From: Auriscalpium vulgare
Lineage: Eukaryota > Basidiomycota > Agaricomycetes > Russulales > Auriscalpiaceae
Direction of reading: 5' to 3'
NCBI GenBank assembly: GCA_019915015.1
Contig: JAHBBC010000043.1
Coordinates: 124,001 to 188,000 of the forward strand
DNA: 64,000 bases
Notes under the pieces: model-generated
What the model was told of the DNA's origin: nothing
What the model saw: the letters and a program-made list of their open reading frames with translations, nothing else
Database searches by the model: none
Position numbers and translations under genes: made by a program
Shown here: in pieces, positions 1 to 64,000 of the stretch
Numbering within the stretch: position 1 is the stretch's first letter
Layout of the letters: every line of letters starts with the position of its first letter

Positions 1-700
1 GCGAGAGATTCGGGGCGTATGCGTGGAGAGGAGAGAGAGTAGCGAGCCTGCGATGGCTCGGCTAAGTCTTCATCTTCGTGCGCTTCTTCTTCTTCTTCCT
101 CCTCCTCCTCCTCCTCCTCCTCCTCCTCCTCTGCCGCCACCAGGTCGCCATCCCGTGCTTCTTCTCCTGAGTCATCCTCCTCTGTGTCATGCTCCTCTGT
201 GTCATGATCCTCTGCATCGCCCGCCTCATCAGCTTCCTCCTCGACGGCGATCCCCGTACGCCTTTGAAACGCTTTCGTAGCCTCCTCCTTCATGTCTAGT
301 AGTATGCGTGCCGCCGCATCCAGTCCGCCCGCAGCCTCGATTACATTCCTCACAACGTCCTCTTGGAACCCGTAGATGCGCGCCATGCCCTGCACAACTA
401 TCATATCCTGCAGAAGTAACTGGTCCGCGGCCGAGCGGCGGCGACGCGATGACGCCGATGCGCCGGAGAGGTGGGACGCAGCGCGGGAGTGTCGACGCCC
501 GGCTGGCGAATCGGCGACGGAGTCGGTGGCCGAGTTGAACCGAGAATGGGACGCAGTGATTGAGCGCGAGCGGGCCGAATTGGACCTTGATGTGCCCGCA
601 CGCGACATGCTTGAGCGCTTTCGCAACTCTAGAAGATCAACGATTGCATCCGGACCAGGGAGCGACTGACGCTGTTTCCCGCGCCTGGGCTCACGGAGGA
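1..700 (-). CDS. Hypothetical protein with acidic C-terminal tail, partial (runs off window)
   Basis: A reading frame on the minus strand stays open from about position 770 to the window edge. It reads, in order, a Ser/Arg-rich segment (about 620-430), a helical segment containing DQLLLQDMIVVQGMARIYGF and then EDVVRNVIEAAGGLDAAARI (about 430-320), and a strongly acidic tail with repeats of HDTEE and a run of about 15 Glu (131-83). The CTC/CTT microsatellite on the plus strand is the coding strand complement of that Glu run, which explains its in-frame GAG/GAA composition. The helical part followed by an acidic tail resembles nuclear or chromatin proteins, but I do not recognise the family. 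The start is not defined; the frame above about 700 may be intron. The end is cut by the window. Confidence 0.5.
83..132. repeat. CTT/CTC trinucleotide microsatellite
   Basis: Five CTT followed by about ten CTC units on the plus strand. In the minus-strand frame they encode consecutive Glu residues, so expansion and contraction would change only the length of the acidic tail of the partial gene. Confidence 0.85.
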
Positions 701-819
701 TAGCCAATATGTGGCCACGAGCTGGCGGCGACTCTGCAAGGATGCGCGAGGACAGAGTCTGCTTTGAGAACGTGGGGCGACATGCATGACATTGTGCGTG
801 CGAGGGAACCGTATCGGTG

Positions 820-1860
820 AGAGTTGGAGTCGCGTCTCCGCCCAAGTCGAGTCGGATCGGAGTTGGCCAATGCCGCTTTCTTCGATCTTGTTGCACTCAC
901 AGATCGCTCGTCGCTGCGACAGACCGCCACCGATCGCCTCCTCCACCCATCTGGCAGCTACATGGCGCAGTGTCCTGTGCTGAGGCCCGCAGGCAGGCCG
1001 TGGACCTTCGGGGGGCTATGGCGCGGTCGAACCTGGTCCGACGGTGCGCATGATTGCGCTCTGGCATCTCTCATCTACTCGCTGACATGCCGTGGACCTC
1101 ACGCACACGAGCATCACGCCGTACGCGCGAGCCTTCCTCGTTGGCCCGACGCCCGCAGGTATTTCTTAACGGTCTGCTTGCCGTAGGCCAGCTGAACCGC
1201 CCACCATGCTAAACCGCATCGCTCGCGCCACGCTGCGCCCGCACCCGCACCGTCCGAAAAGCCACACAAGCCTGCGAGCAAAAAGCCACGTTCATTTGCT
1301 ACGCTACACCGTGACGGACCGTGCCTCCGCCGTGCCTCCCTGCGATTCCAGTACGCGCGCCCTATTCCGTCTCGCCCGCCCCGTCACGACTGATTCGCAA
1401 CGCAGACCTTCGGTCCCAAGCCCGCGCCATCTCGCAGATCCAGGACGGCCGTGCTTCAAGACGGAGCATTGCGGTGGCCTGCGAGGCCTGTGACTGCGAC
1501 CGGTCCGTGTTCTACGTCTCTCAACCCTGCCTTCGCGCTCACCCTCTTCTCGCCAGCGCCGCGACTTGAACTGCCACATGACACAACAGTCCTGCCACCC
1601 GTCCGCTTCCGCTGTGCCGCGGCGGCCTTCAAGAACCAGTCCACGTCACGGTGCGGACGCCCGCACGTACGGCAGCTGGCGGCGCAGTCTACGGTTAGAC
1701 GATGTCGAGGGACCGCGAGGCAGCGCCGGTGCGCGCTGGCGGGCGCAACGCACTGTCGGCGGGGTGGTTGGGCAGAGAGTGGCCGAGGAGAGTGCGCGGG
1801 GATATTCCACTGGCATGCGCATACGAGCGCGCGCCTCTCCTTCATTTCAATTACCTTCGA
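820..1860 (+). repeat. Block U, copy 1 (non-coding spacer of the FunK1 array)
   Basis: This GC-rich block recurs, diverged and in pieces, at 3970-4860, 8366-8560 and 13010-13530, with part of it inverted at 12540-12940. Recognisable anchors are the stretch around 1480-1590 (compare 4460-4560 and 13155-13245) and around 1685-1800 (compare 4660-4770, 8375-8490 and 13365-13470). Many open frames cross it on both strands, but none is kept in the same frame across copies, so I treat it as a duplicated spacer and not as a gene. Confidence 0.7.
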
Positions 1861-2062
1861 CAGTAGGATCACTTTTGACTGATGAACCTAGCCTAGATAT
1901 GGGCGGACAACGGCGATTTTTGACTGCAAGTTGAGCTTCATGATCAAGGTCCGTATGTATGTACAACGGGTATGGATCGTTCGCGTATGCTGAGGCGTGG
2001 ATTCTGCGCAGCACAATTCAAGCCAAGCAGTACTGTGCGGCTCGCTGAAGGTTCGTGTTCGC
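1856..2062 (+). repeat. Block D, copy 1 (3' spacer linked to FunK1 copies)
   Basis: A block of about 210 bp with a conserved core (GATATGGGCGGA, then a stretch ending in GCGGCTCGCTGAAGGTTCGT). It also lies at 6118-6330, 8540-8800 and 13530-13790, and each time it sits just 3' of a FunK1 coding sequence. Its repeated linkage to the kinase shows that gene and spacer were duplicated together. Confidence 0.75.
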
Positions 2063-2393
2063 TAATCGAGCATAGAGAACTTGAACATCCGCGTCTGCTC
2101 GCTGGTGCCCAGCACGCTCTCTGCGTCGTCAATCGACCAATGCAATTCGTGCAAGAATCCGAGCATTTCCAATTACTCAGCACTATTTCTCCCGGCATAT
2201 CATAGCGGTCTCTACGTGGTTCATCGAGAGACTGCGTGGAAGAAATTACTGAGGATCTTCAATTACTCGGCACTATCTAAACGTGCATATTTTAGGTTCG
2301 GATCAAACCCCCCGCGAACGCCAAGGGGTATGAGACTGTGCATATTCGGCTACATACACGCTATCAAAGTACATACTGTCTAGATAAATACGG
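2063..2393. other. Gap between block D and FunK1 copy 1
   Basis: No gene is seen in these 330 bases. It is the 3' flank of FunK1 copy 1 and contains no conserved coding stretch. Confidence 0.5.
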
Positions 2394-3299
2394 TCACTTC
2401 CACAAGTTTGGGGCCCCCTTCTTCCCGATGCCGTTGAATCTACCATACAACTCAACTTCCTCTTTCTGTACCTGTGCCTCAAACACATCTTTGTCATCCA
2501 AGCCCTCAACTTCCTCTTCCATGGGCGGCTGTTCCTGTGCCACAATCACGTTCGGATTGAGGCGTTGGAATTCGCGCAGTTGCACGAATTCAAGAAGCCT
2601 ATACGTAAGTGGCCAATGCGAGGTCCAAGTTCCAGGAGGCTTCTTGTTCAACCTGGCGAGGGGATCGCTGAGGAAATCCCACTTCTTTTCACGGCACTGT
2701 TTATAGTCACCAGTGATCCACGCGTCGGCTTGCCCCCCCTTGACCTTCTCGCCGTTCTGGTAGGTGATGACGACATAGGCGAGAATCCAGATGAAAGATT
2801 CGAGGTCGTGCCAGTAGGTCCTCGTGATCTTCCCCGGCCAATATTTATCGGAGAGGAGCTCGAGGGGCATGAAGGGTACGGTGCCCGTGCGCTCTAGGTG
2901 CGCGTGGTCGCTTTTTCCGTCGATGTTGGCAAGGTCCCAGTCGTTGAGAACACCGTACACGTCGTTGCCCTTCTTGTAGTACATGAGGGTGGACAAGCTG
3001 GGATCTCTGTGTTGGATGCCCTTTCTCCACCAACGATAGTGACCTATGTACCTGTCAGCGTGAATCAGAAATCTTTGCAAGCGCGACGTACACTTCACGC
3101 AGTCAAGCCATGCTGCTAAAAATTCGTCGCCGCTCAGCTTAGAGATCGGCTTCGGCCGCTTGAAGGCAATGATGCGATACATGCGGCGAGTGACGTTCGG
3201 GAGAGGACGAAGGACATCACAGATGTCGCCCGTCTCCATATGAGAGTAGCCGATGGCGCCGTTGTGCAGCGGCAGCGACGTGAGGATGCGCGAGGGCAT
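2394..3299 (-). CDS. FunK1-type kinase copy 1, short form without N-lobe
   Basis: Fungal-type protein kinase (FunK1/Pkinase_fungal) C-lobe. It keeps the catalytic loop IQHRDPSLSTLMYY, the DFG-equivalent DWDLA, the P+1 segment RTGTVPFMPLELL and the diagnostic DLESFIWILAYVV. The loop residue expected to be Asn (HRDxxxxN) is Thr, so metal binding may be impaired. The protein starts at MPSRIL, directly before the PLPN-RRMYRIIAF segment, so the N-lobe with the ATP-binding Lys is absent. An intron is predicted at 3044-3091 (48 bp, GTACGT...TAG); because it is a multiple of three and has no stop, the unspliced frame also stays open. Splicing gives DCVKCHYRWW, which matches the other copies. It could be a pseudokinase or an expressed remnant. 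Confidence 0.75.
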   Translation of the reverse strand: MPSRILTSLPLHNGAIGYSHMETGDICDVLRPLPNVTRRMYRIIAFKRPKPISKLSGDEFLAAWLDCVKCTSRLQRFLIHADRYIGHYRWWRKGIQHRDPSLSTLMYYKKGNDVYGVLNDWDLANIDGKSDHAHLERTGTVPFMPLELLSDKYWPGKITRTYWHDLESFIWILAYVVITYQNGEKVKGGQADAWITGDYKQCREKKWDFLSDPLARLNKKPPGTWTSHWPLTYRLLEFVQLREFQRLNPNVIVAQEQPPMEEEVEGLDDKDVFEAQVQKEEVELYGRFNGIGKKGAPNLWK

Positions 3300-3539
3300 G
3301 TGCGGCGCGAGCAGTCAGAGTTCTTGGCAGGCGCACGGTGAGGCGTAGTAGGTTGCTGTCGGTCGAGAGCGAGTTAGTATGCAAGCAATGCAGCTAATGT
3401 GCAACGCACCTGGCGGCGGCTTACTGTAAGGAGAGCGGGGAGATGCGGACGTGTGTTAGCGATGGTGGACGAGGGTTCAAGTTGGCAGCCTCGCCGTGTG
3501 CGCGTGGCAGCACAGTTTCGACAGCAATTGCAGAACATG

Positions 3540-3760
3540 CTCCGAGACGCGTGTACGATGCTGCGTCTGAGTTGAGTATCTGAATAGCCGTCATACGAAC
3601 AGCAACATACCTTCACGGGATCTCCATGGAGGGGCACCAGCTCAGTATGGTCTACCCGGCAGTCTCCTCGTCGAGGCATCAGGTCCGGCTGGCGAGAGGA
3701 TAAATTGTGCCAAATAGATGTCGAAGAGTTATCGAGGAAACAGCCTGCGACACGGTCGAG
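3540..3760 (-). repeat. Conserved segment upstream of FunK1 copies 1 and 2; possible 5' exon
   Basis: On the minus strand this stretch is clearly homologous to 7976-8150. Both copies contain LVPLHG/LAPLHG followed by a GTATGT donor-like site (minus strand, near 3608 and 8034). The frame in copy 1 reads SIWHNLSSRQPDLMPRR, but the equivalent frame in copy 2 is broken. It may be a 5' untranslated or short coding exon of the short FunK1 genes; I see no kinase motif in it. Confidence 0.45.
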
Positions 3761-3969
3761 ATACGCGGGAGACGAGCCGGCGGCGACGCAAAGATGTGCG
3801 AGGAGATCTTCATTGAGTACTGAGTTTGAGAACGTGGGGCGATGCATTACGATGTACAGATGTGTGTTCGAGGCAGCTGCAACGGTCGATTGGCAGGCTG
3901 TGCGCGCGCGCGAGTCCCTCCCGACCGGAAGTCACGGGCCGATGCTTGCTCCCTGCATCTCGCGATCAT

Positions 3970-4860
3970 CTTGCTGCACTCACATTCACAGATCGCTCTT
4001 CGCTGCGACAGTGGACCTTCGGGGGCCTATGGAGCGGTCGAACCTGGTCCGACGGTGCGTATGACTGCGCTCTGGCATCTCTCATCCAGTCGCTGACATG
4101 ACCGTAGACCTCACGCCCACGAGCATTTTGAACGCTGCACAGGCGAGTTTTCCTCGTTGGCCCGACGCCTGCCTGCATCGCAGGGTTTTTATAACGGTCT
4201 GCTTGCGCTGAACCGCCCGCTGAGCCGCACCACGGCCAGCTAAACCGCATCGCCCGCGCCACGCTCCTGTCCGCGGCGCCCGCACCCGCACCATCCGAAA
4301 AGCCGCACATCCCTGCGCAAGCCAGCAAGCACAAATCTACGTTCATTAGCTACGCTGCTACACGGAACGTGCCTCCGCCGTGCCTCCCAGCGATCCCAGT
4401 ACGCGCCCTATTCCGTCTCGGACTTCAAGCTTCAAGACGGAGCATTGTGGTGGCCTGCGAGGCCTGTGACTGCGACCGGTCCGTGTTCTGCTTCTCTCAG
4501 CCCTGCCTTCGTGCTCACCCTCTTCTCGCCAGCGCCGCGACTTGAACTACCACAAAACACAACAGTCCTGCCACCTGTCCGCTCCCGCAGTGCCGTGGCG
4601 GCCTTCAAGAACCAGTCCACGACACGGTGCGGACGCCCCGCAAGTACGGCAGCTGGCGGCGCAGTCCACGCTTAGACGATGACGAGGGACCGCGACACAG
4701 CGCCAGTGCGCGCTAGCGGGCGCAGCGCACTGTCGGCGGGGTGGTTGGGCAGAGAGTGGCGGAGGAGAGTGCGCGCGGGGATGGTCCGAGCGCATACGAG
4801 CCCGCGCCTTTCTTCATTTCAATTACCTTCGACAGTAGGATGACTTTTCACTGATGGACC
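3970..4860 (+). repeat. Block U, copy 2
   Basis: Diverged copy of the 820-1860 block, in the same orientation. It contains the anchor stretches near 4030-4100, 4460-4560 and 4660-4770. No maintained reading frame is seen. Confidence 0.7.
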
Positions 4861-5428
4861 TAGCCTATCACCGCCAACTCAACCGGGTCTGAGTTAAAGA
4901 CTCGGCACAATATGCTTGAGTCCTTGTGATCAGAGCTGTAGGATATCGAGGGCAGGCCTGTGAGGTCTGAAGATGAGTATCACAGGAGAGCTAGAAAATT
5001 CAGATACCTAGCAAAGATCTCCTAGGATATCCCACAGGTATTCAATGCGCCAGGTCTTCGAGGTGCGGGCCGTGGCTCTCGCTTATAAATATACACCGCT
5101 TGATTATTTCCCTTGATTTCTCCGGGCTTAAAATTTTTGCTTGCCGCTTATGTGGTGCTCAGCAAACTAGCATTGAAAGGTACTGCATGTACTACTGTAG
5201 TATGTATTTACAATAGTAAGAGTAGAGTCTCCCAATGACAACATCAATAAACACTACACAAGGAGCGTGAGTAGGCAGGCAGTCCCAGCAGTACCCCAGC
5301 TCTCCCGATATGTTGCTGGCTAAACAGTCCTAGCCTAAGAATGACGATGAGGAATGTCGACAGACGGCGGAGTCCGGACGATTTGGAGGATGGGAAGCGC
5401 GACATAGCAGACAGCACAGTTGTGCTAG
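4861..5428. other. Spacer with short palindromic GATATC-rich motifs
   Basis: No gene is seen. Around 4935-5040 there are repeated GATATC/AGATCTCC-type words, which recur as AGATATCTCATAGATATCTC near 5924-5946. Confidence 0.4.
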
Positions 5429-5512
5429 GCAGCGAGCGGGACAGGGCAGCGAGCGGGACAGGGCAGCGAGCGGGACAGGGCAGCGAGCGGGACAGGGCAG
5501 CAAGCGGACAGG
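5429..5512. repeat. 17-bp minisatellite
   Basis: Between four and five tandem copies of a 17-bp unit GCAGCGAGCGGGACAGG, decaying into diverged units up to about 5560. It is non-coding as far as I can see. Confidence 0.85.
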
Positions 5513-6117
5513 ACAGTGAGCAGACAGGGCGGCGAGCGAACAGGGCGGCAGACAGGGCGGACGAAGCGGCGAGTGGGACGGACTCGAGCGCGACTGCGGG
5601 AGCGTGAGGCTGGCGTTTTCTCTGAGTGGTGTCATCCACGGCCTTTCGGATCCAGTGTTCATGTCAGGTTGGTATTTGCAGAGACGTATCATCGTGGCCG
5701 GCATGCGGGAAGTGATGAAGTCGGGAGGAAAGAGGGTTGGCGACGCTCGAAGGTTGAACATTGAACATGGTCACGCGGGCATGAGTGTATTTAGGGCAGG
5801 CTTGCTCGACACTTCCATCAAACAACAGTGTGATGGCACGAGTGGGGGGAAATTTTCTCCAGAGCTTTCACAGATATCCAAATTTTTCGAGAGCCCAGGC
5901 AAAATATCTGTACTGTCTCTTCGAGATATCTCATAGATATCTCAGAGGTATCCTACAAATAACTACGCGCTGTGATCTCCGGGGCCTCAAATTAAGATCC
6001 CACGGACATTTCAGGAAGATGTCGCTCAGGTGCTCCGCGCCGGAGCTCTCTGTGATATCTGGTTGAGTTGGCGGTGCGGAACGACTGTCTTCCGCGCAAG
6101 GTCGGCAACGGAGACTA

Positions 6118-6330
6118 GATCTAGCCTAGATATGGGCGGAACAACGGCAATTTTTGACTGCAAATTGAACTCCATTATCAAGGTGCGCATGTACAACTGG
6201 TATGGATCGTTCGCGTATGCTGAGGCGTGGATTCTGTGCAGCACAATCAAAGTCAAGCAGTACTGTGCGGCTCGCGGAAGGTTCGTGTTGACGCCGGTCC
6301 ACCGTGATTTCGCAGAGGACTCGTCTGCGT
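6118..6330 (+). repeat. Block D, copy 2
   Basis: Homologous to 1856-2062, 8540-8800 and 13530-13790. It lies about 200 bp 3' of FunK1 copy 2. Confidence 0.75.
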
Positions 6331-6524
6331 CGCACAATCTGAGCTTCTGATTTCATTATGTACGAGACCTGTATGCTACATAATAATAGTACATACGAGA
6401 ATGCGCATCGATTTTCGATGCAGTCCATGTGGTGAAGGTACGCGTAATTCAATCACAATCTATACCTGCATGCCGAAAAACTCAGTACAATTCGGTTCGG
6501 AGTGGGCATCCGCATTGCGCGGAG

Positions 6525-7411
6525 TCACTGTACTGAATATCCGTAATCCTCCATGGTCTCGATAACGGTCGTGTAATAGGTATCATCCGATGTGGGGTCA
6601 ACCACGGGCTGGCGGACTCCGCCTGGGCTTCTGGTCCGCCGCCGCTGTAGTCCGGGCCGTCGAAGGACCCAGGCTCCTGCGGTGACAGTGAGAAGGTCAC
6701 GCGCTAGTGGCCACTCATCTTTCCAAGCCTCCGCGATGTCTTCCTTCTCCATGCCATCCATCACAAAGTCGAGCTTCTCCTTGCGACATTGCTCATAGTC
6801 TCCTGTTTCCCATGTGTCGGCTGGCCGCGGACCTTTCTTGAGCCTCTTCCCGCCTTTCTCGAAGCTGAGGAACTGAAAGGCGAGGACCCAGACGAACGAC
6901 TCCAGGTCGTGATAGTAGGTCCTCTCGATCTTTCCATCCCAGTACTCGGTATTGAGTAGCGCGAGCGGCATGAAGGGGATGGTGCCGGTGCGTTCTAGGT
7001 AGCCGTGAGTGTTTTCTTCTCCTTGGATGTTGGCCAGATCCCAATCGCTGGAAAAGCCGCAAACAGCGCCGCCCTTCCTGCAGTACATGAAATTGGAGAG
7101 GTTAGGCCCTCTCTGTTGGACGCCCTGTTTGCACAGATGACGATGGCCTAGGTACAAGTCAGCGCGCGACTCGGACAGAAATCCCGGTGCGACGTACATC
7201 TCACACAATCGAGCCATGCTTTCACGAACTCGTCGCCACGCAGCTCGCGGACCGGCTGTAGCATCGCGAAGGCGATGGTGCGAAGCACACGCCGGCCGAC
7301 GTTCGCGACGGGACGAAGGCCCGGGGCTTCACGGATGCCGCACATTTCCGAACGAAAGCAGTTGATGGCGCCACGGGTCGGCGGCGGCGATGCGAGGGTG
7401 CGCGAAGGCAT
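6525..7411 (-). CDS. FunK1-type copy 2, short form with lost catalytic loop
   Basis: Two exons joined across a 50-bp intron at 7148-7197 (GTACGT...CTAG). Without splicing the two halves lie in different frames; with it they join as DCVRCHRHLCKQG. The start at 7411 gives MPSRTLAS, which parallels copy 1. Kinase C-lobe landmarks are DWDLANI, RTGTIPFMPLALL and DLESFVWVLAFQFL. The catalytic loop reads VQQRGPNLSNFMYC, so both the His and the catalytic Asp of HRD are gone, and there is no N-lobe. It must be a pseudokinase or a decaying gene, although frame and splice sites are intact. Confidence 0.7.
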
Positions 7412-8365
7412 GTCCAGCAATGGCGTCAATGCGCGATGAGTCGTGGGCGCAGGTAGGGTGTGCAGGGGCGTGGTGTTGGGTAGGGTTGGGTGCTGTCGGG
7501 CGAGAGGTTGAGCGAGGGCGATGAGGACAACAATGTGAGCGCGATGAACAGCAGTGTACTGACCAGGTGTGTACAGGGCTCTGGTGATGCCCGTTGTCGA
7601 CGAGGGCACCTGCCACCGCGATGTATGCGCGCGTCAGGGTCGAGCGCCGGGCGCGAATGGGCGACGACTCGAGGACAGCTCATGGCGTGCACGTGGAGAG
7701 CGATCGTGCGTTGGATGTAGAGCCCAGGGAGTAAATATACTGGCCATGGAAGATGAGGATGCGGGCGAGTGTAGCTCCCTGCACGCAAGGTGACGGTCAC
7801 CTGTGCTCGAAGGTTGAACGTCAGCTGCTCCACATTCGTATCTCTGGAGTACTCACATAGTGCACATCGTTACGATCGTAGCGTCTAGTATTCCATATCC
7901 AGCCTTTGATGCGCGCCCAGATGTGTTTCGCGAGGTCGACGCGATGTGCGCGTGGTTTAGTGATGGCTGGGACACGCGTGTGCGATGCTGAGTCTGAGTT
8001 GAGTATCCGACTAGCCGTAATACTAACAGCAACATACCTTCACGGGATTTCCGTGGAGGGGCGCCAGCTCAGCATCGCTTGCTCGGCGGCCTGCTCGTCG
8101 AGACATCAGGTCCGGCTTGTGAGACGGGGAAATTGTGCCAATTAGATGTCGAAGCAGATCTCGAGCAACCAGGCGACACGTTCGAGATACCCGAGAGCCA
8201 TGTAGCCACGAGTCGGCGGCGGCGGCGACGACGCAGCATTGAGTCTGAGAACGTGCGGCGATGTATGTGTGTGCGAGGCAACTACTAGCCAGTGCAAGAG
8301 TCGCTCAGCCGGGCGAGAGTCACCTGGAGTTGGGCGGAAGGGATCGGGCCGATAGTACTTGCTCG

Positions 8366-8972
8366 TGGGCCTCCTTCGCTTAGACGATGACGAGGGACCG
8401 CGACACAGCGCCGGTGCGCGCTGGAGGGCGCAGTGCACTGTCGGCGGGGTGGTTGGGCAGAGAGTGGCCGAGGAGAGTGCGCGGGGATGTTCCACTGGCA
8501 TGCGTATACGAGCGCGCGCCTCTCCTTCATTCCAATTCCCTTCGACATTAGGATGACTTTTTACTGATGGACCTTGCCTAGATATGGGCGGAACAACTCG
8601 GCGATTTTTTACTGCGAGTTGAGCTCCATAATCAAGGTGCGCATGTACAAATGATATGGATCGTTCGCGTATGCTGAGGCGTGGATTCTGCGCAGCACAA
8701 TCAAAGTCAAGCAGTAGTACAGTGCGGCTCGCTGAAGGTTCGTGTTGACGCCGGTCCACCGTGATGTTGCAGAGGTCTCGTTTGCGTCGCCCAATCTGAG
8801 CTTCTGATTTCACTATGTACAAGACTTGTCTGCTACATAATCATAGTACATACAAGAATGCGCATCGACGATGCGGTCCATGTCCTGAAGGTACGCGTAA
8901 TTCAATCAAAATCTACCTGCATGCCAGAAAAAAGTACAAATCGGTGTGGAGTGGGTATTGCATTGCGTAGAG
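8366..8972. repeat. Recently duplicated spacer (partial U plus D copy 3)
   Basis: From about 8366 to the end of FunK1 copy 3 the sequence is nearly the same as 13366 onward. Block D copy 3 lies at 8540-8800. The near identity of spacer and gene shows that this is the most recent duplication in the cluster. Confidence 0.8.
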
Positions 8973-10030
8973 TCACTGCACTTGATATTTGAGTGCCTTC
9001 ATGAACTCCTTCACTTTCTCGTAATAGGCATCATTCGATGTGGTGTCAAGGACTGGGACGGGCTTAGCCCCGGGAAGGACGATGTCTTGACCGGCGGTCT
9101 GTCGGTTGGCCCAGGCTCTTGCGGTGAGCCTGAGAAGGTTATATGCTAGTGGCCACTCATCCTTCCAAGCCTTCGCGATGCCTTCCTTCTCCATGCCATC
9201 TGACACAAAGTCCCGCTTCTCTTTTCTGCATTTCTCATAGTTTCCTGTTTCCCACTCGTCGGCTGCACCTTCCTTGAGCCTCTCCCCGTCTTCGTCGAAG
9301 CTGAGGCACTGAAAGGCGAGGACCCAGACGAACGACTCCAGGTCGTGATAGTAGGTCCTCTCGATCTTTCCATCCCAGTACTTGGTATTGAGTAGCGCGA
9401 GCGGCATGAAGGGGATGGTGCCGGTGCGTTCTAGGTAAGTGTGGGCGTCGTTTTCGTTTTTTCCTTTGATGTATGCCAGATCCCAATCGTTGAGAACGCC
9501 GTAAACGGTGGTGCCCTCCTTGTAGTACATGAGGTTGGCGAGGCTCGGATCTCGGTGTTCAACGCCCTCTTTCCATAGATGATAATGGCCTAGATACAAG
9601 TCAGCGTGACTCAGAGTAAGTATAATGGACGGCGACGTACACGTAACACAGTCAAACCACGCTTTCACGAATTCGTGGCCGCGCAGCTCACGGATCGGCT
9701 GCCGCATCTTGAAGGCGATGACGCGAAGTATACAGTGACTAGAGATGCCCGAATCGATATCAAGCGCCTCCCGGATTTCTTTTGTTTCCGAACCGTAATC
9801 TTCGTAGCCGAAGCTGGTTGGAGGATGTTTCTCAAGTCCGAGCTTCTGAAGGTTGACGCTGCGAACGACCTTCCGTGCTTCCTGGATAATTTTAACCTCG
9901 CTGGTCCTACTTTCATCGGGCCAATAGATTTTGACGGCATAGGGCTCTGGTCTTATCACTCCAGTGCTGACGTTCGATCCGCCTACGACTTGTGCCCAGC
10001 GCCCTATGATAGCCGTAGATTTCAGTCAGC
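8973..10030 (-). pseudogene. FunK1-type kinase copy 3, 5'-truncated
   Basis: It is nearly identical to copy 5 along its length. It has the N-lobe Lys in YAVKIYWP, the helix-C Glu in TSEVKIIQEAR, catalytic loop VEHRDPSLANLMYY, DWDLA, RTGTIPFMPLALL and DLESFVWVLAFQCL. A 51-bp intron lies at 9590-9640. Reading upstream, homology to copy 5 stops at about 10025 inside the VVGGSN segment, and the next bases are the intron of a different FunK1 copy. No start codon is available, so the kinase core is complete but the N-terminal part is missing. It could still be expressed as the 3' half of a chimeric transcript with the fragment next to it. Confidence 0.7.
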
Positions 10031-10031
10031 G

Positions 10032-10262
10032 TTACCTGGAGAAAGATACACTGCGCGACGTACAATTCACGCAATCAAGCCATGGTTTGACAAATCCGTC
10101 GCCACTCAGCTCACAGATTGGCTTCAGGTGCTTGAAGGGGATGGCGCGAAACATACGGCGGTCGACGTTTGGGAGACGACAACGGTCATCGAGAATGGCG
10201 CTCGTTTCGAAGCGAAACTTGTGAGGACCATGGTCGGGAGACGCGAGGATGCGTGAGGTCAT
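10032..10262 (-). pseudogene. Orphan N-terminal half of a short-form FunK1
   Basis: It starts at 10262 with MTSRILASP and continues through RLPNVDRRMFRAIPF and LSGDGFVKPWLDCVNC, exactly the first exon of the short FunK1 forms. The donor GTACGT follows, and about 40 bp later, at the place where an acceptor is expected, the sequence switches to the middle of the 5' part of copy 3. The second exon of this copy is absent. Confidence 0.7.
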
Positions 10263-10498
10263 GGACAGCGAGTATGAGAGGGCGCGGTGAAGATATGGGC
10301 GTGAGTCGTGTGTGCTGGTGGTGGAGTAGGGGCGTGGACTGGCGCCAGTGCTGTCGAGCGAGGTGCTGGCAGACAGGCGAGAGCCTGAGCGAAGTTGATA
10401 AGCGGATAGGGCCAGGGTGCCGGAGTCGAGCTGCCACGCTCCATGCGCGCGGTCAGGGTGTCGGCAGGAAAAGTTGACGACTCGAGCCTCGAGGCCGA

Positions 10499-11360
10499 TC
10501 ATTGCCACGCGAAACCTAAGGCCTGCTTCTTCCCGATGTCGTTGAAGCTACGGTAAACATCGCCCACTTCTTCTACGGACGGCTTCTTCAACACATCGAA
10601 GCGTTGGTTGTCACGATTTCTAACCCAATGAAGGAGTGCAAAGGTCAGTGGCCACTGCGAGGTCCACTCTCCAGGAGGCTTCTCGTTCAAATCGGCGACG
10701 GGTTCTTTGAGGAATACCGTCTTCTCCTTGTAGCACTGATTATAAGTAGTCCCCAGCGATCCACGCGTCGGCTTGCCGGGCCTCCTTCACCTTCTCGCTC
10801 TTCTCGTAGCTGATGACAACATAGGCCAGGATCCAGATGAATATTCGAGGTCGTGGTAGTAGGTCCTCGCAATCTCCCCGCCAATAACGCTCGCTGAGGA
10901 GCTCGAAGGGCATGAAGGGTATGGCGCCCGTTCGGTCTTGATGCTCGTGCGCGCTCTCTTCATCGACATTTGCTAAGTCCCAGTCGTTGAGAACGCCGCA
11001 GATGGTGCCGCCACCCTCGCAGTACATGACATTTGAGAGGCTCGGAGGTCCGTGGTGAATTCCGTGCTTCCATAGACGATAGTGAGCTAGGTTTCTGTCA
11101 GCGTGACTCGAAGAAAAATACAGGCTCGACGTACAATGGGCACAATCGAGCCATGCGCTCACGAATGCGTCGCCGCTCAGCTCGCAGATGGTCGCCAGCT
11201 GCTTGAAGGCGATGGCGCGAAACACACGGCGGCTGACATTCGGGAGAGGACGGGGATCGCGGTCGCCCGTTTTCGAACGGAAAGTCTTGTAGTCGATGAA
11301 ACCGTTGTCTGGCAGCGACGCGACTCGGAGGATGCATGAGGGCGCGGACAGTGAGGACAT
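10499..11360 (-). pseudogene. FunK1-type copy 4, frameshifted
   Basis: A short form. Its first exon ends DCAHC and a 48-bp intron lies at 11087-11134. The catalytic loop is IHHGPPSLSNVMYC (HRD changed to HGP). Near 10890-10850 two net deletions of 2 and 1 nt put about 12 residues in the wrong frame and then restore it, just before FIWILAYVV. At about 10743 a 4-nt insertion after GDY creates a stop; the original frame resumes and runs to a C-terminus with EKPPGEWTSQWPL at 10690-10499. Start and tail are recognisable, but the gene is inactivated. Confidence 0.75.
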
Positions 11361-12539
11361 TTAAGCGTGGCGCGTGTGCATCGTAGTACGTCGTGGGCGC
11401 ATGTGAGAGGGCGTTGCGTGGTGGTAGTCTGCGTGCCGTCGGGCGAGAACTTGAGTGCTCGGCGTGCGCAGGAGGGGTTACGAGCGCGGAGGTAGTACTA
11501 GCAGCGGAACAGCGGTGGTACAAAGCAAAGAGATGCAGAGTGCCGATGATGTGGCTGTCGACGAGGGCTGCCACGACGTATGCGCGCGGTCAGCTTGCCG
11601 GCGGCGGGCGCAAATGGGCGTCGACTCGAGGACGAGCGTGCCGTACAACGTGGTGGGGGTGCAGTCAGACTGACACATGAAACGATCTGACACTAAGCAT
11701 GGGGGAGATCCAACGCCTCAGCAAGATCCTCGGAAATCGAGTCTGAAGGGGGCTCCGATATCTTGAATATCGGCAAGCTTCATCATTGAGGACCTGGGCG
11801 CATGTTGAGAATTAAACACGCGGCGAGATGTGCGCAGACATACCTCAGCCCTATCATGTGCTGCTCGCCGGTACCTCCGCCGACAGTCACATCGCCGAAT
11901 ATCTCGCCCAGCTATTGTGAGATCTTGAGCGCATGTTCCTTCGACAATTTCGACGCATCTTCGGGTGTCAAAGAGATCAACAGTACTCGCAGAACTAGGG
12001 AAAGATCAGTGACTATGCCGATGGAGAGTGGCCGCTATGACCTTCTGCCTCATTTTCCTCTGACTACTTCCCTGCGCCGTGAGTCATGTTCCCGCTAAGT
12101 CGTGCGCGTGTCGTTGTGAATGAATGGCCTTGGGAAACCTCGCGGGATAGTCGCGATGGATGAGAGTCGGCCCATTGAAGCCCTGGAGATGCGGCCACTC
12201 AGCAGCGCGATACGGGCAAGGGGAAACGGACTTCGCACAGGCATGTGCGAAGACCATGGACTCACAATCCGTTGGCAAGGCTGGCCAGCAAGCTCTAGTT
12301 TGGCAACGGGGCACTGACTGACGGGTTCCGGGCAAGTGCCGCAAAGGAATGTATGAAGACCATGAGTTCATAATACCGTGGAAAGGACGACCAGCCAGTT
12401 CAACGACGCACTGCCTGGTGGGACCATTTATACGCTGCAATTGCAGGAAAACCCGGCAGCGCCAGCATGTGCGAGGAGATCTGCATTGAGTCTGAGAACG
12501 TGGGGCGATGTTACTGTATGTGTAGCGTAGCAATGAACA
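11361..12539. other. Spacer upstream of FunK1 copy 4
   Basis: No gene is seen. Upstream flank of copy 4, with a loosely repeated pair at about 12240-12310 and 12330-12425 (AAGACCATG...AAGG...GGCCAGC-like words). No conserved protein motif on either strand. Confidence 0.4.
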
Positions 12540-12940
12540 TGGCTTTGTGCTTCTGGCTTGCGCAGGGATGTGCGGCTTTCCGGACGGTGCGGGTGCAGGC
12601 GCTGCGGACAGGAGCGTCACCGTGGCGAGGGCGATGCGGTTTAGCTGGCTGTGGTGCGGCTCAGCGGGCGGTGCAGCGCAAGCAGACCCTTACAGTATAA
12701 AAACCCTGCGATGCAGACGGGCGTCGGGCCAACGAGGAAGCTCATCCGTGCAGCGTTCAAATGCTCGTGGACGTGAGGTCTGCGGTCATGTCAGCGAGCA
12801 GATAAGAGATGCCAGAGCGCAGTCATGCGCACCGTCGGACCAGGTTCGACCGCGCCATAGCCCCCCGAAGGTTCACAGCCTGCCTGCGGGCCTCAGCACA
12901 GGACACTGCGCCATGCAGCTGCCAGATGGGTGGCGGAGAC
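12540..12940 (-). repeat. Inverted segment of the U block
   Basis: The plus strand here is the reverse complement of parts of 950-1290 and of 4150-4330 (for example the stretch GACCAGGTTCGACCGCGCC near 12840 against GGCGCGGTCGAACCTGGTC near 1020). The neighbouring U sequence at 13010-13530 is in the original orientation, so this marks a local inversion inside the array. Confidence 0.75.
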
Positions 12941-13009
12941 GATCCGTGGTGTCGCAGCGACGTGAGCAAGCATCGGCCCGAGACTTTCGGTCGGGCGGCG
13001 CCTGATCGA

Positions 13010-13530
13010 CCTCCCTGCGATCCCAGTACGTGCCCTATTCCGTCTCGCCCGCGACTGATTCGCGACGCAGACCTTCGGTCCCAATCCCGCGCTCCCTCGC
13101 AAACCCAGGACGGCCGTGCTTCAAGACGGAGCATTGTGGTGGCCTGCGAGGCCTGTGACTGCGACCGGTCCGTGTTCTGCTTCTCTCAGCCCTGCCTTCG
13201 CGCTCACCCTCTTCTCGCCAGCGCCGCGACTTGAACTACCACATAGCACAGCAGTCCTGCCACCCGTCCGCTCCCGCAGTGCCGCGGCGGCCTTCAAGAA
13301 CCAGTCCACGACACGGTGCGGACGCCCGCAGGGCCGCAAGTACGGCAGCTGGCGGCGCAGTCCACGCTTAGACGATGACGAGGGACCGCGACACAGCGCC
13401 AGTGCGCGCTAGCGGGCGCAGCGCACCGTCGGCGGGGTGGTTGGGCAGAGAGTGGCCGAGGAGAGTGCGCGGGATGGTCCACTGGCATGCGCATACGAGC
13501 GCGCGCCTCTCCTTCATCCCAATTCCCTTC
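13010..13530 (+). repeat. Block U, copy 3
   Basis: Homologous to 1330-1860 and 4380-4860 in direct orientation. It lies next to the inverted segment at 12540-12940. Confidence 0.7.
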
Positions 13531-13790
13531 GACATTAGGATGACTTTTTACTGATGGACCTTGCCTAGATATGGACGGAACAACTCGGCGATTTTTTACT
13601 GCGAGTTGAGCTCCATAATCAAGGTGCGCATGTACAAATGATATGGATCGTTCGCGTATGCTGAGGCGTGGATTCTGCGCAGCACAATCAAAGTCAAGCA
13701 GTAGTACAGTGCGGCTCGCTGAAGGTTCGTGTTGACGCCGGTCCACCGTGATGTTGCAGAGGTCTCGTTTGCGTCGCCCAATCTGAGCTT
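13530..13790 (+). repeat. Block D, copy 4
   Basis: Nearly identical to 8540-8800. It is 3' of FunK1 copy 5. Confidence 0.8.
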
Positions 13791-13958
13791 CTGATTTCAC
13801 TATGTACAAGACTTGTCTGCTACATAATCATAGTACATACAAGAATGCGCATCGACGATGCGGTCCATGTCCTGAAGGTACGCGTAATTCAATCAAAATC
13901 TACCTGCATGCCAGAAAAAGTACAAATCGGTGTGGAGTGGGTATTGCATTGCGTAGAG

Positions 13959-15590
13959 TCACTGCACTTGATATTTGAGTGCCTTCATGAACTCCTTCAC
14001 TTTCTCGTAATAGGCATCATTCGATGTGGTGTCAAGGACTGGGACGGGCTTAGCCCCGGGAAGGACGATGTCTTGACCGGCGGTCTGTCGGTTGGCCCAG
14101 GCTCTTGCGGTGAGCCTGAGAAGGTTATATGCTAGTGGCCACTCATCCTTCCAAGCCTTCGCGATGCCTTCCTTCTCCATGCCACCTGTCACCACAAAGG
14201 CCAGCTTCTTCTCTTGACACTGCTCATAGTTTCCTGTTTCCCACTCGTCGGCTGCACCTTCCTTGAGCCTCTTCCCGCCTTTCTCGAAGCTGAGGCACTG
14301 AAAGGCGAGGACCCAGACGAACGACTCCAGGTCGTGATAGTAGGTCCTCTCGATCTTTCCATCCCAGTACTCGGTATTGAGTAGCGCGAGCGGCATGAAG
14401 GGGACGGTGCCGGTGCGTTCTAGGTGAGTGTGGGCATCGTTTTCATTTTCTCCTCTTCGAATGTAGGCCAGATCCCAATCGTTGAGAACGCCGTGAACGG
14501 TGCCTTCCGAATCCTTGTAGTACATGAGGTTGGCGAGGCTAGGATCTCGGTGTTCATAGCCCCCTTTCCATAGATGATAATGGCCTAGATACAAGTCAGC
14601 GTGACTCAGAGTAAGTTGAAGGGTCGGCGACGTACACTTAACACAGTCAAACCACGCTTTCACAAATTCGGGCCCGTGCAGCTCTCGAATCGGCTGCAGC
14701 ATGTAGAAGGCGATAACGCGAAGTATACGGTGACTAGAGAGGGGCGATTCCGATTCGATACCAAGCTTCCGCCGGATGTCTTCCGCTTCCGAAGAGTAAT
14801 TTTGATAGCCGAGGATTCTGGGAAGATGTTTGTCGAGTCCGAGGTTCTTCATGTCGCCATTGCAAAGGAACTTCCGTGCTTTCATGATGATATCAACCTC
14901 GCTGGTCCTGTTTTGGTCCGGCCAATAGATTTTGACGGCGTAGGGCTTTGGTCTTTCCATTTTAGGTATGTTGGTGTTCGATCCGCCTACGACTTGTGGA
15001 CAGCGCCCGATGATAGCCGTGGCGTTGTAAATGAAGTCCCCCGGATCTATGAGGACTTGAATATTAGCCCCGGTGTGTGGCGATTCCAGGACCAGTGGGA
15101 ATGTCTCGTGAGCGGGCTCGGGCTCGGTACGATTGGGCTGAGAATTCTCAGGGGGGCAGGCAGTGTGGAAGTGCAAACCTCCAGGATTTAGTGTCTCATG
15201 GAGGCCATAGTTCTGCACTTCGAGCCGCTGGAAGGCGTAAAGGAGAACGACGAAGCGAGGGAAATCCTCCACGAAGTCCAGCCCGTGGCTTTGAAGGACG
15301 CCTTCGCGGTCAGAAACGAAAAGCCACAGCTTCTCGTCTACCATATATGCTCTAGTCAGTACCGACCCCATCGCTTCAGCAGAATCAGACGGCCGCACCT
15401 TCCATCAGCATAACGATTGCACGGTGAGTGCCGAGACCCCGCTGAGACATCATCTCCAATGTGTATACACCACATTGAATGACCGGCGGCAGCTGTTCCG
15501 GTTCCTGTTCTGAGGGTGGAAAAGCCGGCGCGTAAGCGACTCTGGGTGTAGATGATGGATCCGAGGCAATTTTGACATCAGGCTGAGTTC
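13959..15590 (-). CDS. FunK1-type protein kinase copy 5, most complete copy; 5' end missing
   Basis: The fullest FunK1 member. In order it has an N-terminal FunK1 segment (YTLEMMSQRG...AIVMLME, then LWLFVSDREGVLQSHGLDFV), the N-lobe Lys in YAVKIYWP, helix-C Glu in TSEVDIIMKAR, catalytic loop YEHRDPSLANLMYY with Asp and Asn intact, DWDLA, RTGTVPFMPLALL and DLESFVWVLAFQCL. Introns are predicted at 15338-15398 (61 bp, TACTGAC branch site) and 14585-14635 (51 bp, in frame, no stop). The apparent long frame starting at 15398 begins inside the first intron; the true exon continues upstream to about 15590, where an in-frame TGA is met. No start codon is found before the copia LTR 47 bp further on. 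Likely a protein kinase; substrate unknown. Confidence 0.8.
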
Positions 15591-15636
15591 GTTGCGTAGC
15601 TATGATTCATAGTTCAATACAATCCTGAATCAAGGA

Positions 15637-16120
15637 TGATGAAACACAACTTAGAGAGACGTTAGTCTATACTCAGTCTGTGATGTGAAAAGACTATATT
15701 GCAGTACCTTAGAGAGACGTTAGTCTATACTACAAGTGAGTTAGTAAAGAGAAGACTCCTAAGTATGCATAGGAATGCTCACCTCAGTCTGTGATGTGGA
15801 AAGACTGAGGTATCTGAGCGAAGAAAGGAGCCCTTTTATACTACTTGGGGCTCTGCATATCAACCAATCAGAAATTGTGTAGTAAGCATAAAGCATATGT
15901 GTAAGACATAATGTGTAAGAATCAGTCAGCTTGCACAGCATCAGTAAGTACATCAGTCATCCTAGGAGATAGGAGTTAAGACCTGAGTAAGCGTATAGCA
16001 ATCCTGTACAGTAGCTATTCTAGACTATTCTACAATGTTCCATGATCAAACAAGTCCAGATCGTTCTAGATCATTCCATAGTATTTGTCATGAGACTAGC
16101 GTCATCACCAAATTCCAACA
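15637..16120 (-). repeat. Copia 3' LTR
   Basis: 484 bp; on the minus strand it begins TGTTGGAATTTGGTGA and ends in TTTCATCA, so the ends are TG...CA. It differs from the other LTR at two sites: plus-strand GACTATATT versus GACTGTATT near 15690, and GATGTGGAAAG versus GATGTGAAAAG near 15796. Confidence 0.93.
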
Positions 16121-16130
16121 CTCCCACTTG
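16121..16130 (-). other. Copia polypurine tract
   Basis: Minus strand AAGTGGGAG directly before the 3' LTR, the expected plus-strand primer position. Confidence 0.7.
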
Positions 16131-16156
16131 ATGGGCTAGTCGAATAGTGACAAGCA

Positions 16157-18925
16157 CTAGTCCTTGCGACGAGTCAAACCCATGCTCCCACTGAACCGAG
16201 TAAGTAGCTCATAAGGCAATGACTTGGTCAAAGCATCAGAGACGTTCTCAGCCGATGGGGTTGGTACAAGGCGAACAAGTCCCTTTGCCACGCACTCCCG
16301 GATGAAGTGGTATTTAACCTCTACATGCTTCATGTTCCTACCAACCATGGGATTTTCTGCCGTAAGAATAGCAGCGCGATTATCGCATCGCATGTCGATA
16401 GGAGTGGGATCCGGTAGTCCAAGCTCAGAGTACAAGTTGTAGTACCACTGCAACTGCTTTGCAGCCTCCGCCATAGAGATGTATTCCGATTGAGCTGTGG
16501 ATTGGGAAGTAGTAGCTTGCTTCCGCGACATCCAGGAAATAGCTCCTCCAGCCAGTTTAACAACAAAGGCTGAAATGGAAGTCCTATCGTCTCTATTCTC
16601 AGCATGGTCAGAGTCCGTGTATGAAAGCAGTTGAGCTTCCTCTGATAAGCCATTGTAGACAAGCTTGTAGTCAAGGGTGCCTTTGATATACCGCAAGACA
16701 TACTTCGCCATCTTCAGATGCATTTCAGTGGGATTCGCACTGTACTGTGCTAGGCGTGCAATAGCATATGCCGCGTCTGGACGAGTGCCAATGGCAAAGT
16801 ACATCATACTGCCAATAAGCGACTGGTAATAACTCCGACGTGCATTGTCCACTTCTTCAGTAGACGCTATCAAAACACAGCCCGCAGGTAGAGGGGTTCG
16901 AGCAGGGTTCGCGTCCTTCATCCCAAATCTATCAAGGACTTCTTCCAGATATGTCTTCTGGTCGATTGTCAATGTCCTTTTGCGCCTATCTCTTGTGATA
17001 CGTATGCCAAGGAATTCTTTCAACTCCCCTAAGTCTGACATCTCATATCGAGTCTTAAGCAAGGCTTTGATTCGAGTGATCTCTGGGAGCGAATTGCCCA
17101 TGATAGCCATATCGTCGACATACAGCACCAAAATGGTAACTGTGTTCCCCTCCTGTCGCCGATAGACATAGACACCAGTATCCGAATAGGTCCTGGTGAA
17201 TCCAATTTCCTTCAAGAGAGCATCGATTTGGACGTTCCATACTCTGGACGCCTGCTTCAAGCCGTAGATAGCCTTCAGCAATCGAACTACCTTGTCCTCT
17301 AACCCTGGGATCAGGAAACCTTCTGGTTGCTCCATGAAGATCTCTTCATCCAGTTCGCCATGTAAGAACGCCGACTTGACGTCCATACCATGAATTTCCC
17401 AATCTTCAAGCGCGGCCAACGCAAGAAGGAAACGTATAGTTTCAAAGCGGGCGACTGGACTGAAAGTTTCCGTGTAATCGACCCCTTCAACCTGTGTAAA
17501 TCCCTTTGCTACAAGTCGTGCACGATAAACGCCATTGGACTTGAGCTTAAACACCCAACGATTTTTAATGACTTTTCTATTCTTTGGTCTGTCCACCAGT
17601 TCCCAAGTACCAAGCTTATTCAGCTGGTCCAATTCATACCGACACGCCTCCCACCATTTGGAAAAATCTCGCGATGCCATAGCCTCTGTGTAGGTTTTGG
17701 GATCGTGACCAACCATGAGATCTAACAGAGCGTGGAGATTAGGAGCTTCAAAGTCCAGCTGACGCACAAGTCCTTGTGTATCAGGCAATCGCCGTCGAAG
17801 ATCCAGCTGTTCAACTTGAAGTGCAGTTAAGCCATCATACTGATCGCCGAGCCTTGCAGCTCTTTGACCAGCATTTGCACGTCGTGGACGCGCTGGTGGT
17901 GTCACTGCTTCAGCGATAGGTGGAGATTCTTCTAACGGTGGGACTCTATGCCTAAGCGCTTCATTATCAACTCTAGCATTGGTTGCGCGACGAGGTGGTG
18001 TGCGAGGTGGAGCAGGAGGTGGAGGCGTATGTGGTCGTGATGGTGGTGGTGTAGCAGGTGGTGTTTTAACCTTAGAATCGTCTTTCTCTACTTTGGGTGC
18101 TGGATCCTCATCTGGATCCGAGTCATCTCCAGCTGCGTTAACTGGAGGAGCGGGCACAGGCCTCCGTTCAGGAGTGAAGTCCTCATCATTGATTAAATCA
18201 GAGAGACTTAGGTGTTGAGTAGGAGGATCAGGAGCGCTTGGGGGCGCTTTCTGGGTTGGTCTCGAAATGAAGGAAGTCTCATCAAATGTTGCTTCGCCAG
18301 ACAACACAATGGACCGGGTGGCAGGATTCCAGAAACGGTAACCTTTTGAACCATCCTCGTAACCCACAAACGTCATTTCTTTGGCATTAGGTTCCAATTT
18401 ATGACGATGTTCCTTCTGAATGTGCACGTAGGCTTTGCAGCCAAAAACGCGAAAGTACGCAACGTCAGGAATGTGACCAGCACTCCATACCTCCATTGGC
18501 GTCTTCCATTTCAACGTACGGGTGGGAGTGCGATTGTAGACATGAACAGCAGTCTCAACCGCGCATTGCCAGAACCCAAGAGACAAGCCTGCATGATGAA
18601 GCATAGACAGGGCTTTCTCCATGATGGTACGATTCCAGCGCTCCGCACGTCCGTTCTGTTGTGGCGTGTAAGGCATGGTTTTATGATGCGTGATGCCCAG
18701 TTCTTTAAAGCGTTTATCCAAGATAGTATTTATATATTCCCCTCCTCGATCAGAGTGAAAGATCACTAGCTTGACACTAGTTTCCTTCTCAGCTCTGGCC
18801 AGGAATGTCTCAAATGCCAGGAGAAAATCTGACTTTCGCTTGAGGAACATAGCAACTCCTTTGTTACTGAAGTCGTCGAGGAATGTCGCAATATATGTGA
18901 ATCCTTGGATAGACTGCACACGCAT
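16157..18925 (-). CDS. Copia Pol: integrase core, reverse transcriptase, RNase H
   Basis: A continuous frame of 922 residues from the first Met. The frame itself begins upstream near 19030 with integrase zinc-finger residues CHGCELGKS and the first catalytic Asp in HSDLVGP. The core then has HSDRGGEY and the catalytic Glu in QQNGRAERWNRT. Reverse transcriptase has MDVKSAFLHGEL and the catalytic VLYVDDMAIMG. RNase H has YTDSDHAENRDDR, QSEYISMAEA and DNRAAI. The C-terminus is conserved in length. Pol is intact here although the upstream gag-protease part is broken, so the copy could not make a full Gag-Pol by itself. Confidence 0.92.
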   Translation of the reverse strand: MRVQSIQGFTYIATFLDDFSNKGVAMFLKRKSDFLLAFETFLARAEKETSVKLVIFHSDRGGEYINTILDKRFKELGITHHKTMPYTPQQNGRAERWNRTIMEKALSMLHHAGLSLGFWQCAVETAVHVYNRTPTRTLKWKTPMEVWSAGHIPDVAYFRVFGCKAYVHIQKEHRHKLEPNAKEMTFVGYEDGSKGYRFWNPATRSIVLSGEATFDETSFISRPTQKAPPSAPDPPTQHLSLSDLINDEDFTPERRPVPAPPVNAAGDDSDPDEDPAPKVEKDDSKVKTPPATPPPSRPHTPPPPAPPRTPPRRATNARVDNEALRHRVPPLEESPPIAEAVTPPARPRRANAGQRAARLGDQYDGLTALQVEQLDLRRRLPDTQGLVRQLDFEAPNLHALLDLMVGHDPKTYTEAMASRDFSKWWEACRYELDQLNKLGTWELVDRPKNRKVIKNRWVFKLKSNGVYRARLVAKGFTQVEGVDYTETFSPVARFETIRFLLALAALEDWEIHGMDVKSAFLHGELDEEIFMEQPEGFLIPGLEDKVVRLLKAIYGLKQASRVWNVQIDALLKEIGFTRTYSDTGVYVYRRQEGNTVTILVLYVDDMAIMGNSLPEITRIKALLKTRYEMSDLGELKEFLGIRITRDRRKRTLTIDQKTYLEEVLDRFGMKDANPARTPLPAGCVLIASTEEVDNARRSYYQSLIGSMMYFAIGTRPDAAYAIARLAQYSANPTEMHLKMAKYVLRYIKGTLDYKLVYNGLSEEAQLLSYTDSDHAENRDDRTSISAFVVKLAGGAISWMSRKQATTSQSTAQSEYISMAEAAKQLQWYYNLYSELGLPDPTPIDMRCDNRAAILTAENPMVGRNMKHVEVKYHFIRECVAKGLVRLVPTPSAENVSDALTKSLPYELLTRFSGSMGLTRRKD

Positions 18926-19033
18926 AGGTCCGACTAGATCCGAATGGATTTTGCCAAGAACCCTGGCGGCACGCTTATCTGAACTAGGGTAGGTCTGGCG
19001 AGTGCTCTTGCCAAGCTCACATCCATGACAGGG

Positions 19034-20440
19034 TTAGTAGCCACTGTAGCATGGTCTATGACATCCCTTTGACAACTTCAGAAGTAAGTCGTTTCAGGGC
19101 GCCATGTGACATATGAGCAAAGCGTCCATGAGCAATGTCACCGAGACCGCATCTTTAACCGTCGCCTCATGAACCGCAGGTTTAGGCGTAAGCTCCAACC
19201 AATAAAACTGATCGTGCTTTTGGCCAATACCATAGGTTATGCCAGCGCGTTCTATTGTACACACTCCTGTAGAACCACGTAGAAGCACATCAAACTTCTG
19301 GTTCAACAGTGTAGTCACCGATATGTATCGATGAGCGGCTTTAGGTGCAAAAAGCACATTCTTAAGCGTGACCGCAACACGCTTCCCATCCACATCTGTC
19401 CACGCATTGACAGTGCCCGTCCCATAGAAGTGCATAGCCTGGGCAGTACTATCACCAACGGCAATATGTCCAGGTTTTTCTAGGGCGTGTACTGGGCAAA
19501 GTCTGTACGTGTATGTGTAATATGGTGAGAGCAACCACTGTCAAGCATCCAGCGATTCTTATCAGGCGAGAGGTACCAGGCAACAGCGACTTCATTGGAG
19601 GACGAGGCCTCAACAATTAGAGCATTTACAGAGGGTTTACTACTACCTCCGCCGCCGCCACTACTGTCCCCTCCCTTCTTCTTGTCGCCAGCTTCATCAG
19701 CCTGTTTCTTGCGACAATTGGCCTCCCAGTGACCCTTCTTGTGACAGTACTTGCACTTGCCCTTCTCCACCTTCTGCTTTCCTTTGGCTTTGGCAGCCGC
19801 AGAATTAACAGTGGCAGCGATGGTGGAGTCTGCCTTTATGCTAGCCTCTTTGCCAAGGATGCGAGTAGTGATCTCAGCAGGAGTGGCAGTTTTAAGGTCA
19901 CTGAAGGAATCAAGGGTAAGATCCCTAAATGCCTTGTAGGAATCTGGGAGGGCCTTGAGGAGGAAATACGCGTGTGGATGGGTGTAACAGTTATGCCATT
20001 CTTCTTGAGATTCTCATACTGCTGATCAAAGTCATTGATCTGAGGTCCAAGAGGTTTGGTATCGATGAGACGGGTGGAAAGGTAGAGGTCAAATTGGGTG
20101 AAGATGGTGCGAGTGCCGGGTTTGGAATAGGATGTTTTGAGAAATTTCCAGGCATCAGAAGAGTGGTCATCGTTGCCCACTTTGTTCTTCAAGGCTGGTG
20201 CCAGGGATGCTTTAATGTATCCAAGCGCCACATCATCTTCTTCATCCCATACTGCCTCTGCCTCCACCTCAGTTGCAGTAGGATTGTCTGGATCTGCAGC
20301 TTGGGAGATGGCTTGGAGCCACTGGTGTACCTCCAGAGCTTCTTGACTTTAAGAAAGGCCATCATATCATCTTGCCAAAGGGCATAGTTGCTGTTTCCAG
20401 CTAGGATGGTAAATCCTTTGGGAAGTAATTCTCCAGACAT
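19034..20440 (-). pseudogene. Copia Gag, protease and integrase N-terminus, frameshifted
   Basis: Gag starts at 20440 with MSGELLPKGFTILAGNSNYA. The frame changes near 20320, again near 19985, and resumes as a long frame through the zinc knuckle CKYCHKKGHWEANC and the protease active site WMLDSGCSHHIT. It then meets TAG after FAQYTP near 19490; the homologous frame continues one nt out of register with EKPGHIAVGDS. A further break lies at about 19100-19034, between the protease/HMSHGALKRL part and the integrase zinc finger. At least four breaks are therefore needed to read Gag-Pro, more than the single programmed shift some copia-like elements use. Confidence 0.8.
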
Positions 20441-21120
20441 GTGAAGAGCGAATGATCTGGGTTTGAGGAGCAGTCAGACCCAGATTCTTTAAGAAGTTCA
20501 AGACGACGTCAACCCTATGTGCTGTATCTCTAAGCCAGACCCTAAGGTCCTGTCCTGCCCATGTCCATGTGCGCATATACAGTACAATTACAGTACTTGT
20601 ATGCAAATTTGTGGTTAGGATGAAACGAGAATGCACCAAGGTACACCTCCGGATCCTAATTAAAGCCTAGATGGTTGGGCTCCACAAATCTAAGTACTTA
20701 TAGTAGCGCACTGCAGTTGTAACAGGTGCTCCTGGGTGGATTGACTACCGCCCTCAGGATTGGGACACCAAAACTGCTTCCCACTTAAGGGACAGACAGC
20801 CAACAGTTCAGTGGACCTATGGTTCCCCCAGGCTTCCCCAGGTTCCCCTAAGCCCGTAGTGGACTCTTCTGGTTCGACACAGTTGTGGTCTACACCAGGG
20901 TAGGTAATTGTACAGTATGCGCACAGAGGGACAGGGCAGAAGGGCTCACGCTGACTTCTGGCATCGCCATGCCTCCGTCATCAGCGCTCGCGTAACCCCA
21001 AAGGGGCGAGAGCACAATGGCAGCTCAATGAAGAGCTCCAAGATAGGGCGCGAGTGGAAGATGATGGTAGACTCGCCTTGATAAAAAGCAAAGTAACTTC
21101 TTGTAGCAGGTGTTCAGGCA

Positions 21121-21132
21121 GGGCCCATAACC
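21121..21132 (-). other. Copia primer binding site, internal initiator tRNA type
   Basis: The plus strand reads GGGCCCATAACC, identical to the anticodon arm of eukaryotic initiator tRNA-Met; the minus strand is therefore complementary to it and abuts the 5' LTR with no spacer. This is the half-tRNA priming arrangement known from Drosophila copia, not a 3'-CCA primer. Confidence 0.8.
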
Positions 21133-21616
21133 TGATGAAACACAACTTAGAGAGACGTTAGTCTATACTCAGTCTGTGATGTGAAAAGACTGTATTGCAG
21201 TACCTTAGAGAGACGTTAGTCTATACTACAAGTGAGTTAGTAAAGAGAAGACTCCTAAGTATGCATAGGAATGCTCACCTCAGTCTGTGATGTGAAAAGA
21301 CTGAGGTATCTGAGCGAAGAAAGGAGCCCTTTTATACTACTTGGGGCTCTGCATATCAACCAATCAGAAATTGTGTAGTAAGCATAAAGCATATGTGTAA
21401 GACATAATGTGTAAGAATCAGTCAGCTTGCACAGCATCAGTAAGTACATCAGTCATCCTAGGAGATAGGAGTTAAGACCTGAGTAAGCGTATAGCAATCC
21501 TGTACAGTAGCTATTCTAGACTATTCTACAATGTTCCATGATCAAACAAGTCCAGATCGTTCTAGATCATTCCATAGTATTTGTCATGAGACTAGCGTCA
21601 TCACCAAATTCCAACA
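21133..21616 (-). repeat. Copia 5' LTR
   Basis: 484 bp, the partner of 15637-16120, with the same TG...CA ends and two differences. Confidence 0.93.
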
Positions 21617-22321
21617 GCGGGGTGCACATACGAGCCCCGACCGGTCTGGCACGGGACTGAAGAAGTACCGGTGGCACCGCAGAAGACAGAGTGTAGAGAT
21701 GCAGGCAACTGTGGTATAGAACGGGCGGCAGTTCTGCCCATCTCGCAGCAAACTTCAGTCGTGGAGAATTTGCGACTACAAACACCAAAATCCCAGTGTT
21801 CCTCCAAAGATTATCCGGAGCGCGTACACGATTCTGCAGGGCCGCGGGAGGTTGGGTTTGAGTTCCATGACCATGCCACCGCGACGCGACCTCCGCCAGC
21901 GCATATGGCTATTATCATGTCCTCTCCGGCCGAGGCAAAGTCAAACATAGGAACCTGCCTTACTTAGCACAGCTTGGTTCCCTCAGTTCGTGGGACGAGA
22001 GCTCACACGAGTCATCGACGAAAGCAGGTGCGAAATGTCCACACCTTCTAAGCTGCAGGAGAGATGACCAGAATTGTAGACCTTACATAAATACCCCCGG
22101 AACTTCGAGCGCGATCTGAAGCCGCATCCGTCTGCTTCGAAATCCAGATTTCATCTTGAACCGAGTTGCCTGGCGAGCCATGCCTTTCATACATATATGT
22201 GATGTCTGGCTATCGTCGTTCAGCGACCCTTCTCGCCTCCACGACGTTGAGGTGAGCTCAATTCTTTTGGACAATTCGAGCGATATGTGATCTTGGTTGC
22301 AGTCCCTGTCCCGCGATAACG
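21617..22321. other. Intergenic between copia and SET gene
   Basis: No gene is supported. Short open frames exist on both strands without recognisable motifs. The 3' part is the upstream region of the SET gene. Confidence 0.4.
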
Positions 22322-23675
22322 ATGCAACGCGGCTTCCTCATCAACAAAGAGAGCCGTCGGACTAAAGGCCCCAATGCCCCCAAACACACCTCTCCGCCAA
22401 TCACTGCTGCCCGCCGGCCTCCTTCCACCATTCCCATCCCAGCTCGCCTCATATTGCTTGCGGGAATGGAGGACAATCCTGATGCCATCAACCAGGCAAT
22501 TCGGGGTAAAGCCGTGACTCTCAGCCTTGGGCTCTTCGACATTGCCGACGTGAATGGTGGCTTGCACACCATCACTACTGGTTTATTCACTACCGAGAAC
22601 GAGCAACCTCCCCATTTGCGCTCCTGGAAGCCGTTCAATCACTCTCGGAGATACGAAATCCGCGATACCAAGCGCGCAGGCAAAAGCATGTTTTCCTTGG
22701 ACGTACTACACGAGCCTGGAGGCGTCATCATCTGCGAGCCGCCACTCGTGATCACCTCAATAGCGCTAATAACTGGATCTGGAGGTGATTCCCTGATGCC
22801 TGAGTCCATCGTGAGGGCCCGTACCTTTGCAACGATGCCCCCGAAGACGCGCCGTCTTTTCTTTGCACTACACCGCGGCCCGCATGCAGCGCAGTCGCCA
22901 GAAACTGCCATCACCAAAACGAACGCGTTTAGAATCAACCGCATACCAGGATGCATTGGCCCGTGCAGTGGCATATTTAACGATATATCACGTATCAACC
23001 ACAGGTGCGCTTGCCTCCTGGCGCTCTGACGTGTCTTTGCTAACTCCGCACTGCAGCTGCATGCCGAATGCCATGTATTTCTGGATCCCTGAGTCGCTCA
23101 CCGGCGAAGTACGCGCATTGCGGCGCATTTCCCCCGGCGAAGAGATCACCATCTCGTACCTCGAACTCAGCGCATCGTATGAAGAGCGACGCGAGGAGCT
23201 CAGAGAGCGCTACGGCTTCGCGTGCACCTGCGCATCGTGCTCCCTGCCCCTGGAAGAGCGCTTCGTTGACGACAGCATCCGTGAAGAAACCGGGCTATTT
23301 GTGGGCGTGGATGTGCACGTCTCGAGTGCCAATGCGCTCCGCATCACCAAGAGCGTTCTCTGCTTCGCACGACGTGTAAAACACGCAGGCCTTTCGGACA
23401 TCCCGGTGATTTGGGAGCGGATCGCAGCGACGCTGGTGGCGACCGCGTGTACGCTGGGGGATAGGGCACGCGCGGTACAATGGGCACTGGTGGCGGTGCA
23501 TGCGGCACGGATCCAAATCCGTAGTGACGCTGGGTGGGAGGCAGTGGCGGCAGCGCCAGAAAAAACGGAGTTGTGGATGACGGGGCACCGTGACGAGCAC
23601 GCGGACGACGCGGTGGCCGATAAAAGGATGGTTTGGAAAGGGCCGCAGTTCTTCCCGTCGCGCGACACGATGTGA
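22322..23675 (+). CDS. SET-domain protein (SMYD-like lysine methyltransferase fold), copy 1
   Basis: Two exons, 22322-23004 and 23057-23675, with a 52-bp intron (GTGCGC...CTGCAG), giving 433 residues. The SET domain starts at RYEIRDTKRAGKSMFSLD; the cofactor-binding motif is SRINHSCMPNA, reconstituted exactly across the splice. It is followed by GEVRALRRISPGEEITISYL and the post-SET zinc cluster FACTCASCSL. No MYND finger is visible. The N-terminal 115 residues are family-specific and shared with the paralogue at 62282-63602. Such proteins methylate lysines, but the substrate cannot be told. The start is supported by the matching start of the paralogue (MQRGFLINK against MRRGVFRIN). Confidence 0.88.
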
Positions 23676-24100
23676 ATTTGTTGTCTTCATATGGTCAACG
23701 CAGCTGGTGAGCTTTTCATCGGCCTTCACTTGAGGTCCATATTTATGAGTCGCCCTTCTCCAGGAGCTCATTGCGATGAGCTGCTACTTAGTGTAAAATA
23801 TCGTGTTGATCCTCCGAAGGGTAGTATTGAGGCCTTCCAGAACCCTAGCACAGATACAATTTTTGCTTCCAAGTTCCAAAGCAGAGCCAGCAGTACTACC
23901 TCATTTCATGCAACAAGTTGCCTAGTAGCTGCCAGCGGACCGGCGCGGCGCGGAAATCTCGCCGTCGGAGTTTTCAATGTTGCCGCACTGATCGATACTG
24001 ATCAGAGCCTGAGTCACACTGGCAGGCCACAGCTCTGCAGCCACCACCACAGTCTACCTGAAAGAAAACAAACCGCGTTGCGAAGCTCTCATAGGGACGG
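23676..24100. other. Intergenic between SET and F-box genes
   Basis: No gene seen; both neighbours are on the plus strand, so this holds the SET 3' end and the F-box promoter. Confidence 0.4.
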
Positions 24101-26023
24101 ATGGGATACAGGTGCGCGTACAATTCCTCATATGAGCCAACAACGCACCGACGCAACGCGACGACTGGCAGGCCTAAAGCCCACGATTTCTGGCGTAGTG
24201 CTATAACCTCCCGCCTCGATGCCCTCCCGGTCACCGGCACGTCAACCAATGCGCTATCCGGTGCCAGCAACGAGTACACCGCCATGAAGAGCGCATTGTA
24301 CGACCTCGCGCGCCAGCGCAACGCGCTCACGCCCATATGCGCGCTCCCACCAGAGCTTCTCACCCACATCTTCGCGCTCTGCGCCGTGGCGGAGCCGTGT
24401 GCAGACATTTTTGGCGTACGCATGGGCTGGATCAAGGTCTCGCATGTCTGCTTCCAGTGGCGGCAGACCGCACTCGCATGCGCGAGCCTCTGGGCGGACA
24501 TCCCACTGCCGCTGGGCATCGCATGGGCAGCAGAAATGGTTGCGCGGAGCGGGCGCATGGGGCTCACTGTGCGCAACTACGAGGCCGAGAACTTCACCCA
24601 GGCACAGGCAGACTTCATTGTGTCCATGCTCGGCCGCACGCGTGTGCTGGAGCTGCACCTCAGCGATCCCGCGGCGCTCGTGGAGCGCCTGACCGCACCT
24701 GCGCCGGAGCTCGAGGTGCTCCATTTGAATGTAGACCCGTACCTGCAGCTCACCCCGCACGCGATGCCTGCGTTGCCCGCGTTGCCCATGGACTTTCTGG
24801 CGGGCATCGCGCCGCGGCTTCGCCACATGCACCTGCACGGCATAGCGCGCAAGATTCCCTGGAACTCCAGTCTGCTGCGAGGACTCGTGTCGCTGGACGT
24901 CGCAGGCGGTCGGCAGGCCCAGCGTTCGACCCTCAACACGGTTCTCGAGGCCTTGCGCAACATGCCCGCGCTCGAACGCCTCACGCTGCACAAGGGTCTC
25001 CCCCACGCCACGTCCTCCTCCAGCACTGCCGTTGTCCAGCTGCTGAAGATGAAGGCATGCCATCTTTATGGTGCATGGCTTGATGTGATCTACCTCCTCG
25101 GCCACCTCCGCCTTCCTTCAGGAGTCAAGCTCAGGCTGGAGCTTGGCATGGGCGACGGCACTTCGGAGGACCACGACTACAAGCCCCTCCTCCCTGTCCT
25201 CACCACCTACTTCCACGCCACCGCCCAAGCGCCACTCCCCATCCTTGAGTTCACTACCAGCCCGGGTGACTGGGACGGAAGCCTCAGCCTACGCGCATGG
25301 CGTACCGCCACGCGCCGGGTGGAAGATGACGATGCGGACACCGTACTCAACTGCACATGGGGGCGAAGCCTGCATGATGAACACCCTGGGCGCGTGTCGC
25401 TGCTGCGGTACCTTGCAGTACAGGTCCCCATTGCACACGTCTTGACGCTGTTCGTTAATCTTGAGCCAGTGCCCATCGATGCGGACGTGTGGTGCGCGCT
25501 GCTGCGCCGTGCGCGCCGGCTGCACAAGATCCACGCGATCGAGCAGGCCGGTATTACGCTTGCCCGCGCCCTGGTGGACACAGACGCGCCGCCAGAGGCA
25601 GCCGAACACAGCAGATCCGGTAAGCCCCGTCTGCGCAGGCTCAAGGAGCTGGATCTTCGGTTCATCGAGTTCCGCACGGAGGCGGGCGTCGACGAGGCGA
25701 ATGCTTTGGACGTCTATCGCCAGTGGCTGACGTCGAGGGATCAACGCGGGTACTCTATCAAGTACCTATATTTGATGAACTGCCGCATATCTGCCGAGGA
25801 CGTGGCGGCTTGGAAGAAGGCCGCGCCGAAAATGATGTTGGCAGAGGCCAACATTACTGAGGACGAGGAGGACGATGAGGATGAGGAGGACCACAGTGAG
25901 GAAGAGAGCTTGGCGGAGGAGCAGGAAGAGGAAGACGACGCGGACGAAGAGGATGAAGAGGATGAAGGCGGCGAAGAGGAGATAGAGGATGGATGGGATG
26001 GCGAGGATTCTGACAATGACTAA
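24101..26023 (+). CDS. F-box-like protein with leucine-rich middle and acidic tail
   Basis: 640 residues if read from 24101. An agaricomycete F-box-like motif lies at about residues 81-140 (ICALPPELLTHIFALC, then WIKVSHVCFQWRQTALACAS and LWADIPLP), preceded by the usual helix LYDLARQRNALTP. A Leu-rich region with irregular LRR-like spacing follows (about 170-560). The last 60 residues are almost only Asp and Glu. F-box proteins of this type recruit substrates to SCF ubiquitin ligases; this function is inferred from the motif only. The first about 60 residues are not typical, so translation may start at the Met at 24283 or after an unseen upstream intron. Confidence 0.82.
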   Translation: MGYRCAYNSSYEPTTHRRNATTGRPKAHDFWRSAITSRLDALPVTGTSTNALSGASNEYTAMKSALYDLARQRNALTPICALPPELLTHIFALCAVAEPCADIFGVRMGWIKVSHVCFQWRQTALACASLWADIPLPLGIAWAAEMVARSGRMGLTVRNYEAENFTQAQADFIVSMLGRTRVLELHLSDPAALVERLTAPAPELEVLHLNVDPYLQLTPHAMPALPALPMDFLAGIAPRLRHMHLHGIARKIPWNSSLLRGLVSLDVAGGRQAQRSTLNTVLEALRNMPALERLTLHKGLPHATSSSSTAVVQLLKMKACHLYGAWLDVIYLLGHLRLPSGVKLRLELGMGDGTSEDHDYKPLLPVLTTYFHATAQAPLPILEFTTSPGDWDGSLSLRAWRTATRRVEDDDADTVLNCTWGRSLHDEHPGRVSLLRYLAVQVPIAHVLTLFVNLEPVPIDADVWCALLRRARRLHKIHAIEQAGITLARALVDTDAPPEAAEHSRSGKPRLRRLKELDLRFIEFRTEAGVDEANALDVYRQWLTSRDQRGYSIKYLYLMNCRISAEDVAAWKKAAPKMMLAEANITEDEEDDEDEEDHSEEESLAEEQEEEDDADEEDEEDEGGEEEIEDGWDGEDSDND

Positions 26024-26286
26024 CAAGGAAATTACTTCCATGAACCACCCTAACGACGAGGACTCTCTGGCAGACATCAAACGGGTCGGATGCTATCATA
26101 TAATCATCAAGTAGCGTAGCGTACGTCCGCAGGCTGTTCGCCATGGTCGAACCCGAAACCGCCGGGGCCGTTTGTACGCATCTCTTGTGATGGGCCTATA
26201 GCTAAGATATGGTACCCACGCAGGATGTGGCGCACTGCGTTGCCACCGCGGGCCAGATCAGTGTGCAGCGCAAGATTCGATTGAAA

Positions 26287-27127
26287 TTATGTGAACCCAC
26301 GGAACGGCAAGTTATCGATGAGAAAACCACCTGACGTCAGCGAAACCAGCGCTACATTGAGAGCTGCTTTTGCGTCCTGAAGAAGCGCGTCGTCCGCCTT
26401 CTGTACATCTTGACCGTATGCAATGGCCATTATAATCGCGTCGGTCAGCCTTTGTAGAGAGTCGGATGAGAGTCGCATCAGGACAAAAAGTTCATAACTG
26501 ACAGTTGGGTATGCTGTATAAAATTATCCGGCTCGAGGAGGAGACGTTTGACAAAATCGCGTGCCTTCTTTTCCATGGTCGGCTTGTATTTGGACGCAAC
26601 TTGCGATCGAGAGTGCGTCGTCCAGTCCGCCAAGACGGACTATTCGGCTGCATAACGGTCATGAGCCAGGCATCGTATCCAGCCCTAAAACGGGATACAT
26701 TCCGTAAGACGGTATGCGGAGAGCCGGTGTACGCTTACAGCTCTAGCATGGCCAGCACGATGCGGTCAGATTACTTAGACTCACGTCTTTCGAAGAGAGC
26801 AGCCATCACTTCGCGTGACTGCAGGACGACAATTCTTTGTCCCAGGACGCGCAGAGAGTACAATCCTCCTGTTGAGGTTTCGTCAGCTAAGAATGAAGGC
26901 CTTGTGTGTACGAGCAACGCACCGTACGGTCTCCCGAGTCTATGGTACGTCGTCCATATTCCCTCTTTAGACGAGACGTCGAGCAGGTTGCCAATGATGG
27001 GAAGGCCGGGTGGTCCAGGCGGGTACGGGATGCCTCGTCTCGTGCGATGGTCGAGAAACTGGAGGGTGAGGAGAATCGCTGCCGACAAGACAAGAAGATC
27101 AACGACTGTCCAAGTGAGGATGGACAT
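26287..27127 (-). pseudogene. Cytochrome P450, 5' half only
   Basis: The start at 27127 gives a membrane anchor (LLVLSAAILLTLQFLDH), then PYPPGPPGLPIIGNLLDVSS, typical of E-class fungal P450s. Intron 1 is 26869-26922 (54 bp); it joins RPYG to GLYSLRVLGQ. Exon 2 ends at 26785 with a GTGAGT donor after FERR. Further exons are recognisable (WLMTVMQPNSPSWRTGRR near 26690, then ARDFVKRLLLEPDNF near 26530), with one frame break between them. An intron at 26450-26502 (53 bp) joins HTQL to LTDAIIMAIAYG. The frame ends at TAA 26287 after DNLPFRG. The I-helix, ExxR and heme-binding Cys regions are absent, so no active enzyme is possible. Confidence 0.8.
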
Positions 27128-28290
27128 CGTCAGCGGGAAAAGGTCTCAGGCCAAGTGTCGAAATCCGGACAGAACGTACTTAAGTTGCAACGGATGGGAA
27201 CCTGAGTCAGCAGGAGGGCTCGTGCCACCAATACACCGGTCCAGATAAGCAGAGAGGATGCTCGGAGGCAGTCTTTGTGCGGACAGGCGGTGGCAGGCAG
27301 ACTTTCCGATTACCGGGGATGTCATGATGGCCATAATGCCTGCGGGATTCCGTCATAGTATAGCCTGGCAAGTGGAACAGGAGCCGTCAATCGGTAAGGT
27401 GTATCTCTATCGCAAGAAGTGCTGCACTGAATGGTGATGTAAGTAAGCAATCAATCGACATGACGGCGGTATAGAACAACTTCAGTTTGTGGCAGGGCAT
27501 TGACGCAGGTACGCGTCCGGGCTCACCTGGATTCGCTGAAAGTCCCACCATTACAGCCCAGGGACGGACAGACGACAACTCGGAGATGCGAGGACTTCAG
27601 CCGGAGCTGCAGGACGCGATGAGCGTACCTGACGTCGGACGGGCGCGTTGTACGCAGGCGGGCGTGGAGTCGCGTGCCAGCTCGGCGTGCCCGACGTGCT
27701 GGACGGGTGAGTGCTTTCAGAACCGCAGCGGGAAGCCCTGCGAGCGTATCGCGCTGGTCCGGATGGGTTAACCAATACCGAGCTGGGCGTCTCGAGCTCA
27801 TATCGAACACTATCATCATCAAGTTGAAGACGTCGTGTGGGTGGAGAGCTGAATGCGAGGGAGTGTGGCCGGGTTCAGTGCGAGGAGGCGAGTGCCAGAT
27901 GTCGACAAGCGCGCATCGTCACGACTAGTAGAGCGTCGGGTCCAGGTCACCGGCTTGTCAATGTCATGGGCTCGATACACAACAAAGCGGACTTCTGGCC
28001 GGGCTTCTAATCGAAAAGTACGGAATGTTCGCGACTTCGTCACGGATGCGCTGGACGACTCGGCAACGGGCAGAGCATACGTGGCGACAGCGGAGGAAAT
28101 GTTCTTGGCGTCGAGCAGGCCATGCAAGCACAATAAATGCGTACATCGCTGTGCAGATGGCGCAGTGCTGAGCACACAGCGATCATCATTATTCAATGCG
28201 ATATCAAAAGGTGATTTGAGGACGAGCAATCAAAGATGCAGCGCTGCAGCAAGATCGGAGGCGAGGGAGCGTGGGAATCGCGAGAATGGT
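27128..28290. other. Intergenic between P450 fragment and BiP
   Basis: No gene is supported on either strand. The stretch is a divergent intergenic region, with the BiP promoter at its right end. Confidence 0.4.
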
Positions 28291-28327
28291 GTTGACGTGG
28301 CAGCGACGTGGCTCTGCGCTTTATAAA
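28291..28327 (+). promoter_or_regulatory. BiP promoter: ACGTGG pair and TATA box
   Basis: TGACGTGG at 28293-28300 and CGACGTGG at 28304-28311, followed by TTTATAAA at 28320-28327, about 55 bp before the BiP start codon. ACGTG-core sites are bound by Hac1/XBP1/ATF6-type bZIP factors of the unfolded protein response, of which BiP is a classical target. The site assignment is an inference. Confidence 0.55.
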
Positions 28328-28380
28328 CAGACGCCTGCACTTGCCCGCCTCGCACCACATCCCCCTTCACTTCCACCGCC

Positions 28381-29271
28381 ATGTCTCGCCCGTCGCGGAC
28401 GTCAACGTCCCGCCTCGCTTCGGGGCTCTCCTTCGCTTTTGTTCTGTTTCTCGCACTCATTCTTCTTTGCCCACCCGCCGTCGCAGCGGACGACGACAAA
28501 AAGGCCGAGTATGGCACCGTCATCGGTATCGGTGAGTTGTGCCCGTTGATAGTACCTTCATACCCGTCTAACCGACCGGTGCCTCTCAGATTTGGGCACG
28601 ACGTATGTTTTCTTTGCTGTCGGGCGTGGTGACCGGTGCTGACGTGGCGCGCGTGCCCGCAGATACTCATGTGTAGGGTGAGCATCTCGAGCACTTCCTC
28701 GGACCAGGTGCTGACCTCCACGCAGTGTACAACGCGGCGGACGTGTCGAAATCATCGCCAACGACCAGGGTCACCGGATAACGCCTTCATGGGTCAGCTT
28801 CACAGACGACGAGCGACTGTGCGTAGCAAGCATCTTCTACCTCTCATTTACTGACACGATTGCGTCTTCAGTATCGGTGACTCTGCGAAGAACGCGTACC
28901 ACTCAAATCCCGAGAACACCGTCTTCGATGCAAAGCGTCTAATTGGCCGCAAATTTGATGAGCAGGACGTGCAGCGCGACATGAAGCACTGGTACGTTTC
29001 TGTGCGATGCCGTTCCTGCGCGTTACTGACGTCAATCCAGGCCGTTCAAGGTCCTCAACAAAGCCGGCAAGCCCGTCATTCAAGTGAAGCACCGTGGCGA
29101 GGACCGCGACTTTGTGCGTTTCTCTTTTTTTACGGCTGCGTCCTCCCTAATTTTTCGTATAGACACCTGAGGAGGTGTCCGCCATGGTCCTCACCAAGAT
29201 GAAAGAGACCGCCGAGGCGTACCTCGGGAACAAGGTTACGCACGCGGTTGTCACCGTGCCCGCCTACTTCA

Positions 29272-29305
<34 letters not shown>

Positions 29306-30899
29306 CACCATCGCCGGCCTCCAGGTCCTCCGCATCATCAACGAGCCGACCGCCGCCGCCATCGCGTACGGCCTCGACAAGAAGGGCGGCGAGTCGCAGA
29401 TCATCGTCTACGATCTCGGCGGTGGAACCTTCGATGTCTCCCTCCTCTCGATCGACGACGGTGTCTTCGAGGTGCTCGCGACGGCCGGTGACACCCATCT
29501 TGGTGGCGAGGACTTCGACAACCGCATCATGGAGCACTTCATCAAGCTGTACAAGAAGAAGACGGGCACTGACGTCTCCACGAACCTCCGCGCGCTCGGC
29601 AAGCTGAAGCGCGAGGTCGAGAAGGCCAAGCGCACGCTCTCGTCCCAGCAGTCGACGCGCCTGGAGATCGAGTCGTTCGAAGGCGGCAACGACCTCAGCG
29701 AGGTGCTCACCCGCGCCAAGTTCGAGGAGTTGAACATCGACTTGTTCCGCAAGACGATGCGCCCCGTCGAGCAGGTGCTGAAGGATGCCGGCGTCAAGAA
29801 GGATGCTATCGACGAGGTGAGCATCCTTTCCTTGAGCTTTGGAGACAGAATCTGACTGCTGTGGGACACGTAGGTCGTGCTTGTCGGCGGCTCCACCCGT
29901 ATCCCGAAGGTCCAGCAGCTCTTGAAGGAGTACTTCGGAAAGGAGCCCTCGAAGGGCATCAACCCCGATGAGGCTGTCGCCTACGGCGCGGCCGTCCAGG
30001 GTGGTATCCTCTCCGGCGAGGCGGGCACTGAGGACGTCGTCCTCGTCGACGTCAACCCCCTCACGCTCGGCATTGAGACCACCGGCGGTGTCTTCACGAA
30101 GCTCATCGGCCGCAACACCGTCATCCCCACGCGCAAGTCGCAGATGTGAGTGCCAAGTTTTGTGTTCGCGATTACTTGGTGCTTACAATCCGCGATTAGC
30201 TTCTCGACTGCTGCCGACAACCAGCCCACCGTCCTAATCCAAGTATACGAGGGCGAGCGCTCGTTGACGAAGGACAACAACCACCTTGGCAAGTTCGAGC
30301 TCACCGGCATCCCCCCGGCGCCGCGTGGCGTGCCCCAGATCGAGGTCACCTTCGAGATCGACGCCAACGGCATCATGAAGGTGTCCGCCGCTGACAAGGG
30401 AACGTGAGTATCCTCGTCTTACTCTCGACGGCGCAGCCCTCTGATATCGAACGTTTTCAGCGGGAAGAGCGAGAGCATCACGATCACGAACGAAAAGGGC
30501 CGCCTGACGAAGGACGACATCGACCGCATGATCCGCGAGGCGGAGGAGTTCGCGTCAGAAGACGACGCGCAGCGCCGCCGCATCGAGGCTCTCAACGCGC
30601 TCTCGTCGTTCGTCTACGGCCTCAAGACGCAAATCGGCGACCAGGAGGGTCTCGGCGGCAAGATCAGCGACTCGGACAAGAAGACGCTTCTCGCGCTCGC
30701 GAAGGAGACGACGGACTGGATCGACGCGTCCGGCGCTGGCGCCACCGCGGAGGAGCTCGAGGAGAAGCTCGCAGAGGTGCAGGCGGTCGTGAACCCGATC
30801 ACGGCGAAGATTTACGAGAGCGGGGCGGGCGCTGGCGGTGGTTATGCGCCGACAGAGGGCGAGGAGCAGGAGCCGTTCCATAGCCATGACGAGCTGTAG
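28381..30899 (+). CDS. KAR2: BiP/Kar2, endoplasmic reticulum Hsp70 chaperone
   Basis: Ten exons: 28381-28531, 28590-28602, 28663-28677, 28726-28818, 28872-28991, 29041-29113, 29163-29816, 29874-30145, 30200-30403 and 30461-30899. They sum to 2034 nt (677 residues), a normal length for BiP. There is a signal peptide with hydrophobic core ([19 protein letters not shown]), the Hsp70 motifs [28 protein letters not shown] and [17 protein letters not shown], a substrate-binding domain, and a C-terminal HDEL retention signal. It folds secreted proteins with ATP in the ER lumen and controls the unfolded protein response. All introns are 48-60 bp. Exons 2 and 3 are only 13 and 15 nt, and both are needed to rebuild the ATP-binding loop. 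No damage is seen. Confidence 0.95.
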
Positions 30900-32040
30900 A
30901 CGCGTCGTGCGAGTGGCAGCTGTATCATTATTTTCGCGACTAATAGAAAGGAGTTCTGAAGTCTGCATGGGGCACGGCACTAGTACTGACGTTAGTCGCG
31001 TTGACTGCCAACGAAAAATGGGAGCCCTCTCCTCGCCCCCCGAAGAACAAACCTTCGCGGCCATCGTACGCTTCCAGCTGAAGACGGGCCGCCTCGGCGG
31101 GCACTACCGTATAGCAGGCGGGACCTACGTACGTCGCTATCATTTAAAATAGGGACTCAGTACCAGTTTTTACTACTTCAGCTGGTACTTATTACCGTAG
31201 TAATTCAATAGACTGCGTTGTGCTACGGTTCCTGCGTGATGCATTGCCCTGAAACGTTGCAGCCTTTGTCTGGTCCTTGCTAGAAAACCGTCTTGCGATC
31301 CCGCCTGCCTGAATCCTATACTAGGCGTAGTCTTTGTGTGGCTGACCTTGGCACAGAAGATATGGTACCAGACGTCAAACTTCGTTTTCTGTCGTTCCGC
31401 GTCCAGGGCCCGGTGCATTGTCCAGGACTCGGTGCATAAGAGAACGAAGTACTAGTACTGTCTTCTAGCGCGTGCAGATAAGTATATCAGAACATACACG
31501 GCGGGCACGCTCCGGGGCTGTTGTCAGAAACAGCCGAAGAGGCTGTTATTCACATAAGGTGTATACATGGTGCATAGAACATGATCATGGGTAGTGACGC
31601 TCGTAGTTTTGCGGAGTCGGTCAGTAAAGTCGTAAGAAGTCCGTTCGTAATTGTAATGAGGAGTCCGGTGTACAAGTGTCGAAGCGAAAGCAAGACAACA
31701 ACAAAGCAAGTGATACACAGCATACGTGGCCCCAAAGCGACGCGCAACAATAGCTACATGAAGCGCAATTAAATGGAATATAGGTAAACATGGATGGCGC
31801 AGCGTACGGATCGCACAGGCGACTGGGCTACCGCCACGGCACTGGAGACCCAGGGCGGGACGCGGCGACGGCGGGCTTGGGGCGAGGCGTCGGGAACGCA
31901 TACTGCGGATCCGGCGCGCCCTCATCATCAGACGGCTCCGTCTCCACGTCGTAGCGCACTTTCTGCACCGGTCGTCAGCATCGCGCGTGCGATCCGCACC
32001 AGCGAAAATACGCACCTTCGACGGGCCGCCCGGGGAGATC
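30900..32040. other. Intergenic downstream of BiP
   Basis: No gene is supported. It contains the 3' ends of two convergent genes (BiP on plus, the helical protein on minus). Confidence 0.4.
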
Positions 32041-33343
32041 TCATGATCGTCGGAGCCTTTGCGCTTGGAGCGAGTCGGCCGCGCCTAGGAGGCCAAACGG
32101 GGTCAGCATTCGCAACACACGCACGGCGCACAGGGCTGCACGTACCACGGGCGACGCAGTCAAATGCGCAGCGAGCCAGGGGACAGCGGGCGCGGGCGCC
32201 GCGTGCACGGGCACGGGCATCGACATCACCAGCGGCGGCGGGCGCATCTGGAACGCCTCCGAACCCGGGCGCACATTCTCTGCAATGCGCGTCAGCACCG
32301 ACTCGCGCGCAGCAGCAGCGCACGACGCACCTCCGTCAAACACGAAGCCCGGCGTGGGTCCCGCCGGCGCGGGCGCGGGCGCGGGCGCGAGCGACACGGC
32401 GGGCAGCGGGACAATGAAGTTCTTGCGCTGCACGCGTGGGGGCTGCGCGGCGCGGTCCTGCGCACGCAGCCGTGCGCACGCGCGCTCCGCGCCCTTGAGC
32501 GCGATGTACGCGTCCTCCTCGCGCAGCCGGGCGTCCTCGACGTCGGCCTCGAGCGCGCGCGCGGCGGCGATGGCCCGGGCAGCGTCCGCCTGCGCGGCGG
32601 CGCACCGCGCACGGACGGCGGCGAGCTTGCGCATGCTCCTCTCGCGCTGCCACGCGGCCCAGGCAAGGTGCCGCTCGCGCATGTCGAGGTCCGTGCCCCA
32701 CGGCCAGAGGGCGTTGCTGTTGCTGTAGGGCATCCTGGGGCGGCGGGTCAGCGGCGACAGCGAGCACGGAACTGGATGCGTACGGGGCGAGGGGCAAGTT
32801 CTCCTTGGCGCTGTTGTGGGACGGCTCGCGCGCGGCGCGAGGCGCTCGCTTCGAATCGGACGCCTGGGCGGACTGCTTGTCGGCGGGCAGCTGCGCGTGC
32901 GCGGGACGGGGTGCTGGCGGCGGCGCGTCCGCCCTACTCTTCTCCTCGCGTCGCTGTGCGCGCGCGTCTGGCGACATGGAGCGAGGAACTGGGCTCGAGG
33001 CGGGCTGGGGCATGTCGAGGGGGATCGGCGACAGGAGCTGCGCGTCCTCGTCCTCCACGATCGGCTCACCCTCCGCAATGGTGCCCTTCATGGCCCGGGG
33101 GCACAGGCCAAGGCGCAGCGGCGCGCGGGGCCGCCGCTTGGACGGCCGCGGCTCGGGGGTGTCGCGCGCCAGCTGCATCTCCAACAGCCGTTTGGTGGTA
33201 TTGAGGGCGGCGACGCGCATGATTTTGAGTATGTCGGCTAATCTGCGCTCCTTCTCTTCTCGGCTTGCGAAGAAGGGTTGGGCCTGCGGCGTGACGGGCC
33301 TGGCATCGGACATGGGATAGTCGAGGTACAATTCCTGGGACAT
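32041..33343 (-). CDS. Hypothetical protein with central helical/coiled-coil segment
   Basis: Two exons, 33343-32784 and 32734-32041, joined by a 49-bp intron (GTACGC...CCCCAG with CTGAC); the lengths sum to 417 residues. The start is MSQELYLDYPM. The N-terminal part is Pro/Ser/Arg-rich and low in complexity. After the splice comes PYSNSNALWPWGTDLD and an Ala/Arg/Glu-rich helix (about residues 205-285) with coiled-coil character. The C-terminal part is Pro/Ala-rich. I recognise no family. The joined frame, good splice sites and strong codon bias towards G/C support a real gene. Confidence 0.6.
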
Positions 33344-35859
33344 CTTGAGATATTAGCCTGCTGGCGCGTATAGGGTAGTATGTCGTGAGGGACGAGCGAG
33401 AGTGAAGAGACAGAAGCAGACTGTGCGTGAATGGTCTGGCTATGATGTCTATGTGGAACACGCCAGCGTGCGGGAGAAGGGATGAGGGGAAAGTAGAGGA
33501 GACGAGGACCAGTCGTAGAGAGCAGTCCCCATTTCGCGTTATAAAAGGGCAAGAACAACGCAAGACAACAAGGCGCGAGCCGAGCGTCTTTATTGTGTTT
33601 GCAGCCCGTATCGCGATCGCGGCCTTTGAGGCTACTGGTCAAAGAACATGGCAGAAAGGCCACGTGGCCCGCCACTTCGCATACTTAGCCGGACCCAAGT
33701 TCTGCCCTTCCCCGTGAGCAAAAGGCGACCAGTATGCGAGCACATCCTTACCGGCGCGCGTGGTGGCTTCGAAGAGGAACGGGAGAACCGTGGCCCCCGG
33801 CAGCGGCTGGGATGGCCCTGGCTTATGTCAGCGAGACGGCCTTCAGAGCGACCTTGTCCAGCGTCGCGAAGGCGTCCAAAGTTGTAGGCTCTTGTGGATC
33901 CCCCTTCACGTCGTGACAGGCACTTTTCGCATGTGGCGCTTGCCCAGGGACACTGATCTGATGGCAATTTTCCGAAGCGCTGGACTGTCCGTCGCACAGG
34001 TCCTTAGCTCTCTTATTGTCCTTGTAAGGTGCTGTTACGCGCATGACGCTACGAGCTTTTTGTTGTTCTCACTTCTCCGGGTACCGGCTGTCATGTGCAC
34101 TCGGAGTATAAGCCGAGACGCGCGAGCTGGCGACGCACAACATCGATGCGTCTCCGAGAATAATAGAGGCAAAGCCGGTTCCGGGGCGCGGGCCGACCGC
34201 TCGTTCATCTCTCATGAGCTTTGCCCCGTATAGCGCGAGCAGGCGAGGGACTTCCTCACGGCCACCCGCACTGCGAAGAGGAGAAGGTACCATGGAGTAT
34301 GCAGGGCAGCAGATTCCGCAGGTCGGACGGGACGCTGTATCGCTGCATCGAACCGTGGCCACCGCGTGAGCGAGTGGCGCGTCCCCGGCCTCCTTGCATC
34401 CATATCCAGCGAGCCCACGTCGTAGTCGAAAGCAAGCAAGGATCACCGACATCTATCACCGACAAGCAAAGAAAGCAACGTTAACGACGAAATTCCCGAT
34501 CAATCGATCAAAGAACTGAGAAGACACATGTGCGTTCTGTTCTCGCGGTCCAGCGCGCCCAGTTGCGGCGGTGTCCACGGGGAAGCCGCAGGCGCCGTCG
34601 CGTCCCGTATTGAAGGCGTGGCGCACAGCCTGTTGCTGTTGCGTTCATCTTGACTCTTAACGCACATGAGCAAGGCTAACCTGCGTCAAGTCCAAAGACG
34701 CGGTCAGCCGAGAGATACCGAAATAAGAAGGAACTCGTACCATCGACGAGCAGCTTGCATTGGATGAGCGCCGCCGTGCTCGAGTCTCAGCCGCGCCGCA
34801 TCTTTCACCGTTGCGCGCGTGCCCAGAACGTTGAGCAGGTTCGCCGGAGTGCAGCAGTGCTATACGCTCGGCCTGCATGATGCTCGAGATCGAATAGCAG
34901 TTGCCCGCCCTCTGCGTCGTTAGACAGTCAGTGAGCGGCAGATTATGTGAAGGGTGGCGCACGTACAGGGAGGGAAACAGAGATGGCGCTCTATCGGCCC
35001 GCAGTTAAAGGTATGAGGATGGACAGGTCCTGCAGGACACACATCAGCATCTTTCTCTGCGCGTGAATGGCAACAGGAGAAGACGTACGGGCTAGCTGGC
35101 TCTGCCAGAACATGGGACGCGAGCGGGTCGCACCACTAGGTGCGGAGCGCGCGGGCGGGGTACATGCGTGGCGGGCGTGGGTTGAGGAAGACGGCGACGC
35201 GGTGGAGATGCCTTCAGATGAAGTCAGCGGGCGTAGTCCATCGGATCCTGCCTCCTCGCGCACGAAGACAGATTCGTGAGACTGAAACGTGCAGGCCGAT
35301 ATACGAAAATCTCTTGTATGTACAGAGACACGCCACACGGACAAGGAGAAACAGCTCTTTGTGTTGGAGAGACGGGTATCCGTCTGGCTTGGAGGGACTG
35401 GTCGTGTCTGATAGAGCACCTGCTGCGACATATGACTGAGTATGCACCTCGGGTGAATGAGCGACTCATAGAGCGCCATCTACAGATAATGGTCAAGTAA
35501 GTGGACAGATCTCGTGGGATGTCACATACCAAAAGCGTTGCGCATACGAGCCATTGGCCTAGCGCGACACACGTCTTCGCTGGTACGCAACGACGGGCTC
35601 CACCGGCAGTCGAGCAGGACGAACCGTTTCGCCGGCCAACTCGGCCATCGGGCGCTCCACTTGCTTTGACGGTGCAGAATGGCGACGAGAGGGATGGAAG
35701 CAAAGCAATGCAATCGTAGATATGTGACCGACTCTTCGAAGATGAGACCGTCTGTTGACGGTCTTTGACGGCAGAAGGGGAGGCTTGTTGGACTGCATGC
35801 CAAAGTTGAGGGCATGCTACACAGAACCCTTTTGGAACCCTTAATACGCAGTCGCATCT
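33344..35859. other. Intergenic, no supported gene
   Basis: About 2.5 kb with scattered short frames on both strands, none with a motif I can name. The first part is the upstream region of the helical protein. The far end borders the inverted duplication. Confidence 0.4.
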
Positions 35860-35867
35860 GACTACAG

Positions 35868-36080
35868 CATGGAAAACTCACCAAGCAGCCAAAGCGTCGA
35901 GGCCGTGCCCGCAATCGTAAGGGTCTGCCGTACCGTCAGCGCTGCACCACTTGAGAGCTATATTACTTTCAGGCATAGATTGGATAGCAGCAATCGACAG
36001 TGGCACCGTTCTTCGATCCCAATATTGGCTTTCCAGGTGCCAGGCGTGTCACCGACGTGGAGTGCCGTCTGCGGTTGAGG
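35868..36080 (-). pseudogene. PDI-like relic (protein disulfide isomerase fragment)
   Basis: The minus strand reads LKWCSADGTADPYDCGHGLD and continues ALAAW up to a GTGAGT donor; PDI family proteins have FPTLKWF...GTAEPY-GGRDLDALAAF at this place. It is the counterpart of the longer relic at 57211-57800. The first thioredoxin active site is not present in this arm, because the segment corresponding to about 56970-57600 is missing. Confidence 0.6.
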
Positions 36081-36294
36081 GTCTTCTGTGGGCGGTTGAC
36101 GGTTGGGGGTGGCGATTACATGTTTGGCCACGTGGCTCATCTGGCGCGCTATCGATGGCCTTCGCAACTTGTCCTCTCCCGCCACATCAAGTGTTGGAAA
36201 ATGCTACCAAAGTCCCTCCTGTCCAAAGTTCGGAAGCCCGTCAGGCTGCGCAGCCAAACTGTTTCATCAGAGGGTGAGACACCAGCAGTCGAGG

Positions 36295-39200
36295 ATGTCC
36301 CGGAAGGCTCATATCAGAACAGATCAGCATGACATCAATAGCAAGATGTCTCCAGTTGGCAGCCCGAGACAAGCTCGCGAGGACTATACATTGTCCACGC
36401 ATCTTGCTGTATTGAAGGAGATCGGAGAGATCGCGGCAAATGTGCCATATATCAAGGGTGTAGCGGGAGTTCTCTTGAGGGTTGCTGAGATAAGGGAGGT
36501 GAGTAGCTCTGAGTCTCATCAACAAGAGCTATATCTCATGTAGGGATACACAGCGATCTGTCATTTATGATGACAGTTGCGATGAAATAATGGAAGACCT
36601 TGCTAGAGCTGCTGAGATGGTGGCTCATGCATTTCAGTGGTGTACCCCAGGCTCCAATGCAAACCTGCTTGATGCAAACACAATGCCTGCTGATCTGATT
36701 GATCTTCTTCAATCCCTCAGACAGTGAGTGCTATTTGTTGCTGTTAGCTAGCCTGATAATCACAAGGCTGCTTTGGCATTTCAGAGAATTAGACAAGATC
36801 AAAGACCACATGATCTTATTAGAGTCTTATAATCAATCCAGAATAACCAGAATTCAAAAGACTTTGTTTCACTCAGCCATGTTGGATAAAACACAGAGGT
36901 GTAGTAGAACTCTCAAAGAAGTTCTTGAAGCTACAAAAGTAAAGTTCTTCAAATAGCTATTGTTATAGGATCCTAACAATCTCTGCAGAGTGCTCTGATT
37001 ATGCATATCGGTTTTAATTCCAATGCAGCATCAAGTCAAGTAAGTCATATGATATATGTGTTTTCTGGGACTAAATAGTGGACCTGTGCAGACTAGTCAT
37101 CTAGGTTTGAGGTGTTTATCACACACAATGCCCACCTTGTGTCTTGCTAATACTCTTATGATAGACCAAATATGTCACTTCCCCCATTACCTCAAGGTTT
37201 CTGTGGGAGAACTTTTGAGGTTGAAAAAATTGTGTCTATAATCATCTCAGCATCACCTTCAGCAAAAATAACAATAACAGGCCCTGGCGGTGTAGGCAAA
37301 ACTGCAGTAGCTCTGGGTGTTCTACATCATGCAGATATCAAGAAGAAATTCAAGGAGAATATATATTTCGTGTCTTGTGAATCATGCACTACAGTCAGTC
37401 TGCTACTGGCAAAATTGGCTCAGATATTTGATGTTATATGTGAAAATGAACAACTTGTGGAATCACATGTTCTTTCTTATCTTAACAAAGGCTCTGATTG
37501 CTTAATCACCTTAGACAACTTTGAAACACTCTGGGAACAAAATGCATCACAAAGAAGTCAAACTGAGTCGTTATTGAAAAAGATGGTGGAGGTGCCTGGT
37601 ATAACTCTACTAGTGACTATAAGAGGAACAGAAAGACCTTCTTGTGTGAATTGGACAGAGCCAACATTGCCACCTCTTGAGCCAGTCAGCATTCAAGTAT
37701 CAATAGAACTATTCAAGAATATTTCTGGAAAATGGGACAAGTATGCAGATCAATTATTAAAGGCTATAGATGGTCTACCATTGGCAGTGACATTGATAGC
37801 CTACCTTGCTCAATCTACAAATTGTCATGATCTGTGGTGTCTCTGGCAAAAGAATCAGACTGGGTTACTTGAGCGTGATAAAACCCATCGTCTAACAAGT
37901 GTAGATGTCTCTATACATTTATCAATCAGTGGCAGTAGAATAAACAATTCACCAGACTCTTTGAGATTACTAAGCATGGTGTGCATGTTGCCTCAGGGGC
38001 TTGACATGTCTAAGAACATGAAGCTTCAAAAGTACTTCCCCAATATGCCAGATTTTGATATTTTGATGATACCACTAAAGACCAGTGGAGTAGTCTATTC
38101 AACACCCCAAAACTTTTTAAATGTCCATTCACTGATACGTGCTTATTGTCAGAGTTACCATCCATGTTCACAAGAAGACAAGGTGTCATTGGCTGAGTAC
38201 TATATCAAATTGGCAACAACAAGTCATGTAGGGCAAGACAGCATATTTCATGAGCAAGTTTCCCAACTGGAAAACATGTATGTCTTATTTTATGACTTGC
38301 TCCAAGGGACACCTTGGCCTTCGTTGATAAGCGCTGCATTGGAATTTTCATTCTTTGCCTGTTGTGTGGGCTCATTCTCAGATCAACTGCTTGTTTTGGT
38401 TGAGGAGCACTGCAATGCTATTTCAAATAAGGAACATATCAAGTTGTATACAGTATGGGGCAGATGTTGCAGCCGTACAGATCAGTTTGAGATGGGAGAA
38501 AGGATGTATGCAAAGGCAAAAGACTTGGCTGAATTATATGAAGACTACAGCAGTATAGGAAATATAATAGTACGTATGGCAAAACTAAAAACTAGTAGAG
38601 AGAACTGCAAAGACGCAATTGAGATGTATCAAGAGGCACTCAAGATGCACAAGCTTGCCAATGACACTGAGGGTCAAGCTGATGACTATCTTTGTATTGG
38701 ACGAGTCTGTTATGAAGTATATGACCTATCTCAAGCCAAACAATATTGCAATAAAGCATTGGAAATGTACAAGATTTTGTCCAATACTGATGGACAAAGC
38801 TATGCATGGAAGCTTCTTGGGGATTTATCATTTTGTGAAAAACAAAATGATAAAGCATATATCTGTTTTGAAGAGGCTTTGAAGTTGGGAAGACACAATC
38901 ATAATTTTTATCTAGAAGGAAGAACATTAGAAAGTATTGGCATGATTTTCTCTTCACAGGGGAGGTTTGCTGAGGCTGAGGAGAGTCTGCAGACAGCCTT
39001 CAAGATACAAATGAGGATTAAAGATAGCATTGGACAAGGATGTGCACTTGATGCATTAGGGAAAATGTATCTAGCACAAAACAAGCTTGATGATGCAAAA
39101 CAGTGCTTTGAAAGAGCATTAGAATGTCACAAATTTAGAGATGATAAAACATGTCAAGCATATTCCATCCAATCATTGGCTAGTGTTGTAGCATGCCAAA

Positions 39201-39730
39201 GAGACAACAACAGTGCTGTTGCTTTATACAAAAAGGCATATGATATGCATGGGAGTGTTGAAGACTTGGATGGTCAAGGATCTGATCTTGAAAGACTGGC
39301 AGCATTTTATTATTCCCTCAAAGAATATGAGGATGCTAAACAATACTGGCAACAAGCCCTAAAGATTGCACAAAATACAAATAATAAATTTGAAGAATCA
39401 CATGTTCTCTATCTGCTGGGAAAAACATGTTACAATATGAGGCAATACACTGAGTCTAGACAATACTGGGAGCTTTCTCTGCAAGAGAGTTCACATGTTA
39501 AATTTGCAAGGTGTGAAGGCTCTGTCTTAGAATGTTTAGCAGATCTAGAAATCATTTATGACAATTCAGTGCAAGCAATTGAATTATATGAAAGAGCACG
39601 TCAAGCATTTCAAACAGCAGACTTTTCCACAGGTCAAGAAAGGGTGTTAGCAAGTTTGGCTGGGATACATTTAGATCAAGGTCAAACTGAAAAGGCCAAA
39701 GAATACTATAAACTTTTGAGCATTGTATAA
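36295..39730 (+). CDS. NLR1: N-terminal helical domain - NB-ARC - TPR protein
   Basis: Predicted exons 36295-36498, 36554-36723, 36785-36938, 36989-37039, 37097-37104 (8 nt) and 37165-39730, total 1050 residues; introns are 50-61 bp. The N-terminal roughly 195 residues are all helical, in the style of fungal HeLo/MLKL-like four-helix domains. NB-ARC: P-loop GPGGVGKTAVAL, Walker B CLITLDNFETLW, sensor LLVTIRGTERP and GLPL-type DGLPLAVTLIA. From about residue 625, ten or so 40-residue TPR units with A-x-YCN/CFE-ALE patterns follow. Fungal NLRs act in allorecognition and defence, with repeats as sensor and the N-terminus as cell-death effector; this role is by family only. The start at 36295 is the first Met inside the block shared with NLR2. 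The gene is distinctly A+T-rich compared with its neighbours. Confidence 0.85.
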
Positions 39731-40241
39731 GATAGTAATACAGTGGTTTGGTACTTGCATATTGTAAGGCAGACAGCCATCACCATAGGGCAATGGTGTA
39801 AGGGATGTAAATGTAGGTGGGCATGTATTGCAGTGGAGTAGCAGACTGAAGGTTGCTACACAAGTGTAAGAGGGTGTGAGGACAGGACACACTAGCAGCA
39901 CAGGGCATCATTGATGTGACCGGGATTTCCGTCATGTGCTTAGTCCCTAGACACCAGTAGGTTGCAAAAGATTTTTTGTTCAATATGTACACTCTAGTAT
40001 TCAAATTGTCGTCCCTCTTGTGGACATCTGTACTACAATCATTATCCATTTTTCTTCTTTCTTTTTGTTTGTGTCTTGTTGCCATCTGCGTCCTCCTCCA
40101 CAACATATCAAGCAAGTCAGGCAACTCAGGTGGACTCACCACAAGATCAAATCAGCAGACACTGATACGCCTGGTTCTACGCTGAGCGGGGATTTCACCT
40201 CAATTTTCAAACTTTTGTCAAGTCCATATGCAGTGTAACAC
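39731..40241. other. NLR1 3' flank
   Basis: No gene seen. It includes the expected terminator/polyadenylation region of NLR1. Confidence 0.4.
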
Positions 40242-41163
40242 TGATGGGCGTCCAACCGGTAGTGAGGCGGATATATATTGATATCCACTCCTCAGAGCGC
40301 AGTAATGGACGTATCGATTTGAGGGAGTCAGTCAGGGTCCCGAGACTACGCACAGCAAATCCTGCTCGGTGCACGAGTGGGACACAGCGACTTGGACTTG
40401 GATCGGAGGGCACAAGAGGCTAGGGGAGAGGACAATAGCGCGCGGGCTAGACACAACACGGATCACCGAAATGATGTAGTGCTGGAGACGCGACGGGCGA
40501 GCTCCCAAGAATGTGTCACGGAAGCTAGGAATGTCGGAGGGGATGCGAGGACCATTTCAAAAGTTGAAGGGGAGTTACGCAGCGGTGGCAATGGTTGGGG
40601 GAATATTTGAAGATGAGAGGGTCGAAGTACGAGGCGGTGGTGAAGGAACAGAGGGGCGTATATAAGCCTGATCTCTGCGTTGAAGGTGCGGGTGTCGAAG
40701 GAGAGATTGGTGAGACGTAGGGAGATTTCGAAAGGCGAGAGGGGATTTGTTGAGGGTCGTGGTATTGATATTCGTACTGATATTGCGGCGTGGTATTGGG
40801 TCGAAGTTCGTGCATCTAAGAGCTTAGAGCAACAGTTTGTGGTGAAGTCAGACCACTTCAGAGGCTCTTTTGAGATCCTGAGTACGAGGGGGAATAGGAA
40901 CTTGTTATTTTGTCTTCGAGCGACTCAGAACTATTTGTACGACAATCGAGTCAGAATCCGTATCATACGGACGTTGACATAGGAAGACAAATACGATCTA
41001 AACACGGAAGATGTGGGTCAGATATCACAGGGAGTACAAGGTGGACACGGGGGAGTGAGTATACGAGGGATGTGGCAAGAGAGGATCGTTGAATTAAGGT
41101 ATAGTTTAGGTTTAGTTCCGACTTACGATCGCCGCTAGGGGGCGAAGTGCAAAACGCGCGGCT
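40242..41163 (+). repeat. R1, LTR-like repeat
   Basis: It begins TGATGGGCGTCC and has a TATA box (GTATATAAGCC near 40659) followed by a start-site-like stretch. It is nearly identical to R3 (51471-52395, inverted), with partial or diverged relatives at 41783-42339 and 42890-43760. Size, TG start and internal promoter fit a solo LTR, but neither the CA end nor a target duplication could be fixed. Short frames inside it are shared only because the DNA is repeated. Confidence 0.6.
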
Positions 41164-41782
41164 AGCGCTAGATCGTAAGGCGCTATCAGTGTATCGTAAT
41201 GTCGAGTGAGGTATCCGATGTATTCCGAGTGTAAATTGAAGGGAGGGACGTACAACGGGCGGTCTTGGCTCGCTGTGTAGCGCTCCTGCCTATCTCGGAA
41301 GGCTGTGGATTAATATAGGCGGGACCGTATCGTAGATCAAGATGTGGGGGATATTGAGGAATCGGGGGACACAGAAGGGAAGCTTGATTGACAGCGGCGC
41401 ATCACGGCGGGGAAGGTTGTGGCGTGTGGATTTGAGTTAGATAGTCACTGTGTGACTGCTGTGCGGGGCTGTAGGATTGTGGCGTGTGGCTTGGGGCGCC
41501 TGGTGGGGTGTCAAGGGTGCTGCGCAATGTCGGGACACTCTGGGAACGTGGTGGGAGGCGATTGCGATATGTCTAGAGCTGAGGGCAACAAGGGGATGTG
41601 TGTGCGAGACATCACAACGTGTGCACAGAGTGATGGGGACTGGATATGAACATCTTGATGGCTTGGGAAGTGCGTAAACATGACTTGGGGACTTGTGCGG
41701 TCATCTGGCAAAGCTTGGAGGGTAGAGAATTGATGGAAACGTCAAGGGGTATGGGCCTGTGTTGCTACAAGTGGGCTAGCGT
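41164..41782. other. Spacer between R1 and R2
   Basis: No gene seen; simple GT-rich sequence on the plus strand. Confidence 0.35.
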
Positions 41783-42339
41783 TGATGGGCGTCCAACTGG
41801 TAGTGAGGCGGATATATACTGATATCCAATCCTCAGAGCGCAGTAGTGGACGTATCGATTTGAGGGAGTACAGTCAGGGTCCCGAGACTACGCACGGCAA
41901 ATCCTGCTCGGTGTACAAGTGGGACACGGTGACTAGGACTTGGATCGGAGGACGCGAGAGGCTGGGGGAGAGGACAATAGTGTGCGGGCTAGACACGGCA
42001 CGGATCACCGAAATGATGCAGTGCTGGAGACGCGACGGGCGAGCTCCCAAGAATGTGTCACGGAAGCTAGGAATGTCGGAGGGGACACCAGGACTATTTT
42101 GAAAGTCGAAGGGGAATTACGCAGCGGTGGCAATGGTCAGGGGAATATATCGAGGACGAGAGGGATGAAGTATGAGGCGGTGACAAAGGAACAGAGGGGC
42201 GTATATAAGCCTGATCTCTGCGTTGAAGGTGCGGGGTGTCGAGGGAGAGAGTGGTGAGGCGTAGGGAGATTTTGAAGGGCAAGAGGGGATTTGTTGAGGG
42301 TCGTGGTATTGATATTCGTATTGATATTGCGGCGTGGTG
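41783..42339 (+). repeat. R2, 3'-truncated member of the R repeat family
   Basis: In direct orientation to R1 and roughly 90 percent similar until GGCGTGGT at 42339, where R1 goes on with another 800 bp and R2 breaks into unrelated sequence. The following frame (MNPGEGPGNVDRNGG...) is Pro/Gly/Arg-rich and of unknown meaning. Confidence 0.65.
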
Positions 42340-42889
42340 ATGAGATGAACCCTGGGGAAGGCCCTGGGAACGTCGATAGAAATGGAGGGAGCGAGCGGTC
42401 AACCGCTGGCCCAAGAGGTGGGGGATCAGAGGAAGAAACCCAAGATCGCGACCGTGACCCGAACCAACCCACCCAGGACCCCGCGGGTCCTGGCCTTTCT
42501 CCCTAGCCTGCACTCCCCGCCCTGTCCGGCTGTCGGGCGATGCATCCTCTCCTGTTGGTATCTGTCCCGTCCGCCCACGCCCCCCATCGTGAGTCCCGTC
42601 TTGGTCACCGTGTAGTACCGACTGACCGACCCGACCGCCTGCGTCCGTACCGTTCGTAGCAGCTATCCTAGAATATAAACGTCAGTCACAAACATCCTAT
42701 CACACTGTATCACTCCAGTCTGCGGTTGGGTCTGGGCAGCGTGGCCCGTAGTATCGCGGAAGAGGTGCGACTCGAGAGCCGGTACTGCTCAACCGCCTAA
42801 GTCATCTTGCCAGCCCAGTCGGACGAGGTCGCGTCTTTGCGGAGGTCGCTACGATGTGGAAATGAAAGGTGTAGTCTCGGTGATGGGCA
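42340..42889. other. Spacer downstream of R2
   Basis: No gene is supported; a Gly/Pro-coding short frame at 42345-42506 has no recognisable motif. Confidence 0.35.
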
Positions 42890-43760
42890 CCAGACAGTAG
42901 TAGGGCGGAAATGGGTAGGTTTCCTATCCCTAGAGCGCTGTCAGTGGTACCGCGTTGTTGTGCGAGCGAGTCGTCACGTTCCCAAAGGTTCGCGAAGTGA
43001 CTCCACCGACACGTGGATTGTTGTCGTAACGAGGATGCGGATCGGAATGAGGGTTCGGCGTGTGCGCCGGACCAGGAAACGAGAAGGGGAGAGCGTACGA
43101 GTCACCGAAGTGACGAACACACGAAGTCGCGACGAGCAAGCTCCAAAGTTGGACGCGGAGGAACGCGGAATGACGACGGAGGGAGGGAGAGAGAGATCAA
43201 CGTAACACGAGGTTCGGCTTTATACATTGATCGGTGTGGTGGGTAGTTGGGTGACTTCGGACAACTTCGGCTTGGGGACGAAGTTATGTGTAATGGGGAA
43301 CACGTTCGTCGTGGGCCTGAGTTTGAGGAGGCCTCGAAGGTGATATCAGAGTGAATGAAGGTCTGTCAATGGCGATGTTCGAGAGGCGAGGTTTGGTCGA
43401 CAATGTTCGAGAGGCGAGGTTCGGAAGGGGAATTCGGGAGGCGAGGTTCGGAAAGCGAAGTTGGGGTACGTGGTGCGAAAGGCGAAGGTCAAAAGCGAAG
43501 TCGAAGTTGAGCGTATTGGGGCGTGCGGCGTAGTCGAAAGTGAGGTTACGGGCGATAAGGAGAACGAGGGAGTACAACGACAGTAAGAGCTGTTGATGCG
43601 GGCGGTTTGCAACGTCTCTTTCGAGATGCTGACTATGAGGGGGGAAAGTAACTTGTTATCCGGTGTGCTATCAAGTTGTATTTAAGCTACAGCGAGTGCG
43701 AGACCGTATCGCACGGAAACAAACATAGGTAGGTGCGTACAGAGACGAAACACGAGCGAA
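42890..43760 (+). repeat. R4, strongly diverged R repeat
   Basis: The layout of R1 is kept (TATA-like TTTATACATTG near 43213; TCTTTCGAGATGCTGAC near 43617 against TCTTTTGAGATCCTGAG near 40866), but the sequence is far less similar, so this copy is older. Confidence 0.5.
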
Positions 43761-44500
43761 GTGGATAAAGATCATGTGTCGCAAGTCGAGGTGGGTTGTA
43801 ACGAGCATATGTAGCGAGAGAGAGCTCTCATGGAGATCAAGAACGATGGATACCAAACAAACAATCAGCGCTGTCGCTATGATGTGATACACAGAAGGAT
43901 ATAGAACGAACGATGTTGTGGAGACACGCCTCAGCGGTACAAGGCGCGCCAGACGTATAACCGTGAGCCGAAGTTACAGCGAGTGGCGGACGATGTCCCG
44001 AAGTGGCTTGGAAGGTAGCCATGGCTTCGGGCTTGGTTCGCCTCGGCTCGGAAAGGTCGGGACGATAGAGGGGATCAATCGGGAACACTATAAGTGAGGG
44101 GGAGAACCGGACAGGGAAGTATCGGGTGGCAGCCGGTCGTCTTGGAGATATGCTCACGGGACGTTTCACTACACTGATCTTGGTCTGGCAGCGACTTTGT
44201 GGCGTGTCTGCTGCTGATGGGCCGAAAGGTCTCGACCGAACCACGTGCGGGCGCCTCGGGGTGACTGGAAACGAGGCCGAAGCGCTGGAAAGTTCGGAGC
44301 CGAAGTCACCTGACTTCAGAACTTTCCAAAGTGGCTGTGCCGAAACGGCGGAAACGGCGGTCCGGAGACCAAAGTCACGTGACTTTGGTTCAACATGAAA
44401 AACCGAAAAGTTGCGGTGGAATCCCCGCTTGACGGGGAATCAGGTGTATCATCGGGTGTAGGCCCAAGGTCCCCAAAAGTGTCTATACAAGAGCTCAAAC
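43761..44500. other. Spacer with imperfect hairpins
   Basis: No gene is supported. Short inverted repeats such as CCGAAGTCACCTGACTTCAG (44300-44319) and CCAAAGTCACGTGACTTTGG (44371-44390) stand next to a TATA-like TCTATATACTG near 44504, so this may be the promoter of the fragment that follows. Confidence 0.4.
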
Positions 44501-44889
44501 CGCATCTATATACTGCTGCTTCGTCAGCTCCCCCACGGTCCGTGCACTCGTGCCCTGCTAAGTCTCGCCTCTCTACGGTACGCCTCCCCTACACTGTCTC
44601 GTTAGCGCAGCTGTGTCGCCTTGCCTCGGGAGCAGCGCATGGTGGTCGTGTTGGTGCCTCAACGCCCTACGGGCGTCTCGGGGGTGTGTGTCCGTCTGTA
44701 GCGGTGCGATCAGCCTGTTTCGGTGCCTGTAGCGCGGCGGGTCCCATCATCCTCCCCCCAACTGAGCTACCGACTGTCCTCAGTCGGCAAATCCCCGGAC
44801 AGCCCCGCCTGATAGAAGCTCCCTCCTGTCGTCTTGATGAGTCGTCAGGTAGCGTCGCACCGCCGCCCGAACCCACCAAACTCCCTACG

Positions 44890-45173
44890 AACCCCCCACA
44901 CACCACCATGACCTGGTCTCCCACACGTACCGTTGCGGTACTCTCTTACTATACCACCTGGGTTGGGCACCCAGCGCGGACTTCCCACTTGCGGCAGCCG
45001 CCGAGGCGATCGAGTCGCGCGAGCGTTGGGCGCAGGAGGTGTTGGCTGTCATCGTACGATTCCCCTCTTTTCCCGCACTATTGTTGCGCTAATCGTCCGC
45101 TCCCATCGGTTGTAGGAATCCATCACCGATTCCGACCCCAGGCTGATCAGTGGACATCGGGGGTGGCGGAGAT
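44890..45173 (+). pseudogene. Unrecognised gene fragment ending before foldback element P1
   Basis: A frame with DFPLAAAAEAIESRERWAQE and then VLAVI runs to a good donor (GTACGA at 45052), and the acceptor TTGTAG at 45110-45115 continues it as ESITDSDPRLISGHRG to a stop. Its start is not clear; the ATG near 44908 is in another frame. Its architecture (short helical exon, 60-bp intron) resembles the fragment before P2 at 48946-49187. Function unknown. Confidence 0.3.
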
Positions 45174-45220
45174 AACGTCGCTGTGATGGAGCGTGTGGTG
45201 GTCGGCGATGTTGGGGCGAT

Positions 45221-47025
45221 CACCAGTCCATGTAGTCTCATTAAAAATAAGACCGGTAGTTACCGGTCAGTTCATTTCAAGAATAGACCGGTAACATTAT
45301 CCATTTAAATGAATCGACGTACGACGACGCATCAGTCATTAAAAATGCTTCGGGGTGTAAAAATGCTTCGATGCTATTGGCTACGGAAAAATCGGATAAA
45401 ATCGGCAAAAATGGTGAAAAAATTCAGTCGGCGCTTGTTCCCACGGGCACGGACCAAAATGAACCATTATAAATGGCTACCGGTAAAACAAATTGGCACC
45501 TATAGGGTTCAAAAAAATGGGGGAAAACCTGGATAAATTGGCATATATTAGGGAGCATCAAATGCCACCCGATTTCGGCTCCCACGCGCCAAAATGTTCC
45601 CACGGTCCCAAAAAATGCCATTTTTTATCATTCACACTGGTATATAACCCTTTCCGTAGGCCCTAGGAAAACCCATTGATGACAATACAGTACGTATATG
45701 AGGTGGAATTACATGTGAGCCATATATACAGACTGTCCTAGCCCAGTCCATTGGAATGGGAAGTGGATGGACCCACAAACAAACAGAGTATATCATAAGG
45801 AATATCCTACAGCCATGATCTTGTTTACCTAAGCTACCAAAATTTGCACACAAATAGCTCTCAATACTTTAAGACTTATAGTAGATTTTTCATGACCCAA
45901 GCCCCCCCTCAATTCTTCTCAAACACAATTTCTTTAGTATTTATGCTGTTGAGATAGTATTAATGGACACATTTTGACTACTTTTGTATACATTTGGCAG
46001 GGTCTGACCGCTGTAGATGCCCAGTCACAATGCAGCTAGTCTCTACCTTCATATTACATATTTAACATACCACCCTGGAGAGCTATTAGGCATACTCCAT
46101 TCTTTTGGGCTAAAACATATAAATAATGAATATATGTGTGTTGAATGCAGCCTACCAATGACTTCAAACAATGGTATGTTAAATATGTAATATGAAGGTA
46201 GGATCTAGCTGCATTGTGACTGGGCATCTACAGCGGTCAGACCCTGCCAAATGTATACAAAAGTAGTCAAAATGTGTCCATTAATACTATCTCAACAGCA
46301 TAAATACTAAAGAAATTGTGTTTGAGAAGAATTGAGGGGGGGCTTGGGTCATGAAAAATCTACTATAAGTCTTAAAGTATTGAGAGCTATTTGTGTGCAA
46401 ATTTTGGTAGCTTAGGTAAACAAGATCATGGCTGTAGGATATTCCTTATGATATACTCTGTTTGTTTGTGGGTCCATCCACTTCCCATTCCAATGGACTG
46501 GGCTTAGGACAGTCTGTATATATGGCTCACATGTAATTCCACCTCATATACGTACTGTATTGTCATCAATGGGTTTTCCTAGGGCCTACGGAAAGGGTTA
46601 TATACCAGTGTGAATGATAAAAAATGGCATTTTTTGGGACCGTGGGAACATTTTGGCGCGTGGGAGCCGAAATCGGGTGGCATTTGATGCTCCCTAATAT
46701 ATGCCAATTTATCCAGGTTTTCCCCCATTTTTTTGAACCCTATAGGTGCCAATTTGTTTTACCGGTAGCCATTTATAATGGTTCATTTTGGTCCCGTGCC
46801 CGTGGGAACAAGCGCCGACTGAATTTTTTCACCATTTTTGCCGATTTTATCCGATTTTTCCGTAGCCAATAGCATCGAAGCATTTTTACACCCCGAAGCA
46901 TTTTTAATGACTGATGCGTCGTCGTACGTCGATTCATTTAAATGGATAACGTTACCGGTCTATTCTTGAAATGAACTGACCGGTAACTACCGGTCTTATT
47001 TTTAATGAGACTACATGGACTGGTG
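45221..47025. mobile_element. P1, foldback DNA element with about 850-bp inverted arms
   Basis: Arms 45221-46072 and 46172-47025 are reverse complements with only a few mismatches or indels and are separated by about 100 bp. The termini are CACCAGTCCATGTAGT / ACTACATGGACTGGTG. Just inside lie inverted GACCGGTAGTTACCGGTC motifs. No transposase is present, so it is non-autonomous. It is related to P2 (same ends; shared GCCCCCCCTCAATTCTTCTC near 45903). The flanks GAT...GAT could be a 3-bp duplication. The superfamily is not recognised. Confidence 0.8.
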
Positions 47026-47304
47026 GATTTGATGGGTCGGGATTCTGTTGCGCGTGGTCGGTTCCAACTTTGTCTCCCTTCTGGCCACTTGTTCCTCGTG
47101 TGCCATGCGCGGACTGGTCACCCATCGCCGAGGAAATCCCTATCTTTCTCCTCGTCGCTCGCGACTGGCCATCCTCCCCCCAACTGAAATCTGCGCCTGC
47201 CCTCAGACGTGCATTCCCAGGCAAACCGCGGCGCATCGGGTCGCGACAAGTGCCCGACGGCGTACATAACGCAGGCGGTCGGTGCCTGCGACCCATCGTC
47301 TGTC

Positions 47305-48433
47305 ATGTCGTCCACCTTTGCCCTTGAGTCGCGCGCACTCGCCCTTGTCGGCTTACTCCTCACGCCCCCTGCCATTGACCTGGAGACCGCCCCCGTAGGG
47401 ACCCTGGTCGCGGCTCGTGAAGAGTGGGGTCGCAAGGTTGCCGCCCTCTATGTAAGCCCTCGTGTCATTGTCGCGATCGTCGCTCACGCTGGTGCGGGGT
47501 TGTTCCAGGGCGAAGTCTTTAATACGGCGAAGCCGTCTGTCCTCCGTCTGGTGCAGGCGATTGCGGGCCCTATCTTCGAGATGTTGTTCACCGTGTCCCC
47601 CGAGTCGCGTTGCCTTCGCCGAGTGGGGTGGTATTCTCATCAGCGACATCGCGCCCCCAACGTCCGCTCCACTCGACCCGACATTCGCTGTTCGCCCTAT
47701 TGCTGGCTTCACCTTTCCCAACAATCGCGATCATGCTTGGCAGCTCACCCGCCTTTGCGAGGGTGCGCTGTGGGCAGCGTTCGAGTCGGGTCGCACGTCC
47801 GTCCCTCAGTACCGCCGCAGCCTCGGTGAGCTCTGCCTGGCCGCTCATCCTACTGGTCGCGGCGCGGGTATCGACGCGACCGTGCACGCGGAGTTTATCG
47901 CCGCCATGGAAGCTTGCGCGTCCGTGCTCCAGCGCCTGAATGGCGGGGAAGAAGCCCTCCTGTCCGAAGTCCATCGCCTCTCCTACTCGACCACTGGCGT
48001 ATCCCTTCCCGACCTCCTGCGCACCCCCGCGCACCCCCTCTCCGACACTCTTATCACCCACACTACCGAGACGGTGGCGACCTTGGAATCGGTCTATGCT
48101 ACCATCGCTCAAGTTGCGCGGCCCGACGATCGGAGCGCGCGCGGTTGCTGGGGTCCCTACGTTGACGCCTTTGATTCGGCGGATGGGTCGCTGGAGGCCG
48201 CCGCGGCGGCGTTTCTTCGCGACTCATTGCAGTGGGCCACGATCGACAGTCTCCACGCCCGGACTGCGATAGAGAGCGTGATCCTCGCGTTGAACCTGCC
48301 CACTCAATTGTTGGCCGACATCCACAGCAACCCGACGATGTTCCTGGATGAGATCGTGACGTTTCGCGCTGTTCCGATGGGGTGGCAGAACGTACACCGC
48401 GGTCACCGAGGCGGAGCCGCAAATCGGGGTTGA
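47305..48433 (+). pseudogene. Unrecognised protein gene with one frameshift
   Basis: The first frame from ATG 47305 (MSSTFALESRALALVGLLLT) runs to FTVSPESR at about 47611; the coding-like sequence then continues one nt out of frame with VAFAEWGGILISDIAPP to the stop at 48431-48433. Both halves have strong, G/C-biased codon use and no stops, so this is one gene with a single indel (or a base-calling error). The protein would be about 375 residues, mostly helical, with no motif that I recognise. It lies between foldback elements P1 and P2. Confidence 0.5.
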
Positions 48434-48945
48434 GTCAGCCAGCCGGGGCGCATTCCCCGCAATGACCCTGCCGTACTGTAGAGTTGTTGGGGCGTCGGGG
48501 CGTCGAGAAGCAGAGGGAAAGAAAGAGCCCGCGTTAGTGTAGCCATTTTGCGCCTGCATGTACGTCGTTGAATGCCTCCCAATAGAACTGTCAGAGTTCC
48601 GACCCATTGCCAGCTTCTGCGACGCCCGTGCGCAGAGGTCGCGTGTCTAGGAGGGACGGGCGCCAACGACTTGTGAAGATTCGCTCGCGCCAGGGGCACG
48701 TGATCGCCACGTGGCTTCGGAGCCGCGTGCGTCGTCCCGCAGCGGCCCGGTGTACATCGCGGTATCAAATCAACGATCGCTGATCCGATCGCGGATCGAC
48801 CCGGCATCGTGGGCGCTCGGAGGCAAAACCAGCGCTCTGGCCGGGCCACGCGGCCGGTCGCTCCCACGCACGCGCCATTGTTCGTGCGCTTGTCCTCTTC
48901 CCCTCGCCTCGCTCGCTCACCTTCCCACCGCCACAATTCCCTGCG
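48434..48945. other. Intergenic between two unknown genes
   Basis: No coding signal; contains GGCACGTGATCGCCACGTGG near 48696, an E-box-like inverted pair, as possible promoter sequence. Confidence 0.35.
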
Positions 48946-49187
48946 TTATGGACGCCGCCTCTCGCTGATGCGACCGCCACCCGTGCGATGCTGGACCTCC
49001 AGCTGGGTTTGCTCGATGCCATGGCGAGCGACGCGACCACCGAAGAGCAGCTCGCCTTGCTGCGCCCGCAAGTCCGCCAGCTCCTGGTGCGCCCGTTCCC
49101 TCTCCCTCATTAGCTGACCTGGCCCCCTTTTGTCCTGATTGTCTAGCGCTCCTACTACAACGCCCGGGGGCGCGGTGTGGCGTTCTC
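48946..49187 (+). pseudogene. Unrecognised gene truncated by foldback element P2
   Basis: The frame LDLQLGLLDAMASDATTEEQ and then LALLRPQVRQLL, followed by an intron 49087-49145 (GTGCGC...GTCTAG), continues as RSYYNARGRGVAFS and runs straight into the P2 terminus. The rest of the gene is not found on the far side of P2. Family unknown. Confidence 0.4.
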
Positions 49188-51470
49188 CACCAGTCCCTGT
49201 AGTATAATAAGAAATAAGACCGATGACCATCGGTGTGCTAGTTTCGAGGATTGACCGATAAGGATATCATTTTAAATGGGTCGGCATAGGAGATATTTAA
49301 AATGATTCCGACGGTAAAAATGTTGTGATCCTATTGGCTACGGAAAAATCGGCTAAAATCTGATAAATGTTGAAAAAATTCAGTCCGCGTCGGTTCCCAC
49401 GGATACGGGACGGAAATAAATCATTTTAAATGATTACCAGTACTACGAATAGCTGCCCGTAGGGCTTGGAAAAATAGGGAAACATACGGAGAAATCGGAA
49501 TATATTTGGGGGCGTCGGTGTCTAGCCGATATCTATTCCCACGCGTCAACATATTCCCACGGTCCCAAGAAATGCTATTTTTAATCATTTGCGCTGGTAT
49601 ATAATCCTTTCTGTAGGCCCTGGGAAATCCCATTGACAACCATACAGTGCATGTATGATGTAGACTTACATGTAGTCCATATATACAAACTGCTTGAAGC
49701 CCATTCTATTCAAATGCGAGCTGGACGGAACCACAAACCAGGAAAGTATCTGATACAGAATATCCTGCAGGCATGATCTTCTTTACCTAAGCAACCAAAC
49801 TTTGTACACAGATAGCTCTCAACACTTCAAGACTTATAGTATGTTTTCCGTGACCCAAGCCCCCCCTCAATTCTTCTCAAACACAATTTCTTTAGTATCT
49901 ATGCTATTGAAATAACATTGATATACATATTTCGACTCCTTATGAATACATTTGGCATGTTCTGACTGCCATAGATGCACAGTGAAAATAACATCACTGT
50001 CTACCACTACTTTTCCCATTTACCATCTTCTCCTTTGAAGCCTCAGGTAAGCTGCATTCAATATATATATTCAATATCTATATGTTTTGGCCCAAAAGAA
50101 TGGAGTGTGCTTAATAGCTCCCCAAGACTTGGTCAATAAAATTCCCAAATATTTCAGAGTACTCACAGACCATGCCCCACCCACTGCTATAAGTATTGTA
50201 TTCCTTCAAGGAGTTGGTAGATAGTACTGTACTTCTGCTCTGATACAGCCTATACTACTGTCCTTGTCCGATGCATGTGCAATAGCAAATGGTCCTTTCT
50301 TCTTCCACTGAATCTTGACTTGTGATATCAGCTTAGTTGAGCATAAGCCTATGATAACTGAGAATAAGCCCATTCATATATACATGTACAAGCCTGGGAC
50401 CATTCTATATCTTAGAGGGTATGTCAGAGTGGAAGTACAGTACCATCTACCAAATCTTTGTATGATTCCAATACTTATAGCAGTAGGTTGGACATGGTAT
50501 GAGAGTGCTCCGAAATATTTGGGGATTATATTGACCGAATCCTGGAAAGCAATAGTAATAGGCACACTGCATTCTTTTGGGCCAAAATATATAAATAATG
50601 AATATATGTGCAGTCTACCCATGCTTCAGCATGGTAAATATAGAAAGTAATGATAGAGACTAGTTGCACTTTGACTGGGCATCTACAGCAGTCAGACCAT
50701 GCCAAATGTATTCAAAAGTAGTCCAGATATGTATATCAATACTATTTCAACAGCGTAAATACTAAATAAATTGTGTTTGAGAAGAATTGAGGGGGGGCTT
50801 GGGTCACGGAAAACATACTATAAGTCTTGAAGTGTTGAGAGCTATCTGTGTACAAAGTTTGGTTGCTTAGGTAAAGAAGATCATGCCTGCAGGATATTCT
50901 GTATCAGATACTTTCCTGGTTTGTGGTTCTGTCCAGCTCACATTTGCATAAAATGGGCTTCAAGCAGTTTTTATATGGGGACTACATGTAAGTCTACATC
51001 ATACATGCACTGTATGGTTGTCAATGGGTTTTCCCAGGGCCTACAGAAAGGATTATATACCAGCGCAAATGATTAAAAATAGCATTTCTTGGGACCGTGG
51101 GAATATGTTGACGCGTGGGAATAGATATCGGCTAGACACCGACGCCCCCAAATATATTCCGATTTCTCCGTATGTTTCCCTATTTTTCCAAGCCCTACGG
51201 GCAGCTATTCGTAGTACTGGTAATCATTTAAAATGATTTATTTCCGTCCCGTACCTGTGGGAACTGACGCGGGCTGAATTTTTTCAACATTTTATCAGAT
51301 TTTAGCCGATTTTTCCGTAGCCAATAGGATCACAACATTTTTACCGTTGGAATCATTTTAAATATCTCCTACGCCGACCCATTTAAAATGATCTCCTTAT
51401 CGGTCAATCCTCGAAACTAGCACACCGATGGTCATCGGTGTTATTTCTTATTATACTACAGGGACTGGTG
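49188..51470. mobile_element. P2, older foldback DNA element, almost wholly palindromic
   Basis: The two halves (centre about 50329) are reverse complements with visible divergence, perhaps 85 percent alike, over at least 900 bp from each end. The termini CACCAGTCCCTGTAGTATAA match P1 in the first 15 bases bar one. The conserved internal word GCCCCCCCTCAATTCTTCTC occurs in each arm (49858 and, reversed, near 50787). No transposase is seen. The two sides join different sequences: a truncated gene on the left and truncated R3 on the right. Confidence 0.75.
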
Positions 51471-52395
51471 TAGCCGCGCATTTTGCACTTCACCCCCTAG
51501 CGGCGATCGTAAGTCGAAACTAAACCTAAACTATACCTTAATTCAACGATCCTCTCTTGCCACATCCCTCGTATACTCACTCCCCCGTGTCCACCTTGTA
51601 CTCCCTGTGATATCTGACCCACATCTTCCGTGTTTTAGATCGTATTTGGCTCCTATGTCAACGTCCGTACGATACGGATTCTGACTCGATTGTCGTACAA
51701 ATAGTTCTGAGTTGCTCGAAGACGAAATAACAAGTTACTATTCCCCCTCGTACTCAGGATCTCAAAAGAGCCTCTGAAGTGGTCTGACTTCACCACAAAC
51801 CGTTGCTCTAAGCTCTTAGACGCACGAACTTCGACCCAATACCATGCCACAATATCAATACGAATATCAATACCACGACCCTCAACAAATCCCCTCTCGC
51901 CTTTCGAAATCTCCCTACGTCTCACCAATCTCTCCTTCGAAACCCCGCACCTTCAACGCAGAGATCAGGCTTATATACGCCCCTCTGTTCCTTCGCCACC
52001 GCCTCGTACTTCCTCCCTCTCGTCGTCGAAATATTCCCCCGACCATTGCCACCACTGCGTAACTCCCCTTCACCTTTCAAAATAGTCCTTGCGTCCCCTC
52101 CGACATTCCTAGCTTCCGTGACACATTCTTGGGAGCTCGCCCGTCGTGTCTCCAGCACTACATCATTTCGGTGATCCGTGTTGTGTCTAGCCCGCACGCT
52201 ATTGTCCTCTCCCCTAGCCTCTCGTGCCCTCCGATCCAAGTCCAAGTCACCATGTCCCACTTGTTCACCGAGCAGGATTTGCCGTGCGTAGTCTTGGGAC
52301 CCTGACTGACTCCCTCAAATCGATACGTCCATTACTGCGCTCTGAGGAGTGGATATCAATATATATCTGCCTCACTACCGGTTGGACGCCCATCA
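51471..52395 (-). repeat. R3, LTR-like repeat in the right arm
   Basis: Inverted and close to identical to R1 over its length, with the same TATA box. Its inner end meets the P2 terminus exactly (GCGCGGCTA/CACCAGTCC). Confidence 0.7.
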
Positions 52396-53283
52396 GCGGG
52401 AAACCCCACCAGCGGTGGGGATCTTGCGTTTTGCTCTATTCTTTACCATCTGTAACCTTGTAGTTAGTAATTCGAATAAATAGATTTGCTCACTATAAAG
52501 GGTGTTCAAAAAAGTGTAATGTTGATGTTTTGCTGTCTTACGGTTCACACGAAGGAATGCAACCAGTGTGCTACGATTGTAGACGATGAATGTGTACAGG
52601 ATGTGTTGGATGTAAGTTGCCACCTCCCTGCCCAAGGGAGGCAGCCTAAGTACTACAACCCAAACAGGTGTCAACACCCTGTTTAGGTAACTGTGCGAGC
52701 TCGTGGCCGCTACAGTTCCCTGACATGCTAGCTCACAGCGTCAGGGCCCGCGCTAGACGACCGCTAGTCGTCAGCGCCGCATCCATCTTTCCCGTACTCC
52801 CTTACACCGCACCAGTACGTGTGCGCATCCCGGACGCACCCGTGTCACATCAACGCTCGCCTTCCTTGCTCTTGCTTGACACTTGAATACTCCTCGAGCT
52901 CGGCGGGAGTCGCCCTCTCCTCACAAGTTCTTATTGACTTTGTATGTTGTTTTTCGCTTACGCGGTTGGGACACGCGCCTCGTGGATTCCACAAGGCCCT
53001 ACCCACCGTTGGATCCTCTCCGACCTTCTCTCGCTATCCTCTGCTTGGAGTCTGAGCAGTGACCTTACCTTGTTCTGCAGGTGCATTGCTGTTCATACCT
53101 ACTATGAGTATTTGAAAGTTGGACAATGATACATGATACCAACTAAGCATACAAGACTTGGAGGAACTAGTCAGTGTCAGAATCCCCATTACAGTTCTCT
53201 ACTACACATTTCTATATCTTGAAAGGGCATGAGAATGTACCAACATGACAATATAAATATTCTGTTTAAGGCACAAAGGCATA
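52396..53283. other. Spacer between R3 and NLR2
   Basis: No gene is supported. Several short plus-strand frames lack motifs. It contains the NLR2 3' flank. Confidence 0.35.
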
Positions 53284-56200
53284 TTATCTGGCCTTTTTAG
53301 TCTGATTTTGATCTGAGTGCAATTGAGACAAACTTTCTAATACTCTCTCTCGATCATTCAAGCAGTCTGCCTTTGTGAATGCCTGGCTTGCTCTTTCAAA
53401 CAATTCAACCGCATATGTTGAATTGTAAGTTCTAATTCTGCTAAGCATTCCAACACAGAGCCTTCACATAGTGAGAACTCAATCTCTGAACTTTTTTTCA
53501 ATGCAATCTTCCAGTATTCTCCGGCCTGAGAGTATTGCCTCAAATTGTAAAATGCTCTTCCCAAAAGATAGAGAATATGAGCTTCTGCAACTGAATTGTT
53601 TTGAGTGTGGAATATCTCAAGTGCTCTTTGCCAGTACTGTTGAGCATCATCATACTGTTCTTCAGAATAAGACAAATCTGCCAGTCTGTTGAGAACAAAT
53701 CCTTGCCCATCCAAGTTTCCAACACCTTCATGCATATCAAATGCCTTTCTATATAAAGCAACAGCGCCGTTATTATCTCCTTGATATGCTGTGACAGCAG
53801 CTAATGAATGAATGGAACATGCTTGAAATATTATATGATCTGTTTGTTTGTAACACTGTAATGCTCTCTCATAGCACTGTTTGGCATCTTCAAGTCTGTT
53901 TTGCTTTAGATACATTTCTCCTAATGTATCAAATGCAACCCCCTGCCCAATGCTGTCTTTGATTCTCGTTTGAATGTTCAAAGCTCTCTGTAAATTATCC
54001 TCAGCCTCAGTCAACCTTCCCTCTAATAAGTGGATCTTCCCAATCTCCTCCAAAGCTCGTCCTTCTATGTAAAAGTTATGATTGTGTCGGCCTAATTGTA
54101 AGGCTTCAAGATAACATTTGTAGGCTTTGTTCACCATGTTGTCACTAAAATATATATCTCCAAGAACCTTCCAGGCAGAACTTTGGCTATTACTATCTGA
54201 CATGCTCTGAAACACGTTCAGTGCTTTATAACAATATTTTTTAGCTTTTAATATATCATTTTCTTGATAAAAGGCTTGTCCAATGTACAGATAGTCATTG
54301 GCTTGACCCTCAGTGTTGTTAGCAAGCTTGTGCATGTCGAGAGCCTCTTTGTACATCTCAATTGCACCTTTCCAGTTTTCACTGCCATTTCTTAGACCTG
54401 CAATTCCTATTAATATATCGCCTATGCTGCTGTAGTCTTCATATAATTCAGCCAAGTCTTTTGCCTTTGCATACATTCTTTCTCCCATCTCAAACTGATA
54501 TGTACGGCTGCAACATCTGCCCCATACTGTATACAACTTGATATGTTCCTTATTTGAAATAGCATTGCAGTGCTCCTCAATCAAAACAAGCAGTTGATCT
54601 GAGAATGAGCCCACACAACAGGCAAAGAATGAAAATTCCAATGCAGCGCTTATCAACGAAGGCCAAGGTGTCCCTTGGAGCAAGTCATAAAATAAGACAT
54701 ACATGTTTTCCAGTTGGGAAACTTGCTCATGAAATATGCTGTCTTGCCCTACATGACTTGTTGTTGCCAATTTGATATAGTACTCAGCCAATGACACCTT
54801 GTCTTCTTGTGAACATGGATGGTAACTCTGACAATAAGCACGTATCAGTGAATGGACATTTAAAAAGTTTTGGGGTGTTGAATAGACTACTCCACTGGTC
54901 TTTAGTGGTATCATCAAAATATCAAAATCTGGCATATTGGGGAAGTACTTTTGAAGCTTCATGTTCTTAGACATGTCAAGCCCCTGAGGCAACATGCACA
55001 CCATGCTTAGTAATCTCAAAGAGTCTGGTGAATTGTTTATTCTACTGCCACTGATTGATAAATGTATAGAGACATCTACACTTGTTAGACGATGGGTTTT
55101 ATCACGCTCAAGTAACCCAGTCTGATTCTTTTGCCAGAGACACCACAGATCATGACAATTTGTAGATTGAGCAAGGTAGGCTATCAATGTCACTGCCAAT
55201 GGTAGACCATCTATAGCCTTTAATAATTGATCTGCATACTTGTCCCATTTTCCAGAAATATTCTTGAATAGTTCTATTGATACTTGAATGCTGACTGGCT
55301 CAAGAGGTGGCAATGTTGGCTCTGTCCAATTCACACAAGAAGGTCTTTCTGTTCCTCTTATAGTCACTAGTAGAGTTATACCAGGCACCTCCACCATCTT
55401 TTTCAATAACGACTCAGTTTGACTTCTTTGTGATGCATTTTGTTCCCAGAGTGTTTCAAAGTTGTCTAAGGTGATTAAGCAATCAGAGCCTTTGTTAAGA
55501 TAAGAAAGAACATGTGATTCCACAAGTTGTTCATTTTCACATATAACATCAAATATCTGAGCCAATTTTGCCAGTAGCAGACTGACTGTAGTGCATGATT
55601 CACAAGACACGAAATATATATTCTCCTTGAATTTCTTCTTGATATCTGCATGATGTAGAACACCCAGAGCTACTGCAGTTTTGCCTACACCGCCAGGGCC
55701 TGTTATTGTTATTTTTGCTGAAGGTGATGCTGAGATGATTATAGACACAATTTTTTCAACCTCAAAAGTTCTCCCACAGAAACCTTGAGGTAATGGGGGA
55801 AGTGACATATTTGGTCTATCATAAGAGTATTAGCAAGACACAAGGTGGGCATTGTGTGTGATAAACACCTCAAACCTAGATGACTAGTCTGCACAGGTCC
55901 ACTATTTAGTCCCAGAAAACACATATATCATATGACTTACTTGACTTGATGCTGCATTGGAATTAAAACCGATATGCATAATCAGAGCACTCTGCAGAGA
56001 TTGTTAGGATCCTATAACAATAGCTATTTGAAGAACTTTACTTTTGTAGCTTCAAGAACTTCTTTGAGAGTTCTACTACACCTCTGTGTTTTATCCAACA
56101 TGGCTGAGTGAAACAAAGTCTTTTGAATTCTGGTTATTCTGGATTGATTATAAGACTCTAATAAGATCATGTGGTCTTTGATCTTGTCTAATTCTCTGAA

Positions 56201-56685
56201 ATGCCAAAGCAGCCTTGTGATTATCAGGCTAGCTAACAGCAGCAAATAGCACTCACTGTCTGAGGGATTGAAGAAGATCAATCAGATCAGCAGGCATTGT
56301 GTTTGCATCAAGCAGGTTTGCATTGGAGCCTGGGGTACACCACTGAAATGCATGAGCCACCATCTCAGCAGCTCTAGCAAGGTCTTCCATTATTTCATCG
56401 CAACTGTCATCATAAATGACAGATCGCTGTGTATCCCTACATGAGATATAGCTCTTGTTGATGAGACTCAGAGCTACTCACCTCCCTTATCTCAGCAACC
56501 CTCAAGAGAACTCCCGCTACACCCTTGATATATGGCACATTTGCCGCGATCTCTCCGATCTCCTTCAATACAGCAAGATGCGTGGACAATGTATAGTCCT
56601 CGCGAGCTTGTCTCGGGCTGCCAACTGGAGACATCTTGCTATTGATGTCATGCTGATCTGTTCTGATATGAGCCTTCCGGGACAT
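53284..56685 (-). CDS. NLR2: N-terminal helical domain - NB-ARC - TPR protein, 3' frameshift
   Basis: Mirror of NLR1; predicted exons 56685-56482, 56426-56257, 56195-56042, 55991-55941, 55883-55876 (8 nt) and 55815 onward. N-terminal domain and NB-ARC (GPGGVGKTAVAL, CLITLDNFETLW, DGLPLAVTLIA) are the same as in NLR1; the first protein difference is Val to Ile just before EEHCNAISNK. From about 54425 the TPR half diverges (roughly 60 percent identity by eye), though units such as LGRHNHNFY and RIKDSIGQG are retained. Near 53430 one base is missing, so the frame ends early at 53358; in the restored register homology to the NLR1 C-terminus goes on to a stop at 53284. About 50 residues, the last TPR unit, are thus replaced by a short unrelated tail. 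Confidence 0.83.
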
Positions 56686-56969
56686 CCTCGACTGCTGTTG
56701 TCTCACCCTGAGATGACACAGTTTGACTGTGCAGCCTGACAGACTTCCGGAATTTGGACAGAAGGGAATTCGAAAACATGGTCCAAGGATCGCTGTTGCT
56801 TGACGTGGAGGGAGGGTACAAGTTGCGCGGCCCATCGATAGCGCCATCCAAACGGGCCACGTGGCCAAACAATGTATCGCCACCCGGCCCGTGCTCGGTC
56901 GCCTGCACACCCTCGCATCCTTCATGCCCAACCGCGGTGGACACTCAATGTCGGTGACGCCTTACCGTT

Positions 56970-57210
56970 GTAGAGCGCGATGAGTCCTGCGCGAACGGGC
57001 GCGCCCTACGCCACAGGCCACCTACGGGCCTGGCTGGGCGTTCGGGCGCCTTCGCCGTGACTCATCGCGTCCACCAGGTATCCCACTACCTCCACATATG
57101 CCTCTGCACTATCAACACGCTCTTCGACGACAAGGAATGCCATCTATGCGCTGCATTCTTAGCAACCGTTAGGAATCCATCCACGGCGCATTCTGTCTTT
57201 TACCACGACC
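56970..57210. other. GC-rich spacer before the PDI relic
   Basis: Begins with an imperfect inverted repeat around 56978-57066 (GCGATGAGTCCTGCGCG ... GACTCATCGC). No gene. Confidence 0.35.
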
Positions 57211-57800
57211 ATGGCGACTTCTGTTATCTCTTCTCTCGTCCTCCCTGCTAGGCGGTGCGTTTGCCAATCGACCTGGACCACATAAATTCTGACAGCGCGA
57301 TCGGGCGCGATCGGGCGCGATCGGCGCGGGCAAGCCTAGTCTCATCGAGTTGTGAGTGTCTGGACATAATCACTTGCGAAGCTCTTCCCAGTTTGTCTCG
57401 GACAGCTTTACGCCCTGGTGCTGCATACGGGTGTCCTGGGTTTCCATTGACGCACTAGACCTCGTCTGCAGCGTTCACAGCAAGGTGAGCAGCCTGATCA
57501 ATTTCCTCCATATGATCTGCTCATTACAGTCCGGCCCGTAGAATCTCGCGCCTACGTTACAGCTTGCCGATGCCATCACCCATGTCAAATATAAGGGCGT
57601 CATCGCTAAGGTCGACGCCGACGGCGCTGGCAAGCATTGAGATCGAAGTACAGTGTCAGCGGATTTGCCAATGTGTCCCATTCCTTCGACGCTGCTATCC
57701 ATGCCTAAAAGTATCTTAGCTCTCGAGTGGTTCAACTCCGACGGTACGGCAGAGCCTTAAAATTGCGGGTGCGACCTCAACGCTTTGGCTGCTTTGTGAG
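57211..57800 (+). pseudogene. Protein disulfide isomerase pseudogene fragment
   Basis: ATG 57211 begins a signal-like MATSVISSLVLPA. Then LDHINSDSAIGRD and GKPSLIE match the first PDI strand-helix, SFTPWCC (57407-57427) stands where the thioredoxin site APWCGHC is expected, LADAITHVKYKGVIAKVDAD then GAGK (57561-57637) is typical PDI, and LEWFNSDGTAEP plus NALAA follows at 57727-57795. The CGHC active site is lost by deletion, there are a stop and frame breaks, and the second domain is absent. The shared C-terminal part is present in the left arm. Confidence 0.7.
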
Positions 57801-57846
57801 TTTCCCAGGCCTTAGTATAATGCGACCCATGATTCTATGTAGCGTG

Positions 57847-57936
57847 GCGCCAGAGTTGCTCACTCTCGGGCTTCGCGACGAACGCCTTCTCGAGCACGTC
57901 GCGCGCGGGCAGCACCGTCGCCACGGGAACGTCCAT
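57847..57936 (-). pseudogene. PRP6/PRP1-like splicing factor exon fragment
   Basis: The frame DVPVATVLPARDVLEKAFVA followed by KPESEQLW matches the HAT-repeat pattern of PRP6-type splicing factors (DVPAAR-VL-RAF-ANPESEQIW). Only this roughly 30-residue piece exists, placed directly between the PDI and P450 fragments. Confidence 0.5.
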
Positions 57937-58445
57937 TGACGGCATCGAGCTCGGCCTAGGCCTTGTGCTGCATGTCGGGATGGAGCGCCAGCGAGAGGAA
58001 GGCAGTCAACAAGGATGATACGACCTTGGGCAATCCCTATTTCAGTCGCCCCCGCAAGTATAAGAGATAAGTCTTACAGTATCTACACCGGCTGAGGAAC
58101 GGGCGCGGTAGGTGAGCTTTAGAATGAGTCAATTGAAAGCGATGCACCCACTGAGATAGCTCGAACCGCATGCGTCACGCACAACCTGCTCGGTGATCTC
58201 ACCGGGCTTGTAATCTTCCGGCAAATCCTGTAGATCCTCTAGATCGTCTCGCGCTATGTAGGGCGGAGCGATACCCTTTCGCTAATACAACAGACGGTCA
58301 TGAGATTTCAAAGACAAACTGAGCAAGTTGAACACGGCCCACCATGCTGTCCTTTACAAGAGCGATCGGGTCCTTGTTCGTTGATTCCCCGGTTCTCGGC
58401 CTCGCTGAGCGAGTTTCCTGAAGCCGTCCCAGGGAACCCTCTAGG
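57937..58445 (-). pseudogene. Cytochrome P450 middle fragment (helix G to I)
   Basis: On the minus strand: WVPWDGFRKLAQRGRE near 58430, ALVKDSM, an intron, then GIAPPYIARDDLEDLQDLPE and DYKPGEITEQVVRDACGSSY, an intron, GVDT of the I-helix, an intron, and SSLLTAFLSLALHPDMQHKA. A TAG (57956-57958) replaces the expected Gln before AELDAV. Splice sites are still recognisable. The heme-binding part is missing. The piece covers a part of P450 that follows the end of the fragment at 26287-27127, but nothing shows that they come from one gene. Confidence 0.7.
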
Positions 58446-60065
58446 AAGATGTTGAACTGGTTGACATGTTCAGAAGGGAGACGGCAACAGAGGCTGCGTT
58501 GGTGCATACGTATGGGTAGATTACTAGTCTTTGTAAGGCCCTTACAGAGCATGGCAAGACGGTTCATTCGGCAGATTTGTAGCCATCACATTGTTCTTTT
58601 GCCATGCGCAGAATTTGGTGAACAGTTGAGCTGTGAGACATCGACGACGGCCGAGTCGAGTACCTCGCTGTGGTGCGATCTCATCGCGGACAGTGTGCTC
58701 GCACGGGCTTCAGCCTGAGCTCAATGGATGGCCGATACAGACAGGCCCTGGATATAGTATTTGTGTCCTGCCCACACCATGTACACATTGTACAAGTACA
58801 TATATTAGATACTTATGATTCAAGCTCGTATCCTGTATTCTGGGCTAAATTTGACGGTGCTGTGGCAAGAGGCACGCCGTGACGTTGCGTGGAGGCGGCC
58901 GGTGGGGCAGTGGCGACGTGGCGCACGAGGTTGGGCACAATAGTCCTGTTCTAACACATTTGAGTGAGCGAAAACAAGCCGGAATGAGACGCACCAGCCT
59001 AATTGTCCAGGTCGCTGATGTACCGCGGCCGCCGTCATCCGAATACGGGCCGACTGGGAACATGCGCCTCACGGATTGACGTCTTCTCAAAACAGGCGCG
59101 TCGTCGGGGGCTCCGGCCACAGGAATGTGAGCGGTTTTCGGGCCCGCGCCGCGCAGACGGTCGATGATCTCAGGTGCGGGAGTGCAGCGTGTGCACGCAT
59201 ACAGAGGCGTCCACGATGAAGGACGGCATAAGGGTAGCCTCCTACAAGTATTTGCCCATAGGAACAAATACGCTGTCTTGGTCTTTGAGTAGGTCGACAT
59301 TTGGCGGGAGCGAGATGGAGCGGGTGTGCGAGGATGATTTGGACTGGAGGTCGTCCGAATTCGGCAGGGATGAAGAGGCTGAGGATGGGGAAGACAGGAC
59401 ACGGCGAATGTGCAACTTTGGCAGCTTGCCTGCACGGTCATCAGCGCAGACTTTGAGAGAGTCGTACGATGCGGAGGCTTACTTCTGATCGTCAACTGCA
59501 CTATCCGAGGGCTTTGGCGCCCAGAGTGTCCGTGGGCCGTGCTTGGGCGGGGTGGGCCAACAATTACGTGGTGCGCAGCGTGTCGGGCAGCGGCGGCATG
59601 ACAGAATGGGAGGGACGAAGAGTTAGTCTCCCTGAGGCAGAGTAGCTAGATTCAACCCTTCGCAAGCTCAGGGATCATACGAAGAGTTGACAACATGGTA
59701 GGTATGCTGCGCGTGCTCGCAGTTCAACTCACAGTGCGCTCGTCTCGTCTCATCGTCATCTTCATCGCCCTCTCCTCGCCCCACCGTCTCCTCTGACCCT
59801 TCTCTTCGAGCACTGAGCGCTGAGCGGGTGTGGTGACATGTTGCAGAGATTAGTCTGCTTTTTGTCGCGGGGGTCTTAACGATTGGTGACGACTTCAAAG
59901 TCCGCTCCCTTCTACAACCAGTGCGCCACCGACGCGCTCTGCGCTGAGTTTGAACGAGGCGGCGCGCCGAGCGCGGCGACTTCTCCGTACTCGTACTATC
60001 TCTACTCTTACCATCTGCATGTTCCTTCGACACATGAATACAGCGATTTACACCCTCCCACTGCC
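58446..60065. other. Intergenic, no supported gene
   Basis: A minus-strand stretch at 59290-59000 is open in several frames (for example DRLRGAGPKTAHIPVAGAPD near 59150) and may be another exon fragment, but I cannot name it. Confidence 0.35.
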
Positions 60066-61665
60066 ATGAGTCACTCGACCTCCTTCGAGCCTATGGATGT
60101 CGACGACGATCCAAATCCTAGTGCACCTCAAACTCTCAGTAGACGCGCACAATTAATCGAGGAGATACTGCAAGCTCTCGATGAGCGCAACTGGACCCTC
60201 GCCACCTTCCTGCGCGATCTTCTGTCCGAGGATCGTGACGACAGCAACAGCAAGCGGATATTGCAGGTCCTCGCGTCATGTCTTGGCGGCAAGAACAAAG
60301 CCAGGATAACAGCGGTCGACATCGTAGAGCTCATGTACCAGAGCTCGTACAGTCGGCCGATCGTACGACGCAGCTCTAGCAATAGGCCTGCGAGTGCCGT
60401 TCCACCTCAAGATTCCACAAAGATGTCACGATGGCGTCTGCAACAGTGGGCAATATCCACTGTCGAGGCAATGGTCGACTCCGAGTCCGCACAGGCCCTC
60501 GCAGGCAAGGATGGCGGCTTCCATCTCCCGAGCAAGAACGACATGGGACTTCATACACACCCTTTCCATGTCGCATATCCTTTCCATTGTTGAGCGCAAA
60601 GGCCCCACCCTCCTTCGACTGCTCACATCTGCGGCGATCCCAGCGGGCAGGCGCCTTGAGCCAACTCCGGCCGGTATTCCACCATATGGGACATATTTGT
60701 CCAAGCCTATCGAAGAAGGCACTGGAAAAAATGCTCAGAACCCTCTCATCGTAAGTGACTTGTATTTGACACGTCTTTCTGGGTCTCATTGTGCTTTTAA
60801 ACATTAGATCGTGCTGGTTGCGTACATGCTTCTCATGGCAGCGCGCAATCTGCGATTCACCGCCTTCCAGAAGCTTGTCGGGGTATGGCTGTTTGCAAAT
60901 ACAGCCCAGAACAGTATCTACGGCGTACTCAGCCGCATCGGCCTGTCCGTATCGTACACTTCCGTCATGAACCTTCTTCGCAAGCTAGGAAGCTCGGCTC
61001 TGCATACAATACGCGAGACGGCCAAGGCGCGAGCCTTTGTACTCCTCTACGATAACATCAATAGGATGAGGCGCGCATGGGACCCCGACCTTGGACAGCA
61101 AGACATCATGGACAATGGCACTGCGTCGACATTAATCGAGCTGCAGGACTGCAACGTCGAGCGGGCGTTCGACATCGAGCCACTTCGAGCAAAGCGCGAA
61201 CAGGAATCCCGACGTGCTCTCAATCTGGACATTCTCCTGAAGCGAATCAATTAGGTGCATCTGGACGAAGTCTTCACTCTTCATTGCGTCAATTTTCTGG
61301 TCCAAGCTATTCCAGCCCTGGAGACGCATCGGGACATAGTAACCCTTCGTTTTCGAACCACTGCCGCTGTCCATCGTATGAAGAAGGACGGACGTGTGAC
61401 ACGCCTACACCCCCTCGCGACGTCCAATTTTGATGAAGGCAGTACGAGCGGAAACGCAAGCGTCTTGGATGATCTCCTCATCCGACAGCTGAATATGCCG
61501 AAGGAGGAGGTTGAGAAGCTGATGATCATCGTCGGAGGCGACCAGTTGACCGTCGAGAAGCTCCGCACACTGAAGAAATTTATGGCGTCCTGCCCGCATG
61601 GTTATCCGCGATATGGCTGGGTCTTACCCTTGATCCAGCTGATTTCGTCTTATGGCGGTCTTTAG
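60066..61665 (+). pseudogene. DUF6589-type protein, broken and 3'-truncated
   Basis: Begins MSHSTSFEPMDVDDD, then a helical region (IEEILQALDERNWTLATFLR). A frame change near 60540 leads into TTWDFIHTLSMSHIL. An intron at 60751-60807 (57 bp) joins NPLI to IVLVAYMLLMAARN. FANTAQNSIYGVLSRIGLSV is a typical middle part. The frame is stopped by TAG at 61252-61254 (expected Gln in LLKRIN-VHLDEVF) and continues unbroken behind it to the family core GGDQLTVEKLRTLKKF and RYGWVLPLIQL, then ends. Full family members run on for several hundred residues. Function of the family is unknown; it is abundant and often decayed in agaricomycetes. Confidence 0.65.
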
Positions 61666-62281
61666 CCAGTGAACACTGCTCGCTACCGCTCAATAGATGC
61701 TCAGCTGTACCGGGTTTTCCAAGGTTTGTCGCATTTTCTTGGCCATGCTGCAAACGCGCTGATTTAATGCTAGACCCGTGCTGTTCTTCGCGAGGAAGTG
61801 CGTATGTACGGGGTGATGTCACACGTGAAGGCAGCGTCCATTGTCGAGAAGCAGTCTGGTGGCAGTTCCAGGTGGCATCGCCGAGCCCGCACTCGATGAT
61901 GGAGATGTCAAGACCGACGTCGCTGGCCGGGCTGTGGATGTGGCCAGCTGACGCTGAGCTGCGAATCGTCTGTAGAAGACGACTGTAAGTAGTTATAGTC
62001 GTGGACAATGTGATGGATTGAGCAGCGCCGCCACGCGCGTCCCTCAAGCCCTCCGACGGCCGACATAAAGACCTCCAGCCTACTTCCAAGCCCATCTGAC
62101 AGCTTCCACTTGATCTGCAGTGCATTCCGCACAGAAGAACCTTGCGCCATCGTCCTCTTCAAATAGTTCGGACGATGTTTGGCATTCAACACCGCCGTCG
62201 CTTCCTCATTACTGAGGTGAAGACTAGGTATCCTGTGCTGCACTGCAACCAAGGCTCACAGTTTCCCGTGGCAGCAGCACA
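61666..62281. other. Intergenic upstream of SET copy 2
   Basis: No gene is supported. A short plus-strand frame near 61780-61890 (LREEVRMYGVMSHVKAASIV) could be a fragment of something but is not recognised. Confidence 0.35.
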
Positions 62282-63602
62282 ATGCGACGCGGCGTCTTCC
62301 GCATCAACGGAGGCATCTCCGCCAGGCCCCTAACCCTCGCTGTCCACGACGACTCCCCAACCGCACCTCCACCCACCATTCCCATTCCTGCGCACCTCGT
62401 ACAGCAAGTCGCTTTATCCAGAGCCGAGAAGACAAGCCTCGTCACCCGCGCACAGCAGGACAACCCCGCATTCACGCTCAGATTCGAGCACATCCCAGGC
62501 GTCGACGGCAGCCCGCACACTGTCACGGTGGGCTTGTACACCACCGAGGAGCAGCCCCCGCTCTGCAGTCGCTCCTGGATACCGTTCGACCGCAATGCCG
62601 CGGGACGATACGAGATCCGTGAGACTGGGTGCTCAGGAAAAGGAATGTTCTCGCTGGACAACCACGCCCCAGGCAGCCTCGTCGTCTGCGAGCGGCCGCT
62701 CGTGATCTCTCCCAACGTCGACTTAGGGCTTGCGGCGTCGAATCCAACCGAGTCCACCATCGCAAGGATGCCCACCGAGACGCGCAGTCTGCTCCTCGCG
62801 CTGCACAACTCAGATCCGACAGCGCCTTCGGTGGAATTCTCCACTGCCAGGACGAATGGCTTTGACGCGACCCACGTTCCAGGATGCATTGGACAGTACC
62901 ACGCCGTCTTCGATGACATTTCGCGTATCAACCACCGGTGCGTGCCCTCCTCGCGCTCTGGCGGCCCTACTGACTCCTCACTGAAGCTGCTCGCCGAACG
63001 CCGTGTACCGCTGGAACTCCGAGGCGCTCACCGGCGAGATACGCGCCGTGCGGCCCATCGCTTCCGGGGACGAGGTCTTCATCTCGTACGTCAGCCACTG
63101 CGCCCCGTACGAGCAACGCCAGGAGGTCCTCCCACGCCGCTACGGGTTCAAATGCACCTGCGTGATATGCTCCTTGCCGCTAACAGAGCGCTCGGCCAAC
63201 GACGCCGCCCGGCAGGAGGCCGTGGTCATGTCCTCGGCGGCGGCCTGCCGGTTTACCCCCACCACCACCGCCAGCGCGGTGCATACGATCAAAGTTGCGA
63301 TGCGGGAGGTGCGGATGCTGCGCGGGGCGGGGATGGTCGAGCCGTACGCGTGGGCGGCAGTGTCTCACTCGCTGGTGGAGGCGGCATGTGTGTTGGGGGA
63401 CAAGGCGCGCGCGGAGCGTTGGGCACGAGTGGCGGCGGGCGCGACGAGGATCGTGACGGGCACGGATGGCGGGTGGGATGCAGTCGCGGCGGCCCCAGAG
63501 CGGACAGAGTTGTGGATGTTGGGCCAGCGAAGCGAGTGTGCGGGGGTGTTCGGCTGGCTCGAAGGCGGTTTGGAACGGACCGCAGTTTTGCTCCCGGTGT
63601 AG
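62282..63602 (+). CDS. SET-domain protein (SMYD-like lysine methyltransferase fold), copy 2
   Basis: Two exons, 62282-62937 and 62987-63602, with a 49-bp intron at exactly the same codon as in copy 1; 423 residues. SET landmarks are RYEIRETGCSGKGMFSLD, GEIRAVRPIASGDEVFISYV and the zinc cluster FKCTCVICSL. The core motif reads SRINHRCSPNA: the Ser of NHSC is Arg here, whereas the Asn and His are kept. Copy 1 has the canonical NHSC. The C-terminal helical part (EACVLGDKARAERWARVAA) is conserved between both. A paralogue from an old duplication, 40 kb apart, same strand. Confidence 0.86.
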
Positions 63603-64000
63603 TCGGTGAGCAGCTTGCGTGTGGACTTGGATTGGCCTCCGAAGGCGACAGTTGTAGTACAAAACATACTCGTGTCAATCTCGCCTGTAAGATTTGAGCA
63701 GCACGGATGTTGTTCAATAATTCGATGCACTAAGTTCATGCTTGGACACCACGAAGGCAGCCTGAGTTCAACCGTGCGCTGCTCAAGATCTCTTCGTTTC
63801 GGTCGACTGGCATGTCCGATTAGGTCCGATTGGCACGCCGGCCGGCGGGCCGGCCGCCGCCCTAGGCTCACGGCCCACTGACAGGGTCCGACGCCGACTC
63901 TAACAACACATGAACGTCTCCACGCAATGTGATACATAACAATTGACGACACACGTTCATAGGGCACATCGTGAGTCGCGACGACCTGGCAACAACCTGG
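63603..64000. other. Intergenic at the window end
   Basis: No gene seen; contains a GC-rich palindromic stretch (GGCCGGCGGGCCGGCC near 63840). Confidence 0.4.

Follow-up and report, generated by a model that had tools for sequence, protein, structure and literature searches.

Probable gene conversion of the NB half, with the TPR half left out, in an inverted pair of fungal NLR genes

Two inverted NLR genes, NLR1 and NLR2, share a near-identical block that extends from intron 1 to approximately the first TPR, and this block was probably copied between them by non-allelic gene conversion, the TPR halves, which are the predicted sensors, being left out. The identity of the two genes changes in a step at the block edges, synonymous and intronic sites take part in the step, the TPR halves are old, and the same step is present in two further inverted pairs of the genome. 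The window, i.e. the whole stretch of DNA analysed, comprised 64,000 nucleotides (C43:124001-188000), and the genome searched consisted of 51.6 Mb in 96 contigs, referred to by C and a number. The coordinates of the features are presented in Table 1.

The gene pair, its block and its surroundings

The NLR1 model was built with GT-AG introns, the splice pattern being taken from the annotated Auriscalpium vulgare homologue P0001. The Pfam matches of NLR1 and NLR2 were 26.9 and 26.8 bits with NB-ARC (cut-off 23.5) and 31.5 and 31.2 bits with NACHT (cut-off 26.7), respectively, and TPR matches above the Pfam cut-offs were obtained with both. In their NTPase domain and C-terminal TPR-type repeats, the two proteins agree with the NB-ARC/TPR class of fungal NLRs (STAND). 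Their nearest named relatives were Auriscalpium vulgare (Russulales) proteins. P0001 was predicted to fold into a TPR solenoid of regular shape, preceded by an NB-ARC-like part and, with low confidence, by a bundle of helices (mean pLDDT 77.9, pTM 0.53); five helices were predicted with low to middling confidence in residues 40-200. The top Foldseek match was the TPR-carrying STAND protein 6mfv, and Apaf-1 was listed among the matches as well, together with NRC resistosomes of plants. No effector-type Pfam match was detected at the N-terminus of P0001, P0002 and P0030, and the fold search barely covered this part. The nine TPR units of NLR1 were on average 19% alike (maximum 28%), which places NLR1 outside the Podospora type of high-internal-conservation (HIC) repeats with its units more than 85% alike within a gene. 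In NLR2, the frame of the last TPR was shifted by a 7-nt deletion (39554-39560 in NLR1 coordinates) and the end of the repeat was lost.

Table 1. Positions of the NLR genes, their parts and the spacer repeats in the window.
Feature	Position	Strand	Remarks
NLR1	36201-39733	+	seven exons, 1069 aa
NLR1 exons	36201-36273, 36323-36498, 36554-36723, 36785-36938, 36989-37039, 37092-37111, 37165 to stop before 39733	+	
NLR2, inverted partner of NLR1	53358-56779	-	exon 1 ATG at about 56779
Older diverged NLR1 flank including exon 1	36100-36282	+	78.5% to NLR2, 95.1% to C17 pair
Homogenised block, NLR1	36283-38553	+	exons 2-6, NB half, first TPR; 4/2271 differences
Homogenised block, NLR2	54427-56697	-	counterpart of NLR1 36283-38553
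Unhomogenised TPR half, NLR1 (TPR 2 onward)	38554-39733	+	by DNA identity, dS and dN
Unhomogenised TPR half, NLR2	53358-54426	-	by DNA identity, dS and dN
Foldback (palindromic) repeat in spacer	45221-47025	.	genome-dispersed; outside the NLR system
2.16-kb repeat between the foldback repeats	47030-49191	.	dispersed, 42 genome matches (pieces and window counted)
Second, related foldback repeat in spacer	49185-51473	.	genome-dispersed

A two-change-point fit of the NLR1/NLR2 alignment resulted in 4 differing sites of 2271 (0.18%) within 36283-38553 and 342 of 1308 (26.1%) outside. A sharp step was obtained rather than a smooth divergence profile, and the identity cliff reported in the preliminary description, with edges at 36285-38555, was recovered at nearly the same positions. 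The longest identical run was 1660 bp, compared with a top value of 143 in 10,000 permutations. As described earlier, there were no indels through the exons and introns of the block. The block had been called identical, which should read near-identical due to the differences at 36738 (intron 3), 38399, 38480 and 38503. Of these, the one at 38399 is the first to alter the protein (V/I); it is located just ahead of TPR 1 of the model, in agreement with the place near the TPR start described earlier.

The left edge of the block lies inside intron 1 (36274-36322), and the right edge corresponds to codon 677 approximately, near the border of TPR 1 and TPR 2 as drawn from the P0001 model. NLR1 does not begin with the block: exon 1 (36201-36273) was found upstream of it in the diverged flank. 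The similarity of this flank, 78.5%, was close to the 80% given before and confirms that the block is embedded in older divergence. In the TPR half, the genes were 73.0% alike in DNA (1053 sites of 38581-39640) and 56.5% in protein, compared with the roughly 60% given earlier. The corresponding dS and dN were 0.77 and 0.27.

The spacer between the genes was rich in repeats. Both foldback elements are nearly all palindrome and related to each other, and 110 matching pieces were found in the genome. The palindromes were considered as part of the NLR system and rejected, as they are dispersed through the genome. A conserved middle gene at 47030-49191, which is also found between the C17 NLRs at 87%, was ruled out likewise, the 42 matches referring to a dispersed element. 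With much of the spacer consisting of such repeats, the proposed two-gene cassette in a hairpin locus is not supported as a unit. Direct and inverted copies of another spacer repeat, 91-95% alike, adjoin the NLR tails (40241-41164, 41780-42338, 51471-52396). A 1.2-kb stretch upstream of NLR1 (34561-35780) may be a shared upstream module, as five other NLR frames, located on C17 and C38, are preceded at a distance of 1.7-2.8 kb by sequences 70-79% similar to it. When a coding gene was sought by comparing 34561-36095 with C17, no codon rhythm was detected and the long frames were not common in position. Further to the left, 1-15020 contains a repeat family whose members occur in both orientations and share roughly 67-92% identity, and an LTR-type element, its 484-bp ends being 99.6% alike, occupies 15637-21616.

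Approximately 68 kb of C43, from window position 15634 through the end of the contig, which lies past position 64000, recurs reversed on C40:39059-111854 with a similarity of 99.7-99.9%. The left end of this homology coincides with the outer edge of the LTR-type element. The C40 copy is either a left-over haplotype or a recent segmental duplication. It is colinear with the window, the spacer not being flipped, and carries both NLR genes with the identical set of four block differences; in its copy of NLR2 one further A is missing within a run. The RPB2-type family was found in three places of the genome only, each time single. A 5.3-kb insertion in C40 (C40:78049-83380), absent from the window (site 44131-44138), has an 8-bp target repeat and short inverted ends. 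It looks like a DNA transposon, which we take to be hAT-like.

The same step in further inverted pairs

The genome search revealed a second inverted NLR pair on C17, with P1 starting from about 455105 (+) and P2 from about 498920 (-). Outside the TPR part, 26 of 8671 sites differed (99.7% alike) and the longest identical run was 4755 bp, whereas within the TPR part the differences amounted to 269 of 1087 (75% alike). In the third inverted pair, Ca/Cb on C38, whose proteins are 33% like NLR1, 13 differences in 2803 sites were determined within the block and 271 in 1278 outside; the sequence upstream of this block is older, with alignable patches of about 70-75%. The cliff is thus broader than first described. 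The right edges of the three blocks map to NLR1 ORF residues 467, 476 and 454 (window, C17 and C38, respectively), i.e. within 22 codons. The left edges are unlike: the window block begins in intron 1, that of C17 over 8 kb ahead of the gene, and that of C38 upstream of the frame carrying the N-terminal domain. The partners are arranged tail-to-tail in the window and on C17, at least 13 kb apart, and head-to-head on C38, about 17 kb apart. The gap columns in the TPR part numbered 7 in NLR1/NLR2, 3 in P1/P2 and about 21 in the C38 pair, and an indel of a whole repeat was absent within all three pairs of this one strain.

P2 is interrupted in its NB part by a 2.34-kb insertion. As the bases around it are identical to those of P1, the insertion probably postdates the last copying. 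Two identical insertions of this kind are present on the same C17 arm, one inside P2 and the other in the flank (C17:494658-496997 and C17:499727-502066). Together with the 7-nt deletion of NLR2, one partner is damaged in two of the three pairs, an argument against both partners being under strong selection at present.

As controls, eight non-neighbouring NLR paralogue pairs, formed by eight genes of three subfamilies, were compared, and none of them had a step at the TPR border. Their 300-bp bins were 76-92% alike and the last bin 69-84%. One control, C17:403027/552479, fits less well: it was 81-88% alike over about the first 900 bp and 76-78% thereafter, the drop being located well ahead of the TPR border. 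The protein identities of the N half and the TPR part were 98-100 and 56-68% in the inverted pairs versus 74-85 and 65-78% in the controls; between window and C17 proteins they were 77 and 57-61%. For a direct tandem NLR pair on C10, the 481 columns compared in the NB part gave 76% identity. A block was absent from two more diverged inverted neighbour pairs: one on C30 (40% alike), the DNA of which matched over no more than 157 columns, and C38:35494/60278 (55% over 580 aa). These comparisons covered about 20 of the approximately 45 NLR gene places by hand count, and two more through a 501-bp piece; further NLR pairs, direct or inverted, may be present in this genome.

By the method of Nei-Gojobori, the dS values of the TPR halves within the pairs were 0.77 (window), 0.66 (C17) and 0.57 (C38), compared with 0.012, 0 and 0.026, respectively, in the NB halves. 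Between the window and C17 loci, the NB-half dS was 0.56-0.58. The TPR dS within the pairs being similar to this value, the partners are about as old as the split of the two loci, and the NB half alone was renewed. Since the synonymous sites and introns step as well, the cliff reflects the age of copying and not protein constraint. An identity tract that is sharply bounded by older divergence, synonymous and intron sites included, is the mark of a gene-conversion pair and was observed here.

Comparison with A. vulgare was in agreement with this. The NB-half protein identities within the pairs were 100% (P1/P2), 99.1% (Ca/Cb) and 98.5% (NLR1/NLR2, where the final codons lie past the edge). In the TPR half, P1 was 71.8% identical to an A. 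vulgare relative and 61.6% to P2; Ca was 73.3% identical to its own A. vulgare relative and 68.2% to Cb, and Cb was 69.2% identical to A. vulgare. A P1+P2 clade was rejected in the TPR tree (p-AU 0.0098), with unstarred support (77/80) for the grouping of P1 with A. vulgare. The AU test left NLR1+NLR2 (p 0.49) and Ca+Cb (p 0.56) unrejected, and the outgroup branches were long. In these sequence trees, a conflict between the block and the rest of the gene was shown for the P1/P2 pair only. A trace of exchange between the two loci, window and C17, may be seen in the NLR1 flank and exons 1-2, which were 94-95% like C17 compared with 77.5% in exons 3-6.

The TPR halves had been thought free to diversify. 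Their dN/dS was 0.35 in each of the three pairs, which indicates that they are under constraint, and no positive selection across the whole TPR half was found by dN/dS in these pairs. At the positions that we take to face the TPR groove, the ratio was 0.83, 0.67 and 0.37, compared with 0.30, 0.32 and 0.30 elsewhere, and no pair exceeded 1 even there. The observed replacement level was reached by 180, 1194 and 58 of 10,000 random position sets, resulting in significance in two pairs only. The changes thus appear to lean to the predicted groove positions. In a fungal TPR domain, polymorphic sites were located on the concave surface, and positive selection on such repeats is reported for Podospora in the available part of the same work (Dyrka and others, PMC4986451).

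Interpretation of the identity step

The age contrast in three pairs agrees with the earlier proposal that the signalling half was recently copied across an older inverted pair and the sensor half excluded. The copying is probably gene conversion between inverted copies, possibly accompanied by crossovers inverting the spacer; conversion fits because the tract ignores exon/intron borders and synonymous sites. It would also recur, as the residual divergence varies among the pairs (0.18%, 0-0.3% and 0.46%). The right edge may be fixed due to TPR halves too unlike for strand exchange, or due to selection against tracts that merge the sensors; the two are not exclusive and fit the data equally. 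Selection, or a very old border, is likely behind the steady right edge, because it lies near the same protein place in subfamilies only 33% alike.

The inverted arrangement had been suggested to help the copying. All three close pairs are inverted and the direct tandem on C10 is not homogenised where read, which suggests that inverted order aids homogenisation, the numbers being small; two more diverged inverted pairs were not homogenised either.

From each pair the cell would obtain a matched helical-bundle/NB-ARC chassis bearing two different sensors, and the two proteins could then signal alike and possibly co-assemble. In its widest form, which we regard as doubtful, the inverted pairs would be a recurrent two-sensor device: recombination of the arms would keep the chassis identical for mixed assemblies, and occasional flips of the locus would place either sensor behind either promoter. 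If the pattern is true in strains, it is the chassis and not the sensor that must match between partners. It would then be a natural map of where an NLR divides into a 'shared engine' and a 'private sensor', and it makes testable whether neighbouring fungal NLRs act as heteromers.

Crossovers may have acted along with conversions, the inverted arms flipping the spacer, the sensor halves trading promoters and the block serving as an invertible joint. This is compatible with conversion, and the inverted order of all three pairs and the length of the near-identical blocks (2.3-2.8 kb, and a 4.8-kb identical run), which is sufficient for recombination, are in accordance with it; however, the sole second copy of the locus, on C40, is colinear with the window, and such flipping is considered unlikely.

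An improbable alternative is a recent inverted duplication of a whole gene, after which one copy received the TPR half of another family member. The C17 arm, 99.7% alike over 8671 sites with the TPR half alone differing, is what duplication and import predict. However, the sequence upstream of the block is old in the window and C38, so those pairs are old, and import would have had to occur three times, always near the same border. Nor was a TPR donor found: beyond the four subfamily genes and the C40 copies, the best NLR1 match among the matches listed was 33% identical.

Gene conversion is also favoured over an assembly or polishing artefact, which is very unlikely. The assembly does contain a near-duplicate, the 68 kb of C40, and an assembly duplication had been named beforehand as a possible source of the block. 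However, each copy of the block is anchored to its left and right by flanks that differ from those of the other copy, the same four differences were found on two contigs, three loci are concerned, and polishing is not expected to remove about 20% divergence over a 2.3-kb tract. A scenario without copying, in which purifying selection maintains the signalling half and the sensors are relaxed, would account for the better conservation of the NB half between loci (81.6% versus about 72-73% for TPR), but it is already refuted by the near-identical synonymous sites and introns of the blocks and has hardly any probability left; the absence of a step at the TPR border in all eight control pairs is also against it.

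Comparison with known systems

In the plant RPP8 NLRs, duplicates exchange sequence as here, and selection was proposed to keep two tandem copies different; in contrast to our pairs, they are direct repeats with LRR sensors, and no fixed step at the sensor border is described in the available part of that account (PMC6771003). Head-to-head NLR pairs of plants and Sordariales likewise consist of two neighbouring inverted genes. The plant pairs are, as far as the available text goes, highly diverged with sensor and helper roles, whereas here one chassis is common to the partners and two of the three pairs are tail-to-tail (PMC12258605). The plant-type head-to-head order with a shared promoter was found neither in the window and C17 pairs, which are tail-to-tail, nor in the C38 pair with about 17 kb between its genes. 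The head-to-head order was reported for 13 of the 225 NLR clusters with two genes in Sordariales, and only 16 of 272 clusters were made up of paralogous copies (PMC12258605).

The basidiomycete MLKL-like (BaMLKL) NLRs resemble the present proteins in having, according to the available text, a helical-bundle N-terminus, predicted in our case, followed by an NB domain; the N-terminus here has no Pfam match, and membership is at most putative (PMC9815663). Partial-gene conversion, with selection thought to keep another part apart, is described also for the ruminant CEACAM1 paralogues. As that source has it in its available part, the extracellular ligand-binding part evolves in concert there and the cytoplasmic signalling part is excluded, the roles being reversed compared with our pairs (PMC7042247).

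Among the titles and abstract openings listed from the open-licence literature on gene conversion, inverted gene pairs and homogenised halves in fungal NLRs, the present pattern was not found. A close fungal parallel is het-d/het-e/HNWD of Podospora anserina, where one part of the gene is homogenised among paralogues and the recognition residues are on the repeat surface (available parts of PMC1805685 and PMC4986451). Podospora had been cited as a precedent, but the relation is the reverse: its repeats evolve in concert and vary in number, whereas here the NB half is homogenised and the TPR repeats are not (available part of PMC1805685). Fungal NLRs are known for homogenised repeats, and in the present genome it is the opposite half that is homogenised; this was observed in three pairs, which belong to two distant subfamilies, and with almost the same border.
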